From Brachionus manjavacas (Eukaryota; Rotifera; Eurotatoria; Ploima; Brachionidae): a stretch of 64,000 bases of DNA. Both the position numbers and the translations under genes were made by a program. Under the pieces are notes generated by a model that saw only the letters and a list, made by a program, of their open reading frames with translations, was not told the DNA's origin and made no database searches. Below, one piece after another: positions 1 through 64,000 of the stretch (position 1 is the first letter of the stretch; each line of letters begins with the position of its first letter). The DNA is taken from the NCBI GenBank assembly GCA_019054805.1, contig JAHQIY010000002.1, positions 8,680,001-8,744,000 of the forward strand. Direction: 5' to 3'.

Positions 1-2700
1 AATTTTAAGGAGTAAAAATCTAAAATTATAATATATTTACATATAATGTTAACTATACCATCTTTAATATAATTTTATTAGCTTTCTTTTGATATCAAGA
101 TTGTTCAAAAAACCCATTTAAAAAAAAAAAAATAAAATTGAACAAAAAAAATAGTCTACAAAGTTTAGAACAATTATTTATCCTAAAATATTACCACACC
201 TTGACAATTCCCGGCCAAAGAATAGTATTTAATTTTTTAAAAAAATTTCAATGTTCTAAATTTTCTATACATACTGTATGATATTTTTACTAAACTGTGA
301 TCAAGGAAGATAAATGAATCATTTAACATAGTTTTTTTCATTTTCAATAAATAAAAATCTCTAAATGCAATTAATTGATTTTTTTTTAAAAAATAATTAA
401 AAAAATAGTAGCTTTTAATATTTTAATTTTCAAAAATGAAATTTTTTTTTTATTTTGAGCTCTTTTTCTTTTTATCAGATTGGAGGCGAGATTTTAATAA
501 TTTTTTTAATGAAGGAAAGAAACTAAGAATTTAGATTAACGACTTTAATCTAGGTCTCAAATTAAGTTTTCTAGAAAATTCGAAAAAACATTGTAAGTTC
601 ATAAGGTTTGTTGGCGGAGCTGTAAGCTTAACTGACTCTGCTCCCTGGTCATATTGGACCTTTCATACTAATTATAATTTGTAACTAGTCTTGTTGCTAG
701 AATTAGATTTAAACTAAACTCGTAGTTACTAAGCTGTATTTATAACAAATAATTGATTAGAACTTGGAGACGATTTTGAAAATAGAATGATATTCAAAGG
801 ATATATAAGAGAGAATATTTTAATTTGTAAAGGGCTAATTTATATTTTTAGCTCAAGGTTTGAGTTTAATAAAGTTTCTAAAACTAGTCTATTCTTTGCA
901 ATGCCAAAGTCTTAGTCCAGTCCTTAGTTAACCGCTAACAGGTAATTACTATTTGACTAGTCACTCATTCAAACAGACCATTCATTTGACAAGTTTTGAT
1001 GATAAAATGTTTAAATTTTAAAATATTTTTTTAAAATAATATGGATTACAAAAACAATAAAAACGCTTAAATTTTGGTGCAGCATTTTAATTATTCTTAC
1101 AAGTTATTTTATTATTTTTTGTATTTTTTTTTTGAATTTGATTTTTATGCTTTAAATAAACGGTTTTCATATAAATTTTAGTTTTAATTAATAAGAATTA
1201 AGATCATTTCGAACTAGCAGATGATAATTTGTTTTTATAATTGTTCTGACGGACCAAAAGCATTTATATTCTGACAAACAGTATATGACGCTATTTACTA
1301 GTTGTTTTTTTATTGAGAGTTTTTTAAAAGTTCTAAACTAGTCATTTTGAATTTTGGAACAAAGAACAAAAGAAACTTTTTTAATGTAAGTTTAAAAATT
1401 GTCTTTCAAATGTATTAGAAAATCATTAAAATTAAGTTACAGAGTTATTGCGGAGATGTAGGACAAAGTTTGTATCATCTTTATTTCGAAGATATAAGAA
1501 AAATTTTTAGACTCATAGTAAAAAAGGTATTTCATTTTAAAATTTTTTTTTGTCATTGTTGTTTCAAAATTCACGACTCTCAAATTAAAAAAAAGTCCTT
1601 CAAAAACTGAAGTTCCATAAAAGTTTAAGTCAGGAGTTAAAAAAATAAATTAAGACTTTGGCTTGGACTTGACTTTAGACTTTTGAACAACTCTGATTTT
1701 ATTTAAAATTTTTTAATCTTTTACATCATAATTTTTTTTTAAGGTATATTTTAAGTAATATTCATGTTTTAATAATATTTTTGACAACTAGAAAATTTAA
1801 ATTTATTTGATCATAACATTTGTCTTCCAACAAAAAAGAAAAAAATTATTTTTACATTAACATTTATTCATTATTCTTTAATGATTACGATTCGATGTCA
1901 CATCAGTTTTCACCTATGATGTCAGTTTGAATCGATACGAAAATTTCGCATCAATGTACATCACTTCAGAATTTTGTTAGTTGGAATTGAGTGAATTGAG
2001 AGTAAAGGTGCTTAATTTTAGAATAAAATTTAATAATTGTTCATAAGATGTCACTTCAATTTTTAAAAATTAAATGTTGATGTCGAACACTTAATGTTAA
2101 TTTTTTCTTTTTTTGATATTTAAAAACAAAAAAAAAGAATAAAAGGGAAGTAGGAAGGGAAAAGGGGAAAAACGAAAACAAAAAATAATAAATTGAAAGA
2201 AGATAAAATAAAGAGGGAAAAAAAGCAAAAAAAAACACAATAAATAATAATTATCAAGATTAAAAAATTAACATTTCAAAATAAAGATCCATCATTAAAT
2301 AAATACTTTAGCGTAATTTCTTGTCTTCGTTCATTTAATTTAATTTGTTTTAACTTGAATAACTACATGTTAAAAAAAAGATAAATGCTGTAACACATGT
2401 AACAATCTATTCCAATTTAAATTTTCTGAACTTTCATTTACTTAGCTTGTTTTTTTTTTTTTTTGAGCTTGCTGTAGCTTTTTATTATTTTTATTATTAT
2501 TATTTTTTATAAAGAATTCAGATTTTTTCCAATTCTATTGCGTAATTACTACCTAAGAATTTCTACCTTTATTCCTTAACTCTCAGAAACTTATTAAAAA
2601 AAAAAAATTAACGAATAAGTAAATTTTTTTGTCTATATATTTCAACAAAAAGTTTCTTACCTTTAATATTTTAATATTTATTTTATTTTATTTTTTTTTT
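1..2700. other. Gene-free AT-rich stretch
   Basis: No supported coding region is visible on either strand. The sequence is dominated by A/T homopolymers. Around 1580-1700 there are repeated AAGTC/GACTT words ending in GACTTTTGAACAACTCTG-like sequence, resembling one end of the AAGTC-rich MITE family seen whole at 20004-20264. The frame at 2056-2238 (minus) is a low-complexity Phe/Lys product of A/T runs and is not a gene. Confidence 0.6.
1345..1577. repeat. MITE-like imperfect inverted repeat, copy 1
   Basis: The left end reads GAATTTTGGAACAAAGAACA and the right end contains TTGTTGTTTCAAAATTC, roughly its reverse complement, with inner TTTAAAAAT / ATTTTTAGACTC words. A related arrangement occurs at 10505-10732. 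I infer a short non-autonomous DNA element; no target duplication was resolved. Confidence 0.3.
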
Positions 2701-2760
2701 TTTTTTATTCTGAAGGAGCACTAGCTGGATACAAAGATAACAAAAAATAATTTGAAATCA
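2690..2760 (+). repeat. 3' end remnant of LINE family A
   Basis: A T/A-rich tract is followed by ATTCTGAAGGAGC-ACTA-GCTGG, matching the 3' terminal signature of LINE-A at 5507-5518 (reverse strand) and 38287-38298 (reverse strand). The hairpin half-site GAGC/GCTC is degraded here to GAGC/GCTG. Confidence 0.45.
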
Positions 2761-3075
2761 AGTCGACTTGACTTTAGAAAAATAATTTTCGGAAGTCAAG
2801 TCGGTGACTTGACTTTGAAAAGGCTTTAAAATGACTTTTTTTTTTGACTTTTGCCCAAGTCTGGCTAGGATTTGGGCTATTTACTTTTTTCTAGGTGTCA
2901 TGCTCATTCTTTCATATTTTCACGCGTCTAGTAACGCTTTTGTTCTCGCAGACAAGAGTCAAGAGTTTTTTACAATCATAAGAGACATTTATACATTTAT
3001 ACTAAGAATTCATTATAGATTCAAATCTTGACCTTAACACACAAGTAGTTTTAAATTTTAAAAAAGATCAGAGCA

Positions 3076-3440
3076 GCTTTTTTGGAATTTCGTATCTTCT
3101 GCCTAAAAATAGCCCTACCTCTTCACCTAAATCCAAATCATTTATATACAAATCATTTTGTTTATCTAAATTCACATGGTCTTGAGGCTCTCACTCTTAA
3201 TACGATCACAAAGGATTCAATAAACAAATTACAAAACAACTTAATTAGACAAATGTTAGGTTTAAAAGCCTACTGTCACATATCACGAGTCTTAAAAGTA
3301 CTGAAAGTATTCAACTTTGATTAACTTTATATTTTTTCAAAACTAACTGTTATTGATATATTTAAATATAATTATCTCTCATCACAATTTTTAAAATCAA
3401 TGCTAAGTGACTCCCTCCCTCTAATAAATCTTTCCTCCGA
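3076..3440 (+). pseudogene. LINE reverse-transcriptase C-terminal fragment
   Basis: The translated frame contains LINKLQNN-like sequence followed by LIRQMLGLKAYCHISRVLK, which resembles the region after the palm domain in some animal non-LTR retrotransposons. The open part runs 3082-3324; a shifted frame continues with FSKLTVIDIFKYNYLSS. No RT catalytic motifs are present, so this is a 5'-truncated, frameshifted remnant. Family assignment is from recollection of similar LINE ends. Confidence 0.45.
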
Positions 3441-3456
3441 TTTGGCACTTATTTCC

Positions 3457-4532
3457 AAGTAAAGTTCACGAAATTCAAAACTTTAGTGCTATCTGAATTT
3501 CACATTTTTGACTCAAAATTCGTAATCTACGCCCTCAAAAACCCCAAAAAATAAATTTTTTTGAAGGGGGCAAAAAAAAAATTTTTTACACCAGGGTTCC
3601 AAAAATAGCAAACCCTTTAAAAAGTTGTTGTTCTTTAAGACTCAAAATATCAAAGATAAAACTTAAAAATACTAAAAAAGTATATATATTCTGAAAGAGC
3701 ATAAAATTCTCTACATGCTAATGTAATTTAGAAAAAAATAAAAGGGTGTGGCGGTTTTTGTTAGCTAAAAAAAGGAAAAAAATGTGTTTTTTCTGGTTTT
3801 ACCCTTTTATTTTATTGCTTTATTTTTCTTAAAAAATCTCTTCAAATCATGTGATAATTAACAAATTTGTATATTAATATTCTATTAATATTTTTTTTTC
3901 TAAATTTTACTAAAAACTTATCTAAAGATAAATAAAATTTAGTGAAAAATGCCTTAAAAATCAAAATACAATCAATCTCGTGTTAGTCACCTCGGAGTTT
4001 TCGGCCAAACAAAATTTAATGAAGAGGAAGAAAATGAAGATGATCATATGGAATTAGACGTTGAACCCGATATAAATAATAATTACCATGATTTTTTTAC
4101 TTCATCCGAATCTGAAGAATCCTATAGAAGGTATTTGGTGTTATTTAAAACAGCATATTAGAGAAAGAACAAATCAGACATTTCCAAGAATGATGGAGCT
4201 TTAAGCCGAAGCAAAAGAAAAGTATTTGGGTTCTGAGCTTTCAAAAAAATTAATCGACGATTTTGGCGGTGTTTAGTAGATTACAATAGTGGTGCGACGT
4301 ACGGTCAAGTACTAAAAGCATATTTTTCAGGAAAATCGAAAAAAACAGTAGTTGAGCACCTAAAAATATCGATTTCTTTAGTTTAATCTAAAAATTTTAA
4401 TAAAATAATTCAAATTTGACAAATTCAAAAAAATTTATTTTTTGGGGTTTTTGAGGGCGTAGATTACGAATTTTTAGTCAAAAATGTGAAATTCAGATAG
4501 CACTAAAGTTTTGAATTTCGTGAACTTTACTT
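3457..4532. mobile_element. DNA transposon remnant with ~109-bp terminal inverted repeats
   Basis: Positions 3457-3565 and about 4424-4532 are long inverted repeats beginning AAGTAAAGTTCACGAAATTC and containing TCTACGCCCTCAAAAACCCC. The interior has a decayed plus-strand frame near 3960-4380. It starts with a region reading SVSHLGVFGQTKFNEEEENE, continues very acidic (DDHMELDVEP, SSESEES), and after stops and shifts has YNSGATYGQVLKAYFSGKSKK. This could be the acidic N-terminus of a transposase or accessory protein. The superfamily is not determined; I could not define a target-site duplication. The repeats are highly conserved between the two ends, so the insertion may not be very old although the coding part is broken. 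Confidence 0.6.
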
Positions 4533-4552
4533 TAAAATCGAAACCTCAAATG

Positions 4553-4762
4553 TCATTGCAATTTTGAAATTTTGTAATTTAAATCAAATTTAAGGAATTC
4601 CTTGGTAAATTGTATAAAATAAAAATTGAGATTGTTTTTGACTCGATTTTTGAATATTGTTTCTTTTAAATTTAGATCGTTTATTAAAAGTACATTGACG
4701 AATTTCGAGAAATATGCGAACGAATCCTTGTAGTAATAGTTGAATTTACCTAATGAAGGCAT
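4553..4762 (-). other. Unassigned open frame, possible LINE debris
   Basis: This 69-codon frame has a mixed amino-acid composition (MPSLGKFNYYYKDSF; KFVNVLLINDLNLKETIF) that is less repetitive than the A/T-run frames nearby. It abuts the long-TIR element. I do not recognise it. It might be a decayed LINE C-terminus, but no diagnostic motif supports that. Confidence 0.2.
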
Positions 4763-5475
4763 GATAAAGTGATTGCGATAAATTTTGGTATATCAATATG
4801 TTATGTCTTTGCAATTTAAAATTTAAATATTACAGAACTCTCTTAAGTGAGCTAATTCAAAATAAAAGAAATTCTTGAATTTTGGTCCAAGTTTTCTTGC
4901 TTTCATGCCTTTTTCTATTTTTGAATTAACGTTGCTTTTTTGTTTTAAAATTTTATTTTTAGGTAATATTTTTTTCATTTAAAAAAAAACACAAAAACAC
5001 GAAAATTTTTTTTTATTTTTTTTCTTCTTACTTCTCCTTAAAGGAGGCTAATTCATTTCAAAAATAAAAATAATTTAACAATTTATGGATTTATCTTGTG
5101 CTTAACCTTATAGTAAATTTCTTATCGCATGCTCTAGATCTGAAATATTGAAGCTTGTTTAGTTAATTTTCTAATTTGTAAAAAATTATCCACCACCTCG
5201 TCATGCTTGTCCTTAAAGGTCTTCCAATAATTTAACAAATAACTCTACTTTCTCAGTTTTTATTTTATCATGAAAATCCAGTCAAATTATCTCTAAAAGC
5301 TGCAGTTTCTTTCCCAAGTACTATCAACTTAAAATAAAAATATTTTGCAGTAAATTATTTTGCATATTTCAGATTATAATCTTTGACTTGGAACGACTTC
5401 TCATCACTCCAGTTTGTTTAGAGGTTTAATTTCGACAGTTGAAGCTGAAGATTTGTAGTTATTAAAGATCCATAT

Positions 5476-5530
5476 TATTTATTTTTATTTATTTGTTTTC
5501 TGTACCGAGCTAGAGCTCCTTCAGAATAAG
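5476..5530 (-). repeat. LINE-A 3' terminal hairpin and AAAT-type tail
   Basis: Read on the minus strand, CTGAAGGAGCTCTAGCTCGG contains GAGC-TCTA-GCTC, a 4-bp stem with a 4-nt loop. It is followed by GTACAGAAAACAAATAAATA. The same structure with a different loop occurs at 38287-38298, so the stem is conserved while the loop varies. Confidence 0.6.
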
Positions 5531-6473
5531 TTAAAAATAAAATAAAAAAAATAAAATAAAAATAAAATTAAAGTTAATAAAATTAGGTAAAAAAAAGAAT
5601 CAAAATAGAGTAAATAAGCTAAAAAAAATTAAAGTTGAAAAGACATAAATTGGAAAAGATTGTTTCATGTGGCACATGTTTAAATAGTTCAAGTTTCAGG
5701 AAAAAAAGAAGAAATAGTAAGGTAGCAATTACACAATGGAGTTGGGTATTCAATATATCTTGATTCGAAACCTTCTTTGTATTCCTTCACCAGTCTTTCA
5801 ACCAATGGAATAGATTGACTCAGTCCTGTCCCAACATATTTCTCACTCAACTCAAAAAGACGATTCGAGACTGTTAGTAATTTTAGTTTATTAAAAGCTT
5901 CATGTTGCACGATGTTGGAGGGAGTATCATATTTTAACTTAAGGATAGATCTTACTGCTGTATTTGAATTGCTTCTAGTTTTTTGATATTATTTTCTGAA
6001 AATGAATTCAAGCAAGGAAAAGAATAGTCTAAAATCGATCCGACTAAAGATTTATATAAATTTCCTAGTGTGTTTTGATTTAGACCCCATTTTTTGTTTG
6101 ACAATATCTTAATAATATTTAGCCTTTTGTTGCAGCGTTCTTTAATTTCGTCTACCAGTATATTAAAGTTTAACTTAGAATCAAATTTAATACCAAGAAA
6201 CTTGATTTCTTTTTGGCTCACTATTCTGTTTCCATAGATTTTTAAGTTTAGATTATCACCCTCTTTTTTCTACCTAGAGTACTGAACACGACTTTTCAAC
6301 AGATATCTTCATTTTCCATTTAATAAGCCATTGTTCTAGTTCGTTGGTGTATTTATTTATCTTATTTTCTAGGTTCCCTTTTTTGTTATAAATGAAGAAT
6401 GTAACTAGATCATCTGCGAAAAGCAGAGAGTATTCATTATTTGTTTTGTTTCTTTTTGGGATTTCATTAATAT

Positions 6474-8114
6474 GTTACAGTAAAATTGTCAAATACGTTA
6501 TTTTGTAAAATAACTAATGCCTTAGGAAATATGTAAAATAAATTTCATTGTAATAATTTACTAGTAATTTTATAAAGTTACTAATCAAATAGTAATTTTG
6601 TTAAGCTCTGATTTAACTTTAGTAATTTACTACAATTGCTTTTAGTAATTTTCTAAAAAAAATAAGTAAAAGATTCAAATAAATAAAAAAAAATGAATTT
6701 AAAAAAGGCAAATGGATTTTGTTATTGATCGTTTCGATGGTAACTGATGTTGCCCAAGCTCAACTGTTAGACGTCGATCAAGAGCGAGTACAAAAAGAAA
6801 AATTTTATACAGTTTTTGAAACTGTATCAATCGAAGAGCAGCTACAAAATCCGAATAAAAACAAGAAAAAAACAAGGACAGTAACGAAACTGGAGGAGTA
6901 TGAAGAACTAATTAAGCAAATCGAACATGCCAAAAGCAAAACAACTATTAAAACAAATAGAGAATATTATTTATTGAAAAAATATGATATATTGGTCGTT
7001 GGCGAAACCAAAAAAATTATTGTAAAGCAAAAAAATCCAGATTCACCTATGCGATTTTTAGTACCATATGAAAATATTTTCGATACAATTTATAGAATAC
7101 ACCATCAAGTTGGACATAAGGCTAGAGATGCAATGTTGAACGCATGTGGGAAAAACCATCTGAATATTACAGTTGACATGATTTCAGGTTTTTTCAATTT
7201 TTTTTCTCTTTTTGACTGTGTTAACTTTTTACCTGGAAAAATATCAAAAATTAATTATAATTAATTAAGCATTTATCAATACGTGTGAACAATGTATTTT
7301 AAATCGCAAAAGAAGCAAGACTACAGGAATTGTAGTTAAGCCAATAACGAGTGAAAATTTCAACTCGAGAGCTCAGATGGACTTAATAGACATGCAGACC
7401 CTACCTGACGGGGAATACAAGTGGTTAATGGTTTATCAGGATCATTTTACAAAATTTGTGTTATTACGACCGTTAAAGGTAGTGTGGAGAGGACAAATCA
7501 GGGTAAACAAGCGGAATTGATGAAGTTACGAAGTAAAAAATATATTCCAGAGGTGAATATTGGTGATTTTGTAACTTTACCAATTCCAGAAGTTGACAAG
7601 GGATTAACTGAGGCTCCTAATTTGATTTGTCGAATAGTCGATATAGATTACGACAAATCACTTCATGAACTTGCTTCTGGGGCTGGAGTATTAATTACCT
7701 TGTTTGCCCGGAATTGTTTTGAGTTAATTAAGGATTGTGTTGTTGATTTTCAAGTCAAGTTAGATAAAAGTTTAAGTGTTCGTGAAGCAGTTAGTCAGCT
7801 ATCTATTGGCGGAGGCCAAGGTATGGTAAAATGTAACTGTACAAGTCAATGTTTAACTAAAAGATGCAGTTGTTTATTGTGCAATTCAAGATGTCACGGT
7901 GGAAACTCATCTTGTAAAAACAAATAAAATTATTTTACTAATTTACTAAACATTAAAATATGTTTAAGTAATTTACTAAAACTTTTGAGTTATTTACTAA
8001 AAAAAATAAAAAGTCAGGAAATCATTAATACTTTATTTTATTTTATATATTTGACACTTTTACTGGTCACTCAGTAATTTTACAAAATAACGTATTTTAC
8101 AAAATTACGGTAAC
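6474..8114 (+). mobile_element. Ginger-like (integrase-type) DNA transposon inside LINE-A
   Basis: Terminal inverted repeats of about 42 bp begin GTTACAGTAAAATTGTCAAA on the left, and the reverse complement of the right end reads GTTACCGTAATTTTGTAAAA. Both continue into ATACGTTATTTTGTAAAAT. The element interrupts the RT frame of LINE-A exactly between the GIPQG and FADD blocks. It encodes a decayed KRBA2/SCAND3-type integrase (6719-7927). Placement in the Ginger group rests on this integrase type plus TIRs. Confidence 0.75.
6719..7927 (+). pseudogene. Integrase-like transposase of Ginger/KRBA2 type, internally deleted
   Basis: The first frame (6719-7264) ends with an H2C2 integrase zinc-finger half, IYRIHHQVGHKARDAMLNAC. 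After a break the frame resumes near 7281 with NTCEQCILNRKRSK (the CxxC half) and the start of the DDE core, RAQMDLIDMQTLPDGEYKW, continuing VYQDHFTKFVLLRPLK. It then jumps directly to GSVERTNQGKQAELMKLRSK. The first catalytic Asp and the final Glu (SVERTNQ) are therefore present, but the stretch with the middle Asp is deleted. The C-terminus (to 7927) is a Cys-rich tail, KCNCTSQCLTKRCSC and LCNSRCH, as known from KRBA2/SCAND3-like domesticated relatives. Not active as it stands. Confidence 0.75.
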
Positions 8115-8124
8115 AAATATATAT

Positions 8125-8822
8125 GTAACAGGAAATTTTTATAACACGTTAATTTGTGAATTTACTGGTCTACCAGTAAAAATGTAAAACAAATAGGAAT
8201 AAAATTATGTTTTTTTTTACTAGTAATTTTGTAAATTTACTTTTCAGTTAGTAATTATGTGAAACAATTTTTTTGTTTCAGTAATATACTAAAATTATTA
8301 GAATGATCAATCCAGAGCCATCAAATGAAGATATTCCTATTGATGATATTATCGATAAAGCTAATTCTTTGTTGGTATTAGAAATAATGTACGTGATAAT
8401 CAACAAAAACAAGCAGAAAAAATGATGACAAAAAGTAAGAAATATATTCCAGAAGCTTGCTTGGTGGTCAAGGTATGGTAAAATTCAACTGTACTGGTCA
8501 ATGAATGAAAAATCGACGTGGTTGCATAAAATCCCAGTTGTTATGTAACTCAAGATGTCATGGAGGGAATTCAAGCAAAATTCAAATTTTTGATTTCACT
8601 ATTTCAGTAATTTACTTAAAAAATTCCAGCAAATTACTAAAACTCAAAGAGAAAAGTATTTGTTTTTTTTATTTTGAAAATATACCTTTCGTTTTAATAA
8701 TTTACTCATATAAAAAAAATCAGATGAAAATGTCTAAAATTTATTCAATTTTTTATGTTTTACATTTTTACTGTTAGACCAGTAAATTTGTTAATTTACG
8801 TGTTTTAGAATTTTACGGTAAC
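8125..8822 (+). mobile_element. Second, non-autonomous Ginger-like copy in tandem
   Basis: It lies 10 bp after the first element. The left end GTAACAGGAAATTTTTATAA and the right end (reverse complement GTTACCGTAAAATTCTAAAA) form degenerate TIRs that both run into ...TTTACTGGTC. The interior keeps scraps of the same ORF: the region near 8470-8580 encodes a GMVKFNCTGQ-like piece and LCNSRCHGGNSS, matching the Cys-rich tail of the first element. Most of the integrase is deleted. It shows the family had at least two divergent members here. Confidence 0.65.
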
Positions 8823-9372
8823 ATATATACTAAATAAAAGAGGACTAATTACTTAGCCTTGAGGAATACCTGCAGTTATTTGATAATCTTCGTTCAGATG
8901 ATCATTCACATTTACCTTAAATGTCCTACTATCTAAAAAGGATCTAATCCAGTTAGTCAAGTAATGAGGTGGATTCATTTTAGTCAATTTAAAAAGTAAA
9001 CCTTCATGCCAAACCCTATTAAAGGCTTTAGAAATATCAAAAAAAGGCCACAAACTCTTTTTTTTCTATTAAATGATTCCACAATTTTTTGAATTAAAAA
9101 GAAAAGATTATCTGATGTTCGCCGGTGTTTCCTAAATCCAGATTGCTCCTGGATAAGGAGTGAATTTTGTTCCAAAAAATTGTATAATCTTGAAAATACT
9201 ATGCGTTCCAGGAGCTTTCCTAAACAACTCGTTATACTAATTGGTCTATAATTTAAAGGATCTTGTAAAGAAGAGGCTTTTTTTGAATCATAGCAATGTT
9301 CGATATTTTCCACGCTTTAGGGACTCTACCTTCTCGAAGAAATAAATTAAAAAGTTCTATAATACTGTCTCC

Positions 9373-9500
9373 ATATTTATTTATTTATTTATTTGTCAGA
9401 CTGTTTTTATTATCTTATATATGGAACCAAAAAGTGCGACTTAATTATAACGACAATGTTAATTTTTTTAATTCAATAATAAAACTTCATAAAGCCTCAC
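9373..9500 (-). repeat. (AAAT)n tail of another LINE-like 3' end
   Basis: On the minus strand, sequence ending ...AACAGTCTGACAAATAAATA continues as AAATAAATAT and joins directly to the 5' part of LINE-A. This looks like the 3' tail of a separate, short retroelement copy immediately upstream of LINE-A, or a 5' junction of the truncated LINE. Confidence 0.35.
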
Positions 9501-12500
9501 AAGTTTCTAATTGAATCTTATTTATGGTATCATAAAAAAATTTGTGTCTTAATTATTTCCAGAACAATTCGCCTTAGAATAAAAATTCATTAATTAATGA
9601 ATATATTACCATAATCCAAGTACAGGTCTTATAATGATCTCGTACCGGGACTTGGACCAGGATCACAGGATCACATTGGAGCACAGTTTTATTTCAATTA
9701 TTGATGATTATTTTTAAAGATTACTGCCTAGAATTTTTATACAAAAATTTTTTAACGTAAATAAAAATAAAAAAATAAATAAAGTTTTTTATTTAGAGAA
9801 AAGAACAAACATTGTTTAAAACAGTACTAAATATTTGATGCTAAAAATTTACAAAATTATAAATTTAATTCTTTGATTTTGAAAAAATGTCTTGCTTTGC
9901 TTTAATTTTTTCCCCTAAACATCACCGCCGCACCTTCTTTTCTCGCTGTCGCTTAAAATATTTTAAGCATTTTTGAAATTTTGAAATTTGATCATGAATT
10001 TTACTTTGCTAAAAATTATTTAAGATTTTTTTAATCTAAAACCAAATAATGCGTTAATTAATAAAAAAAATATGATATTAGCCAAAAATTTTTTTTCAGG
10101 AAAAAAATGCACAATGATATGGTTTTATACCATTCATTCACTGATTTTACAAATCTTAGAACTAAACCGGTCGAAAGAATATGCATAAAGATTCTTGTAA
10201 GTTACAGAGTCTCCAAGCAAGTCCAAGAATCGATCCGAGCTGGTACAATGTTGGACCTGAAACCGCTCAGAACAAGGATGGATTTAACACGAGAGAGGAA
10301 GATTGAATAAATTTAGAAAAAAAAATTTTTGATTTTTATTTTTTTTTTAATTCAGTGTAATAATATAAATAACAATTTATGATTTTTATAGTCTGATTAA
10401 CAAAGATGTCTATCAATCTATAATTTTCAAAGCTAAAAAATTAAAAGAATATCTAACTCGATTTCAAATTTATTTCAAATAAAAATTTGCCATAACACAT
10501 CGAAGTTTAGGCATTGTGGATTTTAGAACAGAGAACAAAAACAATGTTTGTAAAATTAAATAATTTTTTACAATGAGTCTAAAAATCTAATTTTAATTAT
10601 TTTCTAATACATTTTTTGCTTTGCAGACTTGCAGAGATTTTATTTGGGTGATACAAGGTTTGTATCAGGTGACACATTTTGTGGAACAATTTTTAGGCTC
10701 ATTTGTTATTTGTTCCAAAATTCATGATAATGACCAAAAAAAAAATCCTTTCATTTTGTTCTTTTCTTTCAACTACTCTTTTTTTAAGTCAAACATTTTA
10801 AAATTTAAAAATAAACTAAAATTTTATTTTCATTAATAAAAAATTTGAAAGAAAAAAAACTGCCAAATTAATATTTTAATTTAAAAAATCAGAATAATAT
10901 TTATAATTTTTTTAGCAAAAATTTCAAATTATTTTTGTTGATATTTAATTAGTACTGAAGCGATTTAAAATTAATATGTCTAATTTTGTTAAGAGCTGAG
11001 TTCGCATCAATGAATTTAAACATTTAGCCGCCGCATGGGTCCGTTTGAATTGACCTAAAATGTAAAAATTCTTTGAAATTCGATTCGAGTCATAAGAATC
11101 GTCTATCTTGTGGAACCCAGACAACTCGGTTTTAGGAACGCTTGATAAATTATAAAAAAAAAAGAGCTAAACTAGTAGCCTGTCAATATAGCCTAAAGAA
11201 CTAGGATAACAATCTTGCATTTGTTATAACTTTAGATAATGAAATTTAGTTTAAACAGCTTATGCAATCAATGCCTCGTTAACCCATTTAGATGCTTCTG
11301 TATATCACATATGGGATTCATTTGAATACATAACGATTCCCTACGAAATCCTATTCTACAATTTAGCTTCAAAAATAAATACCTTTAACTAATAGTCTTA
11401 TATTTTGATTCCGAGTTTCATTGAGCTATTTACCATGTTGAACCTATTTATTAAGAACCGTGTTTCTAAGAATTGAGGCCTCAAAACATGGGGAAAATAC
11501 AAAGTGGAATAGTTTAGTGCAGAAAAATTTAAAACTTTCTAAAAATAATTAAAATAAAAAATTATAATAAAAGTTTACTAAGTAAAAAAATAGTAATGGA
11601 TCACTAAATCATTTTTTAATTTTGAATTTACAATTTAAAAAAAATAATAATTAAACAAATAGAAGGAAAAGAAGAGGATCAATGTATTTTTATTTTTCAT
11701 TTTATAAAAAATTAATTTCTTTGTAGATAATAATTTGGAAATTAAGGATACTTAAATTTTGTACGTAGGTATGTAGACACTGTTGAATTGGAATACCCAA
11801 ACAAAATTAATTGATTTTTTTATTTCTTTCTATTTAGAAAAAAGATGCTTTTTTAAAGGATTTAAATATTTAAGTCTATTACAAAATTTAAAAAAAAATC
11901 CTTTTTATTTTTTAAAAAATTTGGGTTTATTATTATTTAGAAATAATTAAGTGAAATTAAAATTTACATTAAAATTTTTATTAGTAAATAGAATGACCAA
12001 TTGTTCTTAAATTAAATAGCATTTTTTATCATTAAATTTTTTGAACTGTGGATAATACCTGATTATTTTTGTGAAGCATCCTTTTTAATAACTATATTTT
12101 ATTTGATTATTTAGGATAGCCCAAAAGGCTTACAATGAATAATAGATAATTGGAATCAGTAAATTGTTGCAATTTTTTTATTAATCAATAGAAGTAGTAG
12201 TTTTAGATGCAGAATAATCTTTTCAGTAGTTTGAAATCCATTTCAGATATACCTATATCAATCTTGGTCTTGAAGTTTTTAAAAGTTTTTGTTGATACTG
12301 TTTCCATCAATTTAAAAAATTAATTTTTTTAAATTTAATTAAATAAAATTTTTTAACAAAAAAATAATTATAAAAGTTTATGTTTTTGTTTTATCTTAAA
12401 CCAATAATTTAGAAAAAAGTTAATTTTTAATAAAAGATCAGAATGAAAGTTTAATTTTTTCGTTTAGACAATTTTTCGTGATTTTTGACTCAAAAAGATC

Positions 12501-15500
12501 AAAAATTAAATAAAGATTAAATAACAAAAAAACTTTTTATTTCAATTAAAAATATATGTTAAAAAAATTTTCTAACTCTTTCTAAAAGAAATTTTCTAAC
12601 TTTTTCTTGAAGTTCATGATCAAATGTAAATTTCAAATCAAAATTTTTAGTTTTTTTAAAAAAAAAGTTTATCAATTTTTAAATAAATGGCCAAACTGTA
12701 CCAAACAGAATTTGTTAAAAAAAAAGTTATTTGAAGAAAATTACAATCTGGTTTAATATTTTTAAATTTTGCAACACGAAATTCAGCTTTGTATCCCTGT
12801 AATACATTTTAGTTAATATTAAAATATCATTTAGAGCCATGATTTGGATACCTTAATGTGAATTTTTAATTTATCCTCAAAAAGATTTTAGAAGTGTCAA
12901 TTAAAGATCAATTAGAAAGAAAAAGACTTGTTTTTTTAAATTAAACTTATTAAAATTTTTGTGTTTAATTTTAAAAAAATTTTAAAGATTATTTCATGAT
13001 TTTTATTAAGAATTAATCTATAAAGTTTTGATTATGTGATCATGTTCATGAACTTTCAGTTGCCTTTTTTTTTCAAAACTGAAGTCATTACCTAGGCTAT
13101 GCAATGATTGAAATTTTTTATCAAAAAATTATAAATTTTTTGCTAATTTTTGCACAATTAAATATTTGAAAGTAAAAATGATGTAAAAAAGTCAAATCTT
13201 CAAAAAGGAATCAATCATAATTTAAATTTTTAAATTTTTGAGAGTCAAAATTTTGGCCATTTAATTAAAGAAAATCTCAAAAAATCTAAAAAAAAAAAAA
13301 TGCCAAATTTACCCTTATCTCAGCATCTCGCATATTTTCAAAGTCTTTGTTAAATTAATTAAAAAACAGAGATTTTTTTTCAACTAGAATCAAAAATAGC
13401 CAAGTTCAGCTGATTTTTAATCAAATTTTCTCAACAAAAAAATCCAATCTTGTTTATCTATCTAACCGGAAGTTGTAGAGTATTACGAATTGACAAAATT
13501 GATTTATGATTAATCATTTTCCTTGGGCAAGTAGAATTCTCTCAAGTGAAACTAACTTGTTCGTTGAGTCGAACAAGGCTTCTTTTTGTTTGATCTGGCA
13601 AATTTAATTAAGATTTTTCTGATCAACATTTCGAAATGGACACTGTAAACAAGAGAGAAAAATAAATAAATATTATTTTTTATTTAAAGTTGTTTTATTT
13701 AAAAATATCAATCATCATACATAGATAAATTTTATTGATTTTTAATCGATGCTCTTTGCTATAGACCGTGCACAGCTATTTGAAATCAGCATGAGCTAAG
13801 TGTTATTTTCGAAATTTTATTGAACCCTAATGAGAAATCTAGGAAAATAATTAAAATTTTTTACGCTTTTTAGAATAAAACGAGCGTCCGAGACCGGCTC
13901 GGAATAAAAAGAATAAAAGTTAAGTAAGCAAAACTATAGAATCTGGTCAGATTTATATAATTACACATATCGGCTAACGATGCTCTTAATTATTAGACTG
14001 ATCTATTCAATATGAGCTCGGCTATTTTAATTATTAACAAACCGTTTAGGTTTCTATAGGTTCGTAGGAAAAGTTAATTTAATTATCAATTTATTTTGAA
14101 AAAAAAGTTACTATGTAGGACACTAGGTGAATTTTGAAATCTAAGCTTTTTAAATAAGTCGAGAAAATTTAATGAGATTTAGATTTGAAAAACAGAGTAT
14201 CCCTGGCCTCGGTGACACTAAGCTTGTTTAGGATACGTCACACAGCGTCAAATACAAAATATCTCAGCAAGTATTTTCTGCTATAATGAAGGTGATCTAA
14301 ATTAAAAATTTAAATTATACAATTCAAATGGCCACTATGGCTGCAATGAACTAGTTTTTTTTTTTCAAAAAAAAAAGTTTGTTTGGCAAAAATTTCGGGT
14401 TTTATTTGATTTTATATTTATAGATTAAGCTAAATATTAGACAATAGATAATAAAGTCAACAAGAAAAAAAATTATTTTTGGCCAGAGAGACTTTGTTTT
14501 TTTCTTAATTTAATTAGAGTTTTATTTTGGAGAACTTTTAAAGTTTAGTTTAAATGTCACTTTTGGAAGTAACCAAAAAGTTTAACACTTTCTTTAAAAT
14601 TTATTTAAAAAATGATGAGTATTTAAATTTATTTCAGAAATTTATGATTAATTTATTTATAATTTACTTTTGATTAATTTTCATTAGGTAAAACTTTTTT
14701 TTATTTAATTGACTATTGCATCGAGTTGATCATCTACACCGCAATTATTGCCCAGTCGAAACTGGTGCCCCTATTTTCATGATGAAAGAGGTTTAAGCAT
14801 TCTCCTCGTATTGCTGGTGTAATGTAACACATTGAAATTGAGGCTAATTTTAGATTTACAGCTATTGATATTAAATGATAGTAATGATAATTTTTTAGAT
14901 AGAACCAACAACTAAATTTACTAGTAGCCCGGTTATCTGTGTTGAAATCGATAATTTTAATGACAATGATAATCTTTGCATTTTTTTTTAGCACAGTTAC
15001 TAAATCAAACTAAGAATCAAACATTTTATAATAGATTATTTAATTATGTCACTAAACTAAGCATTTATTTTAGTAATAAAAAAACTTAGCAAAAAATAAC
15101 AAATTTTTTTCTATACAATAAAATAAATATTTTGGCAGTCAAATAAATTTCTTGACAGTAAATTAATAAATTTGAATTCACAAGTAAAATTGGCTCTTCA
15201 ATGTGTCCAAAGACTAAAAAATTTTTTTTAGAAATTTAGATTCAAATAAATATCATTTGAATTGTATTATTTATTTTATTGTATTTTACATAATTATGAA
15301 AATGATAGATGTAATCAATGTCAAATTTGGGAAAATTTTTCATAAACTCTTTTCTCTGTTTAAATAAAGAGATGCTCAAATCAAAATAGTTTAGAGAAAT
15401 TAGCAAAGTTTAAAGATCAACCTATGTTGAAATCCGTCTAGAGTTTCAAGATCGTTTTTAACAATATTGAAATCAACATTTGAAATGAGGCAGTTTGAAA

Positions 15501-15640
15501 AGCGAAATTTAACAAAGAGTTTGATAGAGATTTAATGACAGTTTTAGAGAAGTAGATGGCTACTAGAATGTAAATTAGGCAAATAACTTTAATTTAGTTT
15601 TTTATACTTTTTTTATTAAATGATTGAATTTTTTCATTTC
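9500..15640. other. Long gene-poor AT-rich stretch
   Basis: No supported gene on either strand. The frame 10107-10310 (+) has a mixed composition but no recognisable domain, splice context or homologous neighbour. The frame at 14734-14994 (-) is likewise unrecognised. A MITE-like inverted repeat sits at 10505-10732. The rest is A/T-rich sequence with no structure I can name. Confidence 0.5.
10505..10732. repeat. MITE-like imperfect inverted repeat, copy 2
   Basis: GATTTTAGAACAGAGAACAA on the left and TTGTTATTTGTTCCAAAATTC on the right are near reverse complements, with inner GAGTCTAAAAAT / ATTTTTAGGCTC. The end words and the internal TTTTAATNATTTTCTAATACATTT segment (in inverted orientation) are shared with 1345-1577. 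Confidence 0.4.
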
Positions 15641-15647
15641 AAAAATA

Positions 15648-16533
15648 CAGTACAATCCAAAACAAAGTTAACGCTCCGTTTAAGCATTGCTTGATCGGAG
15701 TATGCACAAAACGAATCTGAACACAAAACATTTTAAAACATACACATGAACATTTTGAAACATGTTTCAAAACACAGTTCAAAAAATGTTTCAAAACATG
15801 TTTCGAAATGATTTTCAACTAGTTTTTGATGTTTTGATTGTTTTTTATTGTTTAACAAATAAACATCGAATAATTTATGCAAATAAAATTATAAAATTAC
15901 ATTGAAAAATTGAAAAGTTCAAATAAATTTTTTTACTTTATTTTTTAAAATGAGAGTACCTGAATGTTATAGGCATCGAATTATACTTTTGAGGAATGAA
16001 GGCTTAAGCTTTCGGAAAATTTCCAAACAAATGGAAATTGAAGGATTATCCATTACCCAAGTTGCCATTTATAAAATTTGCAAAAAATTCAAAGAAACAC
16101 AAATAGTTGCTGATTTTAAGAGTACCAGTAGAAAAACAATTTTTCAGGAGCCGCATTACAACTATCTTAACGAATTAATAACTTATAATCGTGACATTAC
16201 ACTTGAACAAGAGAGTTTGGGTTATACATACTTTTTATAAGACTTAAAAATTTCAAAAAGACTTAAAAATGCAAAAAAAAAAATTAAAAGTCTCGTGTTA
16301 ATAATTTCTTTTTTGATGCACAAATCAAAACTATCTTCTAATTTTTTGTTTGTATAGTGTGTTATGTTTTGTTTTGTTTTGATTTGATTTTTAAATATGT
16401 TTTGTTTTGTTTTTGTGCTGCTTCGGTTTTGTTCATGTTCTGCTTTGGTTTTGCTCCGAAACAGTTTATAATCTGCTTGTACAATATGTAAACATTGAGC
16501 AAGTTTTCGTTTACTCTGTTTTGGATTGTACTG
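15648..16533. mobile_element. Tc1-like DNA transposon, internally deleted, TA-flanked
   Basis: Terminal inverted repeats CAGTACAATCCAAAACARAG face each other at 15648 and 16533 and are flanked by TA dinucleotides (15646-15647 and 16534-16535), the Tc1/mariner target duplication. Subterminal regions are rich in repeated AAAACA/TGTTTT words on both sides. The only coding trace is the N-terminal DNA-binding part of a transposase at 15950-16240; the catalytic domain is missing. Confidence 0.85.
15950..16240 (+). pseudogene. Tc1-like transposase N-terminal fragment
   Basis: The 96-codon frame starts MRVPECYRHRIILLRNEGLS and contains a helix-turn-helix of the paired-like Tc1 type (LLRNEGLSFRKISKQMEIEG, then SITQVAIYKICKKF). 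The linker to the second HTH is present (STSRKTIFQEPHY) but the frame then ends and no DDE catalytic domain follows inside the element. This is an internally deleted, non-autonomous copy. Confidence 0.7.
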
Positions 16534-16535
16534 TA

Positions 16536-18684
16536 AATATTGGTCATTAGGAATTACTTGTGAGCCTGAAACAATTGAATACTTTTGAATTGAGTGCAAG
16601 TATTTGATTAATAAAGAGCACTTTTTTAAATATTGTATTTAATTTTTAATTTGAATCTTCTATCAAATTTTCTTTCGTATATGTGCTTTTGACTTCAAAG
16701 AACATTAGAAGCCTAAAAATTAAAGAACAAAATTCCCGGAAAAAAAGGAAGCTACTCTTTTCTGAAAATTGACATTAAAAGTTGGCAACAAATTCCAGGA
16801 AATTTTTTCTTAATTATTTTATCAAAATTTCCATGTAATACTTATCGAGATTGATAAAATAGAAAGTCCAGTGAAAATATTTGAATATGATTATTATATT
16901 TCTATTCAACTTTTTCAAATAATATATTTTAGTCTTTTATATTGATGATCATGTTCAAGAAATTTTTAATTAAAATTTTTTTAATTTTTAAATTGGATGA
17001 ATATCAATATATATTTTCCATTTTCAAATAAAATGAAAAATTTTGCGGTTTTTCAGAATAAAAAACATGAAATTTTAGATTTAAAAATCAAGCAGAGCTT
17101 TTTTTAATATAATTTTTTGTCTTTTTAAGTGACTTAATGCCGTAAGCATTTTTGCCAATTGTCATTTAGATATATTCTTAATTTTTCTTTCCTGTTTTGA
17201 AATGAAAAAAAAAATTTCAATACAAAATGAGCACTTGTGTTTTACTATTATCTTAATATTCCCGAAGAGTTTTTACATAAGCGATTATGAATTTATAAAT
17301 TTTCTGATTATAAATTTAACACTGAGATTAATATGAGCTATAAAGTAATATTTTTTGAATTTCAGTTCAAAAGATAAATACTAAAAACAACAAAAAAATC
17401 TCTTATATCTAATATGTCCCAAAAACGGGGTATTTTTATTCTTTTGTCTATGAATCAGGATTAGAACATTGGATCACAATTTGGGTAAGAGATAATTTAA
17501 AGCCATTTATTTAAAAAAAAATTGGTAGTTGGATAAAAAAAAATTTTTCCAATGCAAACAGAGAACTGGGAATTTTTTTTCATTAATTTTTTTTATAAAT
17601 TCAGATAAACTTAAAAGATTTTTAAAAGTCATGAGAAAAAGCCCTTAATAGCCTAAAAAGGAACGATCAACAAACAAAAATTAATCTAAATTTGATTTCC
17701 GAAGATTCTATAAAGACTGAATTCTTAAAATAATTTAGAAAAAAAATTTTGATTTCTTCTGATGTTTGTTTGTTATAATTTAACTTTATTCACCTAATTT
17801 AAAAAAAAAAATCTTTTTCATTTAATCAAAAAATGTTTTGAAAAAAATTAAAATTTTAATTTTTCAAAAAATTTGGCACTTTTTTTTTTATTACGGAAAT
17901 TAATGTAAATTCTAGTAGAATTCTTTTATCAAATCACCACTGTGTGAGATTTATAAATAATATGTCAGCATAGTAGAAAAGAAATAAACAATATTCAATT
18001 GAATATTTGATTTTTTGTTTTTTTGAAAATTTCAAAATTAAGCTTACCTTCTTCCAAAAACTTAATGTAACAAGTTAAATCTTTTTTTTTTAATTTTTTA
18101 TGAAGAAAAAAAATTTAAATAGACAACACTTTTTTCATTTTCAAGGCTAATTAATTTTCTACTGAGATAAATGTAAATTTTTATTAACGCATATTATCCA
18201 TAAAAAGTAAAGAAAATTTGTGATAAATTTAAATTTTTAATAAAATAAAATATAAAATTAGAAAAAATGAGATCTTCAATTCAAGAAATTAATTTAGACT
18301 AACACTTGAGTAAAATCCGCTTGACTTTAGATTCTCTTTCGAGTTGTCCACAATTCGATCTCCATTCGTCAAGTAAATTGTTTCGCTCTAATAGTTCGAA
18401 TGAATTATTTTAGATAGTAAAACTATACTCGACTAGCCTAAGCTTCATGCTATCCTATCTTTAAAAATTATTTTTATTCAATTGAAAAAATGAAATCAAT
18501 TATTTTTATTGACAAATTTCCTCTAGTATTTTCCTTAAGTGTAAATTAAATTAATTTGGCAAACAAAATATTGATAGTTTACCTTTTAATTTGATTGAAA
18601 TACTTCAAATATCAATTTTTTATTTTTTACATCTTCAGATTGAACACTTTTATTTTAGTTTACAATTTAGAAATCATCAAAAAA
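16536..18684. other. Gene-poor stretch upstream of the fibrinogen-domain gene
   Basis: Nothing codable was recognised. The last few hundred bases should include the promoter and 5' UTR of the gene starting at 18685, but no individual element can be supported from sequence alone. Confidence 0.5.
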
Positions 18685-21600
18685 ATGAATATATCCCTAT
18701 TAGTTATACTAATGAACCTAATCGCTAGTGCTACCATGGAACAAGCAGTTGATGATCCGATGCTTAGCAACTCGGGAGAATTTTTGGCCAAGAACAGCAC
18801 TCTTTTGGTCAATTTAATTCGAACCAATATCAAAAATGAGCTTAGAAAACTGAAAAGCTCAGTAACAGACTCAATAATGGAGGAATTTTTGAATTATTAT
18901 TCCAAAAAATTGGAAACAGTGGACACTTTGAACACCAATTTTGATTTATTGTCAAAAAAAGTTGCGCTTATGGCCAAAAATTTGAACATACTGGCTCAAA
19001 ATTACCGCGTTATAAGCAAAAATCACAGAAACTTGGTAAATATTGTTCGAAATAACATGATAGCAAACAAAGAGCTGAATCAGGTAAAACTAAATAGTTT
19101 GAAAAAGAAATCGATTGATGCCAGCAAGCACAATAGAGAAAAGCTTAAATCAGAATTTATTAATGATTTGGAAAACAAATATTCGGTTTTATTCGAAGGT
19201 GGAATATTACAAGTATTAAAAAGCATTCAAGACTCGCCAAAAACAGCTTCTCATTCTCCTCTAGTGCAAACAACACCATCTCCAACATCTCCAAGGCAAC
19301 TAGTCATTGAAAACATCCCAACAGGTATTTTGAATTTTTTTGTTGAAAAAAAAATATTTCCACAGTATTAATAAAATCTAAAAAAAAATTTTTCTACTCA
19401 CAAAATAATTTTGTGACAATATTTTTTTAGAAAAAAAAAATTCATTTAAATTTTTAAACGTTTCTTTTGGTTAAAACGGGTTAGGTTTAAACCCTCATTC
19501 ATTTTTCTGAACTTCTGAACTTTTCAAATAGAGAAAAACAAAAAAATTGAGTAAGATTTCAAAGAAGTGAGAGGGATTTATAATATTTTTGCATCAACTC
19601 CCTATCTTTCATTTGAAAATTAATTTAAGCCATGAGAACAAAAGTTAACTTGTTATTTATTCCGGTTCCCGGAACTACATGGAATGTTGGATATAAATTA
19701 AGATAGCCTTTTGCTAATATATTGCTCTTAACGATTCCATATTAATTTTGTCCAACTTATTCACCTATTCACCAACTCATTTACCTATTTAGAGTGAACA
19801 ATCTCTGCAGGTAACTGTTACTGTTTTGGAATATGAAACCAATTACAAGAATTGGAGTTGTTGTTCTGATTGTCAATTTCAATGCCTTTTTCGCTAGCAG
19901 ATAAACTCTTATCTTCGATCGATGATTCATTAAATGTCTCTTCGAGATCAATCATTTTTTGTAAATAATTTTATATTAAAGAAGTAATTTTATATCCAAG
20001 AAGCAGAGTTGTTTAAAAGTCACAAGTCTCAAGTCAAGCCCAAGTCCGGAATTTTTTTTTCTTGAAAAGTCCGAGTCAAAGACTTTTAATTTTTTTTTAA
20101 AGTCTCAGTAAAGAAATTTCGAAATTTCTTCCGTTCGAGGAAATGATAATTTAGCGGTCCCAGGTGGTTATTATGGAAGCCAAGCGAGTGTTGGACTTTT
20201 TTTTAAAAAAAGAAAATAAAAGTCTTTGACTTGGACCTTAATTTGGGACTTTTAAACAACTCTGTCGAGAAGTAATTTGGTTTGCAAGAAATTATTCTGT
20301 TTAGTGCAAGTAATTTTGTTTCATAAAAGTATTTTTAGAGAAGTGAGTTTTTTTGGTGATAAAAAAAGTAAAATTAGTGCTAAAAAGAATTTAAAGCCTT
20401 TCTAGATGTTGTCTTACCAATGACATTTACAAACTGCGGACTGAACATTGTTGATTTAAATCCACCTAAAAATGCTAAAATCAGTATTTAAAACATAATG
20501 CGTGTACTTAGTAAAAGTAAATTTGTTTACAAATTCTACAAGGTTTAATTTTACAAAACCGAAGTAAAGGAAGGAATGGAAGGAGTAAATAAAGATTTTT
20601 TAGTATTTTTTGATGAAAAATAATAAAAATAGTTAAATAAAAATTAATGTTCATGATTATTTTCTAATTGAATTTAGAAAATTTAAATTCTCTTTTCGTC
20701 CTCGTTTCTAATTGCTTGTATTTAGCATTTTTTATCCATTTCTGTGAACTTCGGTGAATACTTATATTACAAACTTTTTTATATTATTTGACTTTTTTAA
20801 ATTATTTCGGCATTCATATTTTGGGATTGTCAATTAATTTCTGTTAATCAAGTTCTTATTATCTGTTTAGAATTATTTTTGATTGCAGGTAATTCAGTCA
20901 AAATTCATAAAGTTTTTTTGATATATTTACAACTTATTAGCCTGCATTTTTTCCGAAAAAATTCATTAGAAATGGTTAAATTTTGAATTTTCTGAACCTT
21001 AGAATGAAAGACTAAATTTCTGGGAAAACCAAGACCTTTATATTCACAGCAATTTTCATGTGATGTTGAATCTATTAAGGATCTTGTATCTTATATAAAT
21101 TTTGCTTGAATTTTTTGCCGAAAATTTTTCTATTTATTGTCCACCAATTTGAATTTTTCTTTGTTTTGTTTTAATTCAAATGAAACAACTCAATGGGATT
21201 CTGGTATAAAATGGATGGGGTAATAAATGGAAAAAATATTTTTCGATTTTTTTGAATTAATAAAATTCATTAAAAATATGAGGTAATGTCTAATTTATTT
21301 ATTTCATTTTGTGGACTTATAAAAAAAAAATGAAGTTGATTATGGTGGCGATGAAGGCTCATTGATTTGAATCTCTTTTGAGTTGAAGATGTTTCACTTT
21401 ATCAGTTAATTGTTTCCAAGTTTCGGTGCTTGGGCCTTTTTTGTTTGTGGTTTATATAAACGACTTACCGGAATGTCTGAATAATGAGTTGAAGATGTAT
21501 GCGAACGATAATAAGGTAATAGCGGTTAAAAAGTGTAGAGTTGAAAATAAGCTACAAGAGGATATATATAATACAGTCGAATGGTGTAGATCTTGGTCGC

Positions 21601-24600
21601 TGAGACTTAATTGGTGCAAAGTGATGTTTTTTGGCAAGGAAAATCCAAAAAGGAATACTTAATTGAGAAAAATGGAAGTAAAATGGTACTGAAAGAAATA
21701 GAGAAAGAAAAGGTCTTGGGAGTATTCATAACAAAAAATGGTAAATTTCCAGGGCAAGTGGAAGCCGGAATAGAGCGAGTTGGATGATGGGGAGATTGAG
21801 GAAGACTTTTAGAAATTTCGACATAAATTTGTGCAAAAATTTGTATCCCACCTTTGTAAGAACACACTTAGAGTTCGCATCATCAGAACACTTTTCAAAA
21901 AGGAAATTAAAAAAATAGAAGGGGTTCAGGGGAGAGCAACAGGTATGGTTTTAGAATTAAGGAACATGGAATATGAAGAAAGGTTGAAGAAGTTAGGATA
22001 TATCGACTTGGGTACAAGGAGAAAGAGGGGTGACCTTATATAAATGGACATGGATTTGAAGAGGTAAATCTGGGAATAAAAAATAGGGAGAAATAATAAA
22101 GCCAGGTAACACACATCAGATCGTTGGAGATGACTGTAAGGGGTCTAACATTAGAGCGAAATTCCTTACTAATAGAACAGCAACTACTTGGAATTTGCTT
22201 TCTCCCAGTATAGTTAATGCGAGTAATTTGAACAGCTTTAAAGCTAAACTGGATGCTCACGTGGCGTCCGGTGATCTGAGGAGATCGGTATACAGAGTGT
22301 AACCTTTGGCAGAACAGATAAGAACTGATATGATGCAGCCTTAAAATTCTTTCGATTCTTCCATCTTTCCACTGTTAGCTTAAAAGGTGCTAAATCTACT
22401 AATTATCTAGAGGTGGCAGTGGAATACATATGGCTTAATTTGTCTACTTAATTATTCTAGTTAATTTAGAACCCATGGACTGAATAATATTTCTCGAAAG
22501 TAAAAGAAAAATATACAATTACAATAATTAATTTAAAATTAAAAAAATTGAATAATAAAGTCCTAACATTTTTTCAATTGAATTAAAATTTTTAACAAAA
22601 GTGACAGCTGCAAATGTCTGATTAGGCTCAAAAAATTTAATTAAATTATTAAAAGAACTTTAAGCTTCTTCTAGAGTTATTGCAGGTTCTTCCTCCTCTA
22701 CATGTCCAATGTCTTTATGTTCAGCTGTATCTCAACGATATCGAAGATTTATGAATAAGCTACTTATTCTGAGTTCTCCAAGCTGCCATCTTTTTAAATA
22801 AGAAAGGATTCAGAGACTGAAGATTTAAAAGAAATCCTAATAGTTTCAATTTATAATCAAATTATGTTAACTAGTAACATAACGTGTGACAACATAAAAT
22901 CGAGGCCAACTTTAAAAGGTCATAACTCCTTTAATATTTATCAAAATAAAACGAAATTTGGAGAGAATATAGCATTTTTATTCATGATTTTATTTATGCT
23001 TTTATCTTTTTTCAATAGTCCATTTTTTCGAATATTATTGAGTCGTTTGGATGTAAAGGCCAAAAGGTCCTGTACGAGATTTTGGTACATATTTCTTGTA
23101 GAAAGTCGCATTTTATTCCTTAGTTCATCTAAGTTTTTTGCTCTCCAGCCATTCTCATACACTTTCCCCTTTTAAATGGACCAAAAATCTTCAATTGGTC
23201 GTACTTCTTGGACATTTTGCAGGGTTTTCGCATTTTTGCACAAATTTGATATTTTGGTCAATCAAGTAGTTGACCACTGTAGCCGGGCCAGAACTTATAG
23301 TTTCCGTCTGAATGATGCTTTTTAATAAACGGAAAGACTTCACGCTTTATAAAGTCTAAATAGACAGTTTGGTTGACTGCAAGTCCACTTTTTCGTATGA
23401 TTGGCGCCGAAATACCCCTCTCAGAAATGACCAACCAAACAAGTAATTTCTGCTCAAATTTCTAAACTGGGGTATATTATGTACTTGTTGGTGTTGCAGC
23501 AATGTTACTTGAGTAAAATATATCATTTCCATTGATTTTACCATAACTGAGAGTGAAATAGGATTCATCGTCTAAAATCCAGGATCTTTTAAATACAAAT
23601 TTCTACATTCTACTCTAGCTCCTTTTTTTGCCTTTCGGTTCGGTCATGGATTTTCATCTTTTTTCTACGTGTTATTTGAAGCTTTTTCAGCAATTTTGAG
23701 ACCATTTGCTGGCTTATATCAAACTTTTTGGCTGCTTGACGCTGACAGATGTTGTCTTTGTGATCAAGGCCTTTTTTAGCTTGTTGAGTTGTACTTTAGT
23801 CATTTTTTTCGGTATTTGACCAGATCCTTGTTTCCATTCTGGTGAAAAATATTCACTAGGTTTTAAAATTCGGTAAACAGTACTACTTGGAATTTTTTCC
23901 TGCCATTAACTACCTCACAGTGAATATCTTTCCAAGTGATCTATTTTCGTTAAAAAACGCGTACACGCGAATTCTTAGGACCTCTTCTTTAGATGAATTT
24001 ATTTTGGTCATTTTTAATTCTAATTGAATAATTTTTTTTTATCGTATTTAAAATTAAATTTACTACAATAATATGGAAAGAGATTAAAAAAAAATTAAAA
24101 AAGCATTGCAAGTGTTACTTAAAGTTCGTCTCGATTTTAAGTTGTCATCCTTTATCACTATAACACTTCTTTCAACAAAAAACAACTGTTTCGAAATGAT
24201 GAGCTAGCATCGCCTGAGTGCACTTCTTTTTTTTTTCCTCTCTTTGCTATGGTGCTTCACTACCTCTTTCTTCAGATCTTTATTCAATAATAGTGGAAGT
24301 GAAATAGTGAAATAGGCTAGTAACTGTTGACTAGAGGGTTGGATAGAACTATTTTTCAAAAATTACCTTAAAGAATTTTGAATTCAATAAAAAGATGGAG
24401 GAAGTAATTAGTAAAATGAACACCAAACAGGCCAAAATCCCTAAGAAAATTGAGAGAAAAAGGAAAAATGATGAAGACAAGAAAGGAACTTCAGAAGCAA
24501 GTTTAGACAGCGTTTAATTTAATAGTTTGTTGTAAGAAAAGCAAGCACTTGAACAACAAAAATGCATATATTTTTCACTTATATAGAAGAAGCAAATAAA

Positions 24601-26012
24601 GTTTAATTAATATGAGAAGTCCAGTCAATTGCCTTGCTTTCAAAAATTACTTTGGATCAAAAGTGTCGTCGAAATCATTCTCCAGAAGACTTGCTGAGCT
24701 TGACATTTTTAATTTATAAATATTGTATTTTTTACATTTAAACTTATTGTTTTATAACTTATTTCATGACAGAAAAATTTAGTGTCAAATTTATCAATCA
24801 AGGTTTTTTTCTAAGATTTCAGCTTCTTTTAATAAAAATAGTCTCTAAGTTACAAATTTTAATTGAAAAAATTAAAAAAAAAATTTAATTTGTATAATTG
24901 TTATTTTTGGGGTATTCTATTTAACATTTGGGGTATTTTATTCAAAATTTCAGGTATTGATTTAAGTCAGCCTTTATAAACTCTAATTATTTCTGATTGT
25001 AGAGGTTAGTTTTTATTGTCCTCTACAATTCCAAGATCAATTTTCCAAGGTACAAGATACAAAATTCAATATTAAAAAAGCATAGTAAAATTTAAATAAA
25101 ATTCAAATTGATAATCCATAATATGTGACCAATTTTTGGTCAATTCTGGTCTTTGATTAAATAAAATTTTTAATTAGTTATTTTTAGATTGTCAAGATCT
25201 AATCAATAATGGTAATGGAAAAAATGGAATTTACAACATCACACTAATGAGTAAAAATGTGTCATTTAAAGTGCATTGTGAATTCGAAGATGGAATTGGT
25301 AATTTTTTTTAAGATTTTTGATCTTAAATAAAAAATTAATTTCAGGGTATACAGTTATGCAGGAAAGGAATGACGGCAGTGTCAGTTTTTTCCGCAATTG
25401 GGAATCTTATAAAATTGGATTCGGAAATCTGGATCAACTTGGCGAATTTTGGCTAGGACTGGAAAAAATATACCTTCTAACAAATCAAAATAATTATTCG
25501 TAAGATTCTACAATTTTTATTAATTGAAAAAAAAAATTATTTTTTAAAGGCTTCAAATAGTTATGTCAGATTGGAAAAATGAGATGTACGTGGCTGAATA
25601 TTCAAGATTTCGAATTGGTGACGAAAATCACAAATACAAGCTTGATCTTGGCAGCTACTTAAAAAACAAGAGCACTGTGGGAGATTCGCTGGGCGAAAAT
25701 TTCTATGGCCAAGACCACAATAACATGGCATTTAGCACCTATGACTCGGACAACGACATGAGATTTTATGACAATTGCGCTCAAATTTACCGCTCAGGCT
25801 GGTGGTTCAACGCTTGCTTTCAATCCAACCTGAACGGAATCTACTACTCATACACCGATAAGGTGAAAAATGTCTCCAAACACACTCGGTCAAACGCTGT
25901 CTTGAACGACGACCACTCTAGATTGAGATTTCTGCGCAATGGCATTCATTGGAATGCAATTGATTTGAACATGTCACTCAAAAGTACAAAAATGAGACTA
26001 AAGAGAATTTAA
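18685..26012 (+). CDS. Secreted coiled-coil fibrinogen-related (FReD) protein
   Basis: Four exons, 18685-19324, 25188-25298, 25346-25499 and 25550-26012, join in phase (phases 1, 1, 2) with GT/AG borders to give 455 codons. The ATG at 18685 is chosen because it begins a signal-peptide-like stretch ([20 protein letters not shown]). Residues ~20-190 are rich in heptad-like Leu/Ile/Asn patterns and probably form a coiled coil, then a Ser/Thr/Pro linker. The fibrinogen C-terminal domain spans about 214-455: [46 protein letters not shown], a DSDND calcium-site motif (367-371), NCAQ (Cys378), Cys391 and SNLNGIYY. Cys215-Cys244 and Cys378-Cys391 are the expected disulfide pairs. Such proteins are typically secreted lectin-like or adhesive molecules (ficolin, FREP, angiopoietin-like); the ligand here cannot be told. 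Intron 1 (5.9 kb) is full of transposons. Confidence 0.85.
20004..20264. mobile_element. AAGTC-rich hAT-like MITE in intron 1
   Basis: Ends CAGAGTTGTTTAAAAGTC and GACTTTTAAACAACTCTG are perfect inverted repeats. The interior is built of repeated CAAGTC/GACTTG words. Flanks CCAAGAAG and TCGAGAAG are an imperfect 8-bp match (6/8), consistent with a hAT-type target duplication. A relative with a better 8-bp duplication is at 56283-56523. Confidence 0.65.
21414..22303 (+). pseudogene. LINE reverse-transcriptase 3' half, frameshifted
   Basis: The frame starts at the [17 protein letters not shown] block and continues to MYANDNK, where the catalytic YADD has become YAND. After frameshifts the C-terminal signature of CR1/Jockey-type elements follows: [48 protein letters not shown], then [20 protein letters not shown] ending near 22303. 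The 5' part is missing. It lies in intron 1 of the fibrinogen-domain gene, in the gene's sense orientation. Confidence 0.8.
22874..24158 (-). mobile_element. Tc1/mariner-like transposon (dead) in intron 1
   Basis: Terminal inverted repeats of about 30 bp share TGACAACWTAAAATCGAG and SAACTTTAA at both ends, with probable TA dinucleotides at 22872-22873 and 24159-24160. The minus strand encodes a decayed transposase beginning [20 protein letters not shown] near 24013. Confidence 0.75.
22945..24013 (-). pseudogene. Tc1/mariner-like transposase pseudogene
   Basis: Reading the minus strand across several frames: N-terminal [18 protein letters not shown], a helix-turn-helix [19 protein letters not shown], then the catalytic start [18 protein letters not shown] (first Asp box), and toward the C-terminus [11 protein letters not shown] (final Glu/Asp box region) followed by [20 protein letters not shown]. 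Multiple stops and shifts separate these blocks, so the copy is inactive. The order and spacing fit a normal-length transposase of this superfamily. Confidence 0.75.
24395..24517 (+). other. Small Lys-rich open frame, doubtful
   Basis: A 40-codon ATG-initiated frame ([18 protein letters not shown]..., ending SEASLDSV) has a non-repetitive, hydrophilic composition unlike the surrounding A/T runs. It lies inside intron 1 of the fibrinogen-domain gene beside the mariner copy, and it may be debris of a further element or an unannotated exon. No domain recognised. Confidence 0.15.
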
Positions 26013-26108
26013 CGCCAATTTGTAATTAGAGCCCTAGTCAGGATTTTTTTTTCTAATAATCTTGTTATAAATTCAGGTAAATTTTGACTTCTATTTTAGT
26101 TTTTGTTT

Positions 26109-26114
26109 AATAAA
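26109..26114 (+). promoter_or_regulatory. Poly(A) signal of the fibrinogen-domain gene
   Basis: AATAAA lies 97 nt after the stop codon at 26010-26012. Confidence 0.55.
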
Positions 26115-26228
26115 GTTTTCACAAAATTATTTTTCAATTTTATTTTAAAAATTAGCAAAAAAATCCAATTCTAATATTTGTCTAATGTTTAGTTTCAATG
26201 AATGTAGTGCATCACTCTTAATAAAAAG

Positions 26229-26234
26229 TTTATT
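26229..26234 (-). promoter_or_regulatory. Poly(A) signal of GBA2-like copy A
   Basis: TTTATT on the plus strand (AATAAA on the minus) lies about 52 nt beyond the stop of copy A. The two convergent genes end only 273 bp apart, with their poly(A) signals facing each other. Confidence 0.5.
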
Positions 26235-26285
26235 TTGTTGGTTAAAATTTTAAAATGCGCTTAAAATATAAATTATATCTAAAAT

Positions 26286-29200
26286 TTATTTGTTATTTTT
26301 CTGTTGTAGAGCGTAGTGTACCGACCAGATGCAGAGCGCTCTCATGTAGCCTAAACTTCGGTAAACATTAGGCATCATGAGAGCCTCAGGAGTTTGAAAA
26401 GCCAATCCGAGCTTATTGTATAATAAATTATACATTCCTTCAAGAGTTTTCCACGCTTTGTCGTTCATTCCCTTGACAAAAAAATATTAAATTCTAAATT
26501 GACTAATAATTATATCTTCAAAGACAATTTTACGCATTTTACTTAAAAAATAAGGAATATAAATTATTCTTAGAAACACAAGATTTACTCTGATTTAATT
26601 CACAAAGAATTTTATCTAATAATTTTAAATCTTTGGAATACTAAAAGTTCATTTTAATTTTTTTAAGTTTCCAAGTTAATCAACAAGGTAGTGCCTGTGT
26701 CTACCCTCAATTTTCTTTTAAATCAAAATAAAAATAAATAAGAAACATTATTTTTATATTCAGTATATTTTTTTAACATATTTTGACTAATTATGATACT
26801 TAATATTATCAAAAAAGTATATTTTTAAAGGAGTTTTTAGGACCCTTCTAGTACATAACGAAAAAAAAAAATTCGGTGTTTGAGTGTTAAATGCCTTAGC
26901 TGGTTTATTTATAATAAGTAAAAATTGAGAGAAATTTTATTTCAATTTATTGACAAATCTTTTTTTAATTTTTTCCTTAAATTGGATTGTTAATTATTGA
27001 ATCATTGTTTGTATTAAAATTAAAGAATTTAACACCATTAATTGTCTTTCATCTATTTTAATAAATCTAGAAATATAATTTGCAATAAATTTATTTTTGA
27101 AATTAATAAATTTTATAGTCGTAATAATTTAATAGATAGATTATTAAATTAATTCTTTTGCTTTAAATTTAAAAAAAAATACTTCAATTTAAATTTTCAA
27201 TGAAAAATTTGCTCAAAAATTATTTTAAAAAAAACCCTCAATTTTAAGTAAAATTTAGGAATTTTCAATAATCAGATGAAAAAATTCGAAAAATAAACAC
27301 TGAGGGACACGATTAAAGATTTTTAAGTCGATTAAAATGGAACAAATAAGATAATAACTAAAAGTCTTAAATCGAAAAATATTAAATTTTAAATTTAAGT
27401 CAAAATAAATTAGAATTTTTTTTGTTTTTTATTAAATAAATTCACTTAAAAAGAATATGAAAATTATGTGAATTGTTTCAAAAATCATGTTTCAATATTT
27501 ACATTGAAAAAGAAATTTAAACAAATAATTTTATTTTTTCTGAATAAAAAATTTCAATACTTATACAGTGCTGCTACGATACCTTGATTTCATCATATTT
27601 TACGTAAATTATGGTAAATTTACGATATTTTACCATATTTACCGTAAAATATAGTAATCTAAAAAAGGGTATTTTTCGTAAATTTCCAAAATTTCTCGAA
27701 AAAAAACCGATTTTCTTGAAAATTTTTTTTTTTGAAAAAGGAAAAAAAAAAATTTAATTGAATTTTGTGACAAAATTGACGTAAATTTCGGTAGAAAAAG
27801 GTAAAAAATGGTAAAAATTCAACAGAAAAGGAAAATTTATTCAACAGAAAAGGAAATGAAATATTATTTCATTCAATTTTTTTTCTAAACAAATTATGAA
27901 AATTAATATTTAAACATTATTTACAAAAAAAATTTTATTTTCTAGATTTTTTTGCTTTTAAGCTGTTAGCTGCCTTGTCCCAAGCTTCTTTGAATGTTGA
28001 TCCTTTTGGGATAAATTTTACAAGCCCAGCTTTTTAAAAAAATTTATATCTAACTTTTGATTTCATTTAAAGCATATTATTTAACTTTTGATATTAAGCA
28101 TTTCAAAAAACTTTGACAGTTGAAAAATGTAAGAAATATATAAATCATCTTAAATATGTAAAAAATATTAAAAAATTTTATTATTTTAATTTTTTAATAA
28201 AACATTTCTAGGTTGTTGAGATTGAAAGTGAAAGAAACGGTGACTGGTCAGACCATTAAATTCTGATTGTTTTTTCTTTATTATATAGAACTCTTTATAA
28301 ATGATTTTTGATAATTTTTGTATATAAGAAAATAATTTAACATTTTCGTACTTAATATTTTCAAATACTGATTTGGGAAAACATATAATGACAAATAAAT
28401 ATTAATTTTCATAATTTGTTTAATTGAATGAAATAATAAAAAATCCATTTTTCCTTTTCTGTTGAATTTTTACCATTTTTTACCTTTTTTTACAAGAATT
28501 TACTGAAATTTACGTTAATTTTTGTCAAAAATTTTTTTTTTGTTTTCCTTTTTCAAAAATTCAAAAAAAAAATTTTTTTCATGAAAATCGGTATTTTTCG
28601 AGAAATTTTGGAAATTTTTTTTTTCACTTAATTTTACACTAATTAAATAAGTAAAAATCTTTACTTTTTTTAAACTTTTGAAACAAGTCAAAGTCAAGAC
28701 TTGTTATTTTTAAAAAATATATTTTCAAGTCCAAGTCATTCTTTGACTTGTTAAAACTTTTTTTTCTTGACTTATATACAAGTCTGCTTATTTTTTCAAG
28801 TTTGGTTAAAAGTTTTTTTTCTCTTTTACTTTTTTGAAATTACGTTGTTTCATTAAAACTCAATACTAAAGCATGTTAAAATTTGAAATATAACTACGCA
28901 AATATTTTTAGAGATGTAAAATAGAAAAAAAAACTTTCCAAATACATAAATTTATCTTTCATTTTTTTAATAAATTAAAAAAAATTTCCTTTGAAAAAAA
29001 AGTTTTACCTCAAAAATCATTAGAGAAGCCAAAGCACATGTTGTTCCGACCCACATTTCTTCTGACTGCATACTCGTTATATCTACAGAGCCATTCGGCC
29101 TCATTCCATTAACAGAACCTGCTTTGCCATTCGCGTATTTTAGAACATTATATTCATAAATAGTATCCAGACAGCTTTTAATTTTATCTTTTTCAAAAAC

Positions 29201-32200
29201 CTCAATAAAATCGCAGTTAGTAAAATTTAAAAATATAAAAAAAAAACTACCTCATTTTCAAATCCAGAGCACCTCAAATACCAATGGCCACAGCACATGT
29301 CTGTCATAATGCTGTCATTGTAATCACTATTGCTGCAGTCGTATTTATAGTACTTTCCATTCCACAATTTTTTGTCATAAGCTTCTTTGGCTCTCTTCAA
29401 TGTAGGCTCATATTTTTGCAAAGTTTCTCTGTCACCAAGTAGATTGGCTATTTTGCAGACACACGAAAGCGTAGCTACGTGCAGTCCACCGCAGTAGGCG
29501 CTGGCGCCAGTCACCGACCAGGCGTCATAGGTTTGATCAGGCAGGCCTTCGCTGTCAATCAAACCATCGCCGTCATGGTCCTGCGATTGAACCGTAATCA
29601 TCAACAGCTTGATGTACGGCCACATGTACTCCAAATACTCGTGGTCTTTTAGGTAGAAATAATCTCTGTAGACAGTGAGAATAAATTTTAGATTCAAATC
29701 TTTCCAGTCTCTTGTATCATGAGAATTGTATGCGTTTAGAACCGACCAGGGCTCTCTGTACGGATCGCCGATGTCGTGAGGTAGACTGTTTTTGGATTTT
29801 TGTTTTGCATATTTTCCGTCTATTAAAAATTTGACATCATTTTTGCTCTCCATTGGAATGGTGTCGGCGAATTCGTACTGCAAGCTTAGTTGAAGTTTTG
29901 GCCACAATTGGAGCAGAGCAAAGTTGGCATTGAAATGAACGTCATAAGTGTTGTACATGCGGTACTCTTGACCCTCAAGATAAGCAAACCGGCCATACTC
30001 TCTGACCACTTGGTGCCTGCAGTTTGGATCATTTTTGATGTCGAACCAAACAGTGCCACCGTCTGAAATAAAGTAGAGCTCGTTGAAAAGAACTATTTTG
30101 TACCATTTGGGCAGAGATTGGTCTTCAATGATCGGTTGGCGGAATTCGGATAGCTCTTTTTCCCATGCTTTGCGCGAATTAAGTGAATAGCAAGCGATTT
30201 CCTTGGCGCAGTCTGGGTTCTCGTCAGAAAAATGTCTTGTGTAAAATCTGAAAAAAATTTAAATTTTTTTTTTTCTAAATAGATAAAAATAACAAATAAA
30301 TTGACTTTTTATATGTTTTTTGATTGTTGACAAAGGATACATTTGGCATGTTCCAGACAAGTGCGAATTCAATACGGCCTTTGGAATGAGCAGGTACTTT
30401 TATTTGAACACAAACAGCAATGGCCAATTTATTTCTCAGAGCTTTTTTCTTGTCAACTTTTTGAGGATTTAAATAAAAAGCTAAAATTTATATTCAACTC
30501 AAGTTACATTCAGTGTTGTCAAGATTTCCGTCGCTAATCAAATCGGTCCATAAGTTTGAGCCGGAATTTTCGTCATGTGAATAAAATTGACAATTGTAGG
30601 TGATATGTGCATTTTCCTTAAAGATTAAAAATTAATTATTTAAATTATTTTTGTTGCAGTCAAATTCAAATAATTTAAATTATGAAGAAAAAAAATTACA
30701 GTAAAAAAACACAATCTCTTTTAAAGGTTTCTTCACTCAATTTATTAATTTTTTTTAAACAATTACAAAAAATACAAATATAAATATTTTCTCTTTAAAA
30801 AAGTTTTTATTTGAAAATTTGAATACAATGATAGCTAAATTTTTATCAATTTAATGAAAAATTTAGATTCATATTTTATTTTTAAAATTTTATCATATTA
30901 TGTATTTTTCTTGTTTTTTATTATTAATTATTTGTAATTTTTTATTTTTATTTTTTTCATAGTGGGTTTCATGATAAAATTATTATGGAGCCATAAATTT
31001 AAAAAGTTAACTGGTAAACTAATACCAGATAGACGATTGTCTTATTTAACTTTTGTTCACATTTAATAAATAAAATAATCAAAAATAAAGAAAGTTTTTG
31101 GCGAAATTTTCAACCACTGTTTGAACAAAATTGTCAAAAACATTTTAAGCTTGAGGAATTATTTTTGTTGTATACAGAAAATTTTTTTAATAAACTGAAG
31201 TTTAGTTATCTTTCTCCAAAAAGCTTATATTTTTTGTAGTAGAAAAAATGAATTTTTTAAAAATATTTTTTTAGTAGAAAAAATATTTTTGATTAAAGAT
31301 TATTTTTTTTTTCTACTTGATGAAAATAGAAATTCTATAGAAAAAAAAATATTTTTTCTACTACAAGAAATATAAGCCTTTCCAAAATTTATCAATAAAT
31401 TTATTTTTGATCTAAAAATTTAATCAAATTTTCATTTATTTAATTTAGACTATTGAAGCTTTTCGATCTAAAATATAAAATAAAATTCAAACTAAATAGT
31501 TTTGAAATTTTATTTTATTTTTTCAATTTTTTTTAAATAAATTAAAATGAATCATTGAACAGTCCCAATCAAATAGATGAGAATCGTTGTTTAATTTTGA
31601 ATTTAATAAGATCTTAATTTTACAATTAATTTAGAACAAAAAGTGTATCATTCAAAAGCAAATAGCCAAAGCTACAAATTGACTTGTGAAAAATTCATCT
31701 TGTGAAAAATTCAAAGTAGGTAACTTTACTTTTAATAATTTTTTATTTTAAATTGACCCAAAAATCAAGTAATTTTTAAGTCAAAATTAATACTTTATTT
31801 ATGCCGTTCTATGTAATTATTATGGCGGATTAAGTTAAGTCTTTCAAGTCTAATGGCTTGACTTGCAAAAAGAGTCTTTTATTTTTGAAAACTAAGATAA
31901 AATTTCACACAAACTGTTGAAATTTCATCATTTTTTATTTTTATAAAATGACAGCTTTTTATCTTTTTGAAATTTCGGACAACCAAATTTGGACAGTCAT
32001 TAAAGGCTTCATAATGAATAGCAATAAAGTGTGTGGAATGGAATTTTACTATTTTGTTTTCATTTTAAAACTTAAATAAAAATTTAAATTATGTTTAAAT
32101 CTTACTTGGATTTAAAATACTATTTTGAATGCTTATTTTAAATTAGAATTTTGTTTTTTTTTAAAGTAAAATCAATAGGTTATTTTTATTTTTATTCAGT

Positions 32201-35200
32201 TTTATTTTTTACCTCAATCAAGATTAGTTGGCAACGTTTTGATCATATGATCAAAACTAAACAGATTAAAATCATTATAGAAATGATGAAAAAATCTTTT
32301 AATTCTTCATGGCTTTAAATAGAATTTAAATAAATTAAAAAATATTAGAGCGAAACAAAGTTTAATTTTGTATTGCAAAATTTTAAAATATTGATTTAGA
32401 TCTTATTTTACTTCAGATAAAAATCCATATGATCTTCTTCTTAATTAAATATTAAATAAATCATGTTTAATAAAGTTTGAAAATTCAATATTTAAAAAAT
32501 TGATAAAAAACACCTTTTTTTTTAAATAAAATAACAAAAAATTCTGATTTAAAATTTACATTTGATCATAAACTTTAATTTGCCAAATTAGTTGTGTGAA
32601 AACAACATGCATGGTCTCGCATGCCTAATGTTTATGTGTTGTAAAATCACATTACAAAACTGATTTTACGTTAATTAATTTTTTAGATTATTTATTACTT
32701 ATAAATTAAAAATAATTTATTCCTCATATAATTCTACTAAAATTAGCACATAATTGAAGAATTTTTTTTTGTTTTACGGCAAAATTTGTAATTTTACATA
32801 AATTTACGTAAATAAAAGACAAGTGTCGTAGCAATACTGTACATAGTTGTGGGATACTCCAGAGGCAACTACTGCACATAAATATAACAATGTTTTACCC
32901 GTTGCTTCACTGCCGCTATAATTCTGATAATTTTTATGCTTTATTGAAAAATTCTTATTAAAAATTGATATTAAAAAATTTAAATCATTAAATTAAATGT
33001 CTGTATAAACACCATTTCTTGAAAGAAAAACTCAATTGATTTTTTTTTTCTACAGTTTTTTTGATTATTATTATTTATTTCAGTGAACGCCTTTAAGGCG
33101 ATGTTAAAAAATATTAAAAAAGAACAAATGAGATAAACAGTTTTAAAGAGATTAAAGATAAATATTTGAAATCATACTAAATGATTATTGTAAAAAATGT
33201 TAATTAAACTAGTTTGGTTAAATATTATTCAAAATTTCTTTTATTTATTTTTTTCTTCGATCCAGGAGGCAGAGTAACAAATCAAACTTTGGAGGACAAC
33301 CAGTTCACCGATGGATTTTCTTTCTTTTCTTAATACTTTTTATGATGATTTCTGTATTAATTTTATTTTTAGATTAGTGTTGGGGGCCGGTCGAGAGGCC
33401 ATGTGGCCGGCCAGAAAAAAAAATTGGCCGAGACCGTGGCCAGCAGTGCAGGCGGCCAAATAAAAAACCGACCGTGAAGTGGCCGGCCAACTGAAAGGCC
33501 GTTAAACGGCCGACCGTGTGCAGACCGGCCGGCCACAAAACGGTCCAAAAAAAAAATTTTACGTAGATGATTAAAAAAATTTTAAGACATTAAAATTTGC
33601 ATTTATTATTTATCAAATATTCTGAAGAAGGTAATTTTTAATTATTACCTCAAATTTTTAAAAAAATAACTAAAATTCCGAATACAAAAATAATATATAT
33701 AATTTAAGGATTTCTGAAAAATATCGGAAAAATTTGAGGTAATAATTAAAAATTACCTTCTTCAGAATATTTGATAAATAATAAATGCAAATTTTAATGT
33801 CTTAAAATTTTTTTAATCATCTACGTAAATTTTTTTTTTGGACCGTTTTGTGGCCGGCCGGTCTGCACACGGTCTTCTAAAATTTGGCCGTCCATTTCAC
33901 GGTCGGTCTGTCTGGTGGCCGGCCCTGAAAAGGTCGGCCTTTTTAAGAACGGTCCACAGACGGCCGGCCAATTCACGGACGGTCAAAAATGCGGCCTTTA
34001 AATTCACGGCCAAAATAGGCCGTTTATAGTGGCCGGCCAACTGGCCGTTCAAGTCCGGCCGTAGACCGGCCGGCATAAGTTGGCCGCCCCCCAACACTAT
34101 TTTAGATTGTTAAAAAATTTGTTTATACTATATGGAATATTGCAAATTGGATGTATAAAGCATTCATTATTTTTCAATCATGTAGTATTTTCCTTATCAG
34201 AACTCATGTGAACTCATGCTTAAATTAATTATAGAATTGTTAAATAAATATTACGTCTCAAATTTTTACTACTAATAAAATAAAATTAAAACCTTTTGCA
34301 AATAAAACAAACTATCTATTTGATGATCTGCTACTAAAAAAATATATCTTTTCAGCCCTCTTATTTGTAAATTTTTGATTAAATATAGAAAAGATTAATT
34401 AAATAAATTCTTTTCTTTTTCTTTTTATTAAAAAAGCAGGTATTTTCCATTTACCTGCTTTTTTAATAAGAAACTTGTTTAGGATGTTTTTGAATTAAAA
34501 ATTTAGAAAATTTTAAAAACACTATAATTAAATATTAAAGTTAGTATTTGTAAGTATATGTATGAGATTTTACTTTTTTCGCACATCTGAATTTTTAATA
34601 TTAAGAAATCTTAAAGACTTTTTACAAAGCTTTTAAGTCAAGCGCAAGCGAAGATGCCAAAAAAAAAGCTTTACTTGGTCGCCTCAGGACAGGCATTATA
34701 CCGAAAATCCAAAAAAAAAATAATTTTAAGCATAGTTTTTGCTATCTTATAAAATCAAGTAAAATCATTTGACATGTCTATCTTTCAAAAGTAAATTCGA
34801 TTTTTTTCAAAATTTTTCTCAATTTTTCTCCTTTTTTTTTTATTTTTTTTCTCAAAAAGTCTCAAAATCAAAAATAAAATTTAACTTTTAAAATGATATA
34901 AAATTTAAAATGACTTACTGATTTTTTAGCTGCTATACAATATTCCAAAGGCATGCCTCTGAGCTTTTGCTTGATCACACATCCACCAATGTTCGTATTG
35001 TAATTGGTGTAGTTGTCGAACGACTGACTACTCACATCGGTCAATTCAAATTTATCACTTGATGAGCCAGCTTGCCAAGTGAACATCAACGACAGCTCGA
35101 TGTCCTCGGCGTTCCTGTTGTCCACAGTCCAATTGAACAAAGTAACTGGAAGTGATGAGTCCTTGTAGTTGTGTGGTATTACAGGACTAATTTGGTGACA

Positions 35201-35770
35201 TGTCAAGCGGACATGCTGACCGGGCAAATTGTACACAGTCCACGATTCTGGATACAAAGCGTAATAGGTTGCGTTGTCGCCACAAAAAGCCATGTTCCAG
35301 CTCTTAAACCCGTTCTGCTTTATTCTCTTGGTGCACAAGGCTTGCTGGTAAACGGTGTGCTTTTTTTTCCTCAAGCAAACAGTGAACATGTTGGCCTCGC
35401 ATGTCTCGTGTTCATAGATGCCCGGCACCAACTGGTACCGGGTAAATTCTCCTGTGAACGATCGGCCAATAGTGCCCGTGCCAATTCCACCCATTGGCAC
35501 TCCATATATCTGCTTTACTTTAATAGGATCAAAAAAGTCCATGTGTGGCTGAACATTCTTCTTTTTACACTCTCGATGATACTTCATGTATCTTTATAGA
35601 CAAAAATATATATTTTTTTATTTATTTTTTTTTGTAATAAAATACCTTATCGATAAAGGAATAAAAGCAATGGCCTGTTTTATCCTAGGCATCACGAATG
35701 CTTGAAGCTTTATGTCATACTCATAGCTAAGCTTAAGCGTCCAACAATACTCTTCCAGATGCTTCTTCAT
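26286..35770 (-). CDS. Non-lysosomal glucosylceramidase (GBA2-like, GH116), copy A
   Basis: Seven exons on the minus strand: 35770-35646, 35591-34919, 30616-30508, 30480-30306, 30247-29251, 29200-29009 and 26471-26286. All have GT/AG borders and matching phases and sum to 2457 nt (818 codons plus stop), close to vertebrate GBA2. The family hydrolyses glucosylceramide to glucose and ceramide at cytosolic membrane faces. The N-terminal beta domain shows IYGVPMGGIGTGTIGRSFTG and RYQLVPGIYE. The catalytic (alpha/alpha)6 domain shows YGRFAYLEGQEYRMYNTYDV, DWKDLNLKF, DHDGDGLIDSEGLPDQTYD and LGLAFQTPEA. Glu452 and Asp602 match the family nucleophile and acid/base, and their 150-residue spacing equals that in human GBA2 (E527, D677). 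The start is the only Met upstream of the conserved region; a splice-acceptor-like AAG directly precedes it, so an upstream exon or trans-spliced leader is possible. Intron 2 (4.3 kb) and intron 6 (2.5 kb) carry transposons. Confidence 0.9.
27675..28620. repeat. Foldback element, ~240-bp arms, in intron 6 of copy A
   Basis: The left arm (about 27675-27915) and right arm (about 28385-28620) are inverted copies. Shared words include CAACAGAAAAGGAAA, AAATTTCCAAAATTTCTCGA and AAATTATGAAAATTAATATT. Just outside the left arm are TTTACGTAAA-type words, including ATATTTTACGTAAATTATGG, linking it to the element at 37669-39470. Nothing coding was found in the 470-bp centre; the frames within the arms are low-complexity. 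Confidence 0.6.
28640..28800. repeat. AAGTC-rich repeat fragment
   Basis: Clustered CAAGTC/GACTTG words and a right end TACAAGTCTG match the end structure of the MITE at 56283-56523. The left terminus is not clear, so this is likely a partial or decayed copy. Confidence 0.35.
29229..29710 (-). repeat. Near-identical patch shared with 44940-45419
   Basis: This ~480-bp segment of exon 5 of copy A (with a few bases of intron 5) differs from the corresponding part of copy B at only about four positions that I can see. Sequence on the exon side (29711 onward) immediately drops to clearly divergent paralogous sequence. It encodes the catalytic-domain stretch from DWKDLNLKFILTVYRDYFYL to FENE, including the acid/base Asp. 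Confidence 0.8.
30620..33366. other. Intron 2 of copy A, proximal part
   Basis: AT-rich intron sequence. A 165-bp inverted repeat lies at 31219-31383. Around 31800-31890 are AAGTC words of the MITE family. Near 32760-32850 an ACGTAAATTTATG-rich piece ends in GTGTCGTAGCAATACTGTA. Its reverse complement resembles the sequence at 27567 (TACAGTGCTGCTACGATACC), so these may be two ends of one TTTACGTAAA-type family. No coding exon was seen between 30617 and 34918. Confidence 0.5.
31219..31383. repeat. Short palindromic hairpin element
   Basis: AAGCTTATATTTTTTGTAGT followed by AGAAAAAAT pairs with ATTTTTTCTACTACAAGAAA followed by TATAAGCCTT. The arms are about 35-40 bp with an A/T-rich centre. It may be a MITE; no target duplication was determined. 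Confidence 0.45.
33375..34099. mobile_element. GGCC-rich palindromic hAT-type element with 8-bp TSD
   Basis: Terminal inverted repeats TAGTGTTGGGGGCCGG (left) and GGCCGCCCCCCAACACTA (right) are flanked by a perfect 8-bp direct repeat TTTTAGAT (33367-33374 and 34100-34107), the hAT hallmark. The centre (about 33540-33850) is an almost perfect palindrome with arms of ~120 bp around AATATTCTGAAGAAGGTAA. The outer parts are studded with GGCCGGCC/CGGCCG words, making local GC far above the surroundings. No transposase is present: the two frames over 33838-34097 are by-products of the GC repeats. It lies in intron 2 of GBA2-like copy A. Confidence 0.9.
34427..34467. repeat. Perfect 16-bp hairpin in intron 2 of copy A
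   Basis: ATTAAAAAAGCAGGTA and TACCTGCTTTTTTAAT flank a 9-nt loop. It sits just outside the patch shared with copy B and appears to be absent at the equivalent place in copy B (around 50170). Function unknown. Confidence 0.45.
34480..35510 (-). repeat. Near-identical ~1.03-kb patch shared with 50186-51207
   Basis: It covers most of exon 2 of copy A plus about 430 bp of intron 2. Intron sequence is as conserved as exon sequence. I count only a handful of substitutions (for example one changing Thr to Ser and one changing Cys to Trp) plus homopolymer length changes. Beyond 35510 the exon abruptly becomes divergent. Confidence 0.85.
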
Positions 35771-35978
35771 CTTAAATTAAAACTTAAAAAAATTTTTTCA
35801 AAATTTATTTAAAAAAATAAAAATTCGTGGCTATTTAGGGAATTAGAATTTTATTTCTAATAATATTACCAATCGGCTTAAATGACTAAAAATTCAAATT
35901 CAAATTCAAATTAATTAACATTTCTAAAAACTAAATTTTTTTATTAAAGTCTAAAAATTGTCTAAAAATGTCAATAGA
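35771..35978. other. 208-bp spacer between the tandem GBA2-like genes
   Basis: It lies between the stop of copy B (35979) and the start of copy A (35770), both on the minus strand. It contains a minus-strand AATAAA (35940-35945), probably the poly(A) signal of copy B, and a short ATTCAAATTCAA repeat. There is little room for a promoter and a 5' UTR for copy A. Confidence 0.5.
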
Positions 35979-38900
35979 TCAAGTTCTATTTTCAAGCGCA
36001 TACTGCACCGCCCAGATTGAAAGCGGCCTCATGTAGCCTAGACTCCGGTACTCGTTTTTCTTGTTCAGCGCTTCGGGAGTTTGGAATGCAAGACCTAGTT
36101 CGTAGTAGAGCGATTTGTACAATTCATCTAGTGTTGACCAGGCCATTTGGTGCAAATTTTCAAAAATTAACAACGACACAAATGAATTGGTCACTCCGAT
36201 CCACATCTCTTCGGATTGAATACTTGTTTTGTCCACAGAGCCGTCCGGACGCATGCCATTCACTGCTCCGCGCTTTCCTTTCTCAAACATAGCAACATTA
36301 TGCGCATAAATCGACTCCAAACAACTTTGTATTTTCTCTTTGTCAAAAACCTTAAAAATTCAATAAACTATTAAATCTTTTTTTTTGAAAAAAAAACTCT
36401 ATTAAGTTACATAACTAGCAAGCTTATCAAAAACACATGATTTCAAACTAATTGAAAGTCTAAATAATTGCTTTTTTATTTTTGGCAAAAGATTGTCTTT
36501 TTTGTTTTGTAAAATAACTTAGACTTTGATTCAGTCTTGTTTATCTTAGAGTTTTAAATTGATAAATTAAATGTGCCAAGATAAATATTTTATTGAAATA
36601 AAAATTGTTGTTTCAGCATAGGCCTAATGTGAATGAATAATAATTACCTAGATATTTGTTAAAATAATTTCAACTTTTTAACAAAAGCATGTAGTTTAAC
36701 CAAAAGAAAAATTGAAATTATTGATCCTGCAAATTTAATGAGTGGAAAAATGAAATTTTCACTTTGAGTCATTTGAGAAAATTTTTAAATTGAAGAATTT
36801 TTTTGTCCTAATGATGAATGTTTTAATTAAAAAAAATTCATTACTTTTTTTATTTTGTGGTGTTTTTTTTTGCTAGTTCTAGTATCCTCGATTGGTTTGA
36901 CATGGAAATCAAATAAACTTAACATTTTTTTAACACTCTGAAAATTAAATCTTCATTGAAAACAAAATAGACAATTTAATGTCATCTTTTTTGGTCAGTC
37001 AAGATGAATATTGTTAGGAAACTAAATGATAAAAAAGTCAATTTGGTCTTTGTGATCAAGTATTTGCCAAAATTTGTAATACATTAACATTTTTCAGATC
37101 TAAGTTCTATCTAATTTATCAGAAAAAATTTCTGTATTTTAATTGAAAAAAATTTTACATAGATTCTTAAAATTAGATTAAATTTTATTTTTGAAAAAAA
37201 ATGAAATTTATGCATCTGGTAACGAACATATATAATCTAATAGAGTGGTGATTAAATAACATTTCTAGTCCCTATATTCTCATCAGAACACGCAATCCAC
37301 TCAGCAACAGCTTAATGCCACAATAAACAGCTATACTTAAAGTAAATTTTGAAAAATTTTATAAAAATGAAAAGAAATGAAATTTCACAGACAACTCTTT
37401 TTTAATGAAAAATATTTTTTTTAGATTTGGAATGATTTTGCCAAGCTTTTGAATAAAATTTTTGAATTTTTGTAACTATCTCATGATGGTATAAATTTTT
37501 TCATTTTTAAGGGAAAAAATTTGAGAATTTCGTTCAAGGTTTAGCAAAATCATTTCTCAAAAAGGTAATTTATAAAATATTTACGAAAATTTTTTTTATT
37601 TTTTATCTTTCTGAATTTAAATTTAAATCTGTTAGAAAAAAATTAACTGAACTTTTTAGGTAAATATTGTAAAGTGGTGTTCCGGATTTAGTAATTTACG
37701 ATAATTTACGTAAAAAATAGTAAATTTACCGATTTTTACGTAAAATTTGGTAAATTTCGATCATTTTACGTAAATTTATGTAAAAAAAAAATGTCCAAAA
37801 AATTGAAATAATTTGGCACTTTTTAAAAAAAAATGAATTTTTTTATCCTTCTATATTTATAATCAAAATTATAAAAAAAAAAAATTTAGCATAATTTACG
37901 TAAATTTTGGTAAAATGTAATCAATTTAATGGTAAAAAATAGTAAAAAATTGTAAAATGTCAAAATTACATTCAACATTTAAAAAAGGTTAAAATTGAAA
38001 ATTTAAAATAAAATTTAAATAATTAAAATAAAATCGAGATGGTTAAATTTTTTGTGTTTGAATTACAAAATGTATCCTATGTTGAAACAGCATTGAAAAA
38101 GTCCGATGTTTCAAATATTTTTTTAGTTTCAAAAAAAAAAAATTTAAGTTAATATTGCAAACATTTTCATATTTGAAATTAAATTTTTTGGTGAAATAGA
38201 ATGAGTTGAATTTTTGTTTGAGAATTAGAAAAAATATTGAAAATTCTTTTTTAACTTTTAAGCAATTCATTTATTTATTTTTTACCGAGCAAATGCTCCT
38301 TCAGAATAAAAACATATTAAAAAACTAAAAATAAAGTTAAATAATATAAAATAAAAAAAAATGAATAAAAAAAAAGATAAATAATTCACTTAGATAAAAG
38401 TTTATATTCAGTCGTTAAAAACTGGGTCTTGTCGGTTAGGTGAATCACTTATTATCCGAAAAATTCTTGTTCCCAGATTTTGTGAGCTCCAATTTGGTTC
38501 ATCCAATTTTTTTGTTCAAAATAGAATTAAAAGTGAACCAAAATAGAATAAGACGAATAATTTTTAGATTATGTGAAAAAATTGAATAAAGCTGTTTAAT
38601 AGAATGCCTAATTCTCGAAACTGATGTAAAAATTAGTTAATAGTTTTTTAGGTTTTTTTTATTTAAGAAGGAGCTTTAGAAATAGCTTAGAATTTGATCT
38701 GATCTTTTTGACCTGGTATTACTCTTTCAACAATTTCAAATACCCAAATGCGCTCTCTCCTTAAATCTTTGCCTTTCAGCACAAAATGTAAAAAAAAAAT
38801 TAATATTAATATTAATTTAAAGAAAATTAAAATTAATTTTTCACCCTTTAAGTGTTTGACTTTGGCGAACAAAGATTCATCTATTTCGCAAAATTTACCT

Positions 38901-41900
38901 ACTCCACCAAACATTAAATTTTCTATGTAATTATTTTTTCTATCTTATTTTTTATCATTACATTAGACTTTTTCTAAATAGATGAAGAAATTTCAAAATA
39001 GGTGAACAATTTTAGATTAGGTCAAACACAAAAAATTTAAGTAATAGAAGATCAATGAGGTCGGTCAAACAATTAAAAAGCTTTAAAACTATTTAAAATA
39101 TTTTTTTAAACGTAAAAAATGTAAATAAATTTTTTTTTTAAATTAATTAAAAATTCTAACTAATCATTTTTTACAATTTTTTACTATTTTTTGATTTAAA
39201 TTTTTTACATTAAATTGATTACATTTTACCAAAATTTACGTAAATCATGCTAAATTTTTTTTTTTTATAATTTTGATTATAAATATAGAAGGATAAAAAA
39301 ATTCATTTTTTTTTAAAAAGTGCCAAATTATTTCAATTTTTTGGACATTTTTTTTTTACATAAATTTACGTAAAATGATCGAAATTTACCAAATTTTACG
39401 TAAAAATCGGTAAATTTACTATTTTTTACGTAAATTATCGTAAATTACTAAATCCGGAACACCACTTTACAATATTGTACCACTGTACTTTTGTAAATTT
39501 ACGTAAATTTACAATATTTTACATTAAAATCGGTAAATTTACTAATTTTTACGTAAATAATTTATTTTACGAGATCTTTCCGCTTAAAATTTTTCTGAAG
39601 AAGAATTTCTTTTCATCAGCTAATTTTTTACAATAAAATTATTTTTTTCACCAGAAAAATATTTTTTTAAACAAATAAACCCAAAAATATGAAGTATAAA
39701 CAGGCAAAAAGATTCTAATTATTTTTTGGTCTAATCTTCTCTTTTTTTTTCTTGCTGGTTGGTAAGTTTGATTTTCTGTTGTTTATCAATTCATCATGAT
39801 TGATTTTCGAAGTGTCAAAGTAAAACAAAAAATTCAAATAAATAGGCTTAATATTATTTTTCAGAATAAACCACATCTTTTAGCTTAATAACGGATTGTG
39901 GGTGAAATTTGTTATAATTTAAATACTTAAGATTTGAATAACTAAAAAATTGCTCGACTTTTTTTATTTTTTTTTATTTTACAGAAAAGTTCAACCTTCA
40001 TTCTTTCACGTAAGGTTCCTTCTATTAAAAACATAATAACATCATAACAAAAAAAGAAAAAATTGCCTTCTTCTCATCTGTTTTTAGTTCACTTTTATTA
40101 GAAATTTTTAAATTTATAATTAAATTAATTTGAAAGAAAATATTAGCCACAAATAGATCGAGTGAAATTGGTAAAATTAATTTAACACTAAAAAAATTTA
40201 TTTGAATTTAAACCTTAATGTGAAACAGAAAGGGTTTAATTTTTATTTAATATATTGAAAATTCTTTTTTAAACTTTAACAAAAACAAAATGTCGATCAC
40301 CACACTCGATCTCAGGCGCAAAAGAAACGATTTAATTCAATTTTTCAAGTCATTGAATGAGCTCGAGCGTATCGAGTGGTATCAAAGACGGTATCTTAAA
40401 TCAAGCGTCATTCAAGATGTTCCTGCGGCCTCAACAAGAGGCAACAAAAGGCGGGTCAGGTCACAAAGCTTCACTTCACGTGAAATCAACTACTTTCACT
40501 CGTCGGTCAGTACAAGAATGCACTTTTTTACTAATAGAGTATCCACGATTTGGAAAAAGCTGCCGGACAGTACAGAAAACGCTAGTAGTCTCAATATTTT
40601 CAAAGCAAGATTGGATTTTTGGCTTAGAGAAGAAAAGAATAGGAAAAAGCTTGGTTAATGGTGTTTCAAGAATTCAAAAATCATCACAAGATACATTGTT
40701 TTATTCATTTGTCTTTATATTATGGTATCTTATTTATTGGCTTTTGTATTTATATTTTTTTTATATTTCTATCCATGTGAACGGTTATTAAGGGCAGTCG
40801 AGAAAATTAGCTAAGAGGATAGATTCAAATGTTATGATGCCCAGGCTCAGAGGCGCATAACATTTCAGGTATTCAGGCTGCTACAGTTGACCGTTTTTTT
40901 TTGGGGCTCTGGCCCACGTTCCAGCTTGTGGGTTTCCACGCAGCAAAATTACTACTAATAATGCTACTAAATAACTCAAAAAATGAGCCTATTTAAATTT
41001 TGAATAAAAGACGAAGTTAATATATAAAAGTTTCTATTGAACCACAAGCTAAATCCGGTAGAAGGATAAGGCTAAGTCTTGTTTAGTAAAACAATTAAAT
41101 TAGGTAAAACTAAGTAATTTAGGCTATAAATTAAATAATTTTTGTTTTGATTTTTTTAATTCGGTTTTTTTTTTCAGTCAAACTTGACTAAATTAAGTAA
41201 AAATAAAATTAATAATTTTGTACGTCTTTTTTTGTATTTATAATTTTGTTCAATAAAAAAAAATTTATACGTAAATTAAGTAATTTGTACATTTTTTTAT
41301 TCGAGATTCTAAGTTAATTAACAGTACAGGTAATGTTTCTTCAAAAGATTTGATTAACTATTTAGAAAAAAATAAAATCATTAAAAATTATTAAAAATTT
41401 TTGCTTTTCAAGTAAAAGTGTATTTATTTTAAAGACTAGACGAATTTTAATTTTAGTAAATTTAAATAAAAACTTAACAACTTTTTAGGACTGGTTAATA
41501 TTTTACCACTGGTGATATTATTTACATGAATTGTCTTTGAAAGTAGATTTTTTGCTCAAAGAAAAAAATTTTTAATATCTGATTTAATTTTTTGTGTTCG
41601 AATTAAAAAATGTATCCAATATTGAAATAACATTGAAAAAGTGCGATGTTTCAGATATTTTTTTCAGTTTCAAAAAAAAAATAATTTTAAGTTAATATTG
41701 CAACCATGAAAAACTCTGTTTTTTTTTTTATAAATTTTGACTTTGGGTTTGTGATATGTTGATCCTTAAAGATAATATTAGTAATTTAAAAAACTTGCTA
41801 CGCTCTGTTTTCCATTTTTCATAAATTAAGTATTTGTTAAAATGCACCAAACGAAAGTAAATTATCCCTAAAGTCAAAATTTTATAAGAAGAAAACAAAG

Positions 41901-44900
41901 TTTTTCGGGTCTAGTAGCTTAAAACAACAACTATGGAAACTATGGTTCACCTGTTACTGTAATAATTCTTGTTCTCAGATTCTATGAAATATTATATATT
42001 AGTTGACCTGATCTAAAAATTGTTTACCTATTTTGAATTTTTTTTTATTTTTTTAGAAAAAAGCTAATTTGATGATAAAAAATTAGATAGAAAAAATAAT
42101 TACATAGAAAATTTAATTTAAATTTATTATTAAATGAAAAAATAAAAGAACCAATAGTTCACAAAACCAAAAACAATTGAATATAAACTTTAATCTGAAT
42201 GAATTATTTATCTTTTTTTTTCTTTTTATCCATTTTTTTTTATTTTATATTATTTAACCTTATTTTTCCATGGATAGACAATGAGATCAAACTTTTAAAA
42301 AATCAACTTCCTTTTTGTACTTTCTGTACTTTTAGTACTTTTTCTAATTAATTTATTTGGCCCTGTTCCTTTTTGTACTTTTGGTGATTAATAGTAATTT
42401 TAATCATTCTATTAAAACTTAAACGGGGTCCGGGGCGGAGCCCTGGTTTAGGGATTCGGGTATGCTGAAGGTAAGAAAAATATTAGTTAAATTTAAAATT
42501 TATATTTAAAATATTGATTAATAAAAGGTTTTTTTATTACCATTAAGAACAAAAAGTACAAAAAGGAACAGGGCCAAATAAAATAATATTCTGAAAAAGT
42601 ACAAAAAGTACAAAAAGTACAGAAAGGATTTTTACTTTTAAATATTTTCATTGTCTTTACCTCTATTTTTCCAAACAAAAATTAATCTCATTCTACTTCA
42701 CCAAAGAGTTTAATTTCAAATATGAAAATGCTTGCAATACTGACTTATAATTATTTTTTAATTTAAAACTGACAAAAATATTTGAAACATGGCATTTTTT
42801 CAATGTTACTTCAACATTGGATACATTTTGTAATTCAAACACAAAAAATTAAACCATCTCGATCTGCAATTTATTTTTTTTGATCAAAATAATGCTCCTT
42901 TTAAATGATTCCACAAGATTTTTGGATAATGAACAATATTAAATTGATCGATTTGAATGATAAAAATCCGCAAAATATTAATTGATACTAGATAAAATGA
43001 TGAATCTACTAGATAAAAAAGATTATTTTTACTATATAATGAATTTATTCACTAGATAAAAAAATTAGCTCCTATAAAAAAAAATTAATCAATATAAATT
43101 GAGAGAATTTACTATATAAAATAATTCATTGATATCAATTGAGATTAATTCATCCGATAAAATTGACACTAGATAATACAATTTTGAACTCGAGTTTTAA
43201 ATTAAATAATTAATTGACATTTAATTAGATTGATAATATAAATTGCTTTCTTAAATTACTTTGAATCTATATTTAACTAAAAATGACCCAAAATGAATCT
43301 TTTTCATCTTATAGTAGCGAGGATTCCGATTCAAGCACTGAGGCTACTACCACAGAGACTTACGAGATAGTACCAAGGGAAAATCTACAAGCAACGCTAC
43401 CTTGTACTTTTAATCAAGCTCAAGCAGATTTAGTTGAAAATCAAAATGCGCAAAGAAAAAAACGAGGGAAAAACAAAGATTATGAGCTCCAAATCGAGTG
43501 TCAAAGCCTTAAAGAAGCGATTGATTATATCAACCAACTAGACTCGGTTAAATGGACTCGATGTGATACAAGAAGAACAAATGAAGGAGAAAAACGCTTC
43601 TACAATTGCTTAAAAGAGTGTCCCAAAAGATTATATCTTTTGTTGACTGCCGATACCTTATGATTCTTATTATTCTCACGTCACGTCAATTTTATACATT
43701 GATTTCAATGAGGCAGATTGGAAAAATAGTCGTTGTAGTTGTCCGTATTGGCCTAAACATTATATTTGCAAACATGTTATTGCTCTTGCCGAGCGTCTAC
43801 TTTTGTTCGAGTTTCCTGCAAATGTAAAAGTAATTCCGATCGGTCAAAAAAGACAAGCAGGTAGACCAAAAAACACAGCAGAATGCTTAGACAAACAACC
43901 TGGTGAGCAAATAAGCGATTCAAGCGATGAAGACACTTACGAAGACTACTTTGACATACCAGTAAACCAGCAAGTTAACCAACGTGTAAATCGTACAAGC
44001 GAGATATTTGAAATGGAAGTTTTAGAGTCTCTTGAAAACATTAATTCCAAATCGCCAGATATTATCGAAACCAAACGTGGGCGTGGTAGACCGAAAAAGT
44101 GTGACGCGGGTTCTAATTCAAACAAAGTCGCGAGTCAAAAATCAACAGCTAAAAGAACATCTTCAAATAACAATGCCGACGAAAACGTGCAAGTAATTAA
44201 AAGTAAAAGAAGAAGAATTAATTAGTCTTAATTTAATTAAATTTTATTTGCTTTTTTTTTCATTTTTTTATCTTGTATTTTTATTTTTTATCTAATGAAA
44301 TATCTAAATAAATAGTCGTTTATCTTTTTATCTAAGGTTTTAATAAAATATCTAGTAATATTCATCTGTTTTATCTATTTTTTTATTATCTAGTAAAATT
44401 CATCATTTTAGCTAGTTCAATTAATTATATGCCATAAAAATCTCATGTTGAATTAATTAGTTCAAAATTAGATCAAATTGTTTTCACATAATTAACAAGA
44501 AATTTATTAGAACAAAAAATATTATCAATAGGTCAAAAAATTGGCTAGCTTCAACTTTTTTTTCCAAAGAGACTAAAACTGATTTTGTTTATCTAAGCTA
44601 TGCAAAAATTTTAAAAATTTCACAAATATTTATAATTAATTAAATGAATAAAAATTACATTACAGAGTAATTGCGGAAGCTAGTTTTAATTGGTAAAATT
44701 TATGGACCAATTTCGGTCTTTCTTTGGTTTGAAAAAAAATTTTTTTAATCAAATTATCTTTTTTAATTAGTCAAAATTATAAAATAAATAAACATTTTGC
44801 TCATTCATATATCTGTATTCTTTTAGTCCGAGTATGATAAATAATGTTATATGTTTGCAAAGTTTAATTTTTTTTTTTACATATTAAAATGCCAGAAAAA

Positions 44901-47900
44901 TCACCAATAATTAGTTGGTTTTAGGTCTGGCAAATTCTAAAAAATATAAAAAAAACTACCTCATTTTCAAATCCAGAGCACCTCAAATACCAATGGCCAC
45001 AGCACATGTCTGTCATAATGCTGTCATTGTAATCACTATTGCTGCAGTCGTATTTATAGTACTTTCCATTCCACAATTTTTTGTCATAAGCTTCTTTGGC
45101 TCTCTTCAATGTTGGCTCATATTTTTGCAAAGTTTCTCTGTCACCAAGTAGATTGGCTATTTTGCAGACACACGAAAGTGTAGCTACGTGCAGTCCACCG
45201 CAGTAGGCGCTGGCGCCAGTCACCGACCAGGCGTCATAGGTTTGATCAGGCAGGCCTTCGCTGTCAATCAAACCATCGCCGTCATGGTCCTGCGTTTGAA
45301 CCGTAATCATCAACAGCTTGATGTACGGCCACATGTACTCCAAATACTCGTGGTCTTTTAGATAGAAATAATCTCTGTAGACAGTGAGAATAAATTTTAG
45401 ATTCAAATCTTTCCAGTCTTTGGCGTCGTGGATCAGATAGGCATTCAGGTTGGTCCATGGCTGGTCATCGGGATCTCCGACATCATGCGGAACAGTTTTG
45501 AGCGTTTTGCGCCAGCCTTCTTTTCCATTGAACAAAAACACCCTATGTTCTTTGTCTTCGAAATTGATGGTCTCGGCAATGTGGTACTGTATGCTCAAGT
45601 GAAGATTTGGCCACAGCTGCAGCAAGGCAAAGTTGGCGTAAAAATGAACGTCATATGTGTTGTACATTCGGTATTCATGTCCTTCCAAATAGGCGAACAG
45701 GCCGTAGGTTTCAAAATGTTTGATGTCCGAACGGTCAGCATTAATCCACAAAGTACCGCCGTCAGACAAAAAGTACAATTCGTTGAAGAGGGCACATTTG
45801 TAAATATGTGAAGCGTTTCTACAATTTTTTTGTTTTTATTAATTATTAAAATTTTATGATTTTCTAAAAATTTAATTATAATTTACTCGTTTTTGAGTAT
45901 AGGACGTCTCCAGCCTAAAAGAGAATTTATCCAAGCATTTTTTTGGCTTAAAGAGTAGCATGACACATCAAAAAGTGAATTTGAATCATAGAAAAATTTT
46001 GTATAATATCTTTTATAGACTTTGTTTTGATTGCCGCCAAAAAACAAGTGAGGCATCCACCAAACCAGCGAAAAATCAATTGTTTCAGTTGACTCGGCTT
46101 TTAATTTGGCAGTGACACATACAGCCACTGTCAATTTGTTGGCTGACGAATGTCTCTTGGGTACCAGTGAAGCGTCGACTAATTGCAAAACAAGTTATTT
46201 TTATGCTCAATTAAAATTTGATAAGATATACATTCGGTATTATCTAATTGTCCATCTTCTAGCAAATCAGCCCAAAGACTTGTACCTAAGTTTTCGTCAT
46301 CTGTGTAAAATTGGCAATTGAATGTGACATGAGCGTTTTTCTATTACAAAAATAGAAAATTTTTCAAATTTTTTTATTATTATTGTAAATAAAATAATTT
46401 CATTTTTTTGTAAATGAATAATTTAAATTAGCTAAGAAAAAATTTATAAACAAAGCCACCCTAATCAATTTTTTCATCATTGAGAAAATGCTTTGAAAAT
46501 TTTGCTTGTTTGAAAAATATTTAAGAGCTTTTCAAAATTGTTCCCTCATTTAAATTGAGTTTAAAAAAATCTTTATAATTTAAAAATTAAAAATTATAGT
46601 TTTGAGTATAAAGCATATTTATGGCACAACCACGACTTTCGGGAACCATTTTTAAAGCTTACACTAACTTTGCCACAGTCGAAATAATACCAAAAAATTA
46701 CATTTTTCATATTCTATCCAAAAAGCACACTGACGCTGGCTTTCAGTAGCACAGCCAGGATTTTCTGGCGCATGGGGGGATTACAGCCTGTTTTAATGGG
46801 GACAAAAATTATAAAAATTATTTTATTGATGAAATATAAACAATTCAATAATTAATATTAATCGGATATAAATTTTTTAAAAGAATTTAATCTTCTATTT
46901 TTACTTTTAACAAAAATTTCTAAAATTTTATCAACATTTAAAAAATTGACTTCTTCTAATTCTATGCTTAAAATTGAGATTCTTTCCCTTAGATTATAAA
47001 GCATTAAAATAATAAAATAATACATTTAAACGCGATAATCAAGAGCTTTAAAATAAAAAAATGAAAATAAATTAAGATGAACTATTTCAAATTTTAAAAA
47101 AAGATCACAATACATGCAATTAAAAATAAAAAATATCCTCTTGACTTTTTTAATAACTAATTTTAAATCAAAGTATAATTATTTGTTCACTAGTTAAATT
47201 TGATTTTATTAAAAATTTTTTTTTTAGTCATAAGCTTATAGAAATAAATAACTCAAAACCATTTTGGCCTTTATTAAAAGGTTTTTTTTTCTAATAAATT
47301 ATTCGACAAATTTGTGGAAAGCAAATTAACCCACACACTTATCGTAAAAGAAACAGAAAAGTATCAAAAAAGCACAAATCAAAAATGGAAAACCCCTTTC
47401 GACCTATTTAAAGAAAAAATTCAAATAAAATAAACAATATTTTATGTTCTTACAATTTTCATTGTTCAAGCAATTTTTCAAGAATATTTAACTTAATTAA
47501 ATCAAAATTATTCAATTTTTTTGAATAACATTTACTTTTTGCTCTAATTTATGTGTTTTTTCAATTTCTTAAAAAACCAAAAATAACATCTACAAATCTC
47601 AAAATTAACGCTAACGTGGCTGAAAGTGAGAATTAATATTCATTCCAAACAGCCAAGGGATTTTGTTATTTTTTGATTTTGTTCCAAATTATAATTAGTT
47701 CTTTTGGACACATCTCAACATTTGAGTCTCCTGAACTGTTTATTAAAGATGGTCACAATTTTTTTTTACATTTTTTTGAAATGTAAAATATTATGATTCA
47801 AATTTAGTAATGTAAGAGATAAAGTAGACAATTATATGAAACAAGACATGACTGAGCTACCGATCTCTAACGAGACCGAGATGATTGTCAAAAAAGCCTT

Positions 47901-50900
47901 AAGCCTTAACATACCAATCCTGTACCATGCAATATATGTGGAGAATTTAAGAAGAATGAAAGAGGTGTTAAATTTCACATTAAAAAAAAGTAGGACTTTT
48001 TTTAATTATATTTTTTAGACTTTCGTTTCGATGTATTAGTTATTTGATCATATATTTTTTGATCAAAAAAATTTGTATTGGTAAGTTAGATCTTTACAAA
48101 TTGATTGATTATAATGAAAAAGATGATTTCCTGCCTAAAGATTCACTGATTATAAGAACTCCTTTTAATCGTAATATTTCAAATTTAAAAAGAATATTAG
48201 TGAATTCATGTGATCATTGTAAAAATCAAGAACAAAATTTATTAAGAAGAATTAGATTAAGATATATTTCAAATCTTTCTTTTAACTTGAAGTCTATTTT
48301 GATTCATGGTTTAAAAATTTAAAGCCTTCAATATTTATTTTAATGATGAATGTAAAATTATGAACTGTAAAATTTGTGCTTTCACTGAAAGAATTAAATT
48401 TTTAAATATGAAAGGGTTTTATTTACCAATTTTGTCAAACTAATTGTGAAAGTATTTATTCTTTTAAATAAACACATTAATGATTATAACCATTAATGTC
48501 ATAGTATACTATGAAATATCGAAAGAAGAAATAGAAAGAATTTTTAAAGGGTTGAAAAATAATAAAGGGGCAGGCTTTAACGATGTTACAAATGAAATGT
48601 ATAAATATGGCATGAGTGACACGCTAGTAATGGTTATCAAACTAATAATAGAAAAGATATCAAAATTGGACAAGTACCAAAATTTTTTATAAAGGGAAAA
48701 TAGTACCTATAAACAAAGACGAAAGTAAATCAAGTAATGATCTCGAAAATATTAGACCCATTACAGTGTCAGATGTTATCTCAAACATTTTCGAAAAAAT
48801 AATGCTAAACGAAATTATGAAAACACATGATGATCCTGATAAACAGTTTGGTTTTAAAAGAAATAGTTCTTGTTCACATGCAATATTCACTGTAAAGGAA
48901 ACAACTAGCTTTTATAAAAAGAGAAATAGAAGGATATATGGATGTGCAATCGATGCTAGTAAAGCATTCGACAAAATCAATAGAGACATCTTATTTAAAA
49001 AACTTATGGACAAAGTGTATCCACAGATATGGAGAAGCCTGAAAAAATATTATCTTAATTCAATGGCACTGGTAGTAAAAAAAGATGAAACAAGCAGGCT
49101 CTTAAGAACAACGATTGGCGTAAAACAAGGGGGTCCACTGTCCCCTAAGCTATTCTCAATATATACGGAAGACCTAGGCATAGAACTTGAGAAAAAAAAT
49201 ATTGGGACATTTCTTCTAACAGAGACCCTAAACGAATTACAACAAGCAATTAATATATGTGAGAAATATGGAATGCAACAGGAAATAAAATTTAATCCAG
49301 AAAAAACTCATATCATTATATTTGGAAAGAAACCAAAAGTAACTGATAAAAATATAAAACCGAAGATGTACAACCATGAAATTAAATGTGTCAATAAAAT
49401 TAAATATCTTGATGTAATTCTTAATGACAAAAACAGTAACAAAGACCAAATTGATACAAGAATAAAATCAGCCTTTAAATCATTTTATACATTAAAGAGC
49501 CTACAAATTGATAATATGTATCTAGCAACGAAAATTAAAATACACTTGTATAAGATGTTTATTAGACCAACACTTATCTATGGGTTTGAAAACTTCGTCC
49601 TTAGTAAAAATCAAACAAAGAAATTACAAACAACTGAGGCTACAATGATTAAGAAGAAATATTTAATGTTTGAAATGTAAAGATTTTTATTTTATTGTTC
49701 AAACTAAATATATTATATTTATTATTTTTTCAATTTTTCTTTGAATATTCTAAAGATTAATTAATTAATTTATTGAATTCTATTTTAATTTTAATTATTC
49801 AAATTTTAGCCTGGAGAAGAGACGCAGGTCTACCAAACCGGTCGTGATTTTATTTTAAACAATAAATAAATCATCGTTAATAAGAATTTTTTTTTTTTGA
49901 TCTTTTTAATTTTTTTTTTCTAAAGACGCAATAATTAAACTTTCATGACATGGATTTATTTTGTTCAAAACAATCCAAAGGATGTAACAATTTTTTTAAA
50001 ATCAAAAAAATTTAAAAGTCTCTAATAATAAAATTGAAAAAAAGTTAAAAAAATTTCATTATAAGGTTTTACCTTTTTTTTTGTTGAAAAATTAGGAGTT
50101 GGACTCAAGGGCAGTTTCGAGCGGTTTAATCCCTCTTTTCAGCTCTCTTATTAGGAAATTTTTGAATAAAAAAGTGACGATGTTTTTGGATTAAAAATTT
50201 AGAAAATTTTAAAAACACTATATTTAAATATTAAAGTTAGTATTTGTAAGTATATGTATGAGATTTTACTTTTTTCGCACATCTGAATTTTTAATATTAA
50301 GAAATCTTAAAGACTTTTTACAAAGCTTTTAAGTCAAGCGCAAGCGAAGATGCCAAAAAAAAAGCTTTACTTGGTCGCCTCAGGACAGGCATTATACCGA
50401 AAATCCAAAAAAAAAAAAAATTTTAAGCATAGTTTTTGCTATCTTATAAAATCAAGTAAAATCATTTGACATATCTATCTTTCAAAAGTAAATTCGATTT
50501 TTTTCAAAATTTTTCTCAATTTTTCTCCTTTTTTTTTTATTTTTTTTCTCAAAAAGTCTCAAAATCAAAAATAAAATTTAACTTTTAAAATGATATAAAA
50601 TTTAAAATGACTTACTGATTTTTTAGCTGCTATACAATATTCCAAAGGCATGCCTCTGAGCTTTTGCTTGATCACACATCCACCAATGTTCGTATTGTAA
50701 TTGGTGTAGTTGTCGAACGACTGACTACTCACATCGGACAATTCAAATTTATCACTTGATGAGCCAGCTTGCCAAGTGAACATCAACGACAGCTCGATGT
50801 CCTCGGCGTTCCTGTTGTCCACAGTCCAATTGAACAAAGTAACTGGAAGTGATGAGTCCTTGTAGTTGTGTGGTATTACAGGACTAATTTGGTGACATGT

Positions 50901-51468
50901 CAAGCGGACATGCTGACCGGGCAAATTGTACACAGTCCACGATTCTGGATACAAAGCGTAATAGGTTGCGTTGTCGCCACAAAAAGCCATGTTCCAGCTC
51001 TTAAACCCGTTCTGCTTTATTCTCTTGGTGCACAAGGCTTGCTGGTAAACGGTGTGCTTTTTTCCTCAACCAAACAGTGAACATGTTGGCCTCGCATGTC
51101 TCGTGTTCATAGATGCCCGGCACCAACTGGTACCGGGTAAATTCTCCTGTGAACGATCGGCCAATAGTGCCCGTGCCAATTCCACCCATTGGCACTCCAT
51201 ATATTTGCTTTGCCTTAACTGGAGAAAAAAAGTCTATGAAAGGTATTTTGTTGTGACTGGTTACGCTTTTCTCGTATTTTTTGCTTCTGTACGCCAGAGC
51301 CAAAAGTTTTAGTATTTGTCTAAATCTCGGTTTTGAGAATGCATTTATTTTTACCGGAAATTTTTTTGACAATTTCAATTCAAGACAAAATTCTTTGTAC
51401 TCTTGCTCGAATATTTTTAGGCTGTCACCATCTAGCTCGTCGTTTACAATCATTTCAGCTTTTAACAT
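35979..51468 (-). CDS. Non-lysosomal glucosylceramidase (GBA2-like, GH116), copy B, frameshifted
   Basis: Five exons on the minus strand: 51468-50616, 46340-46232, 46178-45887, 45818-44960 and 36350-35979. Borders are GT/AG and phases agree except inside exon 1. Exon 1 has 853 nt, one more than a multiple of three, because the A-run after FTVWLRKK (near 51060) is 6 long, whereas copy A has 8 and stays in frame. The conserved blocks are present: IYGVPMGGIGTGTIGRSFTG, FNCQFYTDDENLG, CALFNELYFLSDGGTLW, FAYLEGHEYRMYNTYDV (nucleophile Glu), LPDQTYDAW (acid/base Asp) and LGLAFQTPEALNKKNEYRS. The N-terminus starts MLKAEMIVNDELDGDSLKIF. Compared with copy A, two introns are absent (after VYKR and after IFE) and one is new (after LKNE). 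The frameshift may be real pseudogenisation or a homopolymer assembly error. Intron 1 (4.3 kb) and intron 4 (8.6 kb) are loaded with retroelements and foldbacks. Confidence 0.85.
36360..37660. other. Intron 4 of copy B, AT-rich, nothing recognised
   Basis: No coding exon, repeat family member or RNA gene could be supported in this stretch. Confidence 0.45.
37669..39470. mobile_element. Large foldback element with ~300-bp arms and TTTACGTAAA words
   Basis: The left arm (37669-37960) and right arm (about 39175-39470) are nearly perfect inverted repeats, beginning GTAAAGTGGTGTTCCGGATT and containing many TTTACGTAAA palindromes. They are flanked by AATATT on both sides (37663-37668 and 39471-39476), a possible 6-bp target duplication. 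The ~1.2-kb centre holds other repeats (part of element X at 38033-38200 and a LINE-A 3' end on the minus strand at 38267-38400). No transposase gene was seen. The frames around 38687-38930 are not convincing. Confidence 0.7.
38033..39010 (-). repeat. Composite of element X and LINE-A 3' end, nested
   Basis: 38033-38200 matches 41578-41706 (same strand) and 42715-42866 (opposite strand). 38267-38310 has the LINE-A end signature on the minus strand (CTGAAGGAGC-ATTT-GCTCGGTA plus an A/T tail). 38390-38410 and 38920-39010 are reverse complements of 42175-42200 and 42010-42115. The segment is therefore an older copy of the repeat complex at 41.6-42.9 kb, sitting in the centre of the 37669-39470 foldback. 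Confidence 0.5.
40270..40980 (+). pseudogene. LINE C-terminal fragment with 3' UTR
   Basis: The frame 40290-40658 has the typical end of a CR1/Jockey-type polyprotein: LRRKRNDLIQFFKSLNELER, then a basic stretch and FFTNRVSTIWKKLPDSTENA followed by NIFKARLDFWL. No RT domain precedes it, so it is 5'-truncated. The GC-richer sequence to about 40980 is probably its 3' UTR. It lies in intron 4 of GBA2-like copy B, antisense to that gene. Confidence 0.75.
41573..42875. repeat. Element X: ~1.3-kb foldback repeat
   Basis: Arms of about 130-150 bp (41578-41706 and 42715-42866) are inverted copies. They share TTTTTTGTGTTYGAATTAMA, ATTGAAATAACATTGAAAAA and GTTAATATTGCAA. The interior shares blocks with 38390-39010 and includes a LINE-A-like 3' UTR segment (42175-42270). 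A separate palindromic insertion lies at 42310-42627. No coding capacity was seen. Confidence 0.55.
42310..42627. repeat. GTAC-rich palindromic element with GC-rich core hairpin
   Basis: The ends CCTTTTTGTACTTTCTGTAC and (reverse complement of the right end) CCTTTCTGTACTTTTTGTAC are inverted repeats of ~85 bp, both including GGCCCTGTTCCTTTTTGTAC. Near the middle is a GC-rich segment (42424-42460) with the stem-loop GGGTCCG-GGG-CGGAGCCC, exceptional in this AT-rich context. Probably a MITE; class not determined. Confidence 0.55.
42980..44422 (+). mobile_element. MULE-like element lacking the DDE core
   Basis: The ends AATTGATACTAGATAAAATG (left) and the reverse complement of the right end, AATTGAACTAGCTAAAATGA, are inverted repeats continuing into TGATGAAT...ACTAGATAA. 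Subterminal ACTAGATAAAA words recur many times (42985-43175; 44280-44400). The coding part (43283-44225) joins a FLYWCH-like N-terminus almost directly to a SWIM zinc finger. No clean 8-11 bp target duplication was found. Confidence 0.7.
43283..44225 (+). pseudogene. MULE-type transposase with FLYWCH and SWIM fingers only
   Basis: The frame from 43283 begins with an acidic/Ser-rich leader, then a FLYWCH/WRKY-like finger (SVKWTRCDTRRTNEGEKRFY, NCLKECPKRLYL). After a frameshift near 43660 it continues with a SWIM zinc finger, RCSCPYWPKHYICKHVIALA (CxC...CxH), IPIGQKRQAGRPKN, and a C-terminal tail with an AT-hook, RGRGRPKK, ending RRRIN at 44225. The ~200+ residue MULE catalytic domain normally between the two fingers is missing. 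It is either an internal-deletion derivative or a decayed copy. Confidence 0.7.
44940..45419 (-). repeat. Near-identical patch shared with 29229-29710
   Basis: This is the copy B counterpart, within exon 4 and its donor-side intron bases. See the copy A patch for the comparison. At 45420 identity collapses from about 99% to clearly divergent paralogous sequence. Confidence 0.8.
46345..47830. other. Intron 1 of copy B, distal part
   Basis: AT-rich, no exon recognised. Around 46745-46790 a GC-richer stretch reads CAGTAGCACAGCCAGGATTT, then CTGGCGCATGGGGGGATT. This resembles the end of some hAT-type or other DNA elements, but no partner end was found. Confidence 0.4.
47836..48330 (+). other. 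Two unassigned frames upstream of a LINE
   Basis: The frames 47836-48018 and 48044-48322 have ordinary, non-repetitive composition (PISNETEMIVKKALSLNIPI; FNRNISNLKRILVNSCDHCK). They could be degraded 5' parts of the retroelement that follows, or of another element. No motif identified. Confidence 0.2.
48480..49880 (+). pseudogene. LINE reverse transcriptase lacking the catalytic YADD box
   Basis: The first frame (48480-48692) has EEIERIFKGLKNNKGAGFND and VTNEMYKYG. After a frameshift near 48680 the frame continues NIRPITVSDVISNIFEKIML, KQFGFKRNSSCSHAIFTVKE, CAIDASKAFDKINRDILFKK and TTIGVKQGGPLSPKLFSIYT. After EKKNIGT the sequence goes straight to FLLTETLNELQQAI. The segment that should hold the second catalytic motif (YADD) is missing in frame. 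The thumb and C-terminus follow (EIKFNPEKTHIIIFG; IHLYKMFIRPTLIYGFENF) to the stop at 49680. A GC-richer block (49810-49850) and an AATAAATAAAT tail near 49860 look like the 3' end. Confidence 0.8.
50186..51207 (-). repeat. Near-identical ~1.03-kb patch shared with 34480-35510
   Basis: Copy B counterpart, comprising about 430 bp of intron 1 and ~590 bp of exon 1. The frameshifting A-run (6 instead of 8) near 51060 lies inside it. Confidence 0.85.
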
Positions 51469-51924
51469 TTTTCGACTAAATTAATTATTAAATTATTTTT
51501 TATTTTGATTTATAATAAAAATTTTTAAATTTTTTTTTATTTTTTTTTTGGTAAAATGTGTAATTTCTCTAAATTGGATGGTTCGATTTTTCGCATAAAA
51601 TTAGAATTCATAATTTTGTCTTAATTACTGTTGATCTAATTTACATGAATTATTAGAGCTTTAGGAGACAAATTGCTTCAAATCATTTTAGGATAGGACT
51701 AAAAGTAATCAGTTCAAAACTAATTGTTTTTTTTAAACAATTGAAAGTAAAATTCTATCATTTAATAAAAAAAATCATCGTAACAAAATTTGAATGATGA
51801 ATTATCCAAAATTGTATTTTTTCATTTTGGGTAAATACTACTTTTCCCAATTTTCATCAATAATTAAGCTAGATTTATATTAATTATTTGGAAGTTTATT
51901 CGAGTATTTTTTTACTGTCAAAAT

Positions 51925-52785
51925 TATTTAAAAAGAAATTGAAAATGAGTGCTTAAAATTATTATTGAGTTTAAAAAATTAATAATGTAAAATCTAATAG
52001 AATCTAATGCTTTTTTTGCTAATGTTGGTCTGTCTCTCTTTCTTTTTTGACCGATGGAAACTGATTTAGCTATTAATGGAGGATTGACTTCTTTTAATCT
52101 AAAAGTCACACAAATTACGTGCTTGCTTTTACAGTATGTTGCAAAAGTTAAGAAATTGGTTATTTTATTTATCTTAAATTGTTTATTTGTTGTATTTTAC
52201 GAAAAATTGAGTGCAAAAGAAAAAAAATAAAAGCACTAATTTGTAGAATTTTTTTTCCTCTACAATTTGATATATGACACTCAAAATGGTCATACATGGA
52301 TGCCAAAATGGTAAACACAAAGGTAACCTCTATCGAGCATTTAAAAGAGGTTTTACACAAAGAGTGGTTAAAGATTCCGACTGAGTACGTACAAAAGTTG
52401 ATTGAATCTATGCCAAAAAGAGTTTTGGCTTGTTATAAGGCCAAAGGCGGTAATTTTAAATATTAAATTGTAAAAATTTCTAAACTTTTGAACCGTTTTT
52501 TTTTTTTTAATTTATTGTATCCATTTTTTCTTTTGTATTTTTTTTTGGGATTTTTTTTTCACTTAATTTTTTTTTTGATATTATGATCTTGGATTGATGA
52601 TAAATAAAAATTTGAAAAAAACACCGCTTTTTATTATTTTCCCGCCTATTATATACGCAAAAACAATTCTTTTGTTAACGAAAAAAAAAAATTCCTAAAC
52701 TTTTGCAACATACTGTATACTCTTTTAGAAAACAATGAAAATTGCATTTAGCCTTTTTCCAATCTTGACAATTCTTTCTCAACTT
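51925..52785 (-). mobile_element. MULE remnant (SWIM finger and C-terminus), split by a Tc1-like element
   Basis: On the minus strand 52785-52717 reads NCQDWKKAKCNFHCFLKEY. Across the inserted Tc1 element (52132-52715) the frame resumes with KSKHVICVTFRLKEVNPPL and IAKSVSIGQKRKRDRPTLAK. This is the MULE SWIM finger (CxC...CxH, partly mutated) and its usual GQKRKRGRP-type tail. The frame is restored exactly if the Tc1 element and one TA are removed. Only about 95 residues remain. Confidence 0.7.
52132..52715 (+). mobile_element. Tc1-like element, internally deleted, TA-flanked
   Basis: Inverted repeats CAGTATGTTGCAAAAGTT at both ends are flanked by TA (52130-52131 and 52716-52717). Inside, a plus-strand frame ending at 52466 carries the transposase C-terminus: TSIEHLKEVLHKEWLKIPTE, YVQKLIESMPKRVLACYKAK, GG. 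The catalytic and DNA-binding parts are gone, so it is a non-autonomous 584-bp derivative. It is a different Tc1-like family from 15648-16533 (different TIR). Confidence 0.85.
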
Positions 52786-53240
52786 AATAATAATAATAAT
52801 AATAATATAAGGTTACAGAATAAAGATGACTATTAATCATCCTTAAACGGAGCACAAGGATTAGTTGCGCTATGGTAACCTGTACAATCTTTTTTTAACA
52901 AAAAATAGTTGTCTAGTTTATTTTTAAATCCATTTAACGTTGTTTGTTCAATCACTTCTCTTGGTAATTTGTTCCAGACATTTGCAACTCGGTTTGTAAA
53001 AAAGTTTAATCTTGAATTATTATTTCTGACAAGTTGTTTTTCAAAACCATAACCATGACTCCTTGTTTCATAATGTTCCGACAATTGATTCAACGGGTAA
53101 TGCCACTCAACCTCATCAAGGTTTTTTACTATTTTAAACTGTTCAATTAAATCACCTCTTAATCTTCTTTCTTCAAGCGTTGTAAGTTTCAATTGTCTAA
53201 GACGTTCCTCATAGCTCAAGTTTTTTAACTCTCCGATTAG
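52783..53240 (-). pseudogene. LINE C-terminal fragment, (ATT)n-tailed
   Basis: Frame 53219-52833 reads MSYEERLRQLKLTTLEERRL, RGDLIEQFKIVKNLDEVEWH, and SRLNFFTNRVANVWNKLPRE, the standard tail of CR1/Jockey-type RT proteins. It ends with a proper stop and, 24-45 nt later, an (ATT)n microsatellite (52783-52807), which acts as the element's 3' tail. The RT domain is absent (5' truncation). Confidence 0.8.
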
Positions 53241-53317
53241 ACTTAGTTCCTTTATAAATGATCAAAGTCAATTTTCCAAAGGTATCGCTCAGCTTCAGAC
53301 ATCTTATTTAAAATAAA

Positions 53318-53870
53318 TTAAAACAAGCTAAAATAAAATGCAAAGAAAGTTAAACAGACAAATTTTGAAAAAGGGTGTAACATATGGCACATGTTTACAT
53401 AGTTAAAGCTGCAGGAAAAAAGCAGAAATATTATGGTTTCAATTAAACAGTTGAGTTGGGTATTCAATGATTCGAAACCTGCTTTTCGAAATTCCTCCAT
53501 CAGTCTGGCAATCAATGGAATAGAATGACTCAGTCCTGTCTCAACATATCTCTCACGCAACCCAAAAAGCCGATTCGAGTAATTTAAGGTTATTAAAAGT
53601 CTCATGATGCACGATGTTGGATGGAGTATCATTTTTTAACTAAAGGATAGATCTAACTGCTGCATTCTGAATTGATTGTAGTTTTTTGATATTATTTCTG
53701 AAAAAATAAATTCAAGCAAGGAAAAGAATAGTCTATAATTGATCCGACTCAAGATTTATATAAATTTCCTAGTGTGCAGTGTTCTTTAATATTAAAATTT
53801 AACTAAGAATCAAATTAAATAGCAAAAAACTTGATTTCTTTTTGGCTCACTATTCTATTTTCATAATTTT
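53318..53870 (-). pseudogene. Second LINE-A copy, 3' part
   Basis: The segment is closely similar to 5660-6230: both read SNRLFGL/FEL, then VGTGLSQSIPLVERL-like sequence (here VETGLSHSIPLIARLMEEF), and upstream the IQNS/IQIQQ and FLGIKF-like blocks. Deletions and frameshifts are more extensive here. Immediately upstream (53860-53935) are TTTACGTAAA-type words, probably a separate insertion. Confidence 0.7.
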
Positions 53871-53879
53871 ACGTAAATA

Positions 53880-55270
53880 TACGTCAATTATCGTTAATTT
53901 ACGTAAAATCATCATGGCGTAGGAGTGGCATAGTGATTTAATAATTAGTGAATAATTCATTACGTAAAATATATTTGCATTTTTATTATTAAAAAATTAT
54001 CTATTAAAAGTCATACCGTATAGTACATATATTATGGTAAATAAGCCTAACCGGGTGACTTTTTTTTTTTTTGCATATTTCGCATTCATTTTATTCAAAA
54101 ACTCCAAAAATGCTCACCGAATTAGACCAGTTTTTTCTAGTCACCCCTTTGCCTCCTCCGGTAAATTGGGTGAGGCCTTAATGGGTGAATTAGGTTAACC
54201 CAGTTAGTCCTGATTTTGTAAATATTTAGCCCGAGAACTAACCTTCTTTTCAAGATATTCACCGAATTCACCCAATTAGCCCAATAAGAATTAAAAAAGG
54301 ATTTTAAATGTTATTTTTAAAAATATAAATATTTAAAAAAAATTCTTTATTATTATTCTTTTAAATACACGCTACAACATAACTATTTAGAAAAAAATTT
54401 AAACGAATTATTAACAAATTCAAAATAAATTTTATGTTTGATTTTTTTAGTTAAAAAGATCTGTCTCGGAATGTTGTATAAATTTGAAGCTTGAGTAGTG
54501 TTCAATTTTTTTTCAAAAACATCTTTTTTTGCGTTATCAAGATCTTCCATCGAATACTTTTTTTTTAACTTCTTTTTTTTTTCTGATTAATTTTATGATA
54601 TTGACGATTTTTGATAATACAGAATGAATATTTTTATCAAATAAAATCTAATTATTTTTGTAAAAAAAGGAGAAACAAAATTTTAAATTTTTCATACATA
54701 TATTTGGATTCCTCTCTTCAAGATCCACAAAAGTATGTGGGTTGTTTAAAAAAAATAAAACGACTGATATATTTCGGTTTTTCAAATTACGTCACCGAAT
54801 TTACATTAAATACATCTGTTGTGTTACCATATTTAAAATTTTTGTTTTTTCTTTTTTATTTCATTAAATAGCTTGTATTTTAATTGTATCGAACTTTTCT
54901 TTTTCAAATAAAATCTAAAAAAAAAACATTATTTTTTTTATTAGGTTAAATTAATCCATTTTGGAATAGAAAAAATTATTTAAAGTTATAAAAAAATTAG
55001 TATTTTTTGTCGGGTCAATATTGACTAATTTTGGCCGAGAGCGTTATTTTTCCCTGTTTTGAACGGATAAGAGTTAAAATTCAAAAGAAAATTTTAATCA
55101 ATTCAAAAATAAAACCAATTCTTTTAAAAAAATTTTTTAAATTTTATTGAAATATGTTAAACAGAAAAAAACAATTTTTTAAATAGTAAACTAACAATAT
55201 CAAAAAAACCATGTAATTTTTGTCACAAAACAAGCTTATATTCGAAAACCGACATGGTTTTGTAAATAAA
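53880..55270. other. Repeat-rich, gene-free stretch
   Basis: Around 54030-54290 a GC-richer segment has recurring CACCGAATT / GGGTGAATT / AACCCAGTTAG words with partly inverted arrangement, probably an unclassified mobile element. The frame 54611-54871 is not convincing. Nothing else could be supported. Confidence 0.4.
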
Positions 55271-55440
55271 AAGCATGCGTAACTAATCTACTATACACAA
55301 TGGAATACGCAACAAATGCATTAGCCTCTAATCTCTCGATGGACATTCTGTTCCTAGATTTCGCCAAAGCTTTCGACACCACAAGCTCGAACAAAATGGC
55401 AACAAATCGGTTCTTCTTAGCTGGATACGGTCATTCTTAG

Positions 55441-56955
55441 CACTCAAATACCGGAAATTTTTTAAACGTTAAGTACTGAAGGGTTACAAATAACCCCTTT
55501 AATATAATATGCTTTTTAGGATGCATAAATTACCATAATTACTCAAAATAGGTAAGAAAATATACTGAATGTAAAAATAAATGCTTTTTTTATTAATTTG
55601 GTTTTGATTTAAATCAAAAATTGACTATTTTTAAGAAAAAATTGTTAAAAAAAATATTTGATATAAATACAGGAAAAAAATATTTGCTAAAATTTTTTTT
55701 TAAATTCGTATTACTGGTTCTTAACTATTTTTACAGAACGATTTAAAAACCACCTCCCCTTCATAAGGACCAAATGTAACTTACATTTGATCCTTGAGAA
55801 AATGTAAAAAATTCAATTTTTTACATTTATCACAGGGAAACTTTTTTCCGTAATTGAAAAAAATCGACTTTGACCACATAGCTTTGAGAGGAACATTTTG
55901 GCATAAAACACCTCTTGCATAATAAACACCGATAAAGCTGATGTATCTCCTTTTGTAAATGAAAGTTTAGGATATACAGCTTTCGGGTTACCATTGTTAC
56001 AATTCAATAAAAATTTATCATGGAAAAGTCAAAAAGCTGGCTGCTTGGTCTCATTTATTTATGCTAAGCATAGCTTGTTAACTTAACTTTCTCATTTATC
56101 AGAAATTTATCTTTTCTCTGAGACTTGTCCCTACGCCGTTATTCATTATGATCCATATGGTCGCTTTTTCGAAGTTTTTTCATTATTAGTTTCTTCTTAT
56201 TCAGGTTATTTATTATCTGAGTCTTTATCTGAGTCATTTTCAGTATAAAGTTGATTTGATGTTTCCATTTCTAATTCGAAATCAGACTTGTTTTTCCATT
56301 TCTAATTCGAAGTCACAAGTCTTAAGTCAAGTCAAATAATTTTCTGATTTTTAAACTAAAAAATAAATATGATTTTTTATTTTAATCCAAAAAAAGTTTA
56401 GTTTCAAAATCAGAAAATTAGTTGACTCGACTAAACTTCACTAAAAAAATGAAAAAAATTTTTAAGACTTTGACTTAAATTTTTCTGACTTAGACTTAAA
56501 ACTGTGACTTAAAAACAAGTCTGTTCAAAATTATAATCAAAGTCATCATTTTCCTGATAATCATTATAATTATCATCAGAAACTTCAGGTTGGGTATCAT
56601 CCGCATTACTAAGAAGTTCAAGAGCTTTTCATCTAAACATGGTTCAAAAAATTACTATTTATTCTAGGAATCAAGTAGAGTTGGGAATCAAAATCATAAT
56701 TAGCCATATCTTTGATTTATTTTACAAAAAAAGGACAATATTTTTGGAGGGTTCAAAAAACCCCTTCCGGGTTTTACGTATACTTTTTTTTTCAGCATGA
56801 AAATAAAATTATTTTGTAATCAGAATTAATTATTTATAATATTTTTTGAATTTAGTTTTGATGGAAAAAAAAATTTCATAAAAGATTAAATTTTTGGAAC
56901 AACAAGCAAAAGAAATAGCAAAAAGGGTAGAAAAAACCCTTCCGGTTTTTGAGTG
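55441..56955 (-). mobile_element. piggyBac-like element, decayed, in LINE-C
   Basis: Ends CACTCAAATACCGGAA and (reverse complement) CACTCAAAAACCGGAA form 16-bp TIRs flanked by TTAG and CTAG (55437-55440, 56956-56959), a slightly diverged 4-bp duplication. The minus strand has an acidic stretch near 56600-56530 (DDNYNDYQENDDFDYNFE) and, near 55960-55770, a frame reading YYARGVLCQNVPLKAMWSKS. That resembles the region of piggyBac transposases preceding the catalytic core. The rest is missing or degraded. The piggyBac assignment is inference. Confidence 0.5.
56283..56523. mobile_element. AAGTC-rich hAT-like MITE with 8-bp TSD
   Basis: The ends CAGACTTGTTTTT and AAAAACAAGTCTG are perfect inverted repeats. 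They are flanked by TTCGAAAT (56275-56282) and TTCAAAAT (56524-56531), an 8-bp duplication with one mismatch. The interior has repeated AAGTC/GACTT words. It is nested in the piggyBac-like element, which is nested in LINE-C. Confidence 0.75.
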
Positions 56956-57724
56956 CTAGAAAACAGGAAGCAAAAAAGATTTCTTGGCGAACAAGAATCA
57001 AACTGGCTACAAATACTAAGCGTTGTCCCACAAGGATCTGTCCTTGGCCCTACACTCTTCGTCATCTACATCAACGACATCACCGATGAAATTACCAATC
57101 AGGCCAAAAGTTACGCCGATGACACGAAAATTTTAGCCAAAATTGATCCAAAACACACAGTAAACAGCATCACCAGTTTACAAAACGACATAGACACAAT
57201 CAACGACTGGTTAAAGAAGTGGTTGATGATGTTAAACATATTGAAATGCAAAGTAATGCATACCGGTAAAAAAAACCCAAAAGCAACCTACACAATGTTA
57301 GACCACAGCTCAAAAATAAACATTTAAATAACCGAAACTTCATGTGAAATTTTTATCTCTAATGATCTAAAGCCATCACACCAAGTCAGTAAATCCACTG
57401 CCAACGCTTACTCTATTCTTAGCTCATTAAAGAACGCATTTACGTTAAAAGACGCCACACTTTGGAAAAAGCTTTACACATGTATTCAAATTTAGAGCTT
57501 GTAAACTGCTACGCTAAACCGCTATGCTCGGAGCCGCGAGGAGGTCACAGAGGACACTTCAGGCGCGAAATGGTAAGATGTTGTAATCCTAGGCACAATT
57601 TTTTCAACAAAAGAATTGCTAATATTTGGAACGGCCTACCAGATAATGTCATCAAATCAACTAAAGCAACCTTTTTTTTTTCTTAAAAAAATAAAAGATA
57701 AATTATTTAATTTTTATTAAAAAA

Positions 57725-59499
57725 TTATTCTTCAACAAAAGGAATGCTTAATTCTGGCTTGAGATCTATTTTTCGCTCTTTAAAGTCCTTTATGATGCTG
57801 TCTAGGCTTAAAATTTCATCGTAAGTTATTTGAGCATCGAAAATTCCATTAAAATGCCTTTCATTAACTGACTTTATCTTATTTCCGGATATGTCAAGTG
57901 TATTCAATTTGATAAATCTTTCAAACAAATTTTCATCAAGCTCTGAAATTTCGTTGTTGTTCAAATAAATTCGCTGCAAATTTGGCATTTTATGCAACCA
58001 AATGGCCGAAGCAGACTTTAATTTATTAAAGCCCAAATTAATTATTTTTAAATTACTCTGATAATTGAAACAATTGTCAGGTATTGTTTCTATTTGATTG
58101 CTTGATAGACTCAGCACTTCCAACTCTGGCAACAAATCGAATAAATTATCCAATTTTTTGATTTTATTATTGTCAAGGCTCAGAATCTTTAATTTTGGTA
58201 CACATTGAAAAAACTCTTTGCTTAGCTTTGAGTCAAGATCACACTCGGCCAAGATTAGATCTTGTAAATTTTGGAGCCCTTCGAAACAAAAAAACGAAAT
58301 TTTGTCCAAACTAATCTTGGACAAATTTAACTTTTTCAAATTTTTTAGACCTAAAAATTGGCCGTATTCTAAAGATGAAATTAAAAAGTTGTGCGACAAA
58401 TTTAGAGCTTCCAATTGATCTAAATTTTTGAACCAACTTTTGTCAATAAAGTCAATTTCATTTTTTCTTAAATTTAAATCTTTCAAATTTTTGAGTGAGT
58501 CAAATGCATCTTTGTGAATAGACTGAATTGAATTGTTAGACAAGTCTAAATAGAGAAGACTTGACAAATTTTTGAACAAGCACTTGTCAATTAAGATCAG
58601 CTTATTTTCATGCAAATTTAACAACTTCAGCTGGTGCAAATCGCGGCAAAACTCAGCGCCCAAATGACTCAAATTGTTAATTTCTAGATTGAGAATCTTT
58701 AAGGACTCCAAGCCGTCCAGTTCATGGTCAAGTCTGGTGAGAAAGTTTTCTGATAAGTTCAAGGTGTGCAAATTTTTAAACAGGCTAAAGCATTTAGGCT
58801 CAACAGATGTAATTTGGGTATTGCTCAAGTCAATTTTGTCGCATAATTTGACATCTTCGACATGGGATATTTTGGACAGGTCTGAGCTGAGCCATATGTC
58901 CTGACGGTTCGAGTGAGCCGGATGGCGGTTAAGCAAAGGATCAAATTGTTTCAGTAAATAAAATGCAAAAAGCTTTTCCTTTAAATTCCTTAAGAAATTT
59001 AAGTTTATAAATTTTGAAATATTACTTGATCAAGATAATCGATTAGAAATTTTTCCGAATTTTTATAATTCAAAATCAGACCTCTTGAAATAAAAAAATA
59101 AATAATTAAATTTTTTTTTATTCTAAATTACTCAATTGTTTCAAGAATATATGAAGGAATGTATTGTTTGAGCAAAATTAATTTTCCAATGATGGAATTG
59201 TCTTCATTGTACGGACATGGGAGATATATGAGAAATTTTTCTTTAAATATAAAAGATTTAATTTCTTCCCTTTCATTGATTTCGATGGGCAAAGTGATTT
59301 TCTCGTCCAAAAATGAATCTCTAAAATGATGAATAGTTCGCATGAATTTCTCTCTCAGTAGCATTATCTGTTCTTTGTTTAGTTTGTATTCATTCCTTGG
59401 AACTTCTAGCAATTCATCAATTTGACGGTCTATTTTTTGTCTAATGCCATCAAAATGCTCCAAAATGATGGACTTCAATTCGTTTTCATTTACATTCAT
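57725..59499 (-). CDS. Leucine-rich-repeat protein with unknown N-terminal domain
   Basis: Three exons on the minus strand (59499-59132, 59083-59026, 58978-57725) join in phase with GT/AG borders and introns of only 48 and 47 nt, giving 559 codons. The start ATG at 59499 opens MNVNENELKSIILEHFDGIR. Residues 1-~160 form a charged, probably helical domain with no recognised motif. From ~165 to ~525 there are roughly a dozen LRRs of 22-25 residues with the LxxLxLxxNxL pattern (NLHTLNLSENFLTRLDHELD; SLLYLDLSNNSIQSIHKDAF; ELEVLSLSSNQIETIPDNCF). There is no signal peptide or transmembrane segment in this model, so an intracellular protein-binding role is inferred; I do not know the partner. A minus-strand AATAAA lies a few bases after the stop (57713-57718). 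Confidence 0.8.
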
Positions 59500-60650
59500 T
59501 TCTTGAATTGAAAATCAAAATAGCTTTTTCTTTTTGATCTTAAAATAAAATTTGTCATAAATAATATTCAAAAAATTTTCTAAATATAATTAAAGTTTGG
59601 CACTTGTTTTTATTCTATTTTAAGACTTTTGATTTAGATTTTTATTGTGTAAGGATAATTGTAACGCTGGTTAAATGTGTTAAAGGGGCGATATATTTTA
59701 AAGGTAAAGTTATTTTACTGAATTTCATCATCAAGGTCTTAATACCAAAAGAACTAAAAAAAATAAAATAAATTTTTACAATCGACTAAATTTTTAGAAT
59801 TATTTTTAATTAGTATTTTAGTGAAACTATCTCAAATGGTTATTCTAAGCAGTTAATCAGGTTTCACTCAATTTTGACAAAAATTCACCCATTTCCCCAT
59901 TAAATTTATAGATATCTCAAATAAAAAATCATTTATTCAAAGGGCAAAAAAGGTAAGAATATATGTTAGATTTATTAGATTAAAATGTTTAAAAGGTCGA
60001 TTTAAACATTTTGATTTTAATCATTTTTGATTTAAATTTATGACCTATTCATTTATAATAACTTTATTTTTAAATTTAAAAAAAAATCAACTAAAAATAT
60101 CTCTACGCAAACTTTTAAAGTTTTATGAAAAAAAGTATAAAATCAGTGGTAAAGGGGTGAATTTGGAATAACTTGAAGTAAAGCTTACAAAATGGAGCGT
60201 TGGCTCATCTTAATTAAAAATAATCTTTTTTTTTTATTTGGAATCCATTACTAAAATTTAAAATAATTTTCATACTCTTAAGCAAGACACAAGATTCAGT
60301 TTTTCGTATTGTAAGCAGATCGTCAATACATAAATAAAAAAAATGAAATCAATTAAAAATATTGAATTAAAAAAAATTAAGAAACTTAAAATATAATGTG
60401 TATTGAGATTTTTTTGTGTGTTGTGTCAAATAAAAATTATTCGTGTGAAAATATATTTTTTGGTTTCCAACAGATATATCCCATATTCAAAAGAATAAAT
60501 TAATTTTGGAAAAATAAAGAATATTGTAAACATTTCTAGAAGCTTTTTCAACATATTTTTGTATTAAATTTAATGTTTTATTTCTAAAAAGTTTTATATT
60601 TATTAAAGATTAAAGATTAAAGATTGTTTTAGTTATTTTTAAATTATAAA
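59500..60650. other. Intergenic stretch, nothing recognised
   Basis: AT-rich, no coding frame. It probably contains the promoter of the LRR gene (minus strand). A short (AAAGATT)n run lies at 60602-60626. Confidence 0.45.
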
Positions 60651-61190
60651 TAGGAAGTCTTTGAATTGGCGAGTTTCCAGCCGATAGTGTAAGGTTCGAT
60701 CAGCCGCTCTAAATAAGTGTAGCGAGCAAAAGGTCTAAGGTTCGAGTCCTCCCAGAGGAATTCGAAGAACAAAGTTAAAAATGGGACAGTTTGCGGTTGC
60801 AAAGGATCATCAACACCAAAGGCTCTTCTGCAAGCGCGTAGGGCTAACTACCCGACCGCCTAAGTATAAAAACACGCTACAAAGAAATCAAGAAATCAGA
60901 AAGTTAAAATCGACACTGATGTACTGTAGCCAATTTTGGGGGATGTGTGAATCTGACAAGGAAAGCCTGAAAACATTCCACATTGGAAGCCTACGGAGGA
61001 TCCTCGGGATACACTGGCCTGAGACATTGTTAAGTGCTGACTTGAACACAAGAACAAATTGAGAGCTATTAAGTCACTGTGTCAATAATAAAAGACTGCG
61101 ATGGCTTTTGCATGCACTTAGAACGAAAGAAACACGAATACCTAAAAGAACCCTTCAATGGACACCTCAAGGGCGATAAAGGGTGAATAA
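60650..61190 (+). pseudogene. LINE C-terminal fragment preceded by tRNA-like sequence
   Basis: Frame 60781-61062 ends with a typical non-LTR C-terminus: STLMYCSQFWGMCESDKESL, then KTFHIGSLRRILGIHWPETL. It is followed after a stop by RLRWLLHALRTKETRIPKRT and LQWTPQGR. The RT catalytic region is missing. Upstream, 60660-60765 has a GGTTCGAGTCCTCCC box and an A-box-like GGCGAGTTTCC, suggesting a tRNA-derived (SINE-like) head or a chance match. Confidence 0.65.
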
Positions 61191-61368
61191 GGAAAAAAAA
61201 ATTAGCAAATAGTAATGAAATTTTTTCAATAAAATTTTTTTAAAAATAATTTTTTTTAAATTTATTATTAATTAATAATTAAATGTGCTTTAAAAAAAAA
61301 ATAAATTAAGTGATGTGTTAAACAATCTTTTAACCAGAGATAAATGCCCTTGAACATTAGAATTTTTA

Positions 61369-62370
61369 TTAAATTATACTGTACTTTTTCAATCTTCTAA
61401 AGAAAAGCTTTTTTGCAAATTCGTACAAATCTAAGTCGAGTAGATTAAGTTGCTTGACTCTTTTATGAATAGAATTTTGCTCCTCTATAGTATTGTCTGT
61501 ACTGGACTCTTTAAAGAATGAGTCTGCAAAACTATTGTTATTATTCTGGAGATCGTTGATGAAATAAAGTTTTTTTTCAAATACTTTTTCGAACAATTTT
61601 TGTGAATAAAACTGATATTCAGTCAGACCGAAGAAAGTGAGTTCTCTTAGGTTCTTTTTTGCTTCAGCTAATAATTCTAGACCAGTTTTTTGATCGCATT
61701 CATAGCTACGGTCGGAAAGCATCCATGTTTGTCTATTGATTGCCAAATTGTATTTACATGCTAAAAATTCTTCCAGTGATGGCTGCCAGAGATCGGAGTT
61801 ATTGAAACATTTTTTATAGTTTCTAAACAAACAAGTATTTTTATCGGTTTTGTGAATCCAAGGCGCACCACGGACCAATTGTTTCCACTCACTAATATAC
61901 CTTTTTATAGGGTTTCGCAAAAAGGTGAAAAAATAAAAAGTTTTATTAGGATAAATTTTTGGAAGGCACGTTTTATATCTGGTTAAACTTGGATGAACAC
62001 CACAATCAACCCTTAGGTCTTCATGCTTGTGAAACCATTTTGTTGAGTTCACAATTGAAAAATCAAATAAATCCACACACTTGTACTCTTCCTTGTATCC
62101 ACTTCTTGTTAGGCTGTAATTTGAAAAAGAACGGCATATCCTTTTTGAATCATGATAGACCAAATTTTTTCGTAGAAAAACTTTAAAATTTTCACCACTT
62201 GTTTTCTGAATGTGAAGAAAGACAAGAACGTTTTTTTCAATATTAAAATTTAAAAAATTTAGTTTATTCTTTTTTTCTCGGTTATTGATGAGAAAGTTAG
62301 TTGAAAAATATGCCAAGATTATAAAGGGAAAAAAAAAGATGACTTTTTTCCTTTTTAAATTTAGCAGCAT
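61369..62370 (-). CDS. Heparan-sulfate 6-O-sulfotransferase-like enzyme
   Basis: A single-exon 333-codon gene. It begins with a short basic segment and one hydrophobic helix (VIFFFPFIILAYFSTNFLI, about residues 10-28), the type II Golgi anchor usual for sulfotransferases. The PAPS 5'-phosphosulfate loop is FLHIQKTSGENF (residues 51-62; most family members have KTGG). DCGVHPSLT (His125) aligns with the family's catalytic-His region. FLRNPIKRYISEWKQLVRGA (Arg152, Ser160) is the 3'-phosphate-binding segment. The family signature also shows as EFLACKYNLAINRQTWML and NLRELTFFGLTEYQFYSQKL. The predicted reaction is transfer of sulfate from PAPS to the 6-OH of glucosamine in heparan sulfate chains. 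The length is slightly shorter than vertebrate HS6STs. The start is the first Met, directly before the anchor. It stands apart from its neighbours; no cluster context. Confidence 0.85.
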   Translation of the reverse strand: MLLNLKRKKVIFFFPFIILAYFSTNFLINNREKKNKLNFLNFNIEKNVLVFLHIQKTSGENFKVFLRKNLVYHDSKRICRSFSNYSLTRSGYKEEYKCVDLFDFSIVNSTKWFHKHEDLRVDCGVHPSLTRYKTCLPKIYPNKTFYFFTFLRNPIKRYISEWKQLVRGAPWIHKTDKNTCLFRNYKKCFNNSDLWQPSLEEFLACKYNLAINRQTWMLSDRSYECDQKTGLELLAEAKKNLRELTFFGLTEYQFYSQKLFEKVFEKKLYFINDLQNNNNSFADSFFKESSTDNTIEEQNSIHKRVKQLNLLDLDLYEFAKKLFFRRLKKYSII

Positions 62371-62399
62371 TTCTTATGGAATTATGTGAATTTTGCTTT

Positions 62400-63670
62400 A
62401 TACATAAAATCTGAAAAATAAAATACAGAAATATAAGTTGATTTCTTTGAAAACAGAAAAAAAAATTACTAATAGATTAAACGTGTTTTAAAGCCAGGAG
62501 AATGAACCACAATTTTAAAAAATTCTTAAAATGCTAAAAATGAAAAAAATTTTCCTTGAAAAAATTGTTTATGAAATTGCTATTATATTTTCCAGGTCTG
62601 ATTCTTTTGTTATGCTAAATTTTGGTAATTGCATTGTTGAATCTGAATTGCTCTTATATAACTGAGACTTGAGAACAAATCTAAAACTTCGAACTAATAG
62701 AGGTTAATGTGATTCGGTTTAAATTTAATTATTAATTTGAGGTTTTAGACTTTTTAAATTTAATTTTTGACTTTTTAAAAGCGATTTTTAAAATTTTTGA
62801 TGCAAAGCCCAATGCAGCAAAAATTCGAATCTGTCAAGAAAATTTTTTTTCAAAAAAAAATATTCCACGCTCTTCAACAAGCTTGGTTTTCGTAGAAAAA
62901 ATTTCAGGACGCCTTTGCTTAGGTGTGAATGCTCTTTAATTTTTGATACTTAAATTTAAAACTAATTATTGTCTAGAAATAATTTTTTTGATTTTTGAAT
63001 TCATATCCTTAAATGGTTGTCAATTTTTACCAAGTTTAATTGTCTAGATTTAAAAAGATAGTTTTTCTGGGTTCCTTTAAACTTCTTTAAAATTTCTGTT
63101 AAGACCCAAGTCTTGATTTGTCTCTATTTTTATATACAGCTATTTAATAAGATTAACTGCATCTAACGCACACCAAAACATCAGATTCCAATAGAACATT
63201 TACAATCAAATTTCTTGTAAAAGTCTAACGAGGCTTTTTACAATTCCACTTTTACAAATAGGACTGAATGTGGTAAAATTTCCTTTATATGTATCTATTT
63301 TTTATTTGATGTTACATACAAGCTTACTTATTCTGGATAACCACAAATAACCGGTAAAACACTAGTAAGGATAGGCTTTTCACAATTATGGTAAAACTTG
63401 GTCCGTTTTTTTTGTGATTTTTCTTTTTCTTTAACAGAGCCGAAAGGTCCGAAAGAGAACTTTGGAAAGATCACTTTTAAAAACTCTATCCGAATTGAAA
63501 CTGCTAAAAAATAGAACTGGAAATCAAACACTTGCTCGTGTTGATACTAGTTAATAAAAAAAAAAAATACTACTGCTGTCACCAAATCGCTAGTTGTTAC
63601 CGACAAAGTAATTTTAAATTTATTTTCTTGTTAGAACAAAACCATAAATTTTTTATTTTTTTTTAAGAGT
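62400..63670. other. Intergenic stretch
   Basis: AT-rich. The frame 63328-63531 (minus; ends NCEKPILTSVLPVICGYPE) is not recognised and has no supporting context. Promoter sequence for the sulfotransferase gene should lie just above 62370. Confidence 0.45.
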
Positions 63671-63672
63671 TA

Positions 63673-63989
63673 ATGAATTTCAATAGTATTGGCACGAGTA
63701 TTCCATTGAGCAATAAACTAAAACATGCCGTAAAGAAAAACATAAAACCTCTTTTTTAACCTTCAGATTCTGTTCAAGAAAAACAGAATGCTTTTTCAAA
63801 ACTGAATCCTCTTAAGATGAGCCAAAGTTTAAGTATTAATGAGGATAATATGGTTCTGAAAAAAAGAGATTTTATTATCCCAATAATTATACAAAAAAAG
63901 TACGCATTATATTTTTATTTTTTTTAAATTTTAACTTTCTAAAAAGTGATGAAATAGAAAATGCATATTTAAATAAGAATGAAAATTAG
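63673..63989 (+). CDS. Tentative three-exon small gene, unknown product
   Basis: Exons 63673-63697, 63767-63899 and 63947-63989 have GT/AG borders, introns of 69 and 47 nt (like those of the LRR gene) and matching phases (1 and 2). They give a 66-codon frame from an ATG to a TAG. The middle exon has good coding character (SVQEKQNAFSKLNPLKMSQS, LSINEDNMVLKKRDFIIPII). The protein is hydrophilic with one Ile-rich stretch and no recognised domain. It may instead be the start of a longer gene running off the window. Confidence 0.3.
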
Positions 63990-64000
63990 GATTGAATATA

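What the first reader, a model, noticed from the sequence alone, without database searches (positions are those of the whole stretch)
34480..51207. Patchwork near-identity between two old GBA2-like paralogs: ectopic gene conversion
Copies A and B are clearly divergent in most exons (for example the segment just before DWKDLNLKF) and differ in intron positions. Two patches break this: 34480-35510 against 50186-51207 (~1.03 kb, about 430 bp of it intron) and 29229-29710 against 44940-45419 (~0.48 kb). In both, only a handful of differences are visible and identity ends abruptly. Intron sequence as conserved as exon sequence rules out simple purifying selection. The pattern fits recent, short-tract gene conversion about 15 kb apart. 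The second patch covers the catalytic acid/base region.
Basis: partly seen in the sequence, partly recalled or inferred. Interest (0 to 1): 0.75.

Follow-up and report, generated by a model that had tools for sequence, protein, structure and literature searches.

The report
Gene conversion between two neighbouring genes
Two long-diverged neighbouring copies of an enzyme gene share two almost identical stretches, one running into an intron, best explained by DNA being copied from one gene into the other; this is a known process, seen here unusually clearly.

Summary
Observation confirmed. Two tandem minus-strand GH116 (GBA2-like) genes, A (35770-26286) and B (51468-35979), are saturated outside two patches: 59% nt identity, 57 of 78 fourfold sites different, longest identical coding run 14 bp. 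Inside, identity is 98.5-98.7% and 2 of 119 fourfold sites differ. Patch 1 (34480-35517 / 50177-51212) includes about 430 bp of intron; patch 2 (29231-29711 / 44940-45420) covers the catalytic acid/base. Permutation gave 0 of 10000. Silent and intron sites are homogenised too, and these parts are not specially conserved against a solved relative, so ectopic gene conversion is the best explanation.

New points: (i) beyond a 95-bp stretch of A (6 bp in B) holding a perfect 18-bp hairpin, intron homology resumes at 33/37, apparently an older layer. (ii) The diverged flanks make a fresh start of conversion hard, so the patches look like surviving homology islands, converted repeatedly and bounded by indels; a single recent episode remains the chief rival. 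(iii) B has one frameshift, inside patch 1. Donor, organism and age are undetermined; assembly error is unlikely but untested. A known kind of process; moderate-low interest.

The parts
26286..35770 (-). Copy A, GH116/GBA2-like gene, 7 modelled exons: 35770-35646, 35591-34919, 30616-30508, 30456-30306, 30247-29251, 29200-29009, 26471-26286; 810 aa, open throughout
   Evidence: GT/AG splice sites and open frame; Pfam PF12215 E=3.9e-88 and PF04685 E=3.5e-151; PDB 9wiz and TxGH116 entries
35979..51468 (-). Copy B, tandem paralog directly upstream of A, 5 modelled exons: 51468-50616, 46340-46232, 46178-45887, 45818-44960, 36350-35979; one frameshift in exon 1 inside patch 1
   Evidence: Splice sites and frame; Pfam hits of five separate open stretches of it (exon 46340-46232 not searched)
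34480..35517 (-). Conversion tract 1 in copy A (most of exon 2 plus about 430 bp of intron 2)
   Evidence: 1026 of 1039 columns identical to B 50177-51212
50177..51212 (-). Conversion tract 1 in copy B
29231..29711 (-). Conversion tract 2 in copy A (3' part of exon 5 and about 20 bp of intron 5); holds acid/base Asp594
   Evidence: 474 of 481 columns identical to B 44940-45420; Asp594 at 29526-29524
44940..45420 (-). Conversion tract 2 in copy B
34347..34383 (-). Outer residual-homology block in A intron 2, 33 of 37 identical to B 50134-50170
   Evidence: Local alignment score 54; best of 1000 random pairs 39; with up to 9 mismatches found at only these two places in the window
50134..50170 (-). 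Outer residual-homology block in B intron
34384..34478 (.). 95-bp stretch of A (6 bp in B: insertion in A or deletion in B) between tract 1 and the outer block; holds a perfect 18-bp-arm hairpin at 34425-34469
   Evidence: 34384-34480 folds as DNA at -22.1 kcal/mol, z -6.96
51058..51063 (-). Homopolymer in B exon 1 two bases shorter than in A: frameshift, the only reading-frame lesion seen in the B model
35771..35978 (-). 208-bp spacer between the B stop codon and the A start codon

Best explanation
A and B are old tandem GH116 (non-lysosomal glucosylceramidase-like) paralogs. Two segments have been homogenised by ectopic gene conversion: a break in one copy was repaired using the other as template, copying exon and adjoining intron. 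Most likely this happened more than once. The two segments stayed long and similar enough (about 1.0 and 0.48 kb) to go on recombining, while the rest diverged beyond use. Length differences at the intron ends and diverged codons at the exon ends now bound the islands. Shown: mosaic identity, silent and intron homogeneity, length differences at the intron edges, a more diverged homologous block outside tract 1. Inferred: break repair as the route, repeated rounds, enzyme function of the products. Not determined: donor and recipient. The confidence given is for gene conversion of either history; I put about 0.55 on repeated rounds and 0.3 on a single episode.
For: Fourfold sites 2 of 119 differing inside vs 57 of 78 outside; permutation 0 of 10000 for each of the two best runs. 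Within tract 1 the intron is as similar as the exon: interior substitutions 3 of 425 vs 2 of 589, P=0.65; with edge substitutions kept 5 of 439 vs 4 of 599, P=0.51. The patches are not the most conserved parts of the protein: A vs 9wiz identity 77/198 and 67/153 in patches, 95/253 middle, 56/121 3' end, 15/62 5' end. Direct tandem arrangement with a 208-bp spacer. For repeated rounds: longest identical coding run outside the tracts 14 bp, while a review gives more than 80% identity as the main range and about 200 bp as the yeast minimal segment (PMC3924818, passages); the outer block differs at 4 of 37 vs 9 of 1488 in tract interiors, P=1.8e-4, or vs 16 of 1516 with edges kept, P=0.001. The two tracts do not differ in divergence (5/1016 vs 4/472, P=0.48; 9/1035 vs 7/481 with edges, P=0.29), though the test has little power.
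Against: No related strain or species was available, so no phylogenetic test and no polarity. The same review says conversion can occur below 80% identity at a low rate, so a single event is not excluded. Third-position GC is raised in the patches (odds ratio 1.79 in A, 1.51 in B), as GC-biased conversion would give, but the intron part is not GC-rich (22% vs 24% in the rest of that intron). The outer block is only 37 bp, beside an indel, where substitutions can cluster. In the exon of tract 1, 3 of the 4 substitutions change the residue and B has a frameshift nearby, which could hint at errors in the B sequence. Assembly error is not formally excluded.
Confidence: 0.85

Rival explanations
1. 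One recent conversion episode (one event with a discontinuous tract, or two events close in time) between fully diverged paralogs, with no earlier rounds. This is still gene conversion and shares the 0.85 given above.
For: The tracts do not differ in divergence. Exon-side edges are sharp: 8-10 of 25 from the second 25-bp step past tract 1, 10-17 of 25 past tract 2. Conversion below 80% identity is reported as possible at a low rate (PMC3924818 passage).
Against: Needs pairing between genes 59% identical with no identical coding run above 14 bp outside the tracts; does not explain the 33/37 block beyond the indel, or the 19/25 step just past the exon edge of tract 1.
Confidence: 0.3
2. Assembly artefact: reads or contigs of one copy (or its other allele) placed into the other.
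For: A homopolymer frameshift and a nearby substitution in B are the kind of error assemblies make; 3 of 4 exon substitutions in tract 1 are replacements; tract divergence near 1% could be allelic; no reads could be examined.
Against: Four junctions would be needed, two of them in introns where the copies offer little to overlap on (at the tract 1 intron edge the outer block has no identical run above 10 bp). In the interior of tract 2, 3 of 4 substitutions are synonymous. Lower-identity homology lies just outside tract 1.
Confidence: 0.1
3. Strong purifying selection on two domains, the paralogs having diverged elsewhere.
For: Tract 2 holds the catalytic acid/base; both tracts lie in Pfam GH116 domains.
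Against: Silent sites and about 430 bp of intron are as conserved as replacement sites; the same regions are not exceptionally conserved against 9wiz; no Rfam family at gathering threshold in the window.
Confidence: 0.02
4. Recent partial duplication: a segment of one copy inserted into the other beside, not in place of, the homologous part.
For: Partial duplications are named as look-alikes of conversion in the Caenorhabditis review (PMC3966223, passages).
Against: TBLASTN of A against the window at E up to 10 found the modelled exons of A and B and three weak short hits (E 1.1, 7.6, 8.0), none a displaced exon; both segments sit at the homologous place.
Confidence: 0.02

Closest known systems
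GOT1p1/GOT1p2 paralogs of the copepod Tigriopus californicus (PMC3728101; abstract, one Results section)
   Same: Mosaic of high- and low-divergence regions between paralogs; predicted conversion overlaps mainly the low-divergence regions, which are not simply where the protein is conserved
   Different: There four populations and GENECONV support it and the sequenced p1/p2 region has no introns; here one sequence, saturated flanks, and intron in the tract
Caenorhabditis paralogs such as col-12/col-13 and the zim/him-8 cluster (review PMC3966223; passages)
   Same: Conversion between tandem paralogs including an intron, with diverged flanks; 'terminator mutations' such as large indels proposed to stop homogenisation
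   Different: The review links intron inclusion to compact introns; here tract 1 runs into a 4.3-kb intron and ends at a hairpin-bearing length difference
TxGH116 and 9wiz 'non-lysosomal glucosylceramidase' (GH116)
   Same: A aligns to 9wiz over residues 5-422 and 436-806 and to TxGH116 over 65-801; nucleophile and acid/base positions present
   Different: No biochemical evidence for A or B; B carries a frameshift

Membership tests
Interlocus (ectopic) gene conversion | Tracts of identity far above the divergence of flanking aligned sequence, at silent sites | tested here: met
   Permutation 0 of 10000; fourfold 2/119 vs 57/78
Interlocus (ectopic) gene conversion | Tract includes non-coding sequence or is otherwise not explained by constraint | tested here: met
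   About 430 bp of intron; no special conservation against 9wiz
Interlocus (ectopic) gene conversion | Phylogenetic conflict between tract and flank with an outgroup or related strains | not testable with these tools
   No whole genome held; no relative of A in IMG/VR; the GTDB collection (bacteria and archaea) was not scanned, as too distant to help
Interlocus (ectopic) gene conversion | Non-reciprocal transfer, with donor and recipient identified | not testable with these tools
   No relative close enough to polarise; GC3 gives no direction
GH116 / GBA2-like glucosylceramidase | Pfam N-terminal (PF12215) and catalytic (PF04685) domains | tested here: met
   A: 296 and 504 bits, far above cut-offs of 30.2 and 26.3; five separate stretches of B also match one or the other
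GH116 / GBA2-like glucosylceramidase | Catalytic nucleophile Glu and acid/base Asp (E441, D593 of TxGH116) | tested here: met
   A Glu444 and Asp594 by position in the phmmer alignment, counted by hand with an offset of 16 between chain and full numbering that I inferred because it fits both residues; residues named in PMC10167657 (passages); codons
GH116 / GBA2-like glucosylceramidase | Glucosylceramidase activity | not testable with these tools
   Needs an assay

The most novel reading that the evidence does not exclude
The two tracts are long-lived homology islands: repeated conversion has kept a 1-kb and a 0.5-kb segment, intron included, near-identical long after the rest of both genes became saturated. 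They are fenced by indels acting as conversion terminators, with a visible older layer (33/37) beyond the fence, and the A-only hairpin at the fence may be the break site or a scar of template switching.
Probability: 0.4. Interest if true: 0.45.

Novelty: new member of a known kind. Interest (0 to 1): 0.32.

Why it matters
Theory holds that conversion between duplicates stops once identity falls too low or an indel interrupts it. A pair with saturated flanks but two still-similar islands, and a possible older layer just beyond an indel, is a compact natural case for testing how conversion dies out along a gene. Practically, such mosaics mislead gene trees and the dating of duplicates, and conversion could repair or spread the frameshift now in B.

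Tried and rejected
Search of the window's own assembly: none held. Relatives of protein A in IMG/VR: 2 stretches matched a pattern, none confirmed. Rfam at gathering threshold and ARAGORN: nothing in the window, so no known structured RNA family explains the intron conservation. GC-biased conversion as a sign of repetition: coding third positions agree, the intron does not, so I do not rely on it. Donor direction from GC3 or from the B frameshift: not decidable. Displaced older exon: none found. Hairpin as break site: only a lead, noticed after the fact; the scan took perfect arms of at least 15, loops of 3-20 and at least three kinds of base in the arm. Rows dropped: the tract-interior counts leave out the substitutions at 34482, 34493, 35510, 35517, 29234, 29238 and 29711 as edges, and all indels; one search repeats the tests with those substitutions kept, and the conclusions stand. 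The codon counts leave out alignment gaps and the codon lost at the B frameshift. GBA2 with gene conversion and duplication gave 2 papers, neither on this by title; Brachionus with gene conversion and genome gave 22, and none of the 8 listed titles was on this gene. Organism: the low GC, the retroelement proteins and the gene content made me think of a rotifer (recalled, not tested).

Full report
OBSERVATION. The window is 64 kb at 26.9% GC. Self-comparison finds two A/B matches in the right places, and global alignments show the near-identical cores: tract 1, A 34480-35517 vs B 50177-51212, 1026 of 1039 columns identical; tract 2, A 29231-29711 vs B 44940-45420, 474 of 481.

GENES. Both copies are on the minus strand in tandem, B upstream of A, 208 bp from the B stop to the A start. 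A is modelled with 7 exons and an 810-residue open frame; B with 5 exons and one frameshift, a homopolymer two bases shorter than in A, inside tract 1. The models rest on splice signals and reading frame, not on transcripts. Three intron positions are shared (after A exons 2, 3 and 5) and the others are private to one copy, as read from the models and the protein alignment. A matches Pfam PF12215 and PF04685 strongly, and five separate stretches of B match one or the other. The best solved relative is 9wiz, 'non-lysosomal glucosylceramidase', followed by TxGH116 entries. E441 and D593 of TxGH116 are the nucleophile and acid/base (PMC10167657, passages seen). By position in the alignment they fall on A Glu444 (29976-29974, outside the tracts) and Asp594 (29526-29524, inside tract 2); those positions were counted by hand with an inferred numbering offset of 16.

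MORE THAN CHANCE. Of 802 aligned codons, 451 lie outside the tracts: nt identity 0.591, aa 0.528, third positions 0.381, 57 of 78 fourfold sites different, dS not computable (saturated) for the pooled set. In the 351 codons inside: 7 nt differences, 2 of 119 fourfold sites different, dS 0.019 (NG86). Shuffling codon order 10000 times never reached the observed best or second-best run, for all codons or for the 554 silent-informative ones. In 30-codon steps identity climbs from 37/90 to 83/90 and 89-90/90 in tract 1, falls to 60/90 and below, and climbs again to 88-90/90 in tract 2.

NOT SELECTION. Intron sites of tract 1 are as similar as exon sites: interior substitutions 3 of 425 vs 2 of 589, P=0.65; with edges kept, 5 of 439 vs 4 of 599, P=0.51. 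Against 9wiz the tracts are not special: 77/198 and 67/153 identical, vs 95/253 in the middle, 56/121 at the 3' end and 15/62 at the 5' end. No Rfam family reaches its gathering threshold anywhere in the window.

EDGES. On the exon sides identity falls within a few bases, though the first 25 bp past tract 1 still match at 19/25 before 8-10/25; past tract 2 it is 10-17/25. On the intron side of tract 1 homology does not simply end: beyond a 95-bp stretch of A (34384-34478; 6 bp in B), 37 bp (A 34347-34383, B 50134-50170) match at 33/37. The score is 54 against a best of 39 in 1000 random pairs, and this block occurs nowhere else in the window with up to 9 mismatches. It differs at 4/37 against 9/1488 in the tract interiors (P=1.8e-4) or 16/1516 with edges kept (P=0.001), so it looks like an older layer, with the caveat that it is short and beside an indel. 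The 95-bp stretch contains a perfect hairpin with 18-bp arms (34425-34469), one of 2 found in the window by a scan for perfect arms of 15 or more and loops of 3-20, the other being almost all A and T runs; 34384-34480 folds at -22.1 kcal/mol, z -6.96. The chance that one such hairpin lies within 50 bp of one of eight edges is about 1.3%, but this was noticed after the fact. At the intron side of tract 2, A's intron is 50 bp and B's about 8.6 kb, so this edge also meets a large length difference, some 25 bp into the intron.

MECHANISM. A review gives more than 80% identity as the range where conversion mainly occurs, adds that it can occur below that at a low rate, and cites about 200 bp as the yeast minimal segment (PMC3924818, passages seen). 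Here the flanks have 59% identity and no identical coding run above 14 bp. A first conversion between such copies is therefore hard to start; islands kept alive by earlier rounds are easier. The two tracts do not differ in divergence (5/1016 vs 4/472, P=0.48; 9/1035 vs 7/481, P=0.29), a weak test. I therefore favour repeated conversion of surviving islands (about 0.55), with length differences acting like the 'terminator mutations' discussed for Caenorhabditis (PMC3966223, passages seen); a single recent episode (about 0.3) is the chief rival. Results against or mixed: third-position GC is raised in the tracts (odds ratio 1.79 in A, 1.51 in B), as GC-biased conversion would give, but intron GC in the tract is not raised; in the exon of tract 1, 3 of 4 substitutions change the residue, beside the B frameshift.

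WHAT IS KNOWN. Mosaic paralogs shaped by conversion are known, for instance GOT1 in Tigriopus (PMC3728101, abstract and one section read) and tandem paralogs in Caenorhabditis with introns included (PMC3966223, passages). This is a new member of that kind. One search for GBA2, gene conversion and duplication listed 2 papers, neither on this by title.

LIMITS. One sequence, no reads, no relatives, organism unnamed. Donor, age and the truth of the B frameshift are open. A chimeric assembly is judged unlikely because four junctions would be needed, two in introns with little usable overlap, but it is not excluded.

Noticed in passing
33385-34098: GGCCGGCC-rich, largely palindromic element in intron 2 of copy A (83.6% self-complementary over 462 columns at 33467-33907; inner 112-nt arms 99% complementary), about 380 bp from tract 1. 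Outer limits are by eye.
   Followed up: partly
34425-34469: Perfect hairpin (18-bp arms, 9-nt loop) in the A-only stretch, about 10 bp from the edge of tract 1.
   Followed up: yes
48652-49680: Reverse transcriptase (RVT_1, E=6.6e-23) open frame on the + strand inside the 4.3-kb intron of copy B.
   Followed up: partly
43647-44225: Open frame on the + strand with a SWIM zinc finger (E=1.5e-6), inside the 8.6-kb last intron of copy B; transposon-like by my judgement.
   Followed up: partly
37659-37957 and 39179-39481: Inverted pair 96.7% identical, about 300-bp arms, in the last intron of B; possible transposon ends.
   Followed up: no
3451-3565 and 4424-4538: Inverted pair of 115 bp, 97.4% identical, about 860 bp apart; MITE-like.
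   Followed up: no
25548-26012: Open frame with a fibrinogen C-terminal domain (E=8.1e-26) on the + strand, about 270 bp beyond the end of copy A.
   Followed up: partly
61369-62373: Open frame on the - strand matching Pfam Sulfotransfer_2 (E=2.2e-7).
   Followed up: partly
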